Assembly: GCA_018242005.1 (NCBI GenBank)
Contig: JAFECU010000313.1
Span: forward strand, 1-64,000
Reading direction: 5' to 3'
DNA length: 64,000 nt
Origin: Pseudomonadota bacterium
Lineage (GTDB): Bacteria > Pseudomonadota > Gammaproteobacteria > Burkholderiales > Burkholderiaceae_C
Under the pieces are notes generated by a model. That model searched no databases. It was not told the origin of the DNA and saw nothing but the letters and a program-made list of their open reading frames with translations. The stretch's first letter is position 1. Every line of letters starts with the position of its first letter. Of this stretch, positions 1 to 64,000 are shown one piece after another. The translations under genes and the position numbers were made by a program.

Positions 1-4
1 CGGC

Positions 5-385
5 GTGCGCCCCAACATCGTGCAGGCTATTCGCGCCTACCGCGTGCACGACCTGCAGGAGACGGCGCGTGTCCTGGGCCACCATTTCCTGTATGCCAAC
101 CTGGCACATGCGCAGACCAAGCAGGACATTCTGGAACTCATCGCCACGCAATTCACCTTCCCGGCGCATTTCGGCAAAAACTTCGACGCGCTCTACGATT
201 GCATGACAGACCCGTTGCACAAGTCGGGCCCGCAACCGGGCTTCATCGTGGTGCTGGAGCAGATTCCGACCACGGCCAAGTTCGACAAGGAAGTGCGCGA
301 GCAGCTGCTCGACATCTTCCGCGACGCTGCCGATTACTGGAGCGACCGAAAGATCGCGTTCCGCTGCTTCTATTCTTTTCTGTAG
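5..385 (+). CDS. barstar-family (barnase inhibitor-like) protein, possibly 5'-truncated
   Basis: The 126-residue product matches the barstar family: it has the characteristic stretch FPAHFGKNFDALYDCMTD at about residues 52-69, the part that contacts the ribonuclease in true barstars. Barstars are small cytoplasmic inhibitors of secreted RNases, but chromosomal homologues in Burkholderiales usually have no barnase beside them, so the partner here is unknown. The GTG at position 5 is the first usable start, yet the frame stays open to the window edge, so the real start may lie upstream. It is convergent with rsmA. The family call is fairly safe; an inhibitor role is inference. Confidence 0.75.
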   Translation: MRPNIVQAIRAYRVHDLQETARVLGHHFLYANLAHAQTKQDILELIATQFTFPAHFGKNFDALYDCMTDPLHKSGPQPGFIVVLEQIPTTAKFDKEVREQLLDIFRDAADYWSDRKIAFRCFYSFL

Positions 386-634
386 CCCGTTCTGCAACCG
401 CCGGCCAGGCGGAACGGGCTGACGAGGCGCACCACGGTGCCGCTTCCCAGGCCATCAAGATCGACATCGACGCCGCCCCCGGCGAGAAGATGCCCACGGA
501 CAAGCTCGTGGATGTGTCGCCACTGGCGCTGCGCATGAGCAGCCCGTTCAACGCGAGCTACTGGCTTTCCGCGGCTTGAGTGCGGCGGTGCGTGAAGCGG
601 CTGCTCACGCTCGACGGCGCCCAAGCCGCCACGC

Positions 635-1405
635 TCAGGCTTTGCCGGCAAGCTCCTGCGCGAGCGTCACATAGTCGGCGACTGGCACCTCCTCGGCGCG
701 GCGCTGGGTGTCGAAACTGCCGGCATGGCCACGCGCCTCCAGCCACCGGCCCAGGCTATGGCGCAGCAGCTTGCGGCGCTGGCTGAAGGCCACCTGCACC
801 AGTTCGGATAGCAGCGCCACATCCACCGCCGCTGGCCGGGCGTAGGGCCGCATGCGCACCACGGCGCTGTCCACCCTGGGGGGCGGTTCAAAGCTCTCGG
901 GCGGCACGAACAGCACATCCTCCATCGCGTAGCGCCACTGCAGCATGACCGACAGGCGCCCATAGGCGGCCGTGGCGGGCTGCGCCACCATGCGGTCTAT
1001 GACCTCCTTTTGCAGCATGAAATGCTGGTCTTCTATGACCTGCACATGGTCCAGCAGATGGAAAAGTATGGGCGTGGAGATGTTGTAGGGCAGGTTGCCT
1101 ACGACTCTTATTTTAGGAGCTTCAAGCGCTTGCGCAACCTGCGTGAAATCCACTTTCAGCACATCGGACTCGATGACGGCCAGCTGCCCGTGCTGGCGCA
1201 GGCGCGCGGCCAGGTCGCGGTCGAGCTCGATCACCGTGAGCCGGCCCAGGCGCTCGACCAACGGCTGGGTCAGCGCCGCCAGGCCGGGGCCGATCTCCAC
1301 CATGGGCTCGCCGGGTCGCGGCGCGATGGCGCGCACGATGGCGTCGATGATGCCGGGGTCGCTGAGGAAATGCTGGCCGAAGCGCTTGCGGGCAATATGT
1401 TTCAT
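635..1405 (-). CDS. rsmA: 16S rRNA dimethyladenosine transferase RsmA (KsgA)
   Basis: RsmA uses SAM to dimethylate A1518 and A1519 in helix 45 of 16S rRNA, a late checkpoint of 30S assembly. The 256-residue product has the family N-terminus [17 protein letters not shown] motif I ([10 protein letters not shown], about 36-45) and the catalytic NLPYNIS motif (about 104-110). The frame is open for 39 more codons upstream, but that part is translated repeat sequence, and [14 protein letters not shown] is the conserved beginning, so the start is set at 1405. It is the last gene of the minus-strand lptD-surA-rsmA run, an order shared by many proteobacteria. Confidence 0.97.
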
Positions 1406-1411
1406 GGTTTT

Positions 1412-1489
1412 GCCGCCGGGCCGTCCCAGGTCGGAATGCGGCCCCCTCGGGGGGCGGCTGGCCACAGGTGATGGGCGAGCGAGGGGGGA
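1412..1489 (-). repeat. dispersed palindromic repeat, family A, copy 1
   Basis: This gap between surA and rsmA holds a GC-rich palindromic element built around CCCCCCGAGGGGG followed by a GGGACGGCCCGGCGG-type tail when read on the minus strand. The same arrangement, on the plus strand, occurs inside the amgK-like gene at 6172-6248. It fills nearly the whole intergenic space, so rsmA is probably read through it from the lptD/surA transcript. Confidence 0.75.
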
Positions 1490-1493
1490 ATGT

Positions 1494-2873
1494 TCATTGC
1501 GGAGCGTCGCGGTATTCCACATAGGTGCGGCCGCGCGCCTCCTGGATCCATGTGGTGAAGGCCTCGTCCAGCTTTTTCTCGCGCACCTGATCGCGCACCA
1601 TGTCGCGCTGCTCGCGCTGCGTCAGCTTGGCCTCGCGGCGCTCCAGCAGCTGGATCAGGTGCACGCCGAAGCGCGACACCACGGGTTGGCTGATCTCGCC
1701 GGGCTGCAGGGCGTTGAGCGCCTCCTGGAACTCGGGCACATAGCGTCCGGGCCCGGCCCAGCCCAGGTCCCCGCCGTCCTTGGCGCTGCCGTCCTGCGAA
1801 TATTCACGCGCCAGCGTGGCAAAGTCGGCCTGGCCGCGGATGACGCGCTGGCGCAGGTCCTCCAGGCGTTCGGCCGCCTGGCGCTCCGACAGCCCCGAGC
1901 CCACGCGCAGCAGGATGTGGCGCGCATGGTTTTGCACCGCCATGGTGGGCGCGCCGCCCTGGGTGCGGTCCACCACCTTCAGAATGTGAAAGCCCGCGGG
2001 TGAGCGCAGCGGCCCGACGATGCTGCCCACCGCCGCCTGACGCACGGCGTCCACGAACAGCTCGGGGTAGCGATCGGCAGGGCGCAGGCCCAGCAGGCCA
2101 CCGCCCGCACCCTCGGGCACGTCGGAGTATTCCTTCACCAGCACGCCGAACTCGGCGCCGTCGCGCAGCTTGTCGCGCACCATCTGGGCGCGCTCGGCCC
2201 GCTTGGCGACCTCTTCGGGGCTGGCGTTTTCGGCCACCTTGACCAGGATATGGCCCAGGTTGAGCTCCAACTTGCCGGGGCTGGCCGCCTGTTGCTGGTC
2301 GCGCAGGTACTGGTCCACCTCCAGGTCGCTCACGCGCACGCGCGCCTCCACCTCGCGTTCGCGCACGCGCAGGGCCAGCAGCTGGTTGCGCAGGTCCTCG
2401 CGAAAGCGCTGCACGCTGATGCCGTCGGCCGTCAGGCGCCGGTGCATCTCGTCCACGCTCACGTCGTTCTGCCGGGCCACGGTCTGCTCGGCCTGGCTGA
2501 CGGCGTAGTCATCCACCTTGATGCCGGCTTCCTTGGCCTGCTGCACCTGGATCTTTTCCAGGATCAGGCGTTCGAGCACCTCCTTGAGCAGCAGCTCATG
2601 CGGCGGCAGGGTCGCGCCCTGGCTCTGCAGCTGCTGCGTCACGCGCTCGGCGCGCTGGCGCACCTCGTTGTTGGTGATGGGCTCGGAATTGACCACCGCC
2701 ACGATGTAGTCGGCCTGGCGCAATTGGGTGCTGGTCGCGCCGGCGGGCGGCAGCAGCGTCGCGGAGGAGGGCAGGCGCGGAATGCCGGCTCCGCCCGAGG
2801 GCCGCAGCCCCTGGGCTTGTGCCGCCACGGCGGTCAGGCAGGCCAGGGCCAGGGTTAAAACACGGTGATTCAT
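1494..2873 (-). CDS. surA: periplasmic chaperone and peptidyl-prolyl isomerase SurA
   Basis: SurA escorts unfolded outer-membrane beta-barrel proteins, including LptD, through the periplasm to the BAM complex. The product opens with a Sec signal peptide ([20 protein letters not shown]), followed by the SurA N-terminal chaperone domain (about residues 45-190) and two parvulin-type PPIase domains (about 195-300 and 310-410), then the C-terminal helix. An alternative ATG six codons upstream (2891) would only lengthen the signal peptide. It lies between lptD and rsmA on the same strand with about 60-90 bp gaps, so co-transcription with its client gene lptD is likely. Confidence 0.96.
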
Positions 2874-2933
2874 GGCGTGGAGAAGATTCATGGCTGGCAG
2901 GGCTGCGCCGCACGGACGGGGCGGCGCAGCGGG

Positions 2934-5372
2934 TCAATCGTATTGGGAGAAGCGGCTAGGGGTGTTCACGTTGGTGCCCAGCATCTGGTAACGCGGTACA
3001 TATTGCCTCAGTATGGTCAACGGGTTGGCCCCCAGGGACAGGCGCGAGAAGCCGGTGAACTCCAGCTGGAACATAAGCCGGGTGTTGGCCGTGACCAGGC
3101 TGTTTTGCAGGCGCTCCAGCACCACGCGGCCGACCCAGCAGCAGCTCTCGTATTCGACGCCGACCACGGCGTCCACCAGCTTGCGGTCCTGCAGGCTGTA
3201 GTTCAGGCGCCCCATGCTGTACCAGCGGCCGGCCTCGCGGCTCTTGTCATTGCCGCGACCGCCCCACCACAGGTCTGCGAGCGGCCATTGCCAGCCCAGG
3301 TCCAGCTGTTCGCTGGGCACGGTGATCAGGTCCGTGACCTTCTGCATGCGGTAGGCGGCACTGACGGTGCGGTAGTTGCCGGGCGAGTAGTTCACGGCCA
3401 CCGTGGTGCGCAGCGAACGGCCGGTCTTGGGGTTGTACTGCACCGTGGAATCCAGACCCCACTGCGGCGTCCAGTTGATGCCCGCGCCCAGCAGCACGTC
3501 GGACAGCCGTTCGCTGACCGGCGTGCCGCCCGGCAGGGTGACTTTCTGGTCGGCAAAGCGCAGGCGCTGCGCGATGCCAAAGCGCGCCGCCTGGGCGCCC
3601 GTATCGGGGTGGATCAGCCGCGTGGTCAGGCCCAGCGTGAGCAGGTTGTTGTCGGCAATGCGGTCGTTGCCGCCAAAGGCGTTCTCGGTATAGATGGAGG
3701 TGAAGTTGAAGTCATTGGCCGCCGTGTCGTACACGGGCAGCATGCTTTGGTCGCGGTACGGCGTGTAGGTGTAGAAGGCGCGCGGCTCCAGCGTCTGCAG
3801 GTAGTTGCCGCCGAAAAAGCGTGCGTCGCGCTCGAACACCAGGCCGCTGTCCAGGCTGAAGGTGGGCAGCGTGCGGCTGGCCGTGCTCTGGCCGCTCGCC
3901 AGAGGGCCCTCGAATTCGTACTGCGTGGCATGCAACTGCAGCCGCGGTGTGATGAAGCCGCCCGGCGCCAGAAACGGCCGACTGACCTGCGCCACGGCGT
4001 AGCTGCGCCTGGCATTGGGCTGGGTGTAGAAGCCAGGCGCCGCCTCGAAGCTGGTGTAGTCGGCGTCCACCGTGGCGTCCAGGCCGCCGCCGAGCTGCAT
4101 GGGGGCGTAGCGCCAGTGCAGCTGTGGCATGCGGTCGTAGGGCGGCGTGATGGGTGCGGTCGGATCCTGCAGCGTCTGCCACTTGAGGGTGCGCAGGCTG
4201 ACCTGGTTGTCGCCGCGCGCCCAGCCCAGCGAGGCCTCGCCGGGCAGCAGGCGCTGGGCGATCTGGACGCCCGGCGTGCCCGGCGTGGCCAAGCCGGACA
4301 GCCCGCTGGTGCGCAGCGAAAAATCGCGCCAGTAGTTGTCGTCGCTCACGCGCCGCACATTCACGTTCAGCGCCATGTCGCCCAGGGGCGTGTCCACCGC
4401 GCCGCGGTGCTTGACACTGTAGGCCCAGCGATTGATCTGGCGCAGCTGGTCGTTGGGCAGGTAGCTGGCGTTGAGCTCGCCGCTGTAGCGCGGCTCCAGG
4501 TAGCGGAATTCACCCGCCAGGCCCATGCCGCGCCGGCTCATGACCAGAGGGGTCAGGGTGGCATCGCGGTTGGGCGCGATGTTCCAGTAATAGGGCTGGA
4601 CATATTCCACGCCGCTCACGCTGTCGATGGCAATGGTCGGCGGCAGCAGGCCGGTCTTGCGCCGCTCCGACAGCGGAAAGCTGATGTGCGAGATGGGCAG
4701 TATGGGCACGCCCTTGAACTCCAGCACTCCATCCTCGGCCACGCCCACGTCCTCGGCGCGGTCCAGGCGTATGGTCTTGGCGCGGATGATCCAGTCGGGC
4801 TGCCAGCTGGCCTCGTCGGTGCGCTGGCAGGTGGTGTAGGTGGCATCGTGCACCACCGAGCGGTCGTGGTCTATGAAGTCCACGCGCGTGGCCTCGCCAT
4901 GGGCCGCGGTCTGCAGAAAGCGGTAGCGCGCGTCGCTGAAAAAGCCGCTGAAGGCGTCCACGCGCAGGTCCAGCAGTGTGCCGTCGTAGAGATTGCCGGC
5001 ACGATTCATGTGCACATGGCCGCGCGCCTTGGCGCGGTCGTCGGCCACGTCGTACTCCATCTCGTCGGCGCGGATCACGGTGTCGCCGCGGCGCAGCTCG
5101 GCGTTGCCCTCGATCGTGGCGCTGATGTCGGGCTGGCCCGTGATGTGGTCGCCGCGCACGAACACCGGCAGCTGCGGGCGGATGTCGGCCGGCAGGGTCT
5201 CCTGCAACCGCGGGCTGGTGCGCAGGGCGGGCATGGTCTCGGCCGGCTCGGCGGCGCCATCGCCGGCCTGGGCCAGCGCGGTCAGCGGCACGCCGCACAG
5301 CATCAGCGCCGCCAGCCGCGCCAGGGCACGGCGCGGCGGCAAGGCGCGGATGGCGGTCATGGTGGCAGGCAT
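2934..5372 (-). CDS. lptD: LPS-assembly outer-membrane protein LptD (OstA/Imp)
   Basis: LptD with lipoprotein LptE inserts lipopolysaccharide into the outer leaflet of the outer membrane. The product has a signal peptide ending near LTALAQ, an N-terminal OstA/LptA-like jellyroll (GNAELRRGDTVIRADEM region) and a long C-terminal beta-barrel ending in SRFSQYD. The adjacent Cys pair near the C-terminus (ESCCW) and the Cys of TYTTCQ are present, but no Cys lies at the mature N-terminus, so at most one of the two disulfides of the E. coli protein can form. Start choice is uncertain: ATGs at 5372 and 5360 precede the signal peptide, and the frame is open to 5453. It is divergent from the amgK-like gene. 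Confidence 0.95.
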   Translation of the reverse strand: MPATMTAIRALPPRRALARLAALMLCGVPLTALAQAGDGAAEPAETMPALRTSPRLQETLPADIRPQLPVFVRGDHITGQPDISATIEGNAELRRGDTVIRADEMEYDVADDRAKARGHVHMNRAGNLYDGTLLDLRVDAFSGFFSDARYRFLQTAAHGEATRVDFIDHDRSVVHDATYTTCQRTDEASWQPDWIIRAKTIRLDRAEDVGVAEDGVLEFKGVPILPISHISFPLSERRKTGLLPPTIAIDSVSGVEYVQPYYWNIAPNRDATLTPLVMSRRGMGLAGEFRYLEPRYSGELNASYLPNDQLRQINRWAYSVKHRGAVDTPLGDMALNVNVRRVSDDNYWRDFSLRTSGLSGLATPGTPGVQIAQRLLPGEASLGWARGDNQVSLRTLKWQTLQDPTAPITPPYDRMPQLHWRYAPMQLGGGLDATVDADYTSFEAAPGFYTQPNARRSYAVAQVSRPFLAPGGFITPRLQLHATQYEFEGPLASGQSTASRTLPTFSLDSGLVFERDARFFGGNYLQTLEPRAFYTYTPYRDQSMLPVYDTAANDFNFTSIYTENAFGGNDRIADNNLLTLGLTTRLIHPDTGAQAARFGIAQRLRFADQKVTLPGGTPVSERLSDVLLGAGINWTPQWGLDSTVQYNPKTGRSLRTTVAVNYSPGNYRTVSAAYRMQKVTDLITVPSEQLDLGWQWPLADLWWGGRGNDKSREAGRWYSMGRLNYSLQDRKLVDAVVGVEYESCCWVGRVVLERLQNSLVTANTRLMFQLEFTGFSRLSLGANPLTILRQYVPRYQMLGTNVNTPSRFSQYD

Positions 5373-5470
5373 GGCGTGAGGCAAGAGGGAACAATCCATG
5401 GATGGCGCGAGTCGGCGGCGCACGGCACCCATCAGGGGTGCGCCGCAGGCCACCCGGCCGGGCAGGGTCG

Positions 5471-5492
5471 GGTTTGTAGAATTGGATTATCC
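5471..5492 (+). promoter_or_regulatory. possible near-leaderless promoter of the amgK-like gene
   Basis: A TAGAAT hexamer at 5477-5482 looks like a sigma-70 -10 element, and the start codon follows at 5493. Initiation 6-8 bases after it would give a transcript with almost no leader, and no Shine-Dalgarno sequence is seen before the ATG. No good -35 hexamer is visible, so this remains a guess. Confidence 0.35.
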
Positions 5493-6689
5493 ATGAGCCA
5501 CCCATCCCCCCACTCCCCGGCCGGCGCCGGCAACGCCCACGCCGTGCACTGGAACGACCCCGCCCGCCAATCCGCCTTCCAGGCCTGGCTGGCCCCCCTG
5601 GCCGCCGCGCAGGGCCTGCAGCCCGCCAGCCTGCGCCCGGCGAGCGCCGACGCGAGCTTCAGGCGCTACCTGCGCATCGACGACGCCCAGGGCGCCAGCC
5701 GCATCATCATGGACGCCCCGCCCGACAAGGAGAACTGCCGCCCCTTCGTGCAGGTGCAGGCGCTGATGCAGGCCGCCGGCCTGCGCGTGCCGCAGGTGTT
5801 GGCCTGGGACGAGGCCCATGGCTTCATGCTGCTGTCCGACCTGGGGGCGCAGACGGCCATAGAGCGCCTGGACCCGGCCCGGCCTCAGGACGCCCATGCC
5901 TGGTATCTGCAGGCCGTGGACCTGCTCATCGACTGGCAAAAAGCCAGCCGCGAGGGCGTGCTGCCCGCTTATGACGAGGCGCTCCTGCGCCGCGAGCTGC
6001 AGCTCTTTCCCGACTGGTATGTGGCGCGCCACCGCCAGGTGCAGCTCGACGAGGTGCAGCAGGTCAGCCTGGGCCGCGCTTTTGACGCCATCGTGGCGCA
6101 AAACCTGGCCGCGCCCAGCGTCTATGTGCACCGCGACTTCATGATGCGCAACCTCATGGTGGCGGATGCAGCCCCCACGCTCCCCGCTGCGCGTGGTTCG
6201 CTGCCCCCCGAGGGGGCGCGTGTCGCCTTGGGGCGGCCCGGCGGCGACACCGATGCTCGCCTGGGCGTGCTCGACTTCCAGGACGCCGTCTACGGCCCCA
6301 TCACCTACGACATCGCCAGCCTGATGCGCGACGCCTTCATCAGCTGGGAGGAGGACTTCGTCATCGACATCACCGTGCGCTACTGGGAAAAGGCGCGCCG
6401 CGCCGGCCTCCTCGGCGCGGCGAGCAGTAGCGGCTGGGGCGCGGACTTCGGCGAGTTCTACCGCGCCGTGGACTTCATGGCGCTGCAGCGCCACCTCAAG
6501 GTGGCCGGCATCTTCGCGCGCCTGACGCTGCGCGACGGCAAGCCCAAGTACCTCGCGGATGCGCCGCGCTTCATCGCCTACATCCGCGCCACCTGCGCGC
6601 GCTACCGCGAACTCACGCCGCTCCTGCGCCTGGTGGACCAGATCGAGGGCACGCAGGCGGCCATGGGCTACGCGTTTGGGCGGGTGTAG
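5493..6689 (+). CDS. amgK: AmgK-like aminoglycoside-phosphotransferase-fold sugar kinase
   Basis: Homologues next to lptD phosphorylate the anomeric position of N-acetylmuramate and N-acetylglucosamine in a peptidoglycan salvage route that feeds UDP-MurNAc. The 398-residue product has an APH-like kinase fold: catalytic-loop HRDFMMRN (213-220) and metal-binding DFQD (261-264). Between them, residues about 226-253 (PTLPAARGSLPPEGARVALG region) are a translated copy of a dispersed repeat and are not typical of the family. The partner nucleotidyltransferase gene murU is not adjacent; rsmE follows instead. The family is clear, and activity despite the insertion is untested. Confidence 0.82.
   Translation: MSHPSPHSPAGAGNAHAVHWNDPARQSAFQAWLAPLAAAQGLQPASLRPASADASFRRYLRIDDAQGASRIIMDAPPDKENCRPFVQVQALMQAAGLRVPQVLAWDEAHGFMLLSDLGAQTAIERLDPARPQDAHAWYLQAVDLLIDWQKASREGVLPAYDEALLRRELQLFPDWYVARHRQVQLDEVQQVSLGRAFDAIVAQNLAAPSVYVHRDFMMRNLMVADAAPTLPAARGSLPPEGARVALGRPGGDTDARLGVLDFQDAVYGPITYDIASLMRDAFISWEEDFVIDITVRYWEKARRAGLLGAASSSGWGADFGEFYRAVDFMALQRHLKVAGIFARLTLRDGKPKYLADAPRFIAYIRATCARYRELTPLLRLVDQIEGTQAAMGYAFGRV
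6172..6248 (+). repeat. dispersed palindromic repeat, family A, copy 2 (inside amgK coding sequence)
   Basis: This segment repeats the palindrome CCCCCCGAGGGGG and the GGGGCGGCCCGGCGG tail seen in opposite orientation between rsmA and surA (1412-1489). Here it sits inside an open reading frame without disturbing it and adds about 26 codons between two conserved kinase motifs. Confidence 0.75.
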
Positions 6690-6737
6690 ATTCATCATCA
6701 AATTGCCTGATTAGCGACATGACTCAGACAAGGCTGC

Positions 6738-6832
6738 AGGCCCTCATCCCCGCCCTCTCCCAGAGGGAGAGGGAGTAAAGCCCGCGCGACCGATCGCCCT
6801 CACCCCTTTGGGGAGAGGGAGGGGTGAGGGGC
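6738..6832. repeat. GC-rich inverted repeat (CCCTCTCCC / GGGAGAGGG type)
   Basis: The space between the amgK-like gene and rsmE holds two facing hairpin units of the type CCCTCTCCC-GGGAGAGGG, with flanking CCCTCACCCC and GGGGTGAGGGG arms. The same type of element recurs at 15162-15274 and 37119-37160. It could act as a bidirectional transcription stop or be a miniature repeat; it has no coding capacity of its own. Confidence 0.7.
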
Positions 6833-6857
6833 CTGCAGCGGCCTGTACATCGTTAGA

Positions 6858-6912
6858 TCAAAATGGCCATTGGCGCTTATCCATCAAGCGTGAACAGCTA
6901 TTCTTTTTGAAA
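6858..6912 (+). repeat. dispersed repeat family B (GGCC..GCGCTT..AAGCG..CAGCTATT), copy directly before rsmE
   Basis: The sequence runs ATGGCCATTGGCGCTTATCC then ATCAAGCGTGAACAGCTATT and a T-rich tail. It closely matches 11021-11072 before jetC and, in reverse, 50037-50091. The inner GCGCTT and AAGCG can pair as a small hairpin. It ends two bases before the rsmE start codon, so it forms that gene's whole translation leader. I know similar motifs as high-copy repeats in Comamonadaceae. Confidence 0.7.
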
Positions 6913-6914
6913 AA

Positions 6915-7628
6915 ATGCCCCGCTTTTACTGCCCCCTGCCCCTGGCTCCCGGCGCCCAGATCACCCTGCCACCCACGGCCGCGCGCCACGTGCAGGTGCT
7001 GCGCCTGCAGCCGGGCGCGGTCATCACGCTGTTCAATGGCGAGGGCGGCGAGTGGAGCGCCACCGTCACGCGCATGGGCCGCAGCGACGTCGATGTCGAG
7101 GTCGGCACGCATGCGCCCCTGGAACGCGAGGCCGCGCGCGCCGTGCACCTGGTGGCCGGCATGCCCGCCAACGAGCGCATGGACTGGCTCGTGGAGAAGG
7201 CCGCCGAGCTGGGCGCCGCCAGCATCCAGCCGATTGTCGCGGCGCGCAGCGTGCTCAAGCTGGTCGGCGAGCGCGCCGCCCGGCGCCAGGCGCACTGGCA
7301 GGCCATTGCCGTTTCCGCCTGCGAGCAGTGCGGCCGCAACCGCGTGCCCACCGTGCATGCGCCGCTGCCCCTGGCCGAGTGGCTGGCCCAGGGCGCCCAG
7401 CAGGGCACGCGCCTGTTGCTGTCGCTGCGCGCAGGCGCCCGGCCGCTGCGCGAGGCCGCGGGCAGCGCCGGCCCCGTCTGGGTGCTGCACGGCCCCGAGG
7501 GCGGGCTGACCGAGCAGGAGGAAGACGCCGCCCTGGCCGCAGGCTTTGCCCCCGCCAGCCTGGGCACGCGCGTGCTGCGCGCCGAGACGGCCTCCGTCGC
7601 CGCACTGGCCCTGCTGGGGCTGGACTGA
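6915..7628 (+). CDS. rsmE: 16S rRNA (uracil-1498-N3)-methyltransferase RsmE
   Basis: RsmE methylates N3 of U1498 in 16S rRNA using SAM. The 237-residue product has the N-terminal PUA-like part (RFYCPLPLAPG through HVQVLRLQPG), the middle ERMDWLVEKAAELGA segment and the C-terminal SPOUT trefoil-knot motifs (HGPEGGLTEQE, LGTRVLRAETA) that bind SAM. Its stop codon overlaps the start of the next gene as TGATG, so translation of this housekeeping gene is coupled to jetA. No normal Shine-Dalgarno precedes the ATG because the leader is repeat family B. Confidence 0.95.
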   Translation: MPRFYCPLPLAPGAQITLPPTAARHVQVLRLQPGAVITLFNGEGGEWSATVTRMGRSDVDVEVGTHAPLEREAARAVHLVAGMPANERMDWLVEKAAELGAASIQPIVAARSVLKLVGERAARRQAHWQAIAVSACEQCGRNRVPTVHAPLPLAEWLAQGAQQGTRLLLSLRAGARPLREAAGSAGPVWVLHGPEGGLTEQEEDAALAAGFAPASLGTRVLRAETASVAALALLGLD

Positions 7629-9028
7629 TGGCAGGCGCTCCCCCCTTGCCCGCTGATGACGAGCAGGACGGCGGCGTAGGCGCCATCGCCGACTTCTTTC
7701 GCGACGCCGAAGCCGCCCAGGACCAGCCCCTGCTGTGGCTTCTCACGCGCCAGCAGTCGCTGGCCCAGGCGCTCAGCGGCCTGTTCCATGGTCCCGCGGC
7801 GCTGGTGCAGCTGCGCCTGTGGGTGTTTCTGCAGCTGGCCGGGCAGGGCGAGGCGCTGCTGCCGCGCGAGCGCATCGCCGAACTGTTTCACGCGCTGCGC
7901 CCCGAGGCGCTCGAGACCGTGCTCAAGCGCCTGCGCGACGTGGGCCTGCTGGCCTGGGACGAAACCCAGCGCGCCTACGCCCTGCCCCCGCTGGCCCAGC
8001 GCGTGGCCGGCCTGCTGGCGCCGCTGACGGGCACGCAGGGCGACGACGAGGACGGCGGCGAGCTGGCCACGCTGCTCGGCCAGGTGGTGGGCTCCAATCA
8101 GCTCGGCAACCTGGACGCCGCCCAGCTGCAACTGCTGCACGCGCAGCTGGCGCGCCTGCACGGCGAATTTGCCGACGCCATCGCCAGCGGCTCCGAGTTC
8201 CGCCTGCGCCAGGCGCGCCAGCGCTACGACCGCGCCGCCACTCTGATCGACCGCGCCTCCGAGGCCATCAGCACCATCATCGGCAACAGCCGCGGCCAGC
8301 TGGCGCTCGAACGCGCCGCGCGCGGCCTGGGCCAGGCCCAGTCGCGCCTGCTGGCCATGGCCAGCCAGTTCAACCGCGCACTGCAGCAAATGGACCGCCA
8401 GCGCGTCACGCTGGGCACCACCGGCCTGACCAGCACCGACGTCAAGCGCTGGCTGCAGGCCGCGCCGCAGCCCCATGAGCTGCTGGCCGGCGCGCTCGCC
8501 CAGCCGGGCTTTGTCGCCGCGCTGGCGCCGCACGAGCTGCTGGACGTGACCGAGGCCGAATTCGAGCGCGACCGCCCCCAGCCCACGCAGGCCGAGGAAC
8601 TGCCCGCCGCCCAGGACGCGCCCGAAGGCAGCCTCTCGGCCGTGGCCCTGCCGCGCGAACTGCACGACCTCAACGCCCTGCTGGGTGACTGGCAGCAGGC
8701 CGGCGGCGCGCCGCTGCGCAGCGTCGCCGACGCGCTGCTCGGCCCCCGGGCCCTGGCCACCCGCTACGCCCAGCTGGCCTACAAGGCCCAGCTCCTGCCC
8801 CTGCTGGGCGACCCCCAGGCCGAGGTGCTGCCCGGCGCCACCGGCGCCCTTGCACGTCAGCCCTGGCGCGTGCAATGGCTCGCTGAGCAGCAGGCGCTGG
8901 CGCACGACGACATCGCCCTGCTGTCGCTCGGCCACCTGGTACGCAGCGGCCACGAAGAGCCGCCTGCACCACCACCACCCGCCGACACCCAGACCGCCCC
9001 CGCCCCGGAGACCCCGCCCCATGGATGA
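7628..9028 (+). CDS. jetA: Wadjet kleisin-like subunit JetA (MukF/MksF-type)
   Basis: This 466-residue protein shares position and general design with JetA, the kleisin of Wadjet SMC complexes that bridges the JetC heads. The N-terminal 130 residues look like a winged-helix domain (LLPRERIAELFHALRPEALETVLKRL region). A helical middle (about 170-290, rich in Gln, Arg and Ala) and a Pro-rich tail follow. Its ATG overlaps the rsmE stop, and its own stop overlaps the jetB start by 8 bases, so the three genes should be co-translated. Primary sequence alone gives only moderate support; the SMC and JetD genes downstream carry the assignment. A chromosome-organising MksF is the alternative. Confidence 0.7.
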   Translation: MAGAPPLPADDEQDGGVGAIADFFRDAEAAQDQPLLWLLTRQQSLAQALSGLFHGPAALVQLRLWVFLQLAGQGEALLPRERIAELFHALRPEALETVLKRLRDVGLLAWDETQRAYALPPLAQRVAGLLAPLTGTQGDDEDGGELATLLGQVVGSNQLGNLDAAQLQLLHAQLARLHGEFADAIASGSEFRLRQARQRYDRAATLIDRASEAISTIIGNSRGQLALERAARGLGQAQSRLLAMASQFNRALQQMDRQRVTLGTTGLTSTDVKRWLQAAPQPHELLAGALAQPGFVAALAPHELLDVTEAEFERDRPQPTQAEELPAAQDAPEGSLSAVALPRELHDLNALLGDWQQAGGAPLRSVADALLGPRALATRYAQLAYKAQLLPLLGDPQAEVLPGATGALARQPWRVQWLAEQQALAHDDIALLSLGHLVRSGHEEPPAPPPPADTQTAPAPETPPHG

Positions 9029-9653
9029 CGCCGCCCTGCTTGCCGCCGAACTGCTGGCCCGCCGCTGGCTGCCGCGCAACCACCGCCTGGTGCGCCGCGC
9101 GCTGGTCGACGCCGAACTCTTCGCCCAGCTCGAGCAGCGCCTGGCCCAGGTCGGCCTGCGCTTCGTCGACAACATCTACGCCGAGCATGTCAGCGTCGCC
9201 CTGTTGCCCGCGGCCGACCAGGCCGTGCTGGGCGAGGGCGGCGCGGCCGCCAACAACAACCTGGAGCTGCCGCGCGACGCCCAGGCCCTGCTCGTCGTGC
9301 TGTGGGCCCTCATCATCCTGCCCAAGCGCGAGCGCCAGACCAGCCGCCAGGCCAGCACCGAGGAAACACAGAGCGACTTCTTCCCCGGCGCCAAGCCCCT
9401 GCCGGGTGCGGCCAGCGTCAGCCCCGTGGTGTCGTACAAGGCGCTGCTGCAGGACTACGGCGCGCAGCTGGGCAAAAAGCTGCGGCTGGACGTCCACCTG
9501 AAACTGCTCGAGCGCCACGGCTTCATCCTGCGCCGCCAGGACGACATCGCCGAAGGCCCGTTGCTGGACCTGCTGCTCGACTACGACGTGCTGGCCCCGC
9601 GCATCCTGGATGGGGCACTGGCGGATGTGCTGGCGCGGGAAGCCGCGGCGTAG
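9021..9653 (+). CDS. jetB: Wadjet JetB-like subunit (MukE/MksE-type)
   Basis: The 210-residue product fits JetB, the KITE-type winged-helix dimer that binds the JetA kleisin. It has an N-terminal helix-rich part, a central hydrophobic strand (QALLVVLWALIILPKRE, about 92-108) and a C-terminal winged-helix-like section (LGKKLRLDVHLKLLERHGFI). The ATG at 9021 lies within the last codons of jetA and starts the only frame with this composition. About 195 bp without a gene follow before the methyltransferase gene, an unusual break in a Wadjet operon. Assignment rests mainly on order and size. Confidence 0.68.
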   Translation: MDDAALLAAELLARRWLPRNHRLVRRALVDAELFAQLEQRLAQVGLRFVDNIYAEHVSVALLPAADQAVLGEGGAAANNNLELPRDAQALLVVLWALIILPKRERQTSRQASTEETQSDFFPGAKPLPGAASVSPVVSYKALLQDYGAQLGKKLRLDVHLKLLERHGFILRRQDDIAEGPLLDLLLDYDVLAPRILDGALADVLAREAAA

Positions 9654-9848
9654 CAGGAGCGGAAGTTGGATGCTGCGCTCGCGCAGAAAGCGCCTGAGGG
9701 GGTGGCGTAAAGCGCCGTCCGATCGGAGAGTGCAGCTGGCTGGCTGCTATGGTTGTGGCTTGGGACTTGCCTGCGCAACGAACGGCGTCATTTGACGGCG
9801 CGGTCTCCACTCCAAAGCGCCACACCACCCCCTTCTGCCATCCTCGCA

Positions 9849-10508
9849 ATGCAACCGTCCACCATCGCCTGCGCCTACGACACCCTGGCCGAAAACTGGC
9901 TGGACGCCCAATTCGGCCATGTCGATGGCATGCGCCAACACCGCCAGGCGCTGGCGTTTCTTGGCGCGCAGACGGGCGGGTGGGCGCTCCATGTGGGCTG
10001 CGGCTGCAGCACGCGTTTCAACTCCTTGCTGCGCGGCCGGGGATTGCAGCTGGAGGGGATCGATGTCTCGGCGCGCATGGTGGCCCTGGCGCGCGCGGCC
10101 GATGCGGACGTGCGGGTGCACCACGGCGATGTGTGCGACTGGGAACCGGTGCGCCGCTACCGCTTCATCTCGGCATGGGACAGCATCTGGCATGTGCCCC
10201 TGCAGGCGCAGCGCCCCCTGATGCTCAAGCTGATGCGCGCGCTGGAGCCGGGCGGGGTGTTCGTGTTCTCGGCCGGCGGGCTGGACGCACCCGCCGAGCA
10301 TGTGGACGCCACCATGGGCCCGGCGATGTACTACAGCACGCTGGGCATTCCCGGCCTGCTCGATGTCATTGCCGAGGCCGGGTGCCTGTGCCGGCATCTG
10401 GAGTTTGACCAGTACCCGCAAAAGCATTTGTTCGTCGTCGCCCAGCGCGGCGACGGGCCGAGCCCTGGCGCACCGGCGCCGGCGTCGGCCGGAGCGCAGG
10501 CCCGATGA
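9849..10508 (+). CDS. class I SAM-dependent methyltransferase
   Basis: The 219-residue product has a Rossmann-type methyltransferase fold with motif I ALHVGCGCSTRFNSLL (about 45-60), the acidic post-motif LEGIDVSARMV (about 68-78), VHHGDVCDWEP and the motif after strand 4 (RYRFISAWDSIWHVP). Strand 5 carries ALEPGGVFVFSAGG. The type resembles small-molecule methyltransferases; the substrate is unknown. It ends by a 4-base ATGA overlap with the acetyltransferase gene. The pair stands between jetB and jetC on the same strand. It may be a passenger or an accessory of the SMC system; nothing in the sequence decides this. Confidence 0.85.
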   Translation: MQPSTIACAYDTLAENWLDAQFGHVDGMRQHRQALAFLGAQTGGWALHVGCGCSTRFNSLLRGRGLQLEGIDVSARMVALARAADADVRVHHGDVCDWEPVRRYRFISAWDSIWHVPLQAQRPLMLKLMRALEPGGVFVFSAGGLDAPAEHVDATMGPAMYYSTLGIPGLLDVIAEAGCLCRHLEFDQYPQKHLFVVAQRGDGPSPGAPAPASAGAQAR

Positions 10509-11002
10509 TGCGCACGCTGCAGATCCGCCCCTATGCCCCCGCCGACGCGGAGGCGCTGCGCGCGGTGTTCGAGGCGTCGGTGCGGGTGCTGGCGGCGCCC
10601 TACTACACGCCGCAGCAGATTGCCGCCTGGGCGCCGCACGACCACGACGCGCCCGCCTGGGCCCGGCGCCTGGCGGACAACCGGCCCTGGGTGTGCGTGG
10701 TGGACGGAGCGCCCGCCGGCTTTGCCGATCTGCAGCCCTCGGGCGACATCGACCAGTTCTTCGTCGCGCCGGGCCATGCCCGCCAGGGCGTGGGGGCGGC
10801 GCTGATGGCGCACCTGGAGCAGCAGGCGCGCGCGCAGCGCTGCGCGGCGATGTTCTCGCACGTCAGCCTGGCGGCGCAGGCGTTTTTTGCCCACCATGGT
10901 TTTGTGCTGCAGGAGCAGCGCCTGGTCACGCTGCGCGGCGTGCAGTTCGCCAATGCCTTGATGCGCAAGGCGCTGGTGTGCGGCAGCGACAATGGACAAT
11001 AG
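10505..11002 (+). CDS. GNAT-family N-acetyltransferase
   Basis: The 165-residue product is a single GNAT domain: N-terminal [20 protein letters not shown], strand-4 DQFFVAPGHARQGVGAALMAHLE holding the acetyl-CoA pyrophosphate loop RQGVGA (about 98-103), and C-terminal FFAHHGFVLQEQRLVTLRGV. It resembles the YafP-like branch acting on small molecules or peptides; the real substrate cannot be told. The start codon lies inside the stop of the methyltransferase gene (ATGA), so the two are made together. About 80 bp containing a family B repeat separate it from jetC. Confidence 0.88.
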   Translation: MMRTLQIRPYAPADAEALRAVFEASVRVLAAPYYTPQQIAAWAPHDHDAPAWARRLADNRPWVCVVDGAPAGFADLQPSGDIDQFFVAPGHARQGVGAALMAHLEQQARAQRCAAMFSHVSLAAQAFFAHHGFVLQEQRLVTLRGVQFANALMRKALVCGSDNGQ

Positions 11003-11020
11003 CCCACGGTTCATTTGAGT

Positions 11021-11072
11021 CTTTTTGGCCGTTGACGCTTGCTGGACAAGCGCGAACAGCTATTGTTTTTTA
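11021..11072 (+). repeat. dispersed repeat family B, copy directly before jetC
   Basis: The sequence TTTTTGGCCGTTGACGCTTG then GACAAGCGCGAACAGCTATT with a T-run aligns base by base with the copy before rsmE (6858-6912), differing at roughly a quarter of positions. It ends eight bases before the GTG start of jetC and leaves no room for a standard Shine-Dalgarno. Confidence 0.7.
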
Positions 11073-11079
11073 AGTATCC

Positions 11080-13914
11080 GTGTTCCACCTCCAAACCCTA
11101 GAACTCGTCCACTGGGACTACTGCCAGCGCGTGGCGCTGCCGCTGGATGCGTCCATCATCACCATCGCCGGGCCCAATGGCTCGGGCAAGACGACGCTGC
11201 TGGACGCCATGCGCACGCTGCTGGGCCTGCGCTGCTCGAGCCCGCGCGACTGGCGCACCTATGCGCGCCACGCGGGCGCGCAGACCGCGTGGCTGCGCGC
11301 CGTGGTGGACAACCGGCCGCAGGGGCGGCAGAGCTCCAGCCGCCCGTTTGCACGCCGCCTGCTGTATGGCGACCAGGTCACGCTGGCCTGCCGCATCGAC
11401 AGAAACGGCGGTGACTGGCAGCGCCGCTACTGCCTGCTCGAAGGCGACGTGGCCGTCGAGCGGCTGCAGGACATGCCCGACAAGGACGTGGGCTACATGG
11501 GCGTGGAGGCCTGGGGCCGCGTGCTGGCGGCGGCGGGCCTGTCGCCGGCGATTGCGCGCGTGCTGTCGCTCGAGCAGGGCCAGACCGACCGGCTGTGCGA
11601 GCTCTCGCCGCGCGAGCTCTTGCGCCTGGTGTTCGACGTGTTTGGCGACCAGCAGGTGCTCGACGCCTACGACCAGGCGCGCGAGCACCAGCAGCAGCTC
11701 TCGCGCGAGATGGCGCAGGCCGAGCACGAGCTCGACCACAGCCGCGCCCAGCTGGCCGAGCTGCAGCACCGCGTGACCAGCTACAAGAGCTGGCGGCTGA
11801 AACTCGCCGAGCGCGAGCGCCTGGCGACCGAGGTGCTGCCCGTGCTCGACTGGTGGGGCCAGCGCCAGCAGCTGGCGCAGCACGCGCGCGAGCTGCGCCG
11901 CCAGAAGGCCCAGCACCGCGCGTCTCTGGCCGAGCAGGCGGTGCACAACAAGCGCCTGTTGCACCTGCTGGACGAGGCCGCGCGCGCCGAGCAGCAGGCC
12001 GACGCGCTGCTGGCCGAGCGCGACCAGGCGCGCACGCAGCTCGACGATGCCCAGCGCCACGAGGCGCCGCTCGAGCAGCTCACCCGGCGCGAGCAGGAGC
12101 TGCTGGCGCTGGTCGACAAGGGCAGCGACGCCGAAGCGCTGCAGGCGCACCTGGCGCAGCTGCAGGCGCGTGCCCAGGAGCTGCAGGACGCGCACGGTGC
12201 GCTGCTGCCAAAACGCAAGGCTGCGGCAGAGCAGCTGGCGCAGCTCGACGGCCAGCGCCTGCCGCCGCCTCCGCCCGATGTGCTGCAGATGCGCCGCGCG
12301 CTGGCCGGCGAGGGCATGGGCCACTGCTTCGTGGCCGAGGTCGTCGAGGTGCGCGACGAGCGCTGGCGCGCCGCCATCGAGGGCGTGCTGCGCGGTCAGC
12401 GCTGGGTAGCGCTGCTCGACAAGGAATCCGACCTGGCCCAGGCCTGGGAGATCGGCGAGCGCCAGCGCTTTCGCCACTACATCGTCGGCCCGGGCGAGGC
12501 CGCCATCCCCGGCGAGGCCGGCACGCTGGCCGCTCATGTCAAATTCACCGCGCCCGTGCCGCGCTGGCTGGTGCAGCAGCTGCAGCAGCTGCGCTGCGTC
12601 GAGGGTCCGCAGGAGGGCAAGCGCCTGGGCGGGCAGTGGATCACGCCCCAGGCCTATATGCACGACGGGCGCGGCGCGCGCTCGGTCTGGGTGGAGCCGC
12701 AGCACTACCAGTTTGGCGCCGCGGCCGTGCAGTCGCGCCGCCAGGCGCTCGAGCGCGACATTGCGGCGCTGGATGCACAGCTCGCGCCGCTGCAGCAGGA
12801 GCTGCTGGCGCTCAAGCGCCAGATGACCGACACGCGCCGCGCGCTCGAAGGCCACAGCGCCGCCGAGGAGCTGGCGCGGCGCAGCGACGAGTTTGCCCAG
12901 GCGCGCGCCCAGCTGCCCGCGGCCAGGCAGGCGCGCATGGCCGCCGCCACGCGCTGGCAGCAGCTCGAGCAGGAGGCCGGCCGCGCCCACGACCGCCACC
13001 GCGCGTTTGCCGAGGAGCACAAACGCCTGGAGGCGCAGCTCGCGCGCCAGCGCAGCGACAGCGAACGCGCCGCGCAGGACTGGAGCGCGCGCCGGCGCCA
13101 GCATCTCGAGGCCTGCGCGCGCAGCCAGGCGCAGCGCGCGCAGTTTCCGCCGCGCTGGATCGCGCCCGCGCAGATCGCCGAGCTCGTGGACCACTACGAC
13201 AACGCCAAGCAGGCCGAGCTGCGCCTGCAGGCCGTCGAGCAGGAGCTGGCGCAGGGCCCGTGGGAGCAGGACGAGACCGTGGAGGAGCGCCACCGCCGCA
13301 TGGAGGTGACGGTGCGTGAGCAGGCCGCCAGCCTCTCCGACCACCAGGTCAAGAACGCCCAGGCCGAGACCGCCGTGCTCAACGCCCGCGCCAGCTACAT
13401 CGAGGTGTTGCGCTCCACCGTGCGGCGCTACCGGCGCAACATCCAGGAGCTGGGCCAGCTCGCGGGCGTGGAGGTGGCGGCCGAGCTGCCGCTGCTGGAC
13501 AACGACGACCATGTGCTCGCGCAGGCCGGCCTGAAAGTCCACTTCGCCTTCGACGGCAAGGGCCAGATCGGCCTGAACGACGGCGAGGCCTCGGGCGGGC
13601 AGCAGGTGATCAAGTCGCTGATCCTGCTCGTGGGCCTTCTCAAGGACGAGGAGAGCGGCTCGGGCGGCTTTGTCTTCATCGACGAGCCCTTCGCCCACCT
13701 GGACGTGCGCAACATCCAGCTCGTCGGCCACTTCCTGCGCAGCACGCGCGCGCAATATGTGCTCACCACGCCGATCACGCACAACCTGGAGGTCTTCGAG
13801 CCCGCCGAGATCACGCTGGTGACGAGCAAGAAGCCCGCCGGCAGCCGCTGGGCCCCGCCTATCGCCGTGGCCAAGCGGCGCGGCGTGCCGCAGCTCGCGC
13901 CCATGAGCGCATGA
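11080..13914 (+). CDS. jetC: Wadjet SMC-like ATPase JetC (MukB/MksB-type)
   Basis: This 944-residue protein is an SMC-type ABC ATPase. It has an N-terminal head with Walker A GPNGSGKTT (31-39), long Ala/Arg/Gln/Glu-rich coiled coils (about 210-400 and 550-780), a hinge-like globular part between them (about 405-545, GEGMGHCFVAEVVEV region) and a C-terminal head with signature SGGQQ (about 838-842) and Walker B FVFIDEPFAHLD (about 864-875). In Wadjet, JetC loops DNA and licenses JetD to cut small circular plasmids. At 944 residues it is rather short for the family, mainly in the coiled coil. The start is GTG; the next gene begins inside its stop (ATGA). Confidence 0.85.
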   Translation: MFHLQTLELVHWDYCQRVALPLDASIITIAGPNGSGKTTLLDAMRTLLGLRCSSPRDWRTYARHAGAQTAWLRAVVDNRPQGRQSSSRPFARRLLYGDQVTLACRIDRNGGDWQRRYCLLEGDVAVERLQDMPDKDVGYMGVEAWGRVLAAAGLSPAIARVLSLEQGQTDRLCELSPRELLRLVFDVFGDQQVLDAYDQAREHQQQLSREMAQAEHELDHSRAQLAELQHRVTSYKSWRLKLAERERLATEVLPVLDWWGQRQQLAQHARELRRQKAQHRASLAEQAVHNKRLLHLLDEAARAEQQADALLAERDQARTQLDDAQRHEAPLEQLTRREQELLALVDKGSDAEALQAHLAQLQARAQELQDAHGALLPKRKAAAEQLAQLDGQRLPPPPPDVLQMRRALAGEGMGHCFVAEVVEVRDERWRAAIEGVLRGQRWVALLDKESDLAQAWEIGERQRFRHYIVGPGEAAIPGEAGTLAAHVKFTAPVPRWLVQQLQQLRCVEGPQEGKRLGGQWITPQAYMHDGRGARSVWVEPQHYQFGAAAVQSRRQALERDIAALDAQLAPLQQELLALKRQMTDTRRALEGHSAAEELARRSDEFAQARAQLPAARQARMAAATRWQQLEQEAGRAHDRHRAFAEEHKRLEAQLARQRSDSERAAQDWSARRRQHLEACARSQAQRAQFPPRWIAPAQIAELVDHYDNAKQAELRLQAVEQELAQGPWEQDETVEERHRRMEVTVREQAASLSDHQVKNAQAETAVLNARASYIEVLRSTVRRYRRNIQELGQLAGVEVAAELPLLDNDDHVLAQAGLKVHFAFDGKGQIGLNDGEASGGQQVIKSLILLVGLLKDEESGSGGFVFIDEPFAHLDVRNIQLVGHFLRSTRAQYVLTTPITHNLEVFEPAEITLVTSKKPAGSRWAPPIAVAKRRGVPQLAPMSA

Positions 13915-15104
13915 GCCGCCACCTGCGCACGCGCGGCGCCGGCGCCTGGGGCGCGGCCAGCCTGCAGGCCGTGGCCGCGCTGCGCCCGGCGCAACAGGCG
14001 CTGATGCGCGACTGGCTGCGCGGCGACGCCAGCCAGCGCCGCTGGCAGACGCTGCTGGACGCGGCCGGCCCCGACCGGCTGGAGCTGGCCGACGCGCTGC
14101 GCGAGCAGCTGCTGGCCTGCGGCGCGCTGCAGGCCAGGGAGCGCCTGGCCCGCGGGCAGTGGCAGGTGGAGCACATCGTCTGGGCCGACCTGGCCGCCCT
14201 GCAGCAGGCGCTGGGCCTGCGCGACGCGGCCACGCGCGCGGCCGACCAGCTGGCGCTGGCCCGCGACGCCGATGCACTGGCGCTGCACGCCCCCTGGCTG
14301 CAGGGCGCCGTGCAAGACCTTGCCAGCGGCCGCTACGCCGAGGCCACGCGCCGCGCGCGCCTGCAGCTGCTGCAGGCACTGGCCGACTGGCAGGCCGAGC
14401 AGCGCTTTGGCCTGCAGCGCGACTTTGCCCAGTTCGCGCGCGGCCAGACCAAGGCCATCAGCGCCGGCGAATGGGACTGGCTGGCGCGCCATGTCGATCT
14501 GGCGGCGCGCGGCATTGCGCGCTTTGCGCCGCTGCTGTGGCTGGGCGGCACGCTGTCGCTGCAAGCCCTCCAGGGCCGCGTGGACGTGGCCGCGGCCCGG
14601 CTGTGCGGCCTGCCCGTGGAGCTGTTTGCCGCGCCCACCGAGGCGCTGGCGCCCGAGCGCTACTGGCTCATCGAGAACCGCGCGAGCTTCGAACGCCAGG
14701 CCTTGGGCGCCGCGCCCGGCACCTGCGTGGTCTGGCTGCCGGGCCAGCCGCCGACGAGCTGGCAGCAGGCCATGGCCTGGCTGGTCGCCGCAGCGCCCGC
14801 GCCGGCCCAGATCAGCTGCGACCCGGACCCGGCCGGCGTGGCCATCGCCCTGACCGCAGGCGCGCTGTGGAGCGCGGCGGGCCTGCCCTGGCAGCCGCAC
14901 CGCATGGACCGAAGCGACTGGGAGAGCGCCCCGGCGATCGCCCTGACGGCCGAGGACAGGCTGTGGCTCGAACGCCTGCAGGCCCGCGCCGACCTGCCCG
15001 AGCCGCTCGCGCGCCTGTGCGCCGACCTGCCCGAGCCGCTCGCGCGCCTGTGCGCCGACCTGCGCGCGACCGGACGCAAGGCCGAGCAGGAGGCCTGGCT
15101 CTGA
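13911..15104 (+). CDS. jetD: Wadjet nuclease subunit JetD (DUF3322/DUF2220, Toprim)
   Basis: JetD is the topoisomerase VI-like nuclease of Wadjet, cutting DNA that the SMC motor has looped. The 397-residue product has an N-terminal helical half like the DUF3322 arm and a C-terminal Toprim-like half. There, the acidic residue of IENRASFERQ (Glu about 255) and the DPDPAG motif (Asp about 304 and 306) match the metal-binding Glu and DxD of the fold. It overlaps jetC by 4 bases. A 33-bp tandem duplication near the 3' end repeats ADLPEPLARLC. Presence of this subunit separates a Wadjet system from housekeeping MksBEF condensin. Confidence 0.75.
   Translation: MSRHLRTRGAGAWGAASLQAVAALRPAQQALMRDWLRGDASQRRWQTLLDAAGPDRLELADALREQLLACGALQARERLARGQWQVEHIVWADLAALQQALGLRDAATRAADQLALARDADALALHAPWLQGAVQDLASGRYAEATRRARLQLLQALADWQAEQRFGLQRDFAQFARGQTKAISAGEWDWLARHVDLAARGIARFAPLLWLGGTLSLQALQGRVDVAAARLCGLPVELFAAPTEALAPERYWLIENRASFERQALGAAPGTCVVWLPGQPPTSWQQAMAWLVAAAPAPAQISCDPDPAGVAIALTAGALWSAAGLPWQPHRMDRSDWESAPAIALTAEDRLWLERLQARADLPEPLARLCADLPEPLARLCADLRATGRKAEQEAWL
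14988..15053 (+). repeat. 33-bp perfect tandem duplication in jetD
   Basis: Two identical 33-base units (14988-15020 and 15021-15053) encode ADLPEPLARLC twice in succession, and the first nine bases of a third unit follow. The reading frame is kept. This looks like a recent slippage or duplication event in the protein's C-terminal helix. Confidence 0.95.
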
Positions 15105-15161
15105 TGGGAGCGCCGGCATCTTGCCGGCAAGACCGCGCGCGACGCATGATTGGCACCGGTT

Positions 15162-15274
15162 TTCACTCCCTCGCCCCCTTGGGGGAGAGGGCGGGGGTGA
15201 GGGGGTGTTTGGAGCGCACGGCTCATGGCGCGCGCCCTCACCCCGGCCCTCTCCCGCCAGCGGGAGAGGGAGTT
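15162..15274. repeat. GC-rich inverted repeats between jetD and the M20 peptidase gene
   Basis: The convergent gap between jetD and the M20 peptidase gene contains CTCGCCCCC-TTGGGGGAGAGGGCGGGGG and, further on, GCCCTCACCCC with CCCTCTCCCGCCAGCGGGAGA. The element is of the same type as at 6738-6832. Its position between converging genes suits a two-way terminator. Confidence 0.7.
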
Positions 15275-15280
15275 ACGAAC

Positions 15281-16744
15281 TCAGCCCGGCATCGCAGCCA
15301 TCACCTGGGCCACCGCCGCCGTGAGGCGCTTGGCGTAGGGCACGTGCAGGAATTCGTTGGGTCCATGGGCGTTGCTCTTGGAGCCGAGCACGCCGCAGAC
15401 CATCATCTGCGCGCGGGGAAAGCCCTGGCTCAGCATGTTCATGAGCGGAATCGTGCCGCCCTGGCCGATGTAGCCGCAGGGGGAGCCGAAATGCGCCTGG
15501 CTGGCGGCGTTCAGGGACTGCTCGAACCACGGGGCGATGGCCGGTGCGTTCCAGCCGCTGGCGGCATGGTCGGGCGCGAAGGTGACCCTGGCCTGGTAGG
15601 GCGCGTTGTCCTCCAGCAGGGCCTTGAGCTCCTGCGCGCTGGCGGCGGCGTCCACCAGCGGTGGCAGGCGCAGGCTGAGCTTGAAGGCGGTGTAGGGGCG
15701 CAGCACGTTGCCCGCGTCCCTGAGCGCCGGGAAGCCCTCGGCGCCGGTGACGCTCAGCGTGGGCTCCCAGGTGCGCTTGAGCAGCGCCTGCACCGGGTCG
15801 GTTGTCGTGGGCAGGGCGAACACCGTGCTGCCGCCGCAGTCGGCATGGGCCCAGGGGAAGCGCCTGTAGACCTCCTCGCCCAGGATGGCGGCCGTGGCCC
15901 TGGCCTGGGCCAGGCGGTCGGCCGGCACCTCGCAGTGAAAGCCGGCGGGCAAGAGGCGCCCGGTGGCGCTGTCTTCCAGCCGGTCCAGCACCATGCGCAT
16001 GATGCGAAATGACGAGGGCACGAGGCCCGAGGAGTCGCCCGAGTGCACGCCCTCGGTCAATATCTCGACCTTCAGCGTGCCGCTGGCCATGCCGCGCAGG
16101 CTGGTGGTGAGCCACAGCTGATCGTAGTTGCCGGCACCCGAATCGAGGCAGATGACCAGGGCCACGTCGCCCATGCGGTCTTTCAGCGCGTCGATGTAGG
16201 GCAGCAGGTCGGCGGAGCCGCTTTCCTCGCAGGTCTCGATCAGGCCGACGATGCGCGGATGGGCCACGCCCTGGCGCTTCAGTTCCTGCACGGCGGCGAT
16301 GCTGGCGTAGACCGCATAGCCGTCGTCGGCGCCGCCGCGGCCGTAAAGCCTTCCGTCCTCGTACTTCGGCGTCCACGGGCCCAGGTCGGCGCGCCAACCT
16401 TCAAACTCGGGCTGCTTGTCCAGGTGGCCGTACATCAGCACCGTCTGGGTGGACTGCGGCCGGGTGGCCGCGACCTCGAAGAACAGCACGGGCGTGCGGC
16501 CGGGCAGGCGCACGACCTCGAGCGTGAGTCCCTCGACCTTCTGCGCCTCGACCCACTGGGCGGCGTTGCGCACCACGGTCTCGATGTGGCCGAGCTCGCG
16601 CCAGTCGGGCGCAAAGCCGGGCGATTTGGCGGGGATGCGGATGTAGTCGGTGAGCTGGTGCACGATGTCCTCGTCCCACACGCGGCTCAGGCGTTCGAGC
16701 GCGAGCGCGGGGTCGAGGGCGGTGGCGGGCAGGCGGGCGTTCAT
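15281..16744 (-). CDS. M20-family metallo-dipeptidase
   Basis: The 487-residue product is an M20/M25/M40 dinuclear zinc peptidase of the cytoplasmic dipeptidase type. The metal and catalytic region MYGHLDKQPEFEGW (His, then Asp) lies at about 109-122, the bridging acid in YGRGGADDGYAVYAS, the catalytic Glu pair in IVGLIETCEESGSADL and a further ligand in CLDSGAGNYDQLW. A dimerisation domain occupies the middle (about 225-390). It probably cleaves carnosine-like or general dipeptides. It stands alone on the minus strand between repeats and a small gap. Confidence 0.92.
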   Translation of the reverse strand: MNARLPATALDPALALERLSRVWDEDIVHQLTDYIRIPAKSPGFAPDWRELGHIETVVRNAAQWVEAQKVEGLTLEVVRLPGRTPVLFFEVAATRPQSTQTVLMYGHLDKQPEFEGWRADLGPWTPKYEDGRLYGRGGADDGYAVYASIAAVQELKRQGVAHPRIVGLIETCEESGSADLLPYIDALKDRMGDVALVICLDSGAGNYDQLWLTTSLRGMASGTLKVEILTEGVHSGDSSGLVPSSFRIMRMVLDRLEDSATGRLLPAGFHCEVPADRLAQARATAAILGEEVYRRFPWAHADCGGSTVFALPTTTDPVQALLKRTWEPTLSVTGAEGFPALRDAGNVLRPYTAFKLSLRLPPLVDAAASAQELKALLEDNAPYQARVTFAPDHAASGWNAPAIAPWFEQSLNAASQAHFGSPCGYIGQGGTIPLMNMLSQGFPRAQMMVCGVLGSKSNAHGPNEFLHVPYAKRLTAAVAQVMAAMPG

Positions 16745-16818
16745 GGCAGATCCTGTGGCGGTTGACGCAAACGTTCAGCATACGCCAGCGGCCGCGCCCC
16801 TTGGCGGGGCGTGGTTCC

Positions 16819-18009
16819 TCAATGCACGGGGGCGGCCAGGGTGTCTGTAAGGTCCTGAGTCAGCGCCAGGCATTGCACACGGTTGCGCCCCGCTGTCTTG
16901 GCGGCGTAGAGCGCCTGGTCTGCCTTGCGCAGCAGTGTCTCCCAACTACCGGCGTGCTGGGGCCTGCCGCCGCAGACGCCTATGCTCAGGGTCACGGCAA
17001 TGGGGCGCCCCTCGTGCACGGCCGGGGCCTGCTCCACCGCGCCGCGCAGCGTTTCGGCCAGCACCACGGCATCATGCAGCGCCGTGCCCGGCAGCAGCAC
17101 CAGAAATTCCTCGCCCCCATAGCGCCCCACCATGTCCTGCGCCCTCAGGCGGGCGCGCAGCAGCTCGGCCACATGGCACAGCACGCGGTCGCCGCCCGGG
17201 TGACCATGGCCGTCATTGACGGACTTGAAATGGTCGATGTCCACCATCATCAACGCATAGGGCTGGTGCATGCGCACGGCGTGCGCCACGTCGCGGTGCG
17301 CGGCGAGCAGAAGGGCGCGGCGGTTGAACAGGCCGGTCAGGCCATCGTGCGCGGCATAGTAGCGATTGTCGGCATCGGCGCGGTCCTTGGTCATGAGGAT
17401 GAAGCCCAGCGATGAGAGGATGACCACCACAAAGGCCGCGATGAAGGTCAGCGACTGCAGGCCGTCGGTCTGCAACAACCCGCCCGCCGGTACGCCGCGG
17501 GAGGCGACCAGCGCACTACGTGATGCGAGCAGCACCGCCTGCAACCCCAGCCCCGCCGTGAGCAGCGCCGCGCCACGCAGCGGAGCGGGCGGCCGCGGGC
17601 GCCACAGGGACCACAGCACCATGGTCAGCTGAATTGGTGCAACCACGCCGGCCACGATGACGCAGGCACGGTAGTCGTCCATGAACAGCGCAAACAGCAC
17701 CGCCATGACCAGCACCGGCAACCCCATGCGGCGCCATGGCAGGGCAAGTCCAAGGAACTGATGCACGGCCGCCAGCACCAGCGCAAAGGTGCCCGACAGC
17801 AGGGTGTTGGCCAGCACCACGCTGGCCCAATTGGGCACCACGCCGCGCAGCGTGTACAGCACATAGGTGATGGTGTGCAGCACCAGTGCCAGGGCCCACA
17901 GGCCCATGCCCTCGCGCCGCTGCGGCCGCACGGCGGCGAGGGAGCCCGCCATGGTGGCGGAGGCTGCCGCTGTCATCAGCAGCATGGTGGGCACGTCAAG
18001 AGGCGGCAT
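16819..18009 (-). CDS. membrane-bound diguanylate cyclase (GGDEF)
   Basis: The 396-residue protein has about six or seven hydrophobic segments in its first 215 residues and then a GGDEF domain with the active-site motif GGEEF (about 310-314), so it should make cyclic-di-GMP from two GTP. An RxxD inhibitory site (RAQD) stands exactly five residues before the GGEEF, which implies product feedback control. The N-terminal membrane part is a sensor of unknown signal. It is on the same strand as metX-metW but 87 bp downstream, with no evident functional link. Confidence 0.93.
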   Translation of the reverse strand: MPPLDVPTMLLMTAAASATMAGSLAAVRPQRREGMGLWALALVLHTITYVLYTLRGVVPNWASVVLANTLLSGTFALVLAAVHQFLGLALPWRRMGLPVLVMAVLFALFMDDYRACVIVAGVVAPIQLTMVLWSLWRPRPPAPLRGAALLTAGLGLQAVLLASRSALVASRGVPAGGLLQTDGLQSLTFIAAFVVVILSSLGFILMTKDRADADNRYYAAHDGLTGLFNRRALLLAAHRDVAHAVRMHQPYALMMVDIDHFKSVNDGHGHPGGDRVLCHVAELLRARLRAQDMVGRYGGEEFLVLLPGTALHDAVVLAETLRGAVEQAPAVHEGRPIAVTLSIGVCGGRPQHAGSWETLLRKADQALYAAKTAGRNRVQCLALTQDLTDTLAAPVH

Positions 18010-18096
18010 GGGCGGCGGAAAAGGTGAAAAAAGTATGCGTCAGACACACATTTTTACCGCAGTCTGCCGCCCGACCCAAGACGGCGACAAACCGAA

Positions 18097-18681
18097 TCAA
18101 TCGTGTTCGAAGCGAAACACCGCCGTGCCGGCGCGCGCATTGGGCAGCCAGCGCACGACGCGCCCGTCCTGGAGGCCGAAGGCGTCGAGGATGCGCAGCT
18201 TGTTCTTGTGCGCCAGCACCTCGAAGTCCTTGTAGGTGCCGACGCGAATGTTGGGCGTGTCGTACCACTGGAAGGGCAGGCGCCGCGTCACGGGCATCCT
18301 GCCGCGCAGCACCGACAGGCGGTTGGGCCAGTGCGCGAAGTTGGGGAAGGCGACGATGCCGCTCTTGCCCACGCGCGCGGTCTCGCGCAGCATGACCTCG
18401 GCGTTGCGCAGATGCTGCAGGGTGTCGATCTGCAGCACCACGTCGAAGCTGTTGTCGCCAAACATGGCCAGGCCTTCGTCCAGATTGAGCTGGATGACGT
18501 TGACGCCGCGGCGCACGCAGGCGAGCACGTTGTCGTCGGCGATCTCGATGCCGTAGCCGCTGCAGCCGCGCTCGCGCTGCAGATGGTCGAGCAGGGCGCC
18601 GTCGCCGCACCCCAGGTCGAGCACGCGCGCGCCCTCGGGCACCAGGCGCGCAATGGCTTGCATGGTGGCGCGGTCGCTCAT
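18097..18681 (-). CDS. metW: methionine biosynthesis protein MetW
   Basis: MetW pairs with MetX in many proteobacteria and is thought to be needed for efficient homoserine acylation. It has a methyltransferase-like fold with motif [16 protein letters not shown] (about 20-34) and the family's FPNFAHW segment with later QWYDTPNIR. The start codon lies inside the metX stop (4-base overlap), the usual metXW arrangement. Length (194 aa) is normal. Control will follow the upstream SAM-responsive leader of metX. Confidence 0.95.
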
Positions 18682-19805
18682 GGCTGCTCCTTGGCAATAC
18701 TATCGAAATAAGAGCGCATCACGTTCATATAGCGGGCGTCATCGAGCAAAAAGGCATCGTGACCATGGGGCGCGTCGATCTCGGCGTAGCTCACATCGCG
18801 GCGGTTTTCCAGCAGCGCCTGCACGATCTCGCGCGAGCGCTGGGGCGAGAAGCGCCAGTCGGTTGTGAAGCTCACCAGCAGAAACTTGGCGCGCGCCTGG
18901 GCCAGGGCCAGGGCCAGGCTGCCGCCATGGCGCAGCGCGGGGTCGAAGTAGTCGAGCGCGCGTGTGATGAGCAGGTAGGTGTTGGCGTCGAAGTATTCGC
19001 TGAACTTGTCGCCCTGGTAGCGCAGGTAGCTCTCGATCTGGAACTCGACGTCCTGGGTGCTGTACTTGAGGTTCATGCCCTCGCGCAGCTGGCGCCCGAA
19101 CTTCTCGTTCATCACGTCGTCACTCAGATAGGTGATGTGGCCGATCATGCGCGCGATGCGCAGGCCGCGCTGCGGGATGACGCCATGGCGGTAGAAATGC
19201 CCGCCGTGAAAGTCCGGGTCGGTGACGATGGCGCGGCGCGCCACCTCGTTGAAGGCGATGTTCTCGGCCGTGAGATTCGGGGCGCTGGCCACCACCACGG
19301 CGTGGCGCATGCGCTCGGGGTGCTGCAGCGCCCAGGACAGGGCCTGCATGCCGCCCAGGCTGCCGCCCAGCACCGCCGCCAGCTGCGCTATGCCCAGGCG
19401 GTCCAGGAGCCGCGCCTGGGCGCTGACCCAATCCTCCACCGTGACCACGGGGAAGTCGGCGCCGTAGACCTCGCCCGTGTCAGGGTTGGTGTGCATGGGG
19501 CCCGTCGAGCCAAAGCACGAGCCCAGGTTGTTGACGCCGATGACGAAGAAGCGGTTGGTGTCGACCGGCTTGCCCGGACCGATCATGTTGTCCCACCAGC
19601 CCTCGCTTTTGGGCTGGCCCTCGTAGACGCCCGCCACATGGTGCGAGGCATTGAGCGCATGGCATACGAGGACGGCGTTGCTCCTGTCGGCGTTGAGCCG
19701 GCCGTAGGTTTCGTAGGCGAGCGTGTAGTCGCGGATCGAGGCGCCCGAGGTGAGCGGCAGGGCCTCGGCAAAATGCATGGACTGCGGTGTGGCGATGAAC
19801 GACAT
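18678..19805 (-). CDS. metX: homoserine O-acyltransferase MetX
   Basis: MetX acylates L-homoserine (acetyl or succinyl-CoA donor), the first committed step of methionine synthesis. The 375-residue alpha/beta hydrolase has the nucleophile elbow [10 protein letters not shown] (Ser about 147), the catalytic Asp in FTTDWRFSP and His in APHGHDAFL, plus [10 protein letters not shown]. The ATG at 19805 starts the conserved MSFIATPQS; an in-frame ATG at 19820 lies inside a terminator-like hairpin and is not used here. Whether acetyl or succinyl is transferred cannot be settled by eye. Confidence 0.96.
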
Positions 19806-19841
19806 GAAAAAACCCGGCATCGCTAGAAACGAGGCCGGGTC
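19806..19841 (-). terminator. intrinsic terminator / attenuator just before metX
   Basis: On the minus strand a hairpin with seven paired bases (ACCCGGC at 19840-19834 and GCCGGGT at 19818-19812) is followed by six U residues that end two bases before the metX start codon. A full terminator in this spot cannot serve only the upstream gene; metX must be read through it under some condition, which fits attenuation by the riboswitch just upstream. Confidence 0.75.
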
Positions 19842-19876
19842 TGGTGCGTGCGAGGGTGCAGGCGGGTCGATCGGTC

Positions 19877-19932
19877 ACGTCTTTAGCAGGATTTGTAAAG
19901 CGCCCGCAAGCGGTGCAAATCGGCGCGTCCGG
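19877..19932 (-). promoter_or_regulatory. likely SAM-II (SAM_alpha) riboswitch of metX
   Basis: Read on the minus strand, the leader has the SAM-II order: a stem strand GCGCC, the U-rich GAUUUG, then ACCG and CUUGC, the closing strand GGCGC, an A/U stretch UUUACAAAU and the conserved GCUAAA before a GAC tail. These blocks match the SAM-II consensus, known mainly from alphaproteobacterial metA/metX leaders, which folds as a pseudoknot with SAM inside. Position right after the inferred start of transcription and before metX fits. I rely on memory of the consensus; a covariance search would settle it. Confidence 0.65.
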
Positions 19933-19934
19933 CA

Positions 19935-19964
19935 ATTATGCCAAAGGCGTTGCCTGCGGTGCAA
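19935..19964 (-). promoter_or_regulatory. candidate metX promoter overlapping the stop codon of the upstream gene
   Basis: On the minus strand TTGCAC (19964-19959) and CATAAT (19940-19935) are 18 bases apart. The -10 hexamer contains the TAA stop of the UPF0016 gene, and initiation six to eight bases on would place the first base at the 5' edge of the riboswitch. Confidence 0.55.
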
Positions 19965-20514
19965 ACAGCGCCAGCAGACCCAGCACCAGAAAGATCAGCG
20001 CCGACACCAGGTGCACGGCGCGTATCGGCAGGCGTTTGACCAGCCGGTCGCCCAGCCAGACCACGGGCGCGTTGGCCAGCATCATGCCCAGCGTGGTGCC
20101 GGCCACCACCCACAGGTAGGCGCTGTACTGCGCGGCCAGCATCACGGTGGCGATCTGCGTCTTGTCGCCCATCTCGGCCAGGAAGAAGGCCAGCACCGTG
20201 GTGCCGAACACGCCAAGGCGCGGGGCGCCGGAGTCGCCATCGTCGTCGAGCTTGTCGGGAATAAGCATCCACAAGGCCATGGCGATGAAGGACAGGCCCA
20301 GCACCCAGCGCAGCACCTGCGGCCCGAGCACCGTGGTTACCCAGGAGCCCACGGCGCCGGCCAGCGCGTGGTTGGCCAGGGTGGCGACGAAAATGCCCAA
20401 CACGATGGGCCAGGGCTTTCGAAAGCGAGCGGCGAGCACCAGCGACAGCAGCTGGGTCTTGTCGCCCATCTCGGCGAGGGTGACGATGGAGGTGGATACG
20501 AGAAAGGCTTCCAT
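19936..20514 (-). CDS. UPF0016/GDT1-family manganese exporter (MneA-type)
   Basis: The 192-residue integral membrane protein has six hydrophobic segments and two copies of the family hallmark EMGDKT (about residues 15-20 and 116-121), arranged as an internal repeat. UPF0016 proteins move Mn2+ or Ca2+ against protons; bacterial members export manganese. The ATG at 20514 begins MEAFLVSTSIVTLAEMGDKT; the longer open frame upstream is riboswitch RNA. The yybP-ykoY element in its leader strongly supports a manganese role. The stop codon overlaps the likely metX promoter. Confidence 0.93.
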   Translation of the reverse strand: MEAFLVSTSIVTLAEMGDKTQLLSLVLAARFRKPWPIVLGIFVATLANHALAGAVGSWVTTVLGPQVLRWVLGLSFIAMALWMLIPDKLDDDGDSGAPRLGVFGTTVLAFFLAEMGDKTQIATVMLAAQYSAYLWVVAGTTLGMMLANAPVVWLGDRLVKRLPIRAVHLVSALIFLVLGLLALFAPQATPLA

Positions 20515-20545
20515 ATGGGGAACGGGGCCGGAATTGTTCGGACAG

Positions 20546-20715
20546 CATTGACCACGCCCCGACTCCGGCCTGCTGGATCGGTGCGCGGTCAATGGTCTCG
20601 CCCGGTGCGCTATTGCAGCGAACCTCATGCACCATGGCGCCCGCGGGCCCCAAGTCTGTTGATGCATGCCTCCGCTCGCGCTGGCTGCGCGGCGGCAGGC
20701 TACTCCCCATGGACG
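20546..20715 (-). promoter_or_regulatory. yybP-ykoY manganese riboswitch with expression platform
   Basis: The minus-strand leader contains the aptamer's conserved blocks in order: GGGGAGUAGCC (20708-20698), GCAUGCAUCAACAGACUUG, GGUGCAUGAGG and GGGCGAGACC. This class binds Mn2+ through two docked internal loops. Directly after the aptamer, CAUUGACC (20594-20587) is an exact complement of GGUCAAUG (20553-20546), giving a rival helix that would break the closing stem when metal is absent. This is the likely on/off switch for the UPF0016 exporter gene. Confidence 0.9.
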
Positions 20716-20961
20716 GGGCGCATTTTAGCCACCCATACCCCCGCGAGAGTGCAGAGGCACCGGTAATTACCCTGAAAAATGTTGCAAACCAGCACCTGTG
20801 ACCCTGTGAGGGCGCAGGTATGTCTGATAATGTACGCGCCTTTCTGCCTTGCAGGAATGCAGGCTGCGGTGTTTGGTCGGTTTCGCGTCTCTGAAGTCGT
20901 CACAGGTTTGTTGATTGCGTCAGGCTCCATCGCATTTCGTGTTTTTTCTAGGAGTCCCGTC
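20716..20961. other. intergenic region between divergent riboswitch gene and RRM gene
   Basis: No gene is visible. The stretch must carry the minus-strand promoter of the manganese-exporter transcript and the plus-strand promoter of the first RRM gene. A GATAAT hexamer at 20826-20831 may be the plus-strand -10 element, which would give that mRNA a leader of about 125 bases; no convincing -35 was found. A T-rich tract and AGGAG stand just before the RRM start. Confidence 0.4.
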
Positions 20962-21312
20962 ATGGGCAACAAACTTTACGTGGGCAACCTGCCCTATTCC
21001 TTCCGCGACCAGGATCTGGAGCAGACCTTCAGCCAGTACGGCGCCGTGCAGAGCGCCAAGGTCATGATGGAGCGCGACACAGGCCGCTCCAAGGGTTTTG
21101 GCTTTGTCGAAATGGGCAGCGATGCCGAGGCCCAGGCCGCCATCCAGGGCGCGCATGGCCAGAACTTTGGCGGCCGTGACCTGGTGGTCAACGAGGCCCG
21201 TCCCATGGAACCGCGCCCGCCCCGCAGCGGCGGCGGCTTTGGTGGTGGCGGCGGCTACGGCGGCGGCCGCAGCGGCGGTGGCGGCTACGGTGGTGGCCGT
21301 TCCAACTACTGA
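20962..21312 (+). CDS. glycine-rich RRM RNA-binding protein (first copy)
   Basis: The 116-residue protein has one RRM domain with RNP2 KLYVGNLPY (4-12) and RNP1 RSKGFGFVEM (about 43-52), then a short tail of GGYGGGRSGG-type repeats. Such proteins resemble cold-inducible RNA chaperones of cyanobacteria and Burkholderiales. The ATG follows AGGAG closely. A second gene with the same N-terminus lies 237 bp downstream on the same strand, so this is a tandem duplication. The copies differ mainly in tail length. A strong terminator ends this transcript. Confidence 0.93.
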   Translation: MGNKLYVGNLPYSFRDQDLEQTFSQYGAVQSAKVMMERDTGRSKGFGFVEMGSDAEAQAAIQGAHGQNFGGRDLVVNEARPMEPRPPRSGGGFGGGGGYGGGRSGGGGYGGGRSNY

Positions 21313-21324
21313 TTTCGATCAGAC

Positions 21325-21350
21325 AAGGGGCCGCAAGGCCCCTTTTTTTT
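21325..21350 (+). terminator. intrinsic terminator of the first RRM gene
   Basis: AAGGGGCC and GGCCCCTT pair as eight base pairs around a GCAA tetraloop, followed by a run of eight T. This is a textbook terminator thirteen bases after the stop codon. Confidence 0.95.
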
Positions 21351-21506
21351 AGGCCGGCGGGGCGCAAGCCCGCACAAACCCCCTTGCGTTTTTGCCAAAG
21401 ATCTAACGCATAATGCTCCGGCGATGGGGTTCCCCGTCGTGGATGTTGCGGTGATCCATCAGTTTTCGCGCATAGGGCGTCTTAGTGATTAACTGGCTGC
21501 GGGTTC

Positions 21507-21546
21507 GGGACTCCGTTGCTCAATTCAATTGTTTTTCAGGAGTCCC
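21507..21546 (+). promoter_or_regulatory. hairpin sequestering the ribosome binding site of the second RRM gene
   Basis: GGGACTCC (21507-21514) is an exact inverted copy of GGAGTCCC (21539-21546), and the second arm includes the AGGAG ribosome binding site four bases before the ATG. The loop is AT-rich. In mRNA this stem would hide the site, so translation could respond to temperature or to an RNA-binding protein, possibly the RRM protein itself. The first RRM gene keeps the AGGAGTCCC arm but has no matching upstream arm. Confidence 0.7.
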
Positions 21547-21549
21547 TTA

Positions 21550-22029
21550 ATGGGCAACAAGCTGTACGTCGGCAATCTGCCGTACTCTGTGCGCGATCAG
21601 GATCTGGAACAGGCATTCGGCCAGTTCGGCGTGGTGACCAGTGCCAAGGTCATGATGGAACGCGACACCGGTCGTTCCAAAGGCTTTGGTTTCGTCGAAA
21701 TGGGCAGTGACGCCGACGCCCAGGCGGCCATCAACGGCATGAACGGCCAGTCCCTGGGCGGCCGTAACATCGTCGTGAACGAAGCCCGTCCCATGGAATC
21801 CCGCCCGCCGCGCAGCGGTGGCGGCGGATTTGGCGGCGGTGGCGGCCGTGGTGGCTATGGCGGTGGTGGCGGTGGCGGCTACGGCGGTGGTGGCGGTGGT
21901 CGCGGCGAAGGTGGTGGTTTCCGCAGCCCCTATGGCTCCGGCCCGCGTGGTGGCGGTGGCGGTGGTCGTGGCGGGTACGGTGGTGGTGGTGGTGGCTATG
22001 GCGGCGGCGACCGCAACGGCGGCTATTGA
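21550..22029 (+). CDS. glycine-rich RRM RNA-binding protein (second copy)
   Basis: The 159-residue product is nearly identical to its upstream neighbour through the RRM domain (KLYVGNLPY, RSKGFGFVEM, NEARPME) but has a much longer tail of about 70 residues dominated by GGGGYGGG and GGRGGYGG repeats, an RGG-like disordered RNA-binding region. The leader of about 135 bases from a possible CATAAT -10 hexamer (21409-21414) contains a small GATGGGG-CCCCGTC hairpin and the stem that covers the ribosome binding site. Cold-shock or autoregulated expression is plausible. Confidence 0.93.
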   Translation: MGNKLYVGNLPYSVRDQDLEQAFGQFGVVTSAKVMMERDTGRSKGFGFVEMGSDADAQAAINGMNGQSLGGRNIVVNEARPMESRPPRSGGGGFGGGGGRGGYGGGGGGGYGGGGGGRGEGGGFRSPYGSGPRGGGGGGRGGYGGGGGGYGGGDRNGGY

Positions 22030-22058
22030 TCCGCTGACCCGCTCTTTTCAGCGCGCAG

Positions 22059-22081
22059 GGCTCCTTTGGGAGCCTTTTTTC
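22059..22081 (+). terminator. intrinsic terminator of the second RRM gene
   Basis: GGCTCC and GGAGCC pair around a TTTG loop and are followed by TTTTTT, thirty bases after the stop codon. Confidence 0.9.
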
Positions 22082-22129
22082 TATCTGCGCGCCAGCACCT
22101 GAGTGGCCAGCACAGTCCGCCGCGCTCGG

Positions 22130-22310
22130 CATTTCGCAACCGCAGGCTGCCATGACGGCGCTCGGCAATATCTCGGGGCATGATGATGGGCACCTGTGCG
22201 TGCGGGCTCAGTTCACGCGCCAGCGTCAGGCCGTTCGTGCCCGGCGGCATGGTGTCGAGATCAACGAAGTCCATGGGGTGGGCCGACACCAAAGGCGGCA
22301 GCGGCACGCC
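22130..22310 (-). pseudogene. remnant of a response-regulator receiver domain
   Basis: One minus-strand frame reads PMDFVDLDTMPPGTNGLTLA followed by RELSPHAQVPIIMPRDIAER. This resembles the phospho-acceptor and following strands of a CheY-like receiver (DLDMPGMNGL, VPIIMLTA), but it lacks a start, the first acidic pair, the conserved Lys and an output domain. It also runs without a boundary into the tail of the SDR gene's opposite end. It is most likely a decayed fragment filling the 340-bp gap between the RRM gene and the SDR gene. The match is by eye and short. Confidence 0.4.
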
Positions 22311-22371
22311 ACAGAAACGAGGTCCGTCGCAGGCAGCGTGAGCAGGTGCGACGGCCGCCGCACCTTTAGCG

Positions 22372-23157
22372 TCAACGGCCCTGCCCTTGCCGATGCTTGC
22401 GCGGGCGCCCCTGCAGCAGGCGGTCAAACCAGGCATTGGGCAGCAGGCGCAGCAGCTTGGCGGCGACGCCCATCTGCCAGGGAATGACGCGGTAGCTGGT
22501 ACCGGATTCAATGACCTTGAAGGCCTTGTCCGCAAACTCCTCGGGGCGCAGCCGAAAGGGCATGGAGTAGCGGTTTTCGCGGGTCAGCGGCGTATCCACA
22601 TAGCCCGGGCAGATGGTGACCACGCGCACGCCGCTCGCGCGCAGCTCGCCGCGCAGGCTTTCGCAGTAGCTGATCACCGCCGCCTTGCTGGCGCAGTAGG
22701 CACCATGGCCGGGCAGGCCCCGGATGCCGGCCACGCTGCCCACGCCCACCAGCCGCCCCGTGCCGCGCTGCACCATGGCGGTCACAAAGGGGTGGAACGT
22801 GGCGGCCAGCCCCAGGTTGTTGGTGGCGAAGACCCGCGCCATGACGTCGAGGTCGGAGCGTTCGGCGGTGTCCATGCCTATGCTGATGCCGGCATTGGCG
22901 ATGACCACGTCGGGCAGGCCCTGGCGCGCCAGACAGGCCTGGCCGGCGGCGATGATGCTGTTGGGCTGGCTGACGTCGGCCCCATAAATTTCATAGCTGT
23001 CTGCGCTTATTCCATGGGTATTTGCCCATGATCTGATCTCGGGCTCGCGGCGTGCCACCAGCGCCAGGCGCCAGCCTGCGCGGTGGTAGCGCCCGGCCAG
23101 CGCCTGGCCTATGCCGCTGGAGGCGCCGGTAATGAAGGCCAGGGGGCGCTCTTGCAT
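22372..23157 (-). CDS. short-chain dehydrogenase/reductase (SDR)
   Basis: The 261-residue product is a classical SDR: cofactor loop TGASSGIGQAL (10-20), NAG motif IANAGIS (about 87-93), catalytic Ser in GSVAGIRG and YCASK (Tyr about 152, Lys about 156). It may reduce fatty or lipid ketones, but the substrate is unknown. It starts seven bases after lptC ends on the same strand, so it is likely the last gene of the kdsD-kdsC-lptC run, where lptA would be expected in many relatives. The segment encoding ANTHGISADSYEIYGAD is AT-richer than the rest and may stem from a repeat insertion. Confidence 0.9.
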   Translation of the reverse strand: MQERPLAFITGASSGIGQALAGRYHRAGWRLALVARREPEIRSWANTHGISADSYEIYGADVSQPNSIIAAGQACLARQGLPDVVIANAGISIGMDTAERSDLDVMARVFATNNLGLAATFHPFVTAMVQRGTGRLVGVGSVAGIRGLPGHGAYCASKAAVISYCESLRGELRASGVRVVTICPGYVDTPLTRENRYSMPFRLRPEEFADKAFKVIESGTSYRVIPWQMGVAAKLLRLLPNAWFDRLLQGRPRKHRQGQGR

Positions 23158-23164
23158 GAGCCAA

Positions 23165-23815
23165 CTATCGTGCCGGGCGTCTGGCGGCGGGGCGGGCTGG
23201 CGGCGGGGCGGGCGGCATCAGCGTGCCATGCACGCGCCCGCGCAGGTCGAGGATCTGGTCCAGATTGTCGTAGTCCAGGCTGTCGGCGGTGAAGGTGTCG
23301 GCCCCGCGCGTGAGCGTCACTGGCAGGTTGGAGCGCACGCGCTCATCGTTCGTCCAGGCATGCAGGAACTCGCCGCGGAATTGCAGCCGCGGCAGCGGCG
23401 CATGTCCGGGGCGCACCAGGGGCTCGCGCGTGACGATGGCATTGCCGAAAAGCTGCACCTCGCTGCCGTCGGCATTGCTGAGTGCGCGGTTGGCGCTGGC
23501 GGTGGTCACGCGCCCGTCGATGTCGACGGAGCGCATGCGCGCCTGGTCGATCTCCAGCGTATCGGTGTCGGCGTAATGGCGCCCCAGCGTGCCGCGAATC
23601 TCGCTCTGCAGCCGGCCCGTGGCGTCAAAGTTGCGCACCGCGAAGTCGCGCATGAAGTAGTCGGGTTCGTGGCGCAGGGGGCGTTCCTGCGGCGGCTGCG
23701 GCGGCTGTGGGGCATTGCGCACCAACCACCAGGTGCCCAACGCCAGCAGCCCCATGAGCAGCACCGGCAGATAGAGGGACAGGCGCTCCCACGCCCGACG
23801 CAGGCGCGCCATCAT
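23165..23815 (-). CDS. lptC: LPS transport periplasmic protein LptC
   Basis: LptC links the inner-membrane LptBFG exporter to the LptA bridge. The 216-residue product has one N-terminal membrane anchor (LSLYLPVLLMGLLALGTWWL, 12-31) and a periplasmic jellyroll with the typical PDYFMRDFAVRNFDATGRL start and LDYDNLDQILDLRGRV end. Its start codon overlaps the kdsC stop by 4 bases. A Pro/Ala/Arg tail follows the fold. lptA and lptB are not adjacent in this window. Confidence 0.92.
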   Translation of the reverse strand: MMARLRRAWERLSLYLPVLLMGLLALGTWWLVRNAPQPPQPPQERPLRHEPDYFMRDFAVRNFDATGRLQSEIRGTLGRHYADTDTLEIDQARMRSVDIDGRVTTASANRALSNADGSEVQLFGNAIVTREPLVRPGHAPLPRLQFRGEFLHAWTNDERVRSNLPVTLTRGADTFTADSLDYDNLDQILDLRGRVHGTLMPPAPPPARPAARRPAR

Positions 23816-24384
23816 GCGGCGTGGGCGGCCAAAAGGCTGGCATAGCGGCCGCTGGCGACGAGCAGCAGGTCGCAGAATTCGCGTGCTGCGCCGGCGCCGG
23901 CAGGTGCCTGCGTGACATGCTGGGCCACGGCCCGCACTTCGGCATGGGCCTGCGCCGGCGCGCAGGCCAGGGCAGCGCGGCGCATGACGGGCAGGTCGGG
24001 CCAGTCGTCGCCCATGGCGGCCGCCTGCTGCCAGGAGAGGCCCAGCTCGGCCAGGATGGCCTCGGCCGCGGGGCGCTTGTCCTCAGTGCCAAAGCGCGCA
24101 TGCTGCACGCCAAGGGCCGACAGGCGCAGGCGCAGCGCGGGTGAGTCGCGCCCGGAGATGACGGCGGGCGTGATGCCCGCCTGCTGCAGCAGCTTGAGGC
24201 CATGGCCGTCCAGCGTGTTGAAGCGCTTGAGCGTTTCGCCGGCTTCCGAGAAATACAGGCCGCCATCGGTCAGCACGCCGTCCACGTCGAAAAAGGCCAC
24301 GCGTATATCCTGTGCCCGCAGCAGCAGGGCAGGGTCGAACTGCAGGGCGGGCTGCAGTTGGGGTAGGGTGGGGGCGCGTTCCAT
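23812..24384 (-). CDS. kdsC: 3-deoxy-D-manno-octulosonate 8-phosphate phosphatase KdsC
   Basis: KdsC removes phosphate from Kdo-8-P, the third step to the inner-core LPS sugar Kdo. The 190-residue HAD-superfamily protein has motif I FFDVDGVLTDG (about 31-41), motif II ISGRDS and motif III/IV MGDDWPDLPVM, with no cap domain, as expected for a C0-type tetrameric phosphatase. The ATG at 24384 shares one base with the kdsD stop (TGATG). The longer upstream frame only overlaps kdsD. Confidence 0.94.
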   Translation of the reverse strand: MERAPTLPQLQPALQFDPALLLRAQDIRVAFFDVDGVLTDGGLYFSEAGETLKRFNTLDGHGLKLLQQAGITPAVISGRDSPALRLRLSALGVQHARFGTEDKRPAAEAILAELGLSWQQAAAMGDDWPDLPVMRRAALACAPAQAHAEVRAVAQHVTQAPAGAGAAREFCDLLLVASGRYASLLAAHAA

Positions 24385-25385
24385 CAGATCACCTTGGCGC
24401 GCATCAAGTCGCCGATATGGACCACGCCCACCAGCAGGCCTTGCGTGTCGGTGACCAGCACGCTGGTGATGGCGTGGCGCTCCATGAGCTGCGCGGCATC
24501 GGCGGCCAAGGCCTCGGCGGGGATGGTGCGCGGCCTGGCGTGCATGACGTCCTGGGCGCACACCCCGCGCAGTTCGGCGCCGCCCTCGATGCGACGGCGC
24601 AGGTCGCCGTCGGTGAAGATGCCGATGGGGTGGCCGGCCTCGTCCACCACGGCCGCGGCGCCCATGCCTTTGGCGCTCATCTCGCGCATCAGCATGCTGA
24701 AGTCGGCCTGCGGCGGCACCCGCGGCACCTGCTCGCCCGTGCGCATGACGTCGCGCACATGGGTCAGCAACCTGCGGCCCAGCGCGCCACCGGGGTGCGA
24801 GCGCGCAAAGTCCTCGGGTCGGAAGCCGCGCGCATCCAGCAGGGCCACGGCCAGGGCGTCGCCCATGGCCAGTTGCACGGTGGTGCTGGTGGTGGGCGCC
24901 AGGTTCAGCGGGCAGGCCTCGCGCTCCACGCTGCAGTCAAGCACCAGGTCGGCATGCTGGGCCAGCGTGGACTGCAGCCCACCCGTCATGGCGATCAGCG
25001 GCACGCCCTGGCGCCCGAGCATGGGCAGCAGAATCGTGATTTCGCTGCTCTCACCACTGTTGGAGATGGCCAGCACCAGGTCACCGCCGGTCACCATCCC
25101 TAAGTCGCCATGGCTGGCCTCGGCAGGGTGCACGAAGAAGGACGGCGTGCCGGTGGAGGCCAGCGTGGCGGCGATCTTGCGCCCCACATGGCCGCTCTTG
25201 CCCATGCCCATGACGATGACGCGACCCGGCGTGGCCAGCACCTGCTGCACGGCCTGCACGAAGACGGCGTCCAGGCGCTCGCCCGTGCCCTGAAGGGCGG
25301 CCGCCTCGATGCTGAAGGTCTCGCGCCCCAGGCGCAGGGCCTGTTCGGCGTTGAAGGGGGCAATGGCGGCAGAAGCGGTGGACAT
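24384..25385 (-). CDS. kdsD: D-arabinose 5-phosphate isomerase KdsD
   Basis: KdsD interconverts ribulose 5-phosphate and arabinose 5-phosphate, the first step of Kdo synthesis. The 333-residue protein has an N-terminal SIS sugar isomerase domain (VIVMGMGKSGHVGRKIAATL, about 57-76; SHGDLGM with the metal-site His) and two C-terminal CBS domains (about 215-330). Gene order kdsD-kdsC-lptC is the conserved LPS assembly arrangement. It is divergent from the antiporter gene across about 48 bp. Confidence 0.95.
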   Translation of the reverse strand: MSTASAAIAPFNAEQALRLGRETFSIEAAALQGTGERLDAVFVQAVQQVLATPGRVIVMGMGKSGHVGRKIAATLASTGTPSFFVHPAEASHGDLGMVTGGDLVLAISNSGESSEITILLPMLGRQGVPLIAMTGGLQSTLAQHADLVLDCSVEREACPLNLAPTTSTTVQLAMGDALAVALLDARGFRPEDFARSHPGGALGRRLLTHVRDVMRTGEQVPRVPPQADFSMLMREMSAKGMGAAAVVDEAGHPIGIFTDGDLRRRIEGGAELRGVCAQDVMHARPRTIPAEALAADAAQLMERHAITSVLVTDTQGLLVGVVHIGDLMRAKVI

Positions 25386-25433
25386 GGGCGGATTCTATCG
25401 GCCGGCCTGTGTGCAGCTGGGCTAGGATGGTGC

Positions 25434-27416
25434 ATGTCCTCACTCGCCCTGACCCTGCTGTACCTGCTGGCCGCGGTGCTGGGCGTGGTGGCCTGCCGCA
25501 GCCTGCGGCTGCCGCCCATGATGGGCTACCTGATCGCCGGGATACTCATAGGCCCGCATGCGCTGGCGCTGACGCAGAACTCCGAGGGCGTGCGCCACCT
25601 TGGAGAGTTCGGCGTGGTGTTCCTGATGTTCACCATAGGACTGGAATTCAACCTGCCCAAGCTGCGCGCCATGCGCCGCCACGTGTTCGGCCTGGGGCTC
25701 TTGCAGGTGCTGGCCTGCATGCTGGCGTTCACGGCCTGTCTGTTGCTGTCCAGCCGGCTTGGCGGCGTGTGGGACATGGGCTGGCAGACGGCGCTGGCGC
25801 TGGGCGGAACGCTGGCCATGAGCAGCACGGCCATCGTCGTCAAGCTCATGTCCGAGCGCGGTGAGCTGGAGAGCGAACATGGCCGGCGCGTGCTGGGCAT
25901 ATTGCTGTTCCAGGACCTGGCCGTGGTGCCCATGCTGGTGCTGGTGCCGGCCCTGGGCTCCTCGCCCGAAGGCCTGCTGCTGGCCCTGGGGTTGGCACTG
26001 CTCAAGGCCATCGTGCTGGTGGGCGTGCTGCTGGTGGGCGGGCAACGCGTCATGCGCTGGTGGCTGACCCTGGTGGCGCGCAGAAGGAGCGAGGAGCTGT
26101 TCATGCTCAACCTGCTGCTGGTCACGCTGGGGCTGGCCTGGCTCACCGAGCTCGCGGGCCTGTCGCTGGCGCTGGGTGCCTTCATCGCCGGCGTGCTGGT
26201 GTCGGAAACCGAATACCGCCATCAGGTGGGCACCGACATACGCCCCTTCCATGACGTGCTGCTGGGCCTGTTCTTCATCACCGTGGGCATGATGCTGGAC
26301 TGGCATGTGCTGCTGGACCATTGGGCCCTGGTGCTGGCGCTGCTGGCGGCGCCGCTGCTCATCAAGAGCGCCATCATCGTGGTGCTGGCGCGCGGCCTGG
26401 GGGCGACCACCGGCGTGTCGCTGCGCACCGCTCTCTACGTGGCGCAGTCAGGGGAGTTCAGCTTCGTGCTGCTCTCGCTGATGCAGGGCCACGGGCTGGT
26501 GCAGGCCGGGCTCATGAATTCTGTGCTCGCCGCCATGGTGCTGTCCATGCTGCTCACGCCCTTCCTGATCCTGTACAGCAACCGCATCGTCATGAAGCTC
26601 GTCGCCAGCGACTGGCTGCAGCAGTCGCTGCAGGTGACCAGCATCGCGCGCCAGACCATCAACACCAGTGGCCATGTGCTGATCTGCGGCTATGGCCGCT
26701 GCGGCCAGAACCTCGCGCGCATGCTGGAGCGCGAGGGCATCCCCTACATGGCGCTCGACCTGGACCCCGACCGCGTGCGCCAGGCCGCCGCCGCGGGCGA
26801 TTCGGTGGTCTTTGGCGATGCCACGCGCCTGCAGGCGCTCAAGGCCGCGGGCCTGGCGCGCGCCGCGGCCCTGGCCGTGACCTACCTGGACACACCGGCG
26901 GCACTGAAAGTGCTGGCCAACGCCCGCGCCCACGCTCCCCAGGTGCCTGTTGTGGTGCGCACGCAGGACGATTCGCACCTGGACAGCCTGCAGGCCGCCG
27001 GCGCCACCGAGGTCGTGCCCGAGGCTATAGAAGGTTCGCTGATGCTGGCCGGCCACGCCCTGGCCCTGGTGGGCGTGCCCATGCGCCGCGTGCTGCGCCT
27101 GGTGCAGGATCAGCGCGAGGCGCGCTATGGCCTGCTGCGCGGTTATTTCCATGGAGCCGACGACGACACGGTGTCCGAGCGCGACCAGGAGCGCCTGTAC
27201 TCCATCACCCTGCCCCCGGGCGCCGCCGCCGTGGGCGCGCAGCTGGCACAGATTCCATTGCACGCCATAGGCGCGCGCCTGATCAACGTGCGCCGCGCCG
27301 GAGGCCGCATGTCCGCGCCCGACGACCGCATACCGCTGGCCGAGGGCGACACACTGGTTCTGTCCGGTCACCCCACGGCCCTGAGCCTGGCGGAAGAGAA
27401 ACTGCTGCGCGGCTGA
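25434..27416 (+). CDS. KefB/YbaL-like cation:proton antiporter with TrkA-N domain
   Basis: The 660-residue protein begins with a CPA2 (Na+/H+ exchanger-like) membrane domain of about 12 segments (residues 1-385). A TrkA-N/RCK NAD-binding domain follows ([19 protein letters not shown], about 412-430), then a C-terminal TrkA-C regulatory domain (about 570-655). It probably exports K+ in exchange for protons under ligand control, as in glutathione-gated Kef systems; no ancillary kefF/kefG-like gene is nearby. The ATG at 25434 is the first one giving a membrane segment; the open frame upstream only mirrors kdsD. Confidence 0.92.
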
Positions 27417-27453
27417 ACTTACACTTTTGCCTCCTCACCACCTCATTGCCGCC

Positions 27454-28008
27454 ATGACCAGCCTCAGCGTCTCCGACTACCTGCGCCAGCACATCCGCAC
27501 CGTGCCCGACTGGCCAACGCCAGGCGTGCAGTTTCGCGACATCACGCCGCTGCTGCAGGATCCGCAGGTGTTCCGCGTCATGATCGACGCCTTTGTGCAC
27601 CGCTACATGGACCGCGCGCTGCGCCCCGACGTGGTGGCGGGGCTGGATGCGCGCGGCTTCATCCTGGGCGCGGTGCTGGCCTATGAGCTCAATGTAGGCT
27701 TCGTGCCGATCCGCAAGAAGGGCAAGCTGCCCTTCACCACGGTCGAGGAAACCTACGAGCTCGAATATGGCAGCGCCACCGTGGAGCTGCACGCCGACGC
27801 CGTCCGGCCCGGCGACCGCGTGCTCCTGGTCGATGACCTGATTGCCACCGGCGGCACCATGATGGCCGGCAAGAAGCTGCTGGAAAGGCTTGACGCCACC
27901 GTCATGGAGGGCGCGGCCATCGTCGATCTGCCCGAGCTGGGCGGCTCGGCCCGGTTGCGCGCCGGCGGGCTACCGCTTTTCACGCTGGTGGATTTCGACG
28001 GCCACTGA
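27454..28008 (+). CDS. apt: adenine phosphoribosyltransferase
   Basis: Apt salvages adenine to AMP with PRPP. The 184-residue product has the family N-terminus ([21 protein letters not shown]), the GLDARGF motif and the PRPP-binding signature [14 protein letters not shown] (about 126-139). It lies 37 bp after the antiporter gene on the same strand. The ATG at 27454 begins a standard-length protein; the nine extra codons upstream are not conserved-looking. Confidence 0.96.
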
Positions 28009-28183
28009 TCCGTCGCAGCGCACTCCCGTGCGTCAGGACGGGCAAAGCGGCATGGCAGGACCGCCTTGGTGCGGGCGGGTCCATGGCGCTTGCGCCCAAT
28101 GGGTGAACGCCATTGAAGCCGATCAGGCCAATCGCCACAAGACGTTGTTGACGATCACAAGCAGCCAACTGCCGGATCCAGGT

Positions 28184-29065
28184 TCAACGCAGATCGCCGT
28201 ACTGCGTGGAGCTCAGGTCGGACGAGGGCGCATCCTGCGCCGGCATCACGGTGTCCTCGAAGCCCGGGGAGACGGGGCTCCTCGGTAGCAGCGGCCGGCT
28301 GCGTGTGCTCACGCCCGGCTCGGCCACGGGCGCCGGCGCGCGCCCGGCGGCGGCATCGGCCAGTGCCTGCTTGAAGGCCGCGACCTCGTCTGCCTCGATG
28401 GGGTCGAAGCCCGGAGTCACGCGCGTCGGCGCGGGCGTGGGCGGGGGCACCAAGGGGGCCGGGCGCGCAGCTGGCGTCGCCGCGGTTTGGGGGCGGGCGG
28501 TGGCGGGACGCGGCGGCACATGGCCGGGCGTGACGGGCGCCTCGGTCGCCGTGAACTCGGACACGCGCACCGGGGGCGACACCGCGGAGGCCGTCGGCAG
28601 CGATGCACCCACGACGATCTGGTCGTTGAGACGCCAATACACGGCCGGCACCACGATGTCGAAACGCGCCTTCGCGGCCTGGATGATCAGGGCCTCGATC
28701 TCGCCCAGCCGCGCCATGTCGCTGCCGTAATTGGGCGCCATGTCCATCATCACCAGGAACTGGGCGCCGCGCTGGTCCAGCGACAGCACCTTGAACCTGT
28801 AGCCCGCCGACAACACGCCGGCGCGCACCATGGCATCACGCACCACCGTGTAGAGCAGTTCGCGCCGCTCGGCGCGCTCGTTCTTGCGCGCCGCGGCCGC
28901 GTCCTGTGCGGCAGCCTGCGGCTCCAGCGGGGGGCGGCCGTTGCGGGCCGGCACGGCGGCCGGCAACCGCCCTTGCGCCGTCAGCGGCGCCGGCGCGGAA
29001 CGAGGTGAGCGCTGACGCGCGGTCTCGGGCTTGGATTTGCGGGTGAGCCAGCTGAACCAGGACAT
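28184..29065 (-). CDS. conserved hypothetical protein with Pro/Ala-rich tail
   Basis: I do not recognise a named family. The 293-residue product starts MSWFSWLTRKSKPET and has a disordered Arg/Pro/Ala stretch to about residue 65. A compact ordered part of about 85 residues follows (ERRELLYTVVRDAMVRAGVL through IVVPAVYWRLNDQIV), then a long Pro/Ala/Thr-rich tail. There is no signal peptide or membrane segment. Codon use matches its neighbours, so it is probably a real gene typical of this bacterial family. It stands alone between apt and a cyclic-nucleotide-binding gene. Confidence 0.75.
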   Translation of the reverse strand: MSWFSWLTRKSKPETARQRSPRSAPAPLTAQGRLPAAVPARNGRPPLEPQAAAQDAAAARKNERAERRELLYTVVRDAMVRAGVLSAGYRFKVLSLDQRGAQFLVMMDMAPNYGSDMARLGEIEALIIQAAKARFDIVVPAVYWRLNDQIVVGASLPTASAVSPPVRVSEFTATEAPVTPGHVPPRPATARPQTAATPAARPAPLVPPPTPAPTRVTPGFDPIEADEVAAFKQALADAAAGRAPAPVAEPGVSTRSRPLLPRSPVSPGFEDTVMPAQDAPSSDLSSTQYGDLR

Positions 29066-29210
29066 GCCATGCCTTCGCTAAGAAGCGCTAGAAATGTTAG
29101 CAAGTGTACAGCGTCCTGCGCGACTTGACGCAGGGCATGCAGCCCCGGGCGTGGTCAGGAGGCGACGCCTGCCTGATTCAGGCGGGCGGTAGGTGCTCTT
29201 CGGGAGACCC

Positions 29211-29702
29211 TTACGTGGCGGCCACGCGACGACGGCGGTTGGCCAGTCGTTTGGCCAGCACCGCACCGGCCGCCATGGCCAGCTGCAGCGCCACGGTCGG
29301 CTGCCGGTTGGCAAGTTCGGAGAAGCGCAGCCCCGTCAGGCTCCACAGCTTGCACGCGGTGCTGGCCTGCACCGTGGCACTGCGTGGACGGTGCGAGAAG
29401 AACGCCCCCTCGCCCACCACCGAGCCGGCGCCCACCATGGCCAGGCGCAGCCGCTGGTCTTCGCGCTCGGCATGCACGCTCAGGCTGCCGCTCTCGACCA
29501 GATACAGGGTGCGGTCGCTCGTGCCCTGCGCAAACAGCACCTGGCCGGCCGGCAGGCTCACGGGCAGCAGGAAGGACGACAGCAGGCTCCATTGCTCGCG
29601 GGTGAGCGTATTGTTCATGGCATCGTCTGCGGTGCTGAGCCCGATGGCCTCGATCAAAGCCGTCAGATCGACGCTGGAGAAGGGGGTGGCAATGGTGTTC
29701 AT
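29211..29702 (-). CDS. cyclic-nucleotide-binding domain protein (Crp-like sensor fold only)
   Basis: The 163-residue product contains one cNMP-binding beta-roll: QVLFAQGTSDRTLYLVESGSLSV (about 53-75) and GAGSVVGEGAFFSHRPRSATVQ, the latter close to the phosphate-binding cassette GE..FF...RSA. No helix-turn-helix follows, only a short helix and a basic end (KRLANRRRRVAAT), so it is not a complete Crp/Fnr regulator. It may bind cAMP or c-di-GMP, or act with a partner. The start is placed at MNTIATPF (29702); another ATG lies at 29735. Confidence 0.82.
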   Translation of the reverse strand: MNTIATPFSSVDLTALIEAIGLSTADDAMNNTLTREQWSLLSSFLLPVSLPAGQVLFAQGTSDRTLYLVESGSLSVHAEREDQRLRLAMVGAGSVVGEGAFFSHRPRSATVQASTACKLWSLTGLRFSELANRQPTVALQLAMAAGAVLAKRLANRRRRVAAT

Positions 29703-29905
29703 CGGGCGCGAACGTAGCCCGCACGCCACCGGCATACAAGGCGTAATTACGAATGTTTACATTTGTATCGTCAGCGTGCTACCTTGTTTTGGGCGCAAGA
29801 GGCTGATGCCTGTTGGTTGGTCGGCCCAGGGCTCACGATGTATGGGCAGGCCATCACCCCCGTGGTGGCGTGGATCCAGGTGCTGCCCGCGCCGTTGATT
29901 CGTCG

Positions 29906-30000
29906 CCGCCGTCGATCTCCGTCCCCGGTCGGAGTCCGGCGTGACGTTCTTTCGCGGGGATGACGGCGGTTTTCTCTTCAAGGGAAATCGCCGTTCGAGC
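29906..30000 (+). repeat. dispersed repeat family D, copy 1, abutting mnmE
   Basis: About 95 bases (GCCGTCGATCTCCG, CGGAGTCCGGCGTGACGTTC, TTTCGCGGGGATGACGGC, CTTCAAGGGAAATCGCCGTT) align along their length with 60772-60867. The unit ends exactly before the mnmE stop codon. Internal CGGAGTCCG and the facing GCCGTC/GACGGC arms suggest RNA or DNA hairpins. Confidence 0.75.
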
Positions 30001-30001
30001 C

Positions 30002-31399
30002 TCATTTTCCGATGCAGAAGCTGGAGAAGATGACGCCCAGCAGATCATCGGCACCAAACTCCCCTGTGATGGTATTGAGCGCGTTCTGGGCCAGGCGCAG
30101 CTCCTCGGCCAGCAGGTCCAGCGCGGGGCCCGCACTTTCGAGCTGCGCGCTGGCCTCCATGAGGTGAGCATCCACGGCGCGCAGGGCCTCGATGTGGCGC
30201 GCACGCGCGATGTACAGCCCCTCGGCCGCCGACTGCCAGCCCGCGACGCGCAGCAGTTCGCGCCGCAAGGCGTCCAGCCCCTGGCCGGTGCGCGCCGACA
30301 GCCGAACGGCCTCGTGTCCGGCGATGGCCTGCGGCGCGGCCCGGTCGGCGGCGTCGGCCTTGTTCCATACATCAATGACCGGCACGCTTGCAGGCAGTTT
30401 TTCGGCCAAAGTGATTGATATGGCCGCGTCTGCAGCTATGTATTCGGGAGAATTCAGGCGCGTCAGGTCGTGCAGAAACAGAACGGCGTCGGCTCCGGCG
30501 ATCTCGTCCCAGGCGCGCGCGATGCCTATGCGCTCGACCTCGTCCTGGCTCTCGCGCAGACCGGCGGTGTCGATGATGTGCAGTGGCACACCCTCGATCT
30601 GTATGGTCTGCTGTACCTTGTCGCGCGTGGTACCGGCGATGGGGGTGACGATGGCCAGCTCGGCTCCGGCCAGTGCGTTGAGCAGTGAACTTTTGCCCGC
30701 GTTGGGCTGGCCCGCGATCACCACCTTGATGCCCTCGCGCAGCAGCGCGCCCTGACTCGCTCGTTGCATCACGCCGGCCAGGGTTTGCTGCAGGTTCGAT
30801 AGCTGCCCGCGCGCGTCTGCCTTGCGCAGGAAGTCGATTTCCTCCTCGGGAAAATCGAGCGTGGCCTCGACCAGCATGCGCAGGTGGATGAGGGCGTCGC
30901 GCAGGCCGTGGATCTCCTGCGAGAACGCGCCCGAGAGCGAGCGCCCCGCGCTGCGCGCCGCGGCCTCGGTGCTGGCGTCGATCAGGTCGGCGATGGCTTC
31001 GGCCTGGGCCAGGTCGATCTTGTCGTTCAGGAAGGCGCGCTCCGTGAACTCGCCCGGCTCGGCCAGGCGCAGGCGCGGCAGCAGGCCCTGAGCCGCCTCC
31101 AGGCAGCGCGCCAGCAGCAACTGCAACACCACCGGGCCGCCATGGGCCTGCAGCTCCAGCACGTCCTCGCCCGTGTAGCTGTGCGGCGCCGGAAAAAACA
31201 GTGCCAGGCCCTGGTCTATGGGCTGGCCCGTGGCGTCGGGAAAGGGCAGGTAATGCGCCTGGCGCGGCCGCAGATCGCGCCCCAGCAGTCCCTGCACATA
31301 GGGCGCGAGGCCCCGGCCCGACACGCGCACGATGCCCACGGCCCCGCGCCCCGGGGCGGTGGCGATGGCGGCGATGGGGTCCTGGTGGCGGGCGTGCAT
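30002..31399 (-). CDS. mnmE: tRNA modification GTPase MnmE (TrmE)
   Basis: MnmE with MnmG adds the carboxymethylaminomethyl group at the wobble uridine of several tRNAs. The 465-residue protein has the N-terminal tetrahydrofolate-binding domain, a helical domain, the inserted G domain ([32 protein letters not shown]) and the essential C-terminal CIGK. The ATG at 31399 begins [20 protein letters not shown]. In many relatives it lies right after yidC; here about 13 kb of peptide-metabolism genes separate the two. The [12 protein letters not shown] stretch is unusually AT-rich for the gene. Confidence 0.96.
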
Positions 31400-31484
31400 G
31401 AGCGGGGCTTTCGACGGTGGCGGGAGATCAGGCGACGCATTATTGACGCTGGAACCGCCTCGCCGGACCATGCAGCCGGCACCT

Positions 31485-32447
31485 TCACCGCGCGGGTTGG
31501 TCGCTTTGCACCCTGAGGTTGTCCCGGAGCTGCTGACTCATGGGCAGGTCGATCATCTTGCCCGTGAACGAATTCGGCGGCGCCGTGAACCATTTGGCAT
31601 AGAACCTGTCGACCAGCGGCAAGCCGGCCGCATGCGCCTTGGGTGGAATGGGCGACAGGAACCATTTGGTGTAGAGCTTTTCAAACTCGCCCGATGCCAT
31701 CAAATTGCCGATCACGCCATTGACCAGTTTCTGGAATTGCGGATCGTCCCGCCGAAGCATGCAGGCGTAGGGTTCGACCTGAAGCGTGTCGCCCACCACG
31801 TCCCAGTCGTCGGGATTGCGCGCGTTGCTTTTCAGACCGTACAGCAGGACCTCGTCCATGGCAAATGCCGCGGCGCGGCCCTCATCCACCAGCAGCATGG
31901 CGTCGTCATGCTCCTTGCCAAGCTCGATGGAGAAATCGAGTCCGTGGTCCCTGCTGTACCTGCGAATCATCTGAACATTGGTCGTCCCCATGGTGCTGGA
32001 CACCTTTTTGTGCGCCAGATCGGCCCAGTTCCGGATGCCGGAATTCTTCTTCACGAGCAGCCGCGTTCCCGTATAGAAATGGTTGATGGCAAACTGCACG
32101 GCCTTGCCGCGTGCCTGGTTGTTGGTGGTTGAACCACACTCGATGTCGATGGTGCCGTTTTGCAGCAGTGAGATGCGGTTCTGCGGGGTCACGGCCAGCA
32201 ACTCCACCTTCAGGTCCGGCTGGCCGAGCCGCGTCTTTACGCCAGCCACCACGGCATTGCTGATCTCCATCTCGAAGCCCGTCGGGCCGCCCGCGGCCGC
32301 GAGATAGCTGAATGGCACGGAGGACATGCGATAGCCCACGCTGATCCTGCCCGAGTCGGCCACCTTCCTGAGAGTGTCCGACTCGACGGCGGTGCAGGTC
32401 AGCGCATGGGCCGATAGCGTGGCGGCCAGGATGAATCGCGGTGACAT
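31485..32447 (-). CDS. amino-acid ABC transporter periplasmic binding protein (GltI-like)
   Basis: The 320-residue product has a signal peptide ([20 protein letters not shown]) and a type-2 periplasmic binding fold with [20 protein letters not shown] and [17 protein letters not shown], the pattern of glutamate/aspartate binding proteins. No permease or ATPase for this type is next to it, so it may serve a transporter elsewhere or the neighbouring peptide system. It is the last gene of the minus-strand run and lies 187 bp after the racemase. Specificity is inferred from resemblance only. Confidence 0.88.
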
Positions 32448-32634
32448 GGCCCCTCCTTCGCACTCATCGTGAGTGTGTGCTTGCATCTATATGCTTGGCG
32501 TTACTGTAGGAAACCGGGCCCACATGAACAATACCTTTATGGGCGATGGGCAGGTGCAAAAGTTATGTACAAGTGATTCCAGGCCGGGACCTGCGTGGGC
32601 CCCGTCCAGCCAGCCCCGCCGGCCGGCCGCAGGC

Positions 32635-33375
32635 TCAGCCGCCGTAGGCGCGCCGCGCCAGGGCCGCCGCCAGGATGGCCGCGGGGTCGATCAGCGTCCA
32701 GCCGCGCGCCTCGGGGGCTTGCGGCAGGGCCAGCGGGATCTCGGTGCAGGCCATGGCCAGCGCGATGTCGCCATGCTGGCTGCGCAGCTGCTCGCCCACG
32801 GCGACAAAGCGTTGCTGTGCCAGCGCCAGGTCGCCGGACTTCACGCCGTCGTAGATGCCCTGCATCAGCCAGTCGCGCGCCTGCGCGTCGGGCAGCAGGC
32901 ATTCAATTCCATGGTCGGCAAAGGCCTGGGCGTACAGGCCTATGCGGTAGCTGCCCTGTGTGGCCAGCAGCGCCACGCGGCTCAGCCCCTGCCGGCGCAG
33001 CGCGGCGGCCGTTTCCTGCGGCATGTGCAGTAGCTCGACCTGGGGCACGCGCTCCTGCAGCGCCGCATGCCAGGCGTGGGCGGTGTTGCAGGGCATGGCC
33101 ACGGCGCGCGCGCCCAGGCCGGCCAGTTGCGCCAGGCCCTGGGCCATGGCCTCGAGCGGCTGGGGCGCGGCGGCGTCGGTGAGCGCACGCGTGCGGTCGG
33201 CAATCGGCAGCTGGGCCATCCAGTGCGCGGGGTAGGCCTGGTCGCACACGGGCCGGCCATGGCCGCGCAGCCAGTCCTCGCAGGCGGCGACGAACAGGCG
33301 CGCGAAGTCCACGCCCGCGGCCGGGCCCATGCCGGCGAGGATGCCTACGGTGCGGGGGGAGGCTAGTGGGTTCAT
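32635..33375 (-). CDS. aspartate/glutamate racemase family protein
   Basis: The 246-residue product has the two-Cys design of cofactor-free Asp/Glu racemases: N-terminal VGILAGMGPAAGVDF, first Cys in AMPCNTAHAWH (about 83-93) and second Cys in LAMACTEIPLAL (about 200). It would switch L- and D-aspartate or glutamate. Its ATG overlaps the stop of the M55 aminopeptidase gene (ATGA), so the two enzymes are made together. A role in using D-amino acids released from imported peptides is a reasonable inference. Confidence 0.92.
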   Translation of the reverse strand: MNPLASPRTVGILAGMGPAAGVDFARLFVAACEDWLRGHGRPVCDQAYPAHWMAQLPIADRTRALTDAAAPQPLEAMAQGLAQLAGLGARAVAMPCNTAHAWHAALQERVPQVELLHMPQETAAALRRQGLSRVALLATQGSYRIGLYAQAFADHGIECLLPDAQARDWLMQGIYDGVKSGDLALAQQRFVAVGEQLRSQHGDIALAMACTEIPLALPQAPEARGWTLIDPAAILAAALARRAYGG

Positions 33376-34190
33376 CGCAGCATGGCCGACATGGCCGAGA
33401 GGCAGTTGATCATGCGCACCGCGCTCTCGGCATCGGGGGCGGTAAAGCGCAGCGCGTCGCCGGCCACGCGCGTGAGCGTGGGCCACTGGCAGAACAGGTC
33501 GGCCAGGGCCACGGTCTGCGTCTGCAGATCGACGGTGATGGGGCCTGCCATGGTCAGCGGCGCCACGCCGGGCGCCTGGGGCACGGCCTGGGCAACGCCG
33601 GCGCGGATGGCGGCGCAGGCGGCTTCGGGCGACAGGCTCACGCCGCTATGGGCCCCTTGGGCGCGCTTGACCTCGATGAAGAGGGTCTTGGGGAACAGCG
33701 CGCGATGCTCCTGGATGAACACATCGTCGCCCGAGGCGGCGATCACCGGCACGCCGTACTGGCCGGCGAGCAGGCCGTAGATGCCCATCTCGCCCAGTTC
33801 CTGCCCGTTGACGGCGATGCGCGCGAAGGCAAAGCTGTTGATGGTGTGCGCCAGGATGCCACGGCCCTGGGCGCGGCCGTGGTAGCCGATGCAGACCATG
33901 CCGGCCACGCCCAGCTCCACGCCGCTGGCCATGCTGAGGTAGCGCGGCTTGCCCTGGATGACCTGGGCGCGCGCGTCCAGCAGGTCGGGCGGCAGGTTGC
34001 GAAAGCCGCCGTGTGAGTCGTTCACGTAGACCGCGCCGGCGCCGGCGTCGAAGGCGCCGGCGATGGCGGCATTGGCCTCGGCCACCATCAGGCGGCGCGC
34101 ACGCTCGTACTCGGGATTGCCGGCGCGCGTCTGCTCGGGGTGGTAGACCCCGGCCACGCCCTCGATATCGACGGAGATCAGAATCTGCAT
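33372..34190 (-). CDS. M55-family D-aminopeptidase (DppA-type)
   Basis: M55 peptidases remove N-terminal D-amino acids from peptides using zinc. The 272-residue product begins MQILISVDIEGVAGV, which holds the Asp-x-Glu ligands (8 and 10), followed by VNDSHGG (His ligand about 60), the IGYHGRAQG His and HTINSFAF. The founding member is Bacillus DppA, encoded in a dipeptide transport operon, and this gene also lies within a transporter cluster. It is coupled to the racemase downstream and preceded by a DmpA-type peptidase. Confidence 0.94.
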   Translation of the reverse strand: MQILISVDIEGVAGVYHPEQTRAGNPEYERARRLMVAEANAAIAGAFDAGAGAVYVNDSHGGFRNLPPDLLDARAQVIQGKPRYLSMASGVELGVAGMVCIGYHGRAQGRGILAHTINSFAFARIAVNGQELGEMGIYGLLAGQYGVPVIAASGDDVFIQEHRALFPKTLFIEVKRAQGAHSGVSLSPEAACAAIRAGVAQAVPQAPGVAPLTMAGPITVDLQTQTVALADLFCQWPTLTRVAGDALRFTAPDAESAVRMINCLSAMSAMLR

Positions 34191-34206
34191 GGCGTTGCTG
34201 TATTTA

Positions 34207-34262
34207 GATAAAAAAGGGTTGCGGCGCTTTTACATACTGCGCAAACAGCTCATGTTTTCATA
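34207..34262 (-). repeat. dispersed repeat family B, copy at the 3' end of the DmpA gene
   Basis: The segment with AAAAAGGGTTGCGGCGCTTT and ACTGCGCAAACAGCTCATGT follows the family B pattern in a diverged form. It reaches into the DmpA gene, whose last codons (MKT and stop) lie in it. Confidence 0.5.
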
Positions 34263-35278
34263 GCATTGAGCAGCGTGCGCAGCGCCTCGCGCCGGTGGCC
34301 GTCGCGGCCCGTCACGGGCGCGGCATGCCAGAGCGCATGCACGATGGCCTGTTCCACGCTGTCGGCGCCGGCCTGGAACAAGGGGTCGAGCCGCGCCTCG
34401 TGCACCATGGCCACGGCGGGCATGGTGTCCTCGGGCCGCTGCGGCAGAGTGTAGGCGGTGGAGAAGGCCAGTGCGATGTCGCCGCTGCCATGGCCATAGA
34501 CCGAACCGGTGCGCGCCAGGCCCGCAGCCGCGCGCAGCGCCAGGCGCCGGAGCTGGCGCGCGTCCAGCGGCGCGTCGGTGGCCAGCACCATGATGATCGA
34601 GCCCTTCTCGGTCTCGGGCCGCGCGGGTGCCAGGCGCGGGCCCAGTGGCACGCCGCCCCAGAGCAGATTCGCCTGCACGCCGTAGTTGGCCAACACCAAT
34701 GCGCCCACGGTGTACCGCGCGCCGCCGGCAAGCTGCGCCTGGCGCGAGGCCGTGCCTATGCCGCCCTTGAGCTGAAAGCTCGACATGCCACGGCCCGCGC
34801 CCACCGCGCCCTGCGCCACCTCGGCGCTCGCGTCAGCACAGGCCTGGTCGTAGTGTGCGGCCGTGACGGCCATGCGCTGGATGTCGTTGAGGTAACCGTC
34901 GTTGCATTCGAGCACCAGCGGGTTCACCGTGGACCATCGGCGGCCGACCTCGGCGTTGGCGGCAATGCAGCGGGCGATCTGCGCCTGGGCCACAGCCGGC
35001 ACCGAGAAGGTGTTGGTCAGCGCGATCGGCGTCTCCAGCTGGCCCAGCTCTTCGAGCTGCACCAGTCCCACGCTCTTGCCAAAGCCGTTGATCACGGCGG
35101 CGGCGGCGGGCACCTTGTGCAGAAAGGGATCGAGCCCATGCGGGTGGATCACGGTGACGCCGGTCTGCACCGGCCCGTCTGCCAGCGTGGCGTGGCCGAC
35201 GCTGACGCCCGCCACGTCGCTGATGGCGTCGCGCGCGCCGGGCTGCAGCCGGCCGATGCGGGGGGGCTGGTCCATCAT
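34250..35278 (-). CDS. P1-family (S58) aminopeptidase, DmpA-like
   Basis: DmpA-type enzymes are self-cleaving N-terminal nucleophile peptidases that release L- or D-amino acids, including beta-alanyl groups. The 342-residue product has the N-terminal [12 protein letters not shown] motif, [28 protein letters not shown] and the expected cleavage/nucleophile motif with Ser in [16 protein letters not shown] (about residue 240). It begins within the gsiD-like stop codon (ATGA), showing that the peptidase is part of the transporter operon. Confidence 0.93.
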
Positions 35279-36174
35279 GTCTGGCGGTCGATCTTGGGGT
35301 CGAGTGCGTCGCGCAGGCCGTCGCCCAGCAGGTTGAAGGCCAGCACGGTCAGGAAGATCGCCAGGCTGGGGAACAGCGCCACGTGCGGCGCGTTGACCAT
35401 GTCGGCGCGCGCCTCGTTGAGCATGGCACCCCATTCGGGCGTGGGCGGCTGCGCGCCCATGCCCAGGAAGGACAGACTTGCGGCGGTGATGATGGAGGTG
35501 CCCACGCGCATCGTGAAGTAGACGACGATGGACGAGATCGTGCCCGGCAGGATGTGGCGCGCGAGGATGGTGAAATCGTTCGCGCCAATGCTCTGCGCCG
35601 ACTCGATATAGGTCATGTGCTTGAGCACCAGCGTGTTGCCGCGCACCAGGCGCGCAAACGCCGGCACGCTGAACACGGCCACGGCGACGATGACGTTGGT
35701 CATGCTCGAACCCAGGATGGCCACCACGCCCAGCGCCAGCAGGATGCCGGGGAAGGCGAACAGCACGTCGGAGATGCGCGAGACGATGCGGTCCCACCAG
35801 CCCTCGTAGTAGCCAGCGAGCAGGCCCAGCGTCGTGCCGATGACGCAGCCTATCGCCACCGACAGAAAGCCCGCGGCCAGCGAGATGCGCGCGCCCATCA
35901 GGATGCGGCTGAAGATGTCGCGCCCGAGCGGATCGACGCCGAACCAGTGCATGGCCGATGGGCCCTCGTTGAGGCGGTCGTAGTCGAAGAAGTTCTCGGC
36001 ATCGAACGGCGACAGCCAGGGCGCGAACACGGCCACGGCCACCAGCAGCAGCACGAACACCAGGGCCACGACGGCCACATGCTGCTTCTTGAACTTGCGC
36101 CAGAACTCGCGCCAGGGCGTGCGGATGGTGGGTGTGCCGGCGGCGGCCACGGGTGCGGAAGAGGTCGTGGTCAT
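35275..36174 (-). CDS. gsiD: peptide/glutathione ABC transporter permease (GsiD-like)
   Basis: The 299-residue protein is a DppC-type inner-membrane permease with about six segments. It has the N-terminal [17 protein letters not shown] arm and the cytoplasmic EAA loop region ([23 protein letters not shown]) that contacts the ATPase. Gene order iaaA, ATPase fusion, binding protein, two permeases equals E. coli iaaA-gsiABCD, so a glutathione or similar peptide importer is the best reading. It follows gsiC by seven bases and overlaps the DmpA gene. Confidence 0.9.
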
Positions 36175-36181
36175 GTGCGGC

Positions 36182-37102
36182 TCACTTGTAGCGGATGGTG
36201 GGGTTGATGAAGCCGTAGGCCATGTCCACCACCAGGTTGATCAGGATGAACTCCAGCGAGAACAGCAGCACCAGCATCTGGATCACGGGGTAGTCGCGCA
36301 TGTTCACCGCGTCTACCAGCAGGCGCCCCAGGCCCGGCCAGTTGAACACCGCCTCGACGACGATGGAGCCGCCGAGCAGAAAGCCGAACTGCAGACCCAT
36401 CATGGTCACGACCGGAATCAGGGCGTTCCTCAGGCAGTGCTTGAGCACGACGACGCGCTCGTTCAGTCCCTTGGCGCGGGCCGTGCGCACGAAGTCCTCC
36501 TGCACCACCTCGACAAACGATGCGCGCGTGAAGCGCGCCATCACCGCGGCCACGGCCGCGCCCAGCGTGAGCGAGGGCAGAACGTAGTGGCGCCAGGAGT
36601 CCGCCCCCACGGTGGGCAGCCAGCCGAGCTGCACAGAGAACACCTGCATCAGCATCATGCCCAGCGCAAAGGCCGGAAACGAGATGCCCGAAACCGCCAG
36701 CGTCATGCCCAGGCGGTCGGGCCAGCGGTTGCGGTACACGGCCGAGACGATGCCTATGCCCATGCCGAACACCACCGACCAGGCCATGCTGGAGAGGGTG
36801 AGCAGCAGCGTGGGCATGAAGCGCTCGCCGATCTCGGCCGCGACCGGCCGGCGCGTGCGCATGGAGGTGCCGAAGTCACCCTGCACCATGCGCGTGAAGA
36901 AATGCACGAACTGCTCGGGCAGGGGCTTGTCCAGGCCCAGGTCCTTGCGCACCAGCTGCACCGTGGCCTCGTCGGCATCGGGGCCTGCGGCCAGGCGCGC
37001 GGGGTCGCCCGGCAGCATGTGCACGAACAGGAACACCAGCACGGCCACGATGAGCAGCGTGGGCAGCAGGCCCATCAGGCGTTTGAGGAAGTAGTTCAGC
37101 AT
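36182..37102 (-). CDS. gsiC: peptide/glutathione ABC transporter permease (GsiC-like)
   Basis: The 306-residue protein is a DppB-type permease starting [20 protein letters not shown], with about six membrane segments and the EAA loop [27 protein letters not shown]. It forms the membrane channel with the GsiD-like partner encoded seven bases downstream. A 63-bp gap with a GC-rich hairpin separates it from the binding-protein gene and may lower expression of the permeases relative to that abundant protein. Confidence 0.92.
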
Positions 37103-37118
37103 AGGGATAGGGACATGG

Positions 37119-37160
37119 GGCTGGCGCGCCCTCTCCCGCGGACGGGAGAGGGCCGGGGGA
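37119..37160. repeat. GC-rich hairpin between binding-protein and permease genes
   Basis: CCCTCTCCCGCGGACGGGAG-AGGG forms a long stem of the same type as at 6738-6832 and 15162-15274. Between gsiB and gsiC it could stabilise the upstream mRNA end or reduce read-through. Confidence 0.65.
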
Positions 37161-37165
37161 GGGCC

Positions 37166-38710
37166 TTACTTCAGCGCGATCTCGCCGCTGTTGATGTTGC
37201 CGTCGGGCATGGCGTAGACGCCGCTCAGCCGCTTGGCGTGGGCGTACAGGATGTCGTCGGTGACCAGCGGGATGCGCGGCAGGTCCTTCATGAGCTGCTC
37301 CTGCACGGTCTTGTAGAGGTCGGCGCGCTCGGCGCTGTCGGTGGTCACCAGTGCCTTGGCAATGTCGCCGTCCACGACGGGATTGCTGTAGAAGGACATG
37401 TTGTTGAGCTTGGGCGCCCACGACTCGGTGGCAAACAGGGGGCGCAACGCCCAGTCGGCTTCGCCCGTGGAGGACGACCAGCCCGTGTAATACAGGCGCA
37501 CCTTGGCAGTCTTGGGGTCAGGCCAGGCGTCCACCCACTCGGTGCGCTGGCCCACCTCGAGTGCCTGCACCTGCAGCTTGATGCCCACCTGCTGCAGCTG
37601 CTGCTGCACCAGCTGCAGCACCTTCTGCGTGGTGGTGTTGTTGTAGGCGCCCCAGAGCGTGGACTCGAAACCGTTGGGGTAACCGGCCTCCTTGAGCAGC
37701 TCGCGCGCCTTCTGCGGGTTGTAGGCAATGGGGGCCATCTTCACCGCGTACTGGATGCCCTGGGGCACGATGCCCTGGGCCGGGAAGGCGTAGCCGCCGA
37801 AGGCCACCTTGGCGATGGCCTCCTTGTTCACGGCGTAGGCGATGGCCTGGCGCACCTTGGGGTTGTCATAGGGCTTTTGCAGCACGTTCATGGCCAGGAA
37901 ACGCACGATGATGGACGGCGTGCTCACGACATCGATCTTGTCGTTCTTCTTGAGGTTGGCCGCCTGCTCGTAGGGCAGGGGGTAGACGAAATCGGCCTCG
38001 CCGGTCTGCACCATGGCGGCGCGCGTGGCGTTCTCCAGCACCGGCTTCCAGCTCACCTGGTCCACCTTGGGATAGCCCTTCTTCCAGTAGCCCGCGAACT
38101 TCTTGCCGACGATGGCCTCGGTCTGCTTCCATTCGACGAACTCGAACGGGCCCGTGCCCACGGGGTGGAAGGCGATGTCCTTGTTGCCCCACTTCTGCAG
38201 CGCGGCGGGCGAGATCATCGCGGCCGAGGCGTGGGCCAGCGAGTTGATGAAGGGCGCGAAGGGCTCCTTGAGCGTGACGCGCAGGGTCTGCGGGTTCACG
38301 GCCTCGACCTTGGCGATGCGGTTGAACTGCGTGGCGCGCAGCAGGCGGTTGTCGGGGTTCATGACGCGGTCGAGGTTGGCCTTGGCCGCGGCGGCGTTGA
38401 AGTCGGTGCCGTCGTGGAACTTCACGCCCTGGCGCAGCTTGAAGGTGTAGACCAGGCCGTCCTTGGACATCTCATAGCCCTCGGCCAGCACGTTCCTGAC
38501 CTTCAGGTCCTTGTCGAACTCGAACAGGCCCTCGTAGAAGCTCTTGGTCACGGCCGTGGTCAGCGTGGTGTTGGTGTTGTAGGGGTCCAGTGTCTCGGGC
38601 TGGCCGCCGATGGCCAGCACGGCGTTGCCGGCGGCCAGAGCGCCCGTGGATGCGGCCGCGATGGCCAGGGCCAGCAGGCTGCGGCGAAAGGTGACTTGGG
38701 TCTGCTTCAT
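37166..38710 (-). CDS. gsiB: peptide/glutathione-binding periplasmic protein (GsiB-like)
   Basis: The 514-residue product is a family-5 solute-binding protein: signal peptide MKQTQVTFRRSLLALAIAAASTGALA, then the hallmark early segment LDPYNTNTTLTTAVTKSFYEGLFEFD and LRQGVKFHDGTDFNA. Its length and neighbourhood agree with E. coli GsiB (glutathione binding). It delivers ligand to the GsiCD channel. A ligand range wider than glutathione is possible given the nearby D- and iso-peptidases. Confidence 0.9.
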   Translation of the reverse strand: MKQTQVTFRRSLLALAIAAASTGALAAGNAVLAIGGQPETLDPYNTNTTLTTAVTKSFYEGLFEFDKDLKVRNVLAEGYEMSKDGLVYTFKLRQGVKFHDGTDFNAAAAKANLDRVMNPDNRLLRATQFNRIAKVEAVNPQTLRVTLKEPFAPFINSLAHASAAMISPAALQKWGNKDIAFHPVGTGPFEFVEWKQTEAIVGKKFAGYWKKGYPKVDQVSWKPVLENATRAAMVQTGEADFVYPLPYEQAANLKKNDKIDVVSTPSIIVRFLAMNVLQKPYDNPKVRQAIAYAVNKEAIAKVAFGGYAFPAQGIVPQGIQYAVKMAPIAYNPQKARELLKEAGYPNGFESTLWGAYNNTTTQKVLQLVQQQLQQVGIKLQVQALEVGQRTEWVDAWPDPKTAKVRLYYTGWSSSTGEADWALRPLFATESWAPKLNNMSFYSNPVVDGDIAKALVTTDSAERADLYKTVQEQLMKDLPRIPLVTDDILYAHAKRLSGVYAMPDGNINSGEIALK

Positions 38711-38744
38711 GGAGGGACTCCCGGTTGGTGAAAGAACGGTTGTT

Positions 38745-38787
38745 AGAAAAAAGATAGCTGCTTGCGCTTGACCGGCAATGGTTTCAT
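38745..38787 (-). repeat. dispersed repeat family B fragment
   Basis: AAAAAAGATAGCTGCTTGCG then CTTGACCGGCAATGG is the right half of the family B pattern in reverse (AATAGCTG..GCGCTTGA). It lies in the 89-bp gap between the ATPase and binding-protein genes. Confidence 0.5.
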
Positions 38788-38799
38788 GCCGATCTGCGT

Positions 38800-40674
<1,875 letters not shown>

Positions 40675-40690
40675 GTCGGGGCGGAGCCGG

Positions 40691-41689
40691 TCAGCGGTAG
40701 ATGAAGGATTCGGGTGCCTGGCCTATGCGCGCCAGGCCGCGGTACATGCCCTCGGTGTTGAAGGGCAGGCAGACGTTGCCCAGGCGATCGACGGCGATCA
40801 GCCCGCCCGTGCCGCCGATGGCGGCCAGGGCCTGGTGTACCACGGCCTCGCTGGCCTCGTGCAGCGTGGCGCCGCCGTGGGCCATGCGCGCGCAGACATC
40901 GTGCGCCGCGGCCACGCGGATGAAGCTCTCGCCATGGCCGGTGCAGGAGACGGCGGCCGTGCGGTTGTCGGCATAGGTGCCGGCGCCGATCAAGGGGCTG
41001 TCGCCCACGCGGCCCGGACGCTTGTTGGTCAGGCCGCCCGTCGAGGTGGCGGCCGCCAGCCGGCCCTGGGCGTCGAGCGCCACTGCCCCCACGGTGCCCA
41101 TCTTGCGGCCCTCGTGCAGCGGGCCCTCGGGCACGCGCGCGGCCAGCGCGGCAGCGCCGTCATGGTCCAGCACCGCGCCGGCGGCCTTGGCCTGCGCGGC
41201 GCGCAGCTGAGCCAGGCGCGGCGCGGTTGAAAAGTAGTCCGGATCGACCATGGCGAGGCCGGCGCGCTGCGCCAGGGCCTCGGCCTCGCTGCCTATCATC
41301 AGCACATGCTGGCCGTCCTGCTGCACGGCGCGCGCGGCCAGCACCGGGTTGCGCACGCGGTGCACGCCTGCCACGGCGCCGGCGGCCAGGTTGCTGCCGT
41401 CCATCACGGCGGCATCAAGTTCGTGCGTGGCCTCGGCCGTGAACACGGCGCCATGGCCGGCGTTGAACAGAGGACAGTCTTCGAGCGCCTGTACGGCCAC
41501 GCAGACGGCGTCCATGGCGCTGCCGCCCTCAGCCAGCACGGCCTGGCCCGCGCGCAGCACCTGCTGCAGCGCGGCGTGGTAGGCCCGCTCCTGCTCGGGG
41601 CTGATGTGGCTGCGCGTGAGCGTGCCGGCGCCGCCATGAATGGCGATGACGGGTGTGACGGTCGATGCGGTGGGTGGCATGGTCTTCAT
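40691..41689 (-). CDS. iaaA: isoaspartyl peptidase / type III L-asparaginase (IaaA)
   Basis: IaaA is an N-terminal nucleophile hydrolase that splits beta-aspartyl dipeptides and asparagine after self-cleavage. The 332-residue precursor has the early [11 protein letters not shown] motif and the cleavage site before Thr in [24 protein letters not shown] (Thr about 195), with [13 protein letters not shown] downstream. It begins within the stop codon of the RpiR-type regulator gene. The link to the gsi transporter genes repeats the E. coli order. Start at 41689 or three codons later. Confidence 0.94.
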
Positions 41690-42597
41690 TCGGAGGCGTT
41701 GTGGGCGGCGGTGCGGCCCGCGCCGTGCAGCCAGGGCAGCACCGCCTCGGTCATGCGAGCGGCGTTTTGCAGCGTGCCGCGCGTGTGCAGCGCCACGGCG
41801 CTGACCAGGGCCTCGATCAGCGCCAGCACCGTGGTCTCGGAATTGGCCGCGTGGTAGCTTTCGGTCTTGGCGAACAGGCAGTGGTTGGCGAGCGGTGCGA
41901 GCGGCGAATGCGGCCCATCGGTCAGGACCAATATGGGCACGTCGCGCTCATGCGCCGCGCGCGTCAGCGCCACGCTGTCGCGCAGGTAGCGCGGAAAGCT
42001 GATGACGATGAGCAGGTCCTGCGCCGCCATGCGTGGCAGCTGGCGCGCGCCGTCAGTGGCGCCGGCCACGCTGGCGAGCAGGTGCACGCTGTCGCAGTGC
42101 ATGTCCAGACCGCGAGCCAGCATGCCGGCCAGCCAGCCCGAGGCGCCGTAGCCCATCACGTAGACGCGCCGTGCGCCGGCAACGGCCCGCACGGCGGCCT
42201 CGCAGGCCGAGGGATCGAGCGCGGCGCGCGTGGCGGCGATGTTGTTCTGGCTCTCGTCGAGCACGGCCAGGAAGGCGTCATGAGCACTGCCGGGCTTTTC
42301 CAGGCGCACGCGCATCTTCTCCACGGGCGCCAGCATGGCCTCGAAGCCCTTGACCAGCTCGGCGCGCAGCATGGGGTAGCCGCCCAGCCCGATGGCGCGC
42401 GCGAAGCGGTTGGCGGTCGCCACCGATACACCCACGGCCGCCGCCAGCTCGTCGATGGGCATGGTGGCGGCCTGCAACGGGTGCCTGAGCACATAGTCCG
42501 CGATCTGCTGGTGCGAGGGCGTGAGCTGCAGGCGCGCCTGTGCAATGCGCGTGGCGATCGTGAGCGGCTGCGGACGGGCTGGCACCGGCTTGGGCAT
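41686..42597 (-). CDS. RpiR-family transcriptional regulator (HTH-SIS)
   Basis: The 303-residue protein has the N-terminal RpiR helix-turn-helix (LTPSHQQIADYVLRHPLQAA through VSVATANRFARAIGLGGYP) and a C-terminal SIS domain that binds phosphorylated sugars (VYVMGYGASGWLAGMLA, about 144-160). Such proteins often control catabolism of amino sugars or cell-wall peptides. It opens the iaaA-gsi run and overlaps iaaA by 4 bases, so it likely regulates this cluster and itself. The effector is unknown. Confidence 0.92.
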   Translation of the reverse strand: MPKPVPARPQPLTIATRIAQARLQLTPSHQQIADYVLRHPLQAATMPIDELAAAVGVSVATANRFARAIGLGGYPMLRAELVKGFEAMLAPVEKMRVRLEKPGSAHDAFLAVLDESQNNIAATRAALDPSACEAAVRAVAGARRVYVMGYGASGWLAGMLARGLDMHCDSVHLLASVAGATDGARQLPRMAAQDLLIVISFPRYLRDSVALTRAAHERDVPILVLTDGPHSPLAPLANHCLFAKTESYHAANSETTVLALIEALVSAVALHTRGTLQNAARMTEAVLPWLHGAGRTAAHNASE

Positions 42598-42720
42598 GGG
42601 GGATGGAGACCGCGTTTGATAAAGAATTTACAAGCGAGAATGCTAAGGAAAATTTTCAATCATTCAAGCGCCAATCGAGGCTTTCAGGTCGGTAAAAACC
42701 CGTAGTCACATGTGCCGGCC

Positions 42721-42749
42721 AAGAAAAAAGGCCCGCGGTGCGGGCCTTT
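42721..42749 (-). terminator. intrinsic terminator after the upstream peptide-binding-protein gene
   Basis: On the minus strand AAAGGCCCGC and GCGGGCCTTT pair as ten base pairs around a three-base loop, and a U-rich tract (TTTTTTCTT) follows. It ends the transcript of the gene at 42769-44355 and so makes the RpiR-iaaA-gsi genes a separate unit. Confidence 0.85.
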
Positions 42750-42768
42750 GTGCCGGGGGCAAGACGGC

Positions 42769-44355
42769 TTACTTGATCGTCGTCCAGGTGGGCATGGGGC
42801 GGTCGTCGGCGCGGTGCACCGTGTCCACGTTGCTGCGCATGGCCCAGGGGCGGATCTGGTGGTGCAGCGGCAGGTAGTAATACTCGTCCTTGGTCAGTTT
42901 GCGCGCGTCGTTGAGCAGTGCATCGCGCTTGGGGATGTCCATTTCCACCTTGATCTGCTGGATCATGGCGTCGAGCTTGGGGTCGCTGAAGCGCCCGCCG
43001 TTGTAGACGCCCGCGGCCGTCTTGCCGTCCTTGGTGGACATGAGCGAATCGAGCGTGTAGAGGGCGTCGAACGTGGCCACGCCCCAGCCGAACAGGTAGG
43101 CGCTGACATCGCTGTTCATCACGCGCGTGACGAACTGGGCCATGGGCGCGGTCTGCAGCTGCGTCTTGACGCCGATGCGCGTCCACATGGCGGTGACGGC
43201 CTGGCAGATGGCCTCGTCGTTCACGTAGCGGTCATTGGGGCAGTCCAGGCGCAGCGAAAAGCCCTGCGGATAGCCGGCGTCGGCCAGCAGCTTCTTGGCG
43301 GCCTCCACGTCGTATTTGGCGGCGCGCTCGTCGAGCTGCTTGCTCCAGCCATGGACCATGGGCGCGACCATCACGCCGGCGTTGATGGACAGGCCGCGCA
43401 TGGTGTTGCGGTGGATGGAGGCGATGTCGATGGCCTGGTACATGGCCTGGCGCACGCGCTTGTCCTTGAGCGGGTTCTTGCCCGGAGTGCCGGCGCCGGG
43501 CAGTTCGTCACGGTACTGGTCCAGGCCGAGGTAGATGGTGCGGTTCTCGGTGCCTTCGATAAGCTTGAGCTTGGAATCGGCCTTGATGCGTGCCAGGTCC
43601 TGCGGCGGTGGATCGACGACGAAGTCCACCTGGCCCGAGACCAGCGCCGCCGTGCGCGTGGCGGCCGATTTGATGGGCGTGAACACCACCTCATCGATAT
43701 TGCCCTTGGGCTTGTCCCACCAGCCGTCGTTCTTCTTGAGCGTCAGCTTCTGGTCGGGCTGCCAGCTCACGAGCGAGAAAGGGCCGGTGCCGTTGGCGTT
43801 GCGCGAGGCGTAGCTTTCTTCCTTGCCAGCGTAGTCCTGAGATTTCATGGAGTTGTGCTTCTCGGCCCAGGCCTTGTTCATGATGCGCGCCTCGGTGAGC
43901 TCGCGCAGCAGGATGGGGTTGGGGCCCTTGAGGAACAGGTCCACGGTGTGGTCATCCACCTTCTTGACCTCCTTGACGCTTTGCACCGCGCTCATCATGT
44001 TGGACGGCGCCTGGCCCGCGCGAGTGAGCGAGAACACGACATCGTCGGCCGTGAATGGCGCACCGTCATGGAATTTGACGCCGCGGCGCAGCTCGAAGCG
44101 TACCTGCGTGGGCGAGATCTGCGTCCACTTCGTCGCCAGCGCTGGCTCGGTGTTGTACTTGGCGTCATAGCGCACCAAGCCCTCGTAGATCTGCTGCAGG
44201 AAGGCGTGCGTGGTCTGGTGGTTCTGCGCGTGGGGGTCGATGGTGAGAATGTCGTTGGCGCCGGCCCAGCGCAGGGTCGCCGCGTCCGCGGCTCCCCAGG
44301 CCATGAGCGCGGCGGCCGCCACCATGCCCAGCTTGAGTGTCATTCTCTGCATCAT
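42769..44355 (-). CDS. peptide ABC transporter periplasmic binding protein (family 5)
   Basis: The 528-residue product has a signal peptide (MMQRMTLKLGMVAAAALMAWGAADA) and a family-5 solute-binding fold with ILTIDPHAQNHQTTHAFLQQ and LRRGVKFHDGAPFTADDVVF. It is a second peptide-type binding protein with no transporter genes of its own, and it is transcriptionally separated by terminators on both sides. It may feed the gsi-like permeases with another ligand. The longer frame to 44433 has no signal-peptide sense, so the start is set at 44355. Confidence 0.9.
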   Translation of the reverse strand: MMQRMTLKLGMVAAAALMAWGAADAATLRWAGANDILTIDPHAQNHQTTHAFLQQIYEGLVRYDAKYNTEPALATKWTQISPTQVRFELRRGVKFHDGAPFTADDVVFSLTRAGQAPSNMMSAVQSVKEVKKVDDHTVDLFLKGPNPILLRELTEARIMNKAWAEKHNSMKSQDYAGKEESYASRNANGTGPFSLVSWQPDQKLTLKKNDGWWDKPKGNIDEVVFTPIKSAATRTAALVSGQVDFVVDPPPQDLARIKADSKLKLIEGTENRTIYLGLDQYRDELPGAGTPGKNPLKDKRVRQAMYQAIDIASIHRNTMRGLSINAGVMVAPMVHGWSKQLDERAAKYDVEAAKKLLADAGYPQGFSLRLDCPNDRYVNDEAICQAVTAMWTRIGVKTQLQTAPMAQFVTRVMNSDVSAYLFGWGVATFDALYTLDSLMSTKDGKTAAGVYNGGRFSDPKLDAMIQQIKVEMDIPKRDALLNDARKLTKDEYYYLPLHHQIRPWAMRSNVDTVHRADDRPMPTWTTIK

Positions 44356-44394
44356 CGGTAGGTCTCCTTGGGTGTTGATCTGTTCATGGTACCC

Positions 44395-44428
44395 AAAAAG
44401 ACAACGGCCGCTGACGCGGCCGTTGTCT
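44395..44428 (-). terminator. intrinsic terminator after yidC
   Basis: ACAACGGCCGC and GCGGCCGTTGT form a perfect 11-bp stem with a four-base loop; on the minus strand it is followed by a short U tract. It ends the rpmH-rnpA-yidD-yidC transcript 19 bases after the yidC stop. Confidence 0.88.
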
Positions 44429-44446
44429 CTCATGCGCTGGAACAGA

Positions 44447-46141
44447 TCAGCGGAACTTGGGCAGGTTGAACTGCGGTGGCACGCCCATGCGGCGGTTGAT
44501 GATCCACTGCTGGGCGATGGACAGGATGTTGTTCGTCAGCCAGTACAGCACCAGGCCGGCCGGGAAGAAGAAGAACATCACGCTGAACATCAGCGGCATG
44601 ATCCACATCATCTTGGCCTGCATGGGATCGGGCGGCGCCGGGTTGAGCGCCGTCTGCAGCAGCGAGCTGGCCGTCATCAAGAGCGGCAGGATGAAGAACG
44701 GGTCGGGCGCGGACAGGTCGTGGATCCAGCCAATCCAGGGCGCGCCACGCATCTCGACGCTGGACAGCAGCACCCAGTAGAGCGCGATGAATACCGGGAT
44801 CTGGATCACGATGGGCAGGCAGCCGCCCATGGGATTGACCTTTTCCTCGCGGTAGATGCGCATCATCTCCTGCTGCATCTGCTGTGGCTTGTCCTTGAGG
44901 CGCTCGCGCATTTCCTGAATGCGCGGGTTGATGGCCTTCATCTTGGCCATGCTGGCGTAGGCCTTGGCATTGAGCCAGTAGAAAGCGACCTTCAGCAGCA
45001 CCACCAGCGCCACGATGGACCAGCCCCAGTTGGCAATCACCTTGTGCAGCTGCTCCAACAGCCAGTACAGGCGCTTGGCCAGGATGGTGAGCCAGCCATA
45101 GTCCTTGACCAGTTCCAGGCCGGGGGCGAGTTTTTCCAGCAGCGTCTCGATCTCGGGGCCGGCAAACAGGCGCGCGTCCAGGGTTTTGGACTGGCCGGGG
45201 GCAATCTCGCCCAGCGGCGTGATCATGCCGACGGCGTACAGGTTGGTATCCACCTTGCGCACGAACAGGTCGCGCGCCACGCCATCGGCCAGCAGCCAGG
45301 CAGAGGCAAAGTAATGCTGCACCATGGCCACGTAGCCATTGGTGGAGGACTTGTCTATCTCGGCCTTGCCGCTCTCTATGTCCTTGAACTCCACCTTGTG
45401 GTACTTCTTGGCCTCGGTGTAGACGGCCGGACCGGTGAAGGTGGAATAGAACGAGGACTCGCCCGGCGGCTTGTTGCCGTCACGCACCAGCTGCAGGTAC
45501 AGCTGCGGCGACACCGGGGTCGTGCCGGTGTTCACCACCTCGTGGCGCACGGCAATGGCGTAGGCACCGCGCCTGAGCGTCCAGGTCTTGACCAGCTTCA
45601 CGCCGCCCAGGTCGGGCGACTCGAAACGCACCTGCAGTTCGTTCTCGCCATCCTTGAGCTCACGCGGCCCCGGCATCGGTTTCATGGGCGTCTTGTGCGT
45701 AGGGAAGGCGCCGCCGATCAGACCCGTCTGCGCCACGTAGACGCGCTTGGCGCTTTCATCGAGCAGCAAGAAGGGCTTGGGGTCGGTTGCCGACTCCGGG
45801 TACTTGAGCAACTCGCCCTCCACCAGCGAACCGCCCTCGGTATCGAAGGCCAGGCGCAGCACATCGGTGCTGACCGTTATGCGCTCATGCGCACTGGCCG
45901 TGGGCGGCACCGCAGCACCGGTCGGAGGCTGCTCCACCGCACCGGGCGTGGCGCTGCTGGCCACGGGCACGCTGGCTGCGCCGGCCGCGGACGCAGGAGC
46001 CGCCGGCGCCACGGCCGTCTGGGCCGAGGGGCTCGGGAAGAAGGTGGCCTTGTGGCCGTTATGGATCTGCCACTTGTCCCACAGCAAAACCATGGAAAAG
46101 CCAAAGATCACCCACAGAATGGTGCGGCGGATGTCGTTCAT
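44447..46141 (-). CDS. yidC: membrane protein insertase YidC
   Basis: YidC inserts and folds inner-membrane proteins alone or with SecYEG. The 564-residue product is of the long Gram-negative type: first membrane segment (RRTILWVIFGFSMVLLW), a large periplasmic beta-sandwich P1 (about 55-345), then five C-terminal segments with the hydrophilic groove (AKMKAINPRIQEMRERLKD cytoplasmic helix). It ends with RRMGVPPQFNLPKFR. It overlaps yidD by 4 bases. Gene order is the usual origin-proximal one. Confidence 0.97.
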   Translation of the reverse strand: MNDIRRTILWVIFGFSMVLLWDKWQIHNGHKATFFPSPSAQTAVAPAAPASAAGAASVPVASSATPGAVEQPPTGAAVPPTASAHERITVSTDVLRLAFDTEGGSLVEGELLKYPESATDPKPFLLLDESAKRVYVAQTGLIGGAFPTHKTPMKPMPGPRELKDGENELQVRFESPDLGGVKLVKTWTLRRGAYAIAVRHEVVNTGTTPVSPQLYLQLVRDGNKPPGESSFYSTFTGPAVYTEAKKYHKVEFKDIESGKAEIDKSSTNGYVAMVQHYFASAWLLADGVARDLFVRKVDTNLYAVGMITPLGEIAPGQSKTLDARLFAGPEIETLLEKLAPGLELVKDYGWLTILAKRLYWLLEQLHKVIANWGWSIVALVVLLKVAFYWLNAKAYASMAKMKAINPRIQEMRERLKDKPQQMQQEMMRIYREEKVNPMGGCLPIVIQIPVFIALYWVLLSSVEMRGAPWIGWIHDLSAPDPFFILPLLMTASSLLQTALNPAPPDPMQAKMMWIMPLMFSVMFFFFPAGLVLYWLTNNILSIAQQWIINRRMGVPPQFNLPKFR

Positions 46142-46431
46142 GAAGTCTTGGTAGGTGAAGTGGATGTTGTGTCGGAGGGCCTGAGCCGCGAGAACAGACG
46201 CATGCCGCGCGGGAGCTCTTGCGGCACGGGATCATGCCCCCCCTCGCACCAGGGATGGCAACGCGCCAGGCGTCGCACCGTGAGATAGCTGCCCGCTGCG
46301 GCGCCGTGCTGCGCCAGCGCTTGCAAGGAGTACGCCGAGCAGGTGGGCTCGAAGCGGCAGGCGGAGCCCAGCCAGGGGCTGAGCAGCAGCCGGTAGCCGC
46401 GCACCAGCCCCATGAGCAGGCCGCGCATCAT
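46138..46431 (-). CDS. yidD: membrane protein insertion efficiency factor YidD
   Basis: The 97-residue product has the compact YidD/UPF0161 core: RGYRLLLSPWLGSACRFEPTCSAY, with Cys at both conserved places, then ARCHPWCEGGHDPVP. YidD is a small membrane-associated helper of YidC-dependent insertion. It overlaps rnpA upstream and yidC downstream by 4 bases each, a tightly coupled set. The C-terminal extension after PVP is longer than in E. coli. Confidence 0.95.
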   Translation of the reverse strand: MMRGLLMGLVRGYRLLLSPWLGSACRFEPTCSAYSLQALAQHGAAAGSYLTVRRLARCHPWCEGGHDPVPQELPRGMRLFSRLRPSDTTSTSPTKTS

Positions 46432-46898
46432 GGCGCGATTCCCGATGGCGCAGCCCCCGCTCGCGCGCTGCGCCGCTCGGCCGTGGCAAACAACTGCTGC
46501 AGCTCCTCGCGCACGGCGGTCTTCAACGCGTCGGACGTGGCGCTCACGAAATGCCTGCGGTCAAAGGCCGTGCGCAGGCGCACCACATGGGCGGCATGCG
46601 GCATGCGCGGCTCAAAGCCGGCGGCCACGGCATAGATCTGGCGCTTGATGGCGTTGCGCGTGACGGCGCGGCGTGCCCAGCGTTTGGGCACCATGGCGCC
46701 CAGCCAGGGGGCGGCCTGATACCCGCCACCAACGCCAAACAGGGCCTGCGACCCCCGCTCTGTCAGCGCGGGGTCGGGCCCTGCGGGTGCCACAGCGGCG
46801 GCAAACACCAGCCGGTGCAGCGCAAAGTGCGCCGTGCGCGAGACGGTGCCTCCCGCCATGGCAGCCTGGAACTGGGCGCGGGTTTTCAGCCGGTGCAT
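46428..46898 (-). CDS. rnpA: ribonuclease P protein component RnpA
   Basis: RnpA is the protein subunit of RNase P, which cuts the 5' leader from pre-tRNAs. The 156-residue basic protein has the RNR motif segment KRWARRAVTRNAIKRQIYAVA (about 71-91) and an N-terminal LKTRAQFQAAM. It is somewhat longer than the E. coli protein because of an extra loop (AAAVAPAGPDPALTERGSQ) and a C-terminal tail. It lies 39 bp after rpmH. Confidence 0.95.
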   Translation of the reverse strand: MHRLKTRAQFQAAMAGGTVSRTAHFALHRLVFAAAVAPAGPDPALTERGSQALFGVGGGYQAAPWLGAMVPKRWARRAVTRNAIKRQIYAVAAGFEPRMPHAAHVVRLRTAFDRRHFVSATSDALKTAVREELQQLFATAERRSARAGAAPSGIAP

Positions 46899-46937
46899 GA
46901 AAGCAGCGTCCCCGCTCGGGCTCCGAGCGGTGCGGCC

Positions 46938-47072
46938 TTAGACGGCCAGGCGCTTGCGACCCTTGGCGCGGCGGGCGTTGATGACGGCGCGGCCGCCCTT
47001 GGTCTTCATGCGCACGAGGAAGCCATGGGTGCGGGCGCGGCGGGTCTTGGAGGGCTGGTAAGTACGTTTCAT
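46938..47072 (-). CDS. rpmH: 50S ribosomal protein L34
   Basis: The 44-residue product [20 protein letters not shown]...KRLAV is a full-length L34. The open frame extends upstream but the conserved MKRTYQPSK start at 47072 fixes the beginning. It is the first gene of the rpmH-rnpA-yidD-yidC operon, with its promoter in the shared region toward dnaA. Confidence 0.98.
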
Positions 47073-47355
47073 GTTCAATTCCTTGAGGGTTCGGTTACAG
47101 GCGCCGCTTCGATCGGCCGCGCCCGCCGGACTCGGCAAGCCCCCTGCAAATCCTGCAAAAAGCGCCCGCCCGGGCTTGATCACCCTGAACGCATTCAGGG
47201 AAACCGGCGATTATTGCAGGACGCATCAAGCCTGGCAATGCCCTGGGCAAAAATATCGCCGCGATGTCCGCCGCCAAGCTTGTGGATAACTCCTTGACAA
47301 GCTAGAATCGCCGGCCTTTCACCGTTCCTCCTATCCACAACTAGAACTTCCCGCA
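47073..47355. other. rpmH-dnaA intergenic region, candidate oriC
   Basis: This 283-bp stretch between divergent rpmH and dnaA has one perfect DnaA box in reverse orientation (TGTGGATAA at 47281-47289) and one near-perfect box (CTATCCACA at 47331-47339). Betaproteobacterial origins often lie here. No large AT-rich unwinding element or box cluster stands out, only a short AT-rich patch (GCAAAAATATC near 47250), so it may be only part of the origin or chiefly the dnaA control region. Confidence 0.55.
47280..47308 (+). promoter_or_regulatory. dnaA promoter overlapped by a DnaA box
   Basis: TTGTGG (47280-47285) and TAGAAT (47303-47308) are spaced by 17 bases and face dnaA. The perfect DnaA box covers the -35 element and a second box lies at 47331-47339, downstream of the likely start. 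Binding of DnaA would block this promoter, the classic autoregulatory design. An internal TTGACA is too close to TAGAAT to serve it. Confidence 0.6.
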
Positions 47356-48777
47356 ATGCACGAGGAACCTTCCCTTTCCGGCCGCCACCTGGACGGCGAC
47401 AGCGCCGCCCAGGGCCTGTGGCAGGCCTGCACCGAGCAGCTGGCACAAGACCTGCCCGAACAGCAGTTCAACACCTGGATCAAGCCCCTGGTGGCCCAGG
47501 TCGCCCCCGATCTCTCCAAGGTCACCCTGCTGGTGGCCAACCGCTTCAAGCTCGACTGGATCCGTGCCCAATATGCGGGACGCATCTCCGCCCTGCTGGA
47601 GGGCCTGTACGGTCAGCCAATTGCACTGGAGTTAGCGCTTGCTCAGCGGGAAACCGTTGCCAGGACTTACGTCAGGCCTGCGGCACCCAGTGCCGATGGG
47701 CCCTCCGCGGAGGCGCCAGCGGCAGTCGCGACCGATGAGGCGCCGGCTGGCGTCTTCCGCACGCGCCTGAACCCGGCACTGACCTTCGAGACCCTGGTGG
47801 AGGGTACGGCCAACCGCATGGCGCGCTCCGCCGCCATGCATGTGGCTGGCGCGCCGGGTCACCTGTACAACCCGCTGTTCATCTATGGCGGCGTGGGGCT
47901 GGGCAAGACCCATTTGATGCACGCGGTGGGCAACAAGCTGCTGGCCGACCGGCCCGATGCCAAGGTTCTCTACATCCACGCCGAGCAGTTCGTCTCGGAT
48001 GTGGTCAAGTCGTATCAAAGGCGGACCTTCGACGATTTCAAGGAGCGCTATCACTCGCTCGATCTGCTCCTGATCGACGACGTGCAGTTCTTCGCCAACA
48101 AGGATCGCACGCAGGAAGAGTTTTTCAACGCCTTCGAGGCGCTGCTGGCCAAGAAGAGCCATATCGTGATGACGTCGGACACCTATCCGAAGGGCCTGAC
48201 CAACATCCACGAGCGCCTGGTCTCGCGCTTCGATGCCGGCCTGACGGTGGCCATAGAGCCGCCCGAACTGGAGATGCGCGTGGCCATTCTCATCAACAAG
48301 GCGCGCGCGGAAAAGGCCGAGATGCCCGAGGAGGTGGCCTTCTTCGTCGCCAAGAACGTGCGCTCCAACGTGCGCGAGCTCGAAGGCGCGCTGCGCAAGA
48401 TCTTGGCCTATTCGCGTTTCAACCAGAAGGAGGTCTCGATCCAGCTGGCGCGCGAGGCGCTGCGCGACCTGCTCAGCATCCAGAACCGCCAGATCAGCGT
48501 GGAGAACATCCAGAAAACGGTGGCCGACTACTACAAGATCAAGGTTGCCGACATGTACAGCAAGAAGCGCCCGGCCAGCATTGCCCGCCCGCGCCAGATC
48601 GCCATGTACCTGGCCAAGGAGCTCACGCAGAAAAGCCTGCCCGAGATCGGCGAGCTGTTCGGCGGACGCGACCACACGACGGTGCTGCATGCGGTGCGCA
48701 AGATCGGCGCCGAGCGCCAGCAGCTGACCGAACTGAACCAGCAGCTGCATGTGCTGGAGCAAACCCTCAAGGGATGA
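47356..48777 (+). CDS. dnaA: chromosomal replication initiator DnaA
   Basis: DnaA binds its boxes at oriC, unwinds DNA and loads DnaB. The 473-residue protein has domain I ([25 protein letters not shown]), a variable Pro/Ala-rich linker (about 110-135), the AAA+ domain with Walker [10 protein letters not shown] (about 177-185), Walker [11 protein letters not shown] and the arginine-finger region, and domain IV with the DNA-reading motif [16 protein letters not shown]. The ATG stands shortly after the inferred promoter and boxes. Confidence 0.98.
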
Positions 48778-48923
48778 CGCAGGGGGCGATGACAGCGTGA
48801 AAGCGCAGCGCCTCGCGGAAGCGAGCAAGTTCACAGGCAAAATGGCAGGTTTGACGGCCAGGGAGGGGCATTGCCCATGCCGCCGTCCGCGCACCCATCC
48901 AAAAATCACCAAAGGTTGACGAC

Positions 48924-50030
48924 ATGATTGTCCTGAAGGCCACACAAGACAAGGTTCTCGCCGTTCTGCAATCCGTGTCCGGCATCGTCGAGCGCCGGCA
49001 TACCCTGCCCATATTGGCCAATGTGCTGCTCCGCAAGACCGGCAACGCCATTCAGCTCACGACCAGCGACCTGGAGATTCAGATCCGAACCACGGCCGAG
49101 CTCGGCGGCGACACGGGCGACTTCACGACCACGGTGGGTGCGCGCAAGCTCATCGACATCTTGAAGACCATGCCCGCCGACCAGACGGTGAGCCTGGAAA
49201 ACAGCCAGTCCAAGCTGATCCTGAAGGGCGGAAAGAGCCGCTTCACACTGCAGACCCTGCCGGCCGAGGACTTCCCGCTGGTGCAGGAGGCCGCCAATTT
49301 CGGCCCCGCCTTCAGCGTGCCGCAAAAGACGCTCAAGACGCTGCTGTCCCAGGTGTCGTTCGCCATGGCGGTGCAGGACATCCGCTACTACCTCAACGGC
49401 ATCCTGTTCGTGGCCGAGGGCAAGACGCTGTCTCTGGTGGCCACCGACGGCCACCGCCTGGCGTTTTCCAGCGCCGAGCTGGACACCGAGGTGCCCAAGC
49501 AGGAGGTCATCCTGCCGCGCAAGACGGTGCTGGAGCTGCAGCGCCTGCTGTCCGACGCCGAGGGCGCGATCGAGATGCGCTTTGCCAACAACCAGGCCAA
49601 GTTCAGCTTTGGCGGCATGGAGTTCGTCACCAAGCTGGTGGAAGGCAAATTCCCCGACTACAACCGCGTCATCCCGCGCAACCACAACAACATCATCACC
49701 CTGGGCCGCGTGCCGCTGCTGGCCAGCCTGCAGCGCACGGCCATCATGACCACCGACAAGTTCAAGGGCGTGCGACTGAACATCGAGCCCGGAAGCCTGC
49801 GTGTGGCGTCCAACAACGCCGAGCAGGAAGAGGCGCAGGACGAGCTCGATATCGACTATGGCGGCGAGTGCATCGAGATCGGCTTCAACGTCACCTACCT
49901 CATCGACGTACTGGCCAACATGGGCCAGGACATGGTGCGACTGGAGATGTCCGACGGCAACAGCTCGGTCGTCTTCGGCCTGCCCGACAACCCGAACTTC
50001 AAGTACGTCGTGATGCCCATGCGCATTTGA
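48924..50030 (+). CDS. dnaN: DNA polymerase III beta sliding clamp
   Basis: DnaN forms the ring that tethers polymerase III to DNA. The 368-residue product has the three-fold clamp repeat with the family start MIVLKATQDKVLAVLQSVSGIVERRHTLPIL, the central DGHRLAFSSAEL and the C-terminal YVVMPMRI that lines the partner-binding pocket. It follows dnaA by 146 bp, a gap without clear DnaA boxes. Confidence 0.98.
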   Translation: MIVLKATQDKVLAVLQSVSGIVERRHTLPILANVLLRKTGNAIQLTTSDLEIQIRTTAELGGDTGDFTTTVGARKLIDILKTMPADQTVSLENSQSKLILKGGKSRFTLQTLPAEDFPLVQEAANFGPAFSVPQKTLKTLLSQVSFAMAVQDIRYYLNGILFVAEGKTLSLVATDGHRLAFSSAELDTEVPKQEVILPRKTVLELQRLLSDAEGAIEMRFANNQAKFSFGGMEFVTKLVEGKFPDYNRVIPRNHNNIITLGRVPLLASLQRTAIMTTDKFKGVRLNIEPGSLRVASNNAEQEEAQDELDIDYGGECIEIGFNVTYLIDVLANMGQDMVRLEMSDGNSSVVFGLPDNPNFKYVVMPMRI

Positions 50031-50036
50031 CGCTCC

Positions 50037-53061
<3,025 letters not shown>

Positions 53062-53065
53062 GACC

Positions 53066-54070
53066 ATGGACCTCGACGACCCTTACCACGAACTTGGCTT
53101 GGCACCGGGCTCCAGCGATGCCGAGGTGAAGGTTGCGTGGCGCCGCCTGTCTGCACGATGGCACCCGGATCGCAACGACAGCCCGCTTGCCCTGCGAAAG
53201 ATTCAGCGTATCAATCGGGCACTGGAAATGATCCGCAACGCCCGGAACGAACCAGAGGCTGAAACCGAAGATCCTGCCCCCGGTGCGGAAAAATCCACCG
53301 TCGAGCACACCATCAGCCTCACGCTTGAGGAGGTGGTGAGCGGTTGCGTCAGGGAAATTCGGGGTGAGGTCGTCGAAGACTGCGCCGAGTGCAACGGCAG
53401 CGGCCTGCAACTGCATGCTACTGAGTGCAGCGAATGCGGTGGCGCCGGCCACATCCGGCAGCATCTTTGGTTCGCCTGGGTCTCGTCCAAGGCCGAATGC
53501 ACAACCTGCCAGGGACAGGGGAAGACGCGCCAAAGCTGTACTGCCTGCGCGGCGAGCGGTAAGGCACCAGCGCGCAAGTACCGCTGCCGGGTGCCGGTCG
53601 CGCCTGGCGCGCGCGCTGGCGACCTGCTCGATGTCACAGCCCGGGTGCAAGGCAGTCGACGCCAGCATAAGCTGGCGCTGCGCGTGCGCGTGGAACTGCA
53701 GCCGCACGAGTTCTTCACGGCTGCAGCTGATGGGACCTTGAAGTGTGAGCTGCCCGTCGATGGTTTTGCATGGATGGCCAATCGCTGGATCGAGGTGCCA
53801 ACCCCTCGCGGGCTGCAGCAGATGAGGCTGCAGCGGACCCACTTGAACTACCGCATCAAAAACGCCGGCCTGCCGTGGACGAACGAGGCAGAGGCCGGGG
53901 ACTGCATCGTCACCGTCGTACCGCTGTTTCCGCAAGAGCTCAGCCAGGAACAAGAGTCAGCGATCGATCGGCTGGTGGCCAGCAACTCCGGGGCGGCCGG
54001 CACGTCGGCCGGTGATCGCATGGCGGCATGGACCCGGTTGGTGGACAACTGGCAGGATCGGCGCAGGTGA
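53066..54070 (+). CDS. DnaJ-like protein with J domain and zinc-finger cysteine motifs
   Basis: The 334-residue product has an N-terminal J domain (DPYHELGLAPGSSDAEVKVAWRR, with the HPD motif in ARWHPDRND at about 31-39) and four CxxCxGxG-like motifs (CAECNGSG, CSECGGAG, CTTCQGQG, CTACAASG). A C-terminal substrate-binding part follows. This is the DnaJ domain order, although no Gly/Phe-rich linker is seen and the fourth motif is degenerate. It should recruit Hsp70/DnaK. It is not next to dnaK, is less GC-rich than neighbours and lies between inverted repeats, so it is probably an acquired or accessory co-chaperone. Start ATG 53066 follows an upstream alternative at 53030. Confidence 0.85.
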   Translation: MDLDDPYHELGLAPGSSDAEVKVAWRRLSARWHPDRNDSPLALRKIQRINRALEMIRNARNEPEAETEDPAPGAEKSTVEHTISLTLEEVVSGCVREIRGEVVEDCAECNGSGLQLHATECSECGGAGHIRQHLWFAWVSSKAECTTCQGQGKTRQSCTACAASGKAPARKYRCRVPVAPGARAGDLLDVTARVQGSRRQHKLALRVRVELQPHEFFTAAADGTLKCELPVDGFAWMANRWIEVPTPRGLQQMRLQRTHLNYRIKNAGLPWTNEAEAGDCIVTVVPLFPQELSQEQESAIDRLVASNSGAAGTSAGDRMAAWTRLVDNWQDRRR

Positions 54071-54373
54071 GATCACCGACCCCGATGGCCACCGGCTTGG
54101 TCGACTGATGGTGGCCACAAAGCTAAGAACGCCACTGTTCGGCGGCAAGGTCATCCTGTCATGGTGTCCATGGGCGACGTGGCCTGAAACCGGATGTATG
54201 TGGCGAGGCTGCCGGCCAGTGCATAGGAAAGTCTCAACTTATGGTTCCAGTGACTTCCTAAATTATTGATTTTTAAGGGGAATGGATTTCACATTTTGCT
54301 TCTCGCCACACCTGTAGTGGCCTGCGCTTGGCTTGCCGCCAAAGCGCTGGCGTCCGATTGGGCGTGAAGGTGT
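54071..54373. other. non-coding gap with AT-rich patch
   Basis: I see no convincing gene. The first part still has coding-like composition but is broken by stops. The right inverted repeat of the proposed element is at 54226-54250. After it comes an AT-rich stretch around CTAAATTATTGATTTTTAAG (54257-54276), unlike the surrounding GC-rich DNA, then mixed sequence up to the stop of the convergent DapA-family gene. Confidence 0.5.
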
Positions 54374-55303
54374 CTATTTCGCCCAGCGCAGCACCAGAGG
54401 GTCGAGCCGGCGCGCGATGTCCAGCAGCTGGCGCCGCACCTCGGGGTGCATGGGCGGCCAGGGCGAGCGCGGTGCGTCGCAGGCGATCACGCCGCCCTCC
54501 TTCATCAGCGCCTTGGCGGTGAGAAAGCCCCCCTGGCGGTTCTCGTGGTTGATCAGGGGCAGCCAGCGCTGGTACTGCTCAAAGGCCCGATCCTTGTCGC
54601 CCGCGCGATGCGCCTCGATGATGGGGCGGATGCCGTCGGCGAAGGCGCCGCCGGTCATGGCGCCCGTGGCGCCGGCCTCCAGGTCGGCCAGCAGGGTGAT
54701 GGCCTCCTCGCCGTCCCAGGGGCCCTCGATGGCCTCGCCGCCCAGGGCGATGAGCTCGCGCAGCTTGTTGGCGGCGCCGGCGGTTTCCATCTTGAAGTAG
54801 CTGACCTGCTCGATCTCCTGGGCCATGCGGGCCAGGAAGGCGGGCGACAGCGGCGTGCCGGCGGCCGGCGCGTCCTGGATCATGATGGGAATGTCGATCG
54901 CGTCGGACACGCCCTGGAAGAAGGCGCGCACCTGGGCCTCGCCAAAGCGGAAGGTGGCGCCGTGGTAGGGCGGCATGATCATGACCATGGCCGCGCCCAT
55001 GTCCTGTGCGCGCCTGCTGCGTTCGGCGCAGACCCTTGTGCTGGTGTGCGTGGTGGTCACGATCACAGGCACGCGGCCGGCCAGATGTTCCAGGCAGGCG
55101 CGCGTGAGGGTTTCGCGCTCCTCGTCGGAGACCAGGAACTGCTCGGAGAAGTTGGCCAGCAGGCACAGGCCGTCCACGCCCGAGTCGATCATGAAGTCCA
55201 GGCAGCGCATCTGGCTGGCCAGGTCCAGCGTGCCATCCTCGTGGAAGGTGGTGGGCACGACGGGGAAGATGCCGCGGTAGCGCGGGTTGGAAAGTCCGGG
55301 CAT
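54374..55303 (-). CDS. DapA/N-acetylneuraminate lyase superfamily aldolase or dehydratase
   Basis: The 309-residue protein has the class I aldolase barrel of the DHDPS/NAL superfamily: RGIFPVVPTTFHEDGTLDL, GVDGLCLLANFSEQFLVSDEE in place of the usual GTTGE-type loop, VIVTTTHTST and the Schiff-base Lys in VSYFKMETAGA (about 169). Members act on 2-keto-3-deoxy sugar acids as well as on dihydrodipicolinate precursors. The altered phosphate-loop-like motif and the dehydratase neighbour suggest a 2-keto-3-deoxy sugar acid substrate. It is the last gene of a four-gene minus-strand cluster. Confidence 0.85.
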   Translation of the reverse strand: MPGLSNPRYRGIFPVVPTTFHEDGTLDLASQMRCLDFMIDSGVDGLCLLANFSEQFLVSDEERETLTRACLEHLAGRVPVIVTTTHTSTRVCAERSRRAQDMGAAMVMIMPPYHGATFRFGEAQVRAFFQGVSDAIDIPIMIQDAPAAGTPLSPAFLARMAQEIEQVSYFKMETAGAANKLRELIALGGEAIEGPWDGEEAITLLADLEAGATGAMTGGAFADGIRPIIEAHRAGDKDRAFEQYQRWLPLINHENRQGGFLTAKALMKEGGVIACDAPRSPWPPMHPEVRRQLLDIARRLDPLVLRWAK

Positions 55304-55315
55304 GGCTGCTGCTCC

Positions 55316-56488
55316 CTACTCGATGATGTGGAACTGATCCAGGTACTCGGTCTTGAGCGACAGGCCCAGGCCAGGCACATCGTCCCTGAGCTGCAGGAAG
55401 CCGTTCTCCGCAATCGGCTCGCCGTCGAAGATGTACCAGAACAGCTCGTTGCCCACCTCCACGTCGAAGATCGGGAAGTACTCGGCCATGGGCGAGGCCA
55501 GCGTGCTCATGGTCAGGTGGTAGTTGTGCATCTGGCCGGCGTGCGGGATCACGGGCACGCTGTAGGCCTCGCACAGGGCGTTGATCTTGTGCGCGGCCGT
55601 GATGCCGCCCACGCGGTTGGTGTCGTACTGCACCACGCTCACGGCCTTCTTGTCCAAGAGCTGCTTGAAGCCGTAGAGGCTGAATTCATGCTCGCCGCCC
55701 GAGATCGGGATGGTGCCCCTGGCGTTGAGCTCGGCATAGCCGTCGATGTCGTCGGCGATCACCGGCTCCTCCAGCCAGCGCGGCTCGAACTTGGCGAGTT
55801 TGGGCAGCATGCGCTTGGCGTACTCCAGGTTCCAGCCCATGTAGCACTCGAGCATCAGGTCGGTGTCGTAGCCTATGACCTCGCGCACGGCCTCGACCGA
55901 CTTCAGGTTCTCCTTCACGCCATCCTGCAGATGGGCCGGGCCGTAACCGAAGCGCATCTTGAAGGCCTTGAAGCCCTGGTCCAGGAACTTCTGCGCCTCC
56001 TCCTGCATTTCCTTGAGGTCGGTGCGGTAGAGCTTGGAGTAGTAGCAGGGGATCTTTTCCTTGGTGCGCCCGCCCAGCAGCTTGAACACCGGTTTGTTCA
56101 CGCTCTTGCCCAGGATGTCCCAGATCGCCAGGTCAACGGCCGAGATCGCGGCCATGGTCACGCCCTTGCGGCCCCAGGCATGGGTGCTGCGGTACATGCG
56201 CTGCCACAGGTATTCGTAGTCCCAGGGGTCCTGCCCTATGACCAGCGGCGCCAGGTATTCGTCGATGATGGCCTTGGCGATCTTCGGCGCCAGCGCCACG
56301 TTGCCCAGGCCGACGATGCCGTCGTCGGTCTCGATCTCGACCACCGTCCACGAATGGAAGCGGAAGGTGCTCATGGTCTCGGTCTTGGAGTAGACGAGAT
56401 CCATGGCGTTGGAGCAGAAATTGCCCTGGGGCGGAACGGTCTTGCCCTTCCATTCGTAGACGCGGGCACGGACGGATTTGATTTTCAT
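55316..56488 (-). CDS. enolase-superfamily sugar-acid dehydratase (RhmD-like)
   Basis: The 390-residue protein belongs to the mandelate racemase/muconate lactonizing group and most resembles L-rhamnonate dehydratases: [29 protein letters not shown] where RhmD has its KxPxxWGP catalytic patch, metal ligands in [17 protein letters not shown] and ISGGEHE, and a late His motif [11 protein letters not shown]. The first metal ligand, normally Asp, is Glu here. It probably dehydrates an aldonate to a 2-keto-3-deoxy acid, which the neighbouring DapA-family enzyme can split. Twelve bases separate the two genes. Confidence 0.88.
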
Positions 56489-56517
56489 GAGAGCCTCGAA
56501 GAAATGCGTGGAAGGAA

Positions 56518-57567
56518 TCAGGCGGTGGTCAACGCCGGGTCGGCGCGATGGGCCGCCCCCATGCGGCAGGCGATGAGAAACGCCTGCCAGGTGGCCTCGA
56601 CGTTTGCGCGGCCTTGGCCCGCGATGTCGTAGGCCGTGCCGTGGGCCGGCGTGGTGATGGGTATCGGCAGGCCCCCTTGCACCGTGACGCCGCGCGAGAA
56701 GCCCAGCAGCTTGATCGCGATCTGGCCCTGGTCGTGGTACATGGTGACGATGGCCTGGTACTCGCCGGCCTGGGCCTTCAAAAAGATCGTGTCGGCCGGA
56801 AAGGGGCCATGAAACGGCGCCTCGCTAGGCCAGTCGCGCGCCTGCAGCGCGCGCACGGCCGGCTCGATGATGTCGATCTCCTCGCGCCCGCAGGTGCCAC
56901 CGTCGCCGTTGTGCGGGTTGAAGCCGGCGATCGCCACCTTGGGCGCCGGCATGCCGCTGGCGCGCAGTGCCTGGTAGATCAGCTCGGCCGCCTGGGTGAT
57001 GCGCTCCTGGCTCAGGTAGCTGGCCACGTCCCTGAGCGGCACATGGGACGAGATGCGCGAGGTCCATAGATCGCCCAGCGTGTTGAACTCGCAGAAGTAG
57101 CCCGTCACGCCCAGGTATTCGGCGAAGTGGTGCAGCTCGTCTTCGTGCTTGAGGCCGCCCATCTTCATGGCCTGCTTGTTCAGGGGCGCGAAGCAGATGG
57201 CGTCGATGTCGCCGGCCAGGGCCGCATCCATGCACAGGTTCAGCACCTGCAGCACGGATCGCCCGCCGGCCGCGCCCACCTGCCCCTGTTGCACGTTGGC
57301 GGCGGCAATGCTGTCCACGGCCAGAAAGGCCGGGCGCCGTGTGTCGGCGCGTGCGCGCACCGCGGCCAGGCCGTCCACGGCATCGGTGGCCACCTGCACG
57401 CCGGCGATGCGCTGGCCCTGCTGCCAGAGCCAGGCGTCACCGATCAGCACGACGTTGGCGTGGCGCACGGCCTCGGGTTTGGCCAGCAGGCGCGCGATCA
57501 GCTCGGCGCCGATGCCGGCGGGGTCGCCCAGGGTCAGGGCGACGACGGGAAGGGCGGTGTTGGACAT
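56518..57567 (-). CDS. PdxA/PdxA2-family 4-phosphate dehydrogenase
   Basis: The 349-residue NAD-dependent enzyme has the PdxA motifs: [13 protein letters not shown] at the N-terminus and metal-binding His in [12 protein letters not shown] (about 175), [11 protein letters not shown] (about 220) and [14 protein letters not shown] (about 276). Outside vitamin B6 synthesis, PdxA2 forms oxidise erythronate or threonate 4-phosphate in sugar-acid catabolism. Being inside a sugar-acid cluster, this copy is more likely catabolic. No DUF1537 kinase, the usual PdxA2 partner, is in view, which leaves the substrate open. Confidence 0.85.
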
Positions 57568-57570
57568 GGC

Positions 57571-58554
57571 TTACTGGTCCAGCCGGATGTTGTTCTTGCG
57601 GATGATGTCGCCGAAGCGCTGGTATTCGGCCATGTGGAAGGCCGCGAACTCGGCCTGCGACATGGGACGCAGCTCGGCGCCCACGGCGTCCAGGCGGGTC
57701 TTGGTCTCGGGCATGGCGATGACCTTGTTGACCTCGTCATGCACCTTCTGCACCACGGCCTTGGGCGTGGAGGCCGGCATGTAGATGCCATACCATGCGC
57801 TGATCTCCACGGCCGGCAGGCCGGCCTCGGCCATGGTGGGTACCTGGGGCAGCTGCGGGTTGCGCTGGGGGCTGGTGACAGCCAGCGCGCGCAGCTTGCC
57901 GGCCTTGATCTGGCCGATGACCGAGGGCATGGTGTCAAAGCTCATCTGCACCTGGCCGCTTACCAGGTCCACCAGCGCCGCGGCACTGCCCTTGTAGGGC
58001 ACATGGGTGATCTGGATGCCGGCAGCGTCCTTGAACATTTCGGCCGCGATATGTTGCGTGCTGCCCGTGCCGCTGCTGGCAAAGTTGATCTGGCCGGGGT
58101 TCTTCTTGGCCAGGGCCACCAGCTCCGCCACCGACTGCGCGGGCACCGAGTTGCCCACCACCAGCACATTCGGCACCGAACCGACGAAGGCCACGGGCAC
58201 CAGGTCCTTGTTGTTGTCGTAACCCAGCTTGAGCAGGTGCGGCGCGATGGCATGGGCCGTGACCACGCCCATGACCATGGTGTGGCCGTCGGTGGACTTT
58301 GCCGTCACGTCCGCGGCCAGGGTGTTGGACACGCCAGGGCGGTTTTCCACCAGCACGGGCTGCTTGAGCAGTGGCGCCAGGCGATCGGCCACGGCGCGCG
58401 CCATCACGTCGGTGCCGCCGCCGGGCGCCGCGCCCACCAGCATGTGCACGGGCTTGCTGGGCCAGTTGGCCCCATCCTGGGCCTGGGCCTGCCAGGGCAG
58501 CAGGCCGGCTGCGAGAACGGTAGCCAGAGAGAGAGCGAGAGCGCGTCTTTGCAT
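57571..58554 (-). CDS. Bug-family tripartite tricarboxylate transporter binding protein
   Basis: The 327-residue product has a signal peptide (MQRRALALSLATVLAAGLLPWQAQA) and the Bug/TctC fold with WPSKPVHMLVGAAPGGGTDVMARAVADRL, VENRPGVSNTLAADV and VPYKGSAAALVDLVSGQVQM. Such orphan binding proteins are very abundant in Burkholderiales and pair with TctAB-like membrane subunits, absent here. It is the first gene of the sugar-acid cluster and stands three bases from the PdxA2-like gene, so it probably binds the cluster's substrate. Confidence 0.92.
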   Translation of the reverse strand: MQRRALALSLATVLAAGLLPWQAQAQDGANWPSKPVHMLVGAAPGGGTDVMARAVADRLAPLLKQPVLVENRPGVSNTLAADVTAKSTDGHTMVMGVVTAHAIAPHLLKLGYDNNKDLVPVAFVGSVPNVLVVGNSVPAQSVAELVALAKKNPGQINFASSGTGSTQHIAAEMFKDAAGIQITHVPYKGSAAALVDLVSGQVQMSFDTMPSVIGQIKAGKLRALAVTSPQRNPQLPQVPTMAEAGLPAVEISAWYGIYMPASTPKAVVQKVHDEVNKVIAMPETKTRLDAVGAELRPMSQAEFAAFHMAEYQRFGDIIRKNNIRLDQ

Positions 58555-58624
58555 GGTTGCCTCCTTTAATGGGTATGGGGGCGCATCGTAGGCAGGGGTT
58601 TGATACGTGTAAACTGAAAATTCC

Positions 58625-58634
58625 TGATTAATCA
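58625..58634. promoter_or_regulatory. candidate LysR operator in the divergent Bug/lysR gap
   Basis: TGATTAATCA is a perfect 10-bp palindrome in the 106-bp gap between the Bug gene and the divergent LysR gene, embedded in an otherwise AT-rich patch. LysR proteins bind such partial dyads between divergent genes. Assignment is by position. Confidence 0.45.
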
Positions 58635-58660
58635 ATAGCCTGGGGTAATCAAAACCGGCC

Positions 58661-59596
58661 ATGGGATCCATAGACCGCAGCGACAGCACGCCGCAGCTGC
58701 TCAACCGCCTGCGCATGCGCCAGGTGGCGCTGATGCTGGCGATCGATGAGCGCCAGACGCTGCGCGCCGCAGCCGCGCAGCTGGGGCTGACCCAGCCCGC
58801 GGCCACGAAGATGCTGCATGAGCTCGAAGAGGCCCTGGGCCAGCCGCTCTTCGACCGTGTCGGCCGGCGCCTGCTGCTCAATGCCGCGGGCGAGCGCGTC
58901 ATGGCCTACTTCCGCAGCCTGCGCGGCAGCATTGAGGCGCTGAACCGCGAGCTCGGTGAACTGCGCCAGGGCAGCGCCGGCCGCCTGGCGGTGGGCAGCA
59001 TCATGGCGGCATCGCCCGGACGGCTGACGCGCGCGCTGCTGGACCTCAAACGCGAGCTGCCGCTCCTGGAGGTGGAGGTTGCCGTGGACACCAGCGACCG
59101 TCTGCTGGCGCAGTTGCACGAGGGCGTGCTGGAGGTCGTGATCGGGCGCATGACGGGTGGCGCGGGCGGTGACTATCGGTTTCGAGCCATCGACGACGAG
59201 GCCCTGGCCATCGTCGTCGCCAACGACCATCCGCTGCTGCAATCGCGCGGCGTGACGTTCGAGTCCCTGCAGGCCTATGGCTGGGTGCTGCAGCCGCCGG
59301 GCAGCCCCATGCGGGCGTTGATAGAGCAGGAATTCCGCATGCACGGCCTGGCGCTCCCCCGGGGGCTGATTGAGACCGGCTCCATCCTCACCACCATGAA
59401 CCTGGTGCGTGGTTCGGACATGGTGGGCGTCATTCCCCAGACCGTGGCCGACATCAACGCCGGGCACGGCATGCTGCGCAGCCTGCCTTACCGCATGCAC
59501 CAAAGGCTGGAGGCCTATGGCAGCCTGGTACGCCGGGACCGGCCCATGAGCCGGCCGGCCGAGATCTTTCTGGAGCTGCTTCATCGCAAGGGGTGA
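58661..59596 (+). CDS. LysR-family transcriptional regulator of the sugar-acid cluster
   Basis: The 311-residue product has an N-terminal winged helix-turn-helix (LRMRQVALMLAIDERQTLRA, AAAQLGLTQPAATKMLHELEEALGQPLF) and a periplasmic-binding-like effector domain (about 95-310), of the GbpR/galactose-binding-regulator type. Divergent placement from the Bug-PdxA2-RhmD-DapA genes makes it their likely regulator, with an inducer probably a sugar acid. Basis for control: position only. Confidence 0.92.
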   Translation: MGSIDRSDSTPQLLNRLRMRQVALMLAIDERQTLRAAAAQLGLTQPAATKMLHELEEALGQPLFDRVGRRLLLNAAGERVMAYFRSLRGSIEALNRELGELRQGSAGRLAVGSIMAASPGRLTRALLDLKRELPLLEVEVAVDTSDRLLAQLHEGVLEVVIGRMTGGAGGDYRFRAIDDEALAIVVANDHPLLQSRGVTFESLQAYGWVLQPPGSPMRALIEQEFRMHGLALPRGLIETGSILTTMNLVRGSDMVGVIPQTVADINAGHGMLRSLPYRMHQRLEAYGSLVRRDRPMSRPAEIFLELLHRKG

Positions 59597-59612
59597 GGGC
59601 GATGGCGATGGT

Positions 59613-59644
59613 GCTGGCGCTGGCGCTGGCGCTGGCGCTGGCGC
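59613..59644 (+). repeat. hexanucleotide GCTGGC tandem repeat
   Basis: Five perfect copies of GCTGGC and a partial sixth lie between the LysR gene and the hydrolase gene. In the frame that continues into the hydrolase they would read as alternating Leu-Ala. Unit number could change by slippage without shifting frame. Confidence 0.9.
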
Positions 59645-59739
59645 AGTGGCCACCACGGCATCTGTCGCCCAGGTGGCTGCGCGACATGTCAGCACTGCGA
59701 ACCATGGAAACCTCCACAAAGCAATACCAGGAGAGATCC

Positions 59740-60531
59740 ATGCCCTTTGCCAAGGTCAACGGCCAGCGCATCCACTACGAAGACACAGGCGGCGGCGGCC
59801 CGGCCATTTTGTTTTCGCATGGCCTGCTGATGGACGGCAGCATGTTTGCGGCCCAGGTGCAGGCGCTGCGCGACCGCTATCGCTGCATCACGTGGGACGA
59901 ACGAGGCCACGGTCAGACGGCCACGGGCACTTGCGCCCCCTTCACCTACTACGACTCGGCCGACGATGCTGTGGCGCTGCTGCGCCACCTGGGCATCGCT
60001 CGCGCGGTGTTTGCGGGTATGTCGCAGGGGGGGTACCTGTCGCTGCGCGCGGCGCTGCGCCACCCCGAAGCGGTGCGCGCGCTGGTGTTGATGGACACCC
60101 AGGCCATGCCGGAAGACCCGGCTCAGATGAAGGACCACCAGTTCCTGGTCCAGCAGTGGCTGCAAGACGGCCTGTCGGACGAAGCGGCGCACGTGATCGA
60201 GCACATCATCCTCGGCCCGGGCTGGGCCGGCGCCCCAGCATGGCGCGCCCGGTGGAAGAAGGTGCACCCGGGTGACCTGCTGGCCTGCTTTACCACCCTG
60301 GGCTCGCGCGACGACATCAGCGTCGAGTTGGGGCGCATCGCCGTACCCGCGCTGGTCATTCATGGCGACGCCGACCGGGCCATAGGCCTCGAACGTGCCC
60401 AGGCCATGGCCGCCGCGCTGCCGCAGGCCCGCATGGTGGTTGTGCCAAATGCGGGCCATGCCGCCAACCTGACGCATCCGGACCCGGTGAACGCGGCGCT
60501 TGAGGCGTTCTTGGCACAGCTGCCGGCTTGA
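59740..60531 (+). CDS. alpha/beta-fold hydrolase
   Basis: The 263-residue product is a classic alpha/beta hydrolase: oxyanion region FSHGLLMDGSMF, WDERGHGQTA, nucleophile elbow AGMSQGGYLSL (Ser about 94), acid in IHGDADRAIG and catalytic His in VVPNAGHAANL (about 241). It resembles 3-oxoadipate enol-lactonases and related esterases. A good AGGAGAG ribosome binding site stands before the ATG at 59740. The frame is open 49 codons further upstream through a Leu-Ala repeat that looks like a signal peptide, but the ribosome site argues against that start. Confidence 0.9.
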   Translation: MPFAKVNGQRIHYEDTGGGGPAILFSHGLLMDGSMFAAQVQALRDRYRCITWDERGHGQTATGTCAPFTYYDSADDAVALLRHLGIARAVFAGMSQGGYLSLRAALRHPEAVRALVLMDTQAMPEDPAQMKDHQFLVQQWLQDGLSDEAAHVIEHIILGPGWAGAPAWRARWKKVHPGDLLACFTTLGSRDDISVELGRIAVPALVIHGDADRAIGLERAQAMAAALPQARMVVVPNAGHAANLTHPDPVNAALEAFLAQLPA

Positions 60532-60771
60532 GTCTGGCGTTTTACGGTGGTTCACGTCCAATGCCCCTCCCCCTCGCAACGCCACCAGCGGGCTGCCGAA
60601 CATGGGTTCGTCCTTCGTCGGCGCGAGCGCTTTGCAGCACCCGCGCCGCAGGCCAGGTCGGGCGCGTGGCCGCTGCGAATGTGGAAGTGCTTGTCAATCG
60701 GCGCCTCGTTCTGCGCAGCCGTCATCAGTCGGAAAAACTCGGCTCAAGCAACGAGTCCTGTTGAGCAGGAC

Positions 60772-60867
60772 ACCGCCGTCATCTCCGCCTCGGATCGGAG
60801 TCCGAGGTGACGTTCTTTCGTGGAAATGACGGCAGTTGCCTCTTCAACGGCTATCGCTATTCGAGTC
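60772..60867 (+). repeat. dispersed repeat family D, copy 2
   Basis: This unit (GCCGTCATCTCCGCC, CGGAGTCCGAGGTGACGTTC, TTTCGTGGAAATGACGGC, CTCTTCAACGGCTATCGC) aligns through its length with 29906-30000. The GCCGTCAT and ATGACGGC arms face each other. Confidence 0.75.
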
Positions 60868-60984
60868 GATGGGGAACATTGCTTGAGCTCTATGAAAAAT
60901 AGCTCGAAGAATGTCGAATATTTTAGGCAGGCCTTCCTTGCAACGCATGAGGATAAGTCATTGAATTAAACGGAATTTGAAACG

Positions 60985-61001
60985 TGGCGCAGATATTGCA
61001 T
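60985..61001 (+). promoter_or_regulatory. sigma-54 (-24/-12) promoter of the PEP-CTERM gene
   Basis: TGGCGC-AGATA-TTGCAT has the invariant GG at -24 and GC at -12 with exactly ten bases between them, and matches the TGGCAC-N5-TTGCT consensus well. It lies about 85 bases before the start codon. PEP-CTERM genes are often under the PrsK/PrsR two-component system, which acts through sigma-54. Confidence 0.75.
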
Positions 61002-61085
61002 GGGTGGATCTGATCGGGCCATGCCGGGTGGGTTGGATTGTGTTAGCCCGGTCGAATCCAGAATCCACCTGAGTTGGAGCGTGCT

Positions 61086-61901
61086 ATGAATGGTCACATT
61101 TCGGCGAGTCACTCCGTCCCTGCCTGGTTGGCAGCTGCAGGTGCCGTCGCCGCGCTGGCGTTCTCCGGTTCTGCAAGCGCCCTGCCAGTCGGCTGGACCT
61201 GCAGTGGCAATTGCGGGAGTACCGTCGGTGCCGATGGGGTGGTTTCGGTGCCCCCTGTTCCTTCGGGGGCCACCGGGTTCGACTGGATTTCGACCGCGGG
61301 TGCGCCACATGCGTCAACTGGTATCGGCGGTGCGAGTTTGGGCCTTGGTAGTGAGACGAACGGCAGTCTGCTGAGCTCCAACGTTTTCAGTGCGACCGCC
61401 GGGCAATTGTTGGAGTTCGCCTTCAACTACGTCACTTCCGACGGCTCGGGCTATGCGGATTACGCATGGGCCCGGCTCATCGATTCCACTTCCAACGCGG
61501 TCGTCGGCTATCTCGTTACGGCGCGAACTGAGCCGTCGGGCAGTATCATTCCGGGGACGGGCATGCCGTCGATCATGGCGGGTTTGACCCCCCCGTCCGT
61601 GCCTATCATCTCTGGCGGCCCGGCTTGGTCCGCGTTGGGGTCGAGTTCCGGCAGTTGCTTCGCGGCTGGTTGCGGTTACACGGGCTGGGTGAAATCTGAC
61701 TACACCATCGCAAGCGCCGGTAACTATCAACTGCAGTTCGGCGTTGTGAACTGGAGTGACACTGCATATGACTCGGGTCTGGCTATCAGCGGCGCCACGA
61801 TTGGCGGCACGCCCATTACTTCAGTCCCGGAGCCTGGTTCGATCGCACTTATCGGTGCGGCGCTGCTGGGCGTGCTCGCGCTTCGTAGGCGCTCGGTATA
61901 G
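61086..61901 (+). CDS. PEP-CTERM sorting-domain exported protein
   Basis: The 271-residue product has a signal peptide (VPAWLAAAGAVAALAFSGSASA) and ends in a PEP-CTERM tag: VPEPGSIALIGAALLGVLAL followed by RRRSV. Exosortase cuts such tags and releases or anchors the protein at the surface, usually with exopolysaccharide. The body (GWTCSGNCGSTVGADGVV, YVTSDGSGYADYAWARLID, SSGSCFAAGCGYTGWVKSDY) belongs to a known uncharacterised PEP-CTERM family with two Cys pairs. The start is MNGHISASHS; an ATG four codons earlier is possible. No exosortase gene is in the window. Confidence 0.93.
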   Translation: MNGHISASHSVPAWLAAAGAVAALAFSGSASALPVGWTCSGNCGSTVGADGVVSVPPVPSGATGFDWISTAGAPHASTGIGGASLGLGSETNGSLLSSNVFSATAGQLLEFAFNYVTSDGSGYADYAWARLIDSTSNAVVGYLVTARTEPSGSIIPGTGMPSIMAGLTPPSVPIISGGPAWSALGSSSGSCFAAGCGYTGWVKSDYTIASAGNYQLQFGVVNWSDTAYDSGLAISGATIGGTPITSVPEPGSIALIGAALLGVLALRRRSV

Positions 61902-61945
61902 GGACTCGCTTGCGGCAATTGCGCCAGCCGCTGAGAGAAGGTAGT

Positions 61946-62188
61946 TCAGGGCCGATGCACGATCAGGGTTTCCACGCTCCAATGGTGCAAGGCCTCGCGC
62001 GCCAGCAGCAGCACGGCGCTGCTGGCAGGATCGGTTGGAAACCGGTCCTGCGTGGCGGGGCGGCCCTGGGCGCGCGCGGACAGCGGCAGCGCATATTTCT
62101 CCGGGGCGTGCGCCAAATCGCGCGCCTGCCGGTGCAGAACCAGTGCACCTTGCTTAAGAAATTGAAGTAAGACAGTGTCGCTGGTCAT
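61946..62188 (-). CDS. small hypothetical protein downstream of DUF2218 gene
   Basis: The 80-residue product (MTSDTVLLQFLKQGALVLHR to WSVETLIVHRP) has no recognised family, no membrane segment and normal codon use. Its ATG is five bases after the stop of the DUF2218 gene on the same strand, so the two likely form a small operon. Function unknown. Confidence 0.6.
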   Translation of the reverse strand: MTSDTVLLQFLKQGALVLHRQARDLAHAPEKYALPLSARAQGRPATQDRFPTDPASSAVLLLAREALHHWSVETLIVHRP

Positions 62189-62193
62189 GGCCG

Positions 62194-62466
62194 TCAGCCC
62201 GCCTGGCGTTGCCAGTTCCAATGCTGGGTTTCGCCCCGAGCCATGCGCCGCGCGTGCTCGGCAACGATTTGTTCGAACTTGTCGGCCTCGGCCGCGCATT
62301 CGAGGTGCACCGTGCGCGTGGCCGCGCAGGCGCTCAAAAGGCATGGGCCCAAGGGCGGTTCGATGTGGTCCTGCGTGTCGCCGTACGCGGCAGCGAACGT
62401 GAGGCTCCAGTGCCTGCACAGGCGGGCGAGGATGCGAGTGGGCCCGGCATCGGTGGTGGAGATCAT
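62194..62466 (-). CDS. DUF2218-family protein
   Basis: The 90-residue product fits DUF2218: an early RILARLCRHWSLTF motif, a middle Pro-x-Gly turn (EPPLGPCLL) and the end FEQIVAEHARRMARGETQHWNW. Members are small, about 90-100 residues, of unknown function, and some occur near iron-uptake or transport genes. Here it stands with only a small unknown gene. Family recognised by eye with fair confidence. Confidence 0.7.
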   Translation of the reverse strand: MISTTDAGPTRILARLCRHWSLTFAAAYGDTQDHIEPPLGPCLLSACAATRTVHLECAAEADKFEQIVAEHARRMARGETQHWNWQRQAG

Positions 62467-62744
62467 GGTGTTTCAGCCTTCGTGTTTTGCGCTGGCCAGG
62501 TCCCGTGCGGTGATGTCGTCGGCCGCCAAGCGCAACCTTTTGGCGCAATTGCGGCCTTGGACTCGCCACCCAGGTGGCCCGGCGGCCAGCGCGAAGCTCG
62601 TGGTCTTCTCGGCTGTCCAGCCGAAAACACCGCCGCGGAAGACGAGGGGCGACGAGTGATGCCGACGGCGCCCGCGGCGCGGTCTTCCAGGGCGATGTGA
62701 TTACTCATGTATCAATAGCTGCTGGCGTATGCTGTGTATGGGTA

Positions 62745-63569
62745 TCAGTCGAATCTGACTGCAGAGATATCCACCCCCATCACGCGGTCGGTGAACACCT
62801 TGGCGCCGCGGCTGTCGCCGGCGGCGCCGGCCACCACGTGCAGCGGCAGCAAATGCTCCTCGGCGCGCTGCGGGTGGGACAGGCGACCGGCCGGGCCGCT
62901 GGCGCGGGCCCAGTCGGCCAGGCGCGCGTTGCGCTCGGGTGCGGGCAGGGCCACGGTCTCGCCCAGCCAGTGGTCGAACGCGGCGCCGACGGCGGTGGCG
63001 CGCGGATCGCCGTAGCCGCGCATGTTGTGGTAGCTCATGCCGCTGCCGATGATGAGCACGCCCTCGTCGCGCAGCGGCGCGAGCGACTGGCCCAGGCGGA
63101 TGTGGTCGGCCGCGTTCAGGCTTTGCAGCAACGACAGCTGCAGCACCGGCACATCGGCATCGGGGAAGGCGACCTTGAGCGGGATGAACACGCCGTGGTC
63201 CCAGCCGCGCGCCGCATCGTGCGCCACCGGCAGGTCGGCCTGCTGCAGCAATTGCTGCACGCGCGCGCCCACGGCGGGCGCGGCGGGCGCGGGATAGCTC
63301 AGCTCGTAGGTGTGGGGCGGAAAGCCGTGGTAGTCGAAGAGCAGCCCCGGGCGCTCGGTGGCGCCCACGGTGGGCTGCGGCGCCAGCCAGTGGCCGGAGA
63401 TCAACAGGATCGCCTGGGGCTTGACCGGCAGGCTGGCCGGGATGCTGCGCAGGTAGGCGGCGGTCTTGTCCCAGGCGTCGGCCGGGTTCCAGTCCATGAA
63501 GAAGCAGGGCCCGGCGCCGTGGGGGATGAACAGCGTGGGCATGCGAGGGATGCGTGGGGTGTGTGTCAT
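62745..63569 (-). CDS. DODA-type extradiol ring-cleavage dioxygenase (YgiD/LigB superfamily)
   Basis: The 274-residue product has the class III extradiol fold with metal-binding His in LFIPHGAGPCFF, LLISGHWLAPQP, GWDHGVFIPLKVA and LLPLHVVAGAAGD. It resembles the E. coli YgiD and plant DOPA 4,5-dioxygenase group acting on catecholic substrates. The start is set at MTHTPRIPRMP; another candidate is MPTLFIPHG nine codons on, and the frame begins at 63587. It is divergent from a LysR gene across a short gap with an inverted repeat. Confidence 0.92.
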   Translation of the reverse strand: MTHTPRIPRMPTLFIPHGAGPCFFMDWNPADAWDKTAAYLRSIPASLPVKPQAILLISGHWLAPQPTVGATERPGLLFDYHGFPPHTYELSYPAPAAPAVGARVQQLLQQADLPVAHDAARGWDHGVFIPLKVAFPDADVPVLQLSLLQSLNAADHIRLGQSLAPLRDEGVLIIGSGMSYHNMRGYGDPRATAVGAAFDHWLGETVALPAPERNARLADWARASGPAGRLSHPQRAEEHLLPLHVVAGAAGDSRGAKVFTDRVMGVDISAVRFD

Positions 63570-63594
63570 GCACGCCAGTTTGATCATTCACGAT

Positions 63595-63617
63595 TGATTT
63601 TCAAAGACGCAAAATCA
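63595..63617. promoter_or_regulatory. candidate LysR operator between dioxygenase and lysR genes
   Basis: TGATTTT (63595-63601) and AAAATCA (63611-63617) are perfect inverted arms with nine bases between, containing the T-N11-A pattern of LysR sites. The site is centred in the short divergent gap, overlapping where both promoters must lie. Confidence 0.65.
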
Positions 63618-63644
63618 CCGCACAGTTAATACCGACGGTGTTGA

Positions 63645-64000
63645 ATGAACCGGATCACCAGCCTGCGCGTGTTTGCCCGCGCCGCCGCCACCGGCAGTCT
63701 GTCGGCGGCGGCGCGCCAGCTCGACATGTCGCCCGCCATGGCGGCCAAGCACGTCAATGCGCTGGAGGCGCGCCTGGGCGTCAAGCTGCTGCACCGCTCG
63801 ACGCGGCGCCTCGCGCTGACGGACGCGGGCGCGAGCTACCTCGACGCCGTGCAGCGCATCCTGGCCGAGCTCGACGAGGCGGACGCGGCCGCCACCTCCC
63901 AGCGCCGGCTGGCCACCGGCCTGCGCCACATCGCACCGCTGCTGCCGGCCTTCAGCCGGGCGCATCCGGCCGTCACGCTGGAGCTGGGCCTGACGGACGC
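63645..64000 (+). CDS. LysR-family regulator, cut by window end, with a short internal deletion
   Basis: The visible 118 residues give a normal LysR winged helix (ITSLRVFARAAATGSLSAAA, QLDMSPAMAAKHVNALEARLG, STRRLALTDAGASYL) and the linker helix. The sequence then runs TSQRRLATGLRHIAPLLPAFSR without the usual 13-15 residues of the first effector-domain strand (normally a G-x-L-R-x-x-x-P type segment). The frame is intact. The protein may therefore be impaired. It is probably the regulator of the divergent dioxygenase gene. It continues beyond the window. Confidence 0.85.
   Translation, partial: MNRITSLRVFARAAATGSLSAAARQLDMSPAMAAKHVNALEARLGVKLLHRSTRRLALTDAGASYLDAVQRILAELDEADAAATSQRRLATGLRHIAPLLPAFSRAHPAVTLELGLTD

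What the first reader, a model, noticed from the sequence alone, without database searches (positions are those of the whole stretch)
7628..15104. Wadjet (JetABCD)-like defence system in a split operon
A kleisin-like, a MukE-like, an SMC ATPase (Walker A GPNGSGKTT, signature SGGQQ, Walker B FVFIDEP) and a Toprim nuclease-like gene occur in jetA-jetB-jetC-jetD order. Wadjet complexes restrict circular plasmids. What stands out is the split architecture, with about 1.4 kb and two unrelated enzymes between jetB and jetC, the short SMC (944 residues) and the coupling to rsmE. JetA and JetB are assigned mainly from order; JetC motifs and the JetD acidic motifs are visible.
Basis: partly seen in the sequence, partly recalled or inferred. 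Interest (0 to 1): 0.75.

Follow-up and report, generated by a model that had tools for sequence, protein, structure and literature searches.

The report
Plasmid-defence machine with optional DNA cutter
The window holds a complete but unusual four-gene bacterial machine that probably finds and cuts small circular DNA such as plasmids; in most relatives examined the cutting gene is missing while the other three genes stay conserved, which suggests that the motor part does something useful on its own.

Summary
JetC is an SMC ATPase and best matches PADLOC JetC1 (3e-32). JetD matches JetD1 (4e-14), folds like topoisomerase VI-A/Spo11 and keeps E255, D304 and D306. JetB is probably a DUF4194 protein, mainly through relatives. 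JetA looks like a MukF-type kleisin by fold ranking only. So this is a diverged Wadjet-like locus.

Three stressed features are ordinary: the 944-residue SMC is normal for this family, the rsmE link was seen only in one clade, and the "split" is a local insertion.

The notable point lies elsewhere: the nuclease is optional. jetD is intact in 41, a remnant in 2 and absent in 111 of 154 classified loci. Presence changes 23 times on the JetC tree (at least 19 by supported branches). Without jetD, jetABC is under strong purifying selection (median dN/dS 0.06-0.11 in 14 pairs), with no detectable column-level relaxation. In the window's genus one chromosomal site holds jetABCD, jetABC or neither. 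I read this as Wadjet-type restriction here, built on a core that is often selected without its nuclease.

The parts
6915..7628 (+). rsmE, 16S rRNA (uracil1498-N3)-methyltransferase; neighbour, not part of the system; its stop overlaps the jetA start (TGATG)
   Evidence: NCBIfam NF008692 3.3e-94, over its cut-off; this neighbour seen only in the closest clade
7628..9028 (+). jetA-like, MukF/MksF-type kleisin, 466 aa
   Evidence: Lies before jetB in the relatives whose stretch reaches that far; no PADLOC JetA match; AlphaFold model (mean pLDDT 80, pTM 0.40), best Foldseek matches are chains of MukBEF and MukE-MukF entries at ranks 1-3, but E only 5.7e-3 and TM about 0.13
9021..9653 (+). jetB-like KITE (MksE/MukE type), 210 aa; overlaps jetA by 8 bp
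   Evidence: Pfam DUF4194 weakly in the window protein (0.041); 31 of 39 family members match at E<=1, best 2.4e-6
9849..10508 (+). class I SAM-dependent methyltransferase inserted between jetB and jetC; local cargo
   Evidence: Pfam Methyltransf_25 1.8e-9; found in 1 of 40 genomes searched at E<=1e-20, the own; a related stretch lies on a Comamonas plasmid
10505..11002 (+). GNAT N-acetyltransferase inserted between jetB and jetC; local cargo
   Evidence: Pfam Acetyltransf_10 7.9e-16; also in the gap of L029 (78%) and, 44% identical, L076
11080..13914 (+). jetC-like SMC ATPase, 944 aa, GTG start; Walker A GPNGSGKTT, signature SGGQQ, Walker B FVFIDEP
   Evidence: PADLOC JetC1 3e-32; profile matches PDB 8dk1_C JetC at 1e-4 among 12 SMC and Rad50 chains; the three motifs are present in 94 of 94 classified rows, the window included
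13911..15104 (+). jetD-like Toprim nuclease, 397 aa, overlaps jetC by 4 bp; E255, D304, D306 conserved
   Evidence: PADLOC JetD1 4.3e-14 over residues 194-334; hhalign 6.1e-10 to an annotated JetD; Foldseek Topo VI-A/Spo11, best 1.1e-8
14986..15063 (+). 33-bp unit, 2.4 perfect copies, inside jetD (adds 11 residues relative to the nearest relative)
   Evidence: Tandem Repeats Finder 100% matches; alignment
15281..16744 (-). M20-type peptidase-like gene, far side of the site; neighbour
   Evidence: Neighbours rsmE directly in a same-genus genome without the system; family name assigned by eye, not by a family search

Best explanation
The window carries a complete, diverged, type-I-like Wadjet operon. 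JetC, JetA and JetB would form a dimeric SMC motor that reels in DNA. On a small circle the two motors meet and trigger JetD, a Topo VI-A-like Toprim nuclease, to cut the circle. Shown here: the four open frames, JetC and JetD homology, conserved acidic residues, the JetD fold, and the insertion between jetB and jetC. Inferred from studied Wadjets: loop extrusion, circle sensing and cleavage. Across the order the JetABC core is kept and selected whether or not JetD is present. So the core most likely has a second, nuclease-independent function on DNA (condensin-like, or silencing of extrachromosomal DNA), and JetD is a repeatedly lost cutting module.
For: JetC and JetD family matches, JetB DUF4194 in relatives, JetA fold ranking, JetD fold and conserved acids. 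jetD present 41, remnant 2, absent 111 of 154 classified rows; 23 changes on the JetC tree, at least 19 by starred branches; fewer than in any of 500 shuffles (mean 36.5), so the state is inherited for a while and then switches. JetC-JetD identities correlate, r=0.86 over 27 rows, 0 of 2000 permutations as high; the nearest row is the same by both proteins in 20 of 27. Remnants in L075/G010 and L157. ATPase motifs in 65 of 65 nuclease-less JetC. dN/dS medians without jetD: jetA 0.105, jetB 0.097, jetC 0.064 (14 pairs); with jetD 0.116, 0.193, 0.097 (7-8 pairs). No excess of columns conserved only with jetD. No convincing JetD anywhere in 21 of 26 JetC-bearing genomes of the family sample.
Against: No activity data. 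JetA has no statistically significant match to a kleisin by sequence or fold; a few of its relatives weakly match other PADLOC models instead (LeoA in 4 of 39, best 8.5e-5). JetC also matches other SMC-like defence ATPases (mad3 1.7e-20, LmuB 3e-15), and its best JetC1 stretch lies in residues 202-765, outside the heads. In Cupriavidus necator, deleting a Wadjet called type III changed neither transformation nor plasmid stability (PMC12645576, passages), so a predicted Wadjet need not restrict. ScpA is present in 26 of 26 genomes, so a condensin role is not needed for want of another SMC. Loci were found through JetC, so broken jetC loci are under-sampled. Gain by recombination cannot be excluded for some of the 23 changes.
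Confidence: 0.68

Rival explanations
1. The family is a housekeeping MksBEF-like chromosome condensin; JetD is an accessory with little effect, and the window's locus is not mainly a defence system.
For: 111 of 154 classified loci lack jetD. Purifying selection without it. Among 29 order-level loci read behind jetC, an rlmL-like gene follows in 4 and a proB-like gene in 2 (names by eye). P. [quoted passage not shown]
Against: jetC is patchy: 26 of 150 genomes of the family, 4 of 8 of the genus, and in a same-genus genome without it rsmE and the M20 gene are only about 260 bp apart. Every one of 26 JetC-bearing genomes checked also has ScpA. JetD, where present, keeps E255, D304 and D306 in 19 of 19 aligned rows.
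Confidence: 0.3
2. JetD is the moving part: ancestral jetABC was nuclease-free, and jetD was gained repeatedly behind jetC.
For: Clean presence or absence at the same spot in 4 of 11 pairs compared, with collinear flanks. A JetD C-terminal part lies on a mobilizable plasmid. Sizeable nuclease-less clades exist.
Against: JetD and JetC identities correlate (r=0.86) and nearest rows agree in 20 of 27. Two loci hold remnants. Loci with jetD lie on both sides of the midpoint root. 14 of 15 JetD-bearing genomes of the order sample also have JetC.
Confidence: 0.15
3. Nuclease-less JetABC works with a different nuclease or effector supplied in trans.
For: The core is selected without jetD and shows no relaxation by the column test, as if partner surfaces were still used.
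Against: No dominant gene follows jetC: the largest same-strand first-gene clusters hold 6, 5 and 4 of 94 loci. No convincing JetD-type protein elsewhere in 21 of 26 genomes. Effectors of other kinds far away were not searched for.
Confidence: 0.12
4. The window's system is decaying: insertion, tandem duplication in jetD and raised dN/dS mark a system on its way out.
For: 33-bp perfect tandem duplication in jetD; a 1.4-kb insert between jetB and jetC; dN/dS against L029 of 0.31 for jetD and 0.50 for jetA.
Against: All four frames are open with intact motifs; the duplication is in frame; the insert genes are co-directional, and a consensus scan found no more terminator-like sites than shuffles (3 against a mean of 2.6). 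The jetA value may reflect a recombinant stretch.
Confidence: 0.1

Closest known systems
Wadjet type I (JetABCD)
   Same: Gene order; SMC ATPase and Topo VI-A-like Toprim nuclease; best PADLOC models are JetC1 and JetD1
   Different: JetA and JetB match no PADLOC model; JetC is 944 aa against JetC1 profile lengths of 1097-1215; the nuclease is absent in most relatives examined
MksBEFG / EptABCD (actinobacterial plasmid defence)
   Same: Same four-part logic, with MksG equal to JetD (PMC10123090, passages; PMC10586767 section 4)
   Different: No sequence comparison with actinobacterial members was made here
MksBEF of Pseudomonas (nuclease-free condensin)
   Same: Same three-gene core as the nuclease-less relatives of this locus; [quoted passage not shown]
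   Different: The window still has jetD; here presence and absence alternate many times among close relatives. No sequence comparison with the Pseudomonas proteins was made
MukBEF of E. coli
   Same: JetA's best fold matches are chains of MukBEF and MukE-MukF entries
   Different: MukB is 1486 aa (from its coordinates); Pfam MukB only 0.01; no hhalign signal to MukF or MukE

Membership tests
Wadjet (JetABCD) | SMC-family ATPase with Walker A, signature and Walker B | tested here: met
Wadjet (JetABCD) | Toprim nuclease JetD, Topo VI-A-like fold, catalytic acids | tested here: met
   E255, D304 and D306 invariant in 19 of 19 aligned rows. That these are the metal-binding acids is inferred from the Toprim pattern
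Wadjet (JetABCD) | KITE subunit JetB | tested here: inconclusive
   DUF4194 in 31 of 39 members at E<=1, best 2.4e-6; the window protein only 0.041, below the curated cut-off. That DUF4194 is the JetB family is recalled; an annotated Wadjet has a DUF4194 gene in that place. No hhalign signal to that protein or to MukE
Wadjet (JetABCD) | kleisin subunit JetA | tested here: inconclusive
   Top three fold matches are from MukBEF and MukE-MukF entries but E>=5.7e-3 and TM about 0.13; no sequence signal
Wadjet (JetABCD) | four genes adjacent in one operon | tested here: inconclusive
   Same strand and order, but a 1,426-bp insert between jetB and jetC; contiguous in nearly all relatives
Wadjet (JetABCD) | restricts or cuts small circular DNA | not testable with these tools
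   Needs experiment
Wadjet type I as modelled by PADLOC | matches to models of all four proteins, JetA to JetD | tested here: not met
   JetC1 and JetD1 matched; JetA and JetB no match at E<=1
MksBEF (nuclease-free) | no JetD/MksG nuclease with the core | tested here: not met
   jetD is intact in the window; absent in 111 of 154 classified loci
MukBEF | MukB-type SMC with MukB N-terminal domain | tested here: not met
   Pfam MukB E 0.01, 16 bits against a cut-off of 23

The most novel reading that the evidence does not exclude
In Burkholderiales, JetABC is a free-standing anti-plasmid or DNA-silencing motor that works without cutting, much as Smc5/6 silences extrachromosomal DNA in eukaryotes, and JetD is a detachable cutting module that is shed repeatedly. 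One chromosomal site within a genus toggles between restrict (ABCD), silence (ABC) and nothing.
Probability: 0.22. Interest if true: 0.85.

Novelty: new variant of a known kind. Interest (0 to 1): 0.55.

Why it matters
How the same SMC machinery can serve chromosome upkeep in one place and plasmid destruction in another is an open question (raised in the abstract of PMC10586767). This family offers a natural experiment: close relatives, even within one genus and at one site, that differ in having the nuclease, and a core that is conserved either way. Defence finders that require all four models would probably miss the window's locus, since JetA and JetB match none of PADLOC's models (inference).

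Tried and rejected
Direct sequence links for JetA and JetB: PADLOC, Pfam, NCBIfam, PDB profiles and hhalign against an annotated Vibrio JetA/JetB and E. coli MukF/MukE gave nothing convincing apart from DUF4194 for JetB (unrelated controls 102, 103, both of which scored better than the tests). The annotated Vibrio jetC is interrupted by an IS3 transposase, and hhalign with its first part matched only a 64-column internal stretch (E 1e-5). Alternative effector behind jetC: no dominant gene (in that script the order-level loci on the minus strand were not turned round, so their downstream frames were re-read, which failed for one locus, L176). Relaxation of JetABC columns after nuclease loss: none beyond shuffles. 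RNA families at 5000-18000: none at gathering score. PADLOC 'mad2' and 'mad3' matches of the methyltransferase and JetC were set aside as generic methyltransferase and ATPase matches. Plasmid location: 2 of 72,556 plasmid records hold a JetC match at E<=1e-20, both Variovorax, the best place covering about half of the protein.

Rows dropped or set by hand. The 156-row tree also left out L220 (over-long frame), L176 (same place as L221), L155 (the window), L222 (JetD without JetC) and G478 (fragment, not fetched). Two rows were unclassified because the contig ends behind jetC. L203 was set to 'jetD present' by hand because the gene is cut by a contig end and the rest lies on another contig. L075 was set to 'degraded' by hand. 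In one search two joins of long branches were flagged as doubtful. The dN/dS pairs were picked by hand from the tree and some share a locus, so they are not independent.
Full report
WHAT IS THERE. On the + strand lie rsmE 6915-7628, jetA 7628-9028, jetB 9021-9653, a SAM methyltransferase 9849-10508, a GNAT acetyltransferase 10505-11002, jetC 11080-13914 and jetD 13911-15104. jetA overlaps jetB by 8 bp and jetC overlaps jetD by 4 bp. The window lies on contig 237 of a draft genome of 3.96 Mb in 313 contigs. Its nearest named relatives on the JetC tree are Comamonadaceae.

IDENTITY OF THE FOUR PROTEINS. JetC's best PADLOC match is JetC1 at 3e-32, over residues 202-765; weaker matches include mad3 (1.7e-20) and LmuB (3e-15), as expected for SMC-like ATPases. 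A JetC profile finds the solved JetC 8dk1_C at 1e-4 among 12 SMC and Rad50 chains. JetD matches JetD1 at 4.3e-14 over residues 194-334. Its model has mean pLDDT 92. The 9 PDB fold matches with E<=0.001 are all from Topo VI or Spo11 entries, best 1.1e-8, over about 280-310 columns; no entry described as JetD is among the 50 rows shown. A profile comparison with an annotated JetD on a Vibrio plasmid gives 6.1e-10. E255, D304 and D306 are invariant in 19 of 19 aligned JetD rows. JetB is linked to DUF4194 mainly through relatives (31 of 39 members at E<=1, best 2.4e-6; window protein 0.041). JetA has no sequence link to a kleisin. Its model (mean pLDDT 80, pTM 0.40) has its best three fold matches in MukBEF and MukE-MukF entries (chain lengths 431, 335 and 321, so MukF rather than MukE by length), with MukF(1-287) at rank 13, but with E of 5.7e-3 or worse and TM about 0.13. 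The kleisin label therefore rests on position and fold ranking and is not proven.

THE SPLIT. In the loci where both genes are whole, jetB and jetC overlap or lie within about 20 bp, apart from the window (1,426 bp), L029 (664 bp), L031 (419 bp), L152 (2,620 bp) and L034/L086 (82 bp, the same contig). L076 has about 5.9 kb. L074 shows no jetA or jetB match within the 3.4 kb upstream of its jetC. The L076 insert holds an HTH protein, a GNAT gene, a VapB/VapC-like pair and an ISL3-like transposase (names by eye). The window's methyltransferase was found in no other of 40 genomes searched; a 74%-identical stretch covering 35% of the insert lies on a Comamonas plasmid. The insert is therefore most likely recent cargo, not a design feature. 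Promoter- and terminator-like patterns are not more frequent than in shuffles (0 against 0.2, 3 against 2.6), so a single transcript remains possible. JetC length is 935-948 aa-950 aa in the order-level set, the over-long L220 aside.

THE NUCLEASE IS OPTIONAL. In a sample of 150 genomes of the same family, 26 have JetC. The 25 loci fetched besides the window all have jetA and jetB matches with it. jetD is intact in 4 of the 26, reduced to fragments in 1 (G010), and not convincingly found anywhere in 21. Short weak matches were taken as chance, the best being G077 at 0.0019 over 40 residues and G033 at 0.0098 over 47. The PADLOC model also missed the intact jetD of G062 and G024, so the own profile carries the weight. 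In a sample of 399 genomes of the order, 63 have JetC (E<=1e-60) and 15 have JetD (E<=1e-20); 14 of the 15 are among the 63. There only 2 or 4 first-look candidates per genome were scored, so those absences are weaker evidence. A rescan of up to 6 kb behind jetC in the 65 with a 27-row JetD profile found nothing at E<=0.1. One search kept the best 80 of 164 relatives, so its loci lean towards the window's kin.

THE SWITCHES. On the 96-row JetC tree jetD presence needs 17 changes, of which starred branches force 15. On a 156-row tree it needs 23, of which 19 are forced (41 present, 111 absent, 2 remnant, 2 unclassified). These are quick trees with one kind of support, and two joins of long branches were flagged as doubtful. 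Direction: JetC and JetD identities correlate (r=0.86, 27 rows, 0 of 2000 permutations as high; nearest row the same in 20 of 27). L075/G010 holds three jetD fragments, and L157 holds a 45-residue N-terminal piece, lost or interrupted. Most changes are therefore probably losses. Some regain by recombination cannot be excluded.

HOW IT IS LOST. I compared 11 pairs of loci. In four (L079/L083, L107/L081, L133/L137, L088/L086) the sequence is collinear to the end of jetC or its last 25 bp and resumes 24-61 bp after the jetD stop; L133/L137 has a further 1.3-kb difference downstream. In the other seven, further insertions, replaced flanks or remnants were seen (L079/L080, L077/L078, L151/L139, L143/L149, and the window against L075, L031 and L076). 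Junctions of eight pairs are shown.

ONE SITE, THREE STATES. Of 8 genomes of the window's genus, 4 have JetC and 2 have JetD; two of the eight (G540, G543) are only 78% and 82% complete. At the rsmE-M20 site the window and G004 hold jetABCD. G539 holds jetABC, with about 80 bp from the jetC stop to the M20 gene. G142 has rsmE and the M20 gene about 260 bp apart. G542 and G543 have neither jetC nor jetD, with 1.7-1.8 kb between the two neighbours. G541 shows rsmE but no M20 match in the stretch read.

SELECTION WITHOUT THE NUCLEASE. Walker A, signature and Walker B are present in 65 of 65 nuclease-less JetC and 28 of 28 with the nuclease. Of the 65 nuclease-less loci jetA is whole in 61, stops before the end of the tblastn match in 1 (L149), has no start in the stretch in 1 and is missing from the stretch in 2; jetB is whole in 64 and cut in 1. 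Of the 28 with jetD, jetA is whole in 23, stops before the end of the match in 3, and is cut or missing in 2; jetB is whole in 27. Because loci were found through JetC, this count is biased towards intact jetC. In the whole-genome searches, which read through stops, an internal stop is listed for 1 of 26 and 1 of 63 JetC matches. Median dN/dS by a simple Nei-Gojobori count is 0.105, 0.097 and 0.064 for jetA, jetB and jetC in 14 hand-picked nuclease-less pairs, against 0.116, 0.193 and 0.097 in 7-8 pairs with jetD; jetD itself is 0.20. Single values reach 0.37 (jetA, L051/L152) and 0.50 (jetA, window/L029). Within two mixed clades no column class is conserved only where jetD is present beyond 300 shuffles (jetA 1 column, reached by 75 shuffles; jetB and jetC 0). 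ScpA is present in 26 of 26 JetC-bearing genomes, so a standard SMC-ScpAB is likely there too.

READING. For the window, a complete Wadjet-like restriction system is the best reading, with the mechanism (loop extrusion, self-collision, JetD activation) taken from the review PMC10586767, section 4, read whole. For the family, the core earns its keep without JetD, by a condensin-like or DNA-silencing function that I cannot name with certainty. The review already proposes that P. [quoted passage not shown] Loss as such is therefore not a new idea. I did not see the frequency of loss and the conserved core of this family described in what I read or in the listings of my paper searches. These cover only an open-access library, and beyond the listings I read only the papers named here (passages of PMC10512200, and PMC12645576).

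Noticed in passing
window 6915-16744 against L029: Mosaic divergence: jetA 76%, jetB 85%, rsmE 80% but jetC 94%, jetD 92-94%, M20 95%, which suggests a recombination boundary between jetB and jetC.
   Followed up: partly
L076 100-6000: A jetB-jetC gap of 5.9 kb with an HTH protein, GNAT, VapB/VapC-like pair and ISL3-like transposase: the gap may be an insertion hot spot in this clade.
   Followed up: partly
L154 1066-1731 (Diaphorobacter sp. HDW4A plasmid, 42 kb): A JetD C-terminal part, annotated as hypothetical protein, on a mobilizable plasmid for which no JetC match was listed.
   Followed up: partly
NZ_LR594690.1 and NZ_LR594663.1 (Variovorax): Large plasmids with half-length JetC matches; in the first, the JetD match lies about 27 kb from JetC.
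   Followed up: no
L223 3061-7783 (Vibrio nigripulchritudo plasmid): An annotated Wadjet whose jetC is interrupted by an IS3 transposase on a plasmid typed as conjugative.
   Followed up: no
L054 (G012 contig 83): A more canonical JetD1-type protein (PADLOC 4e-48) in a genome without a JetC match of the present family at E<=1e-20.
   Followed up: no
L122, L126-L129 behind jetC: A thioesterase-like gene overlaps the end of jetC in five loci of one nuclease-less clade; a WYL-type regulator is first downstream in six others (names by eye).
   Followed up: no
window 9948-10448: Part of the inserted methyltransferase is 74% identical in DNA to a methyltransferase gene on a 643-kb Comamonas antarctica plasmid.
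   Followed up: no
window 11098-14379 (- strand): A 1093-codon open frame antisense to jetC, most likely an effect of high G+C.
   Followed up: no
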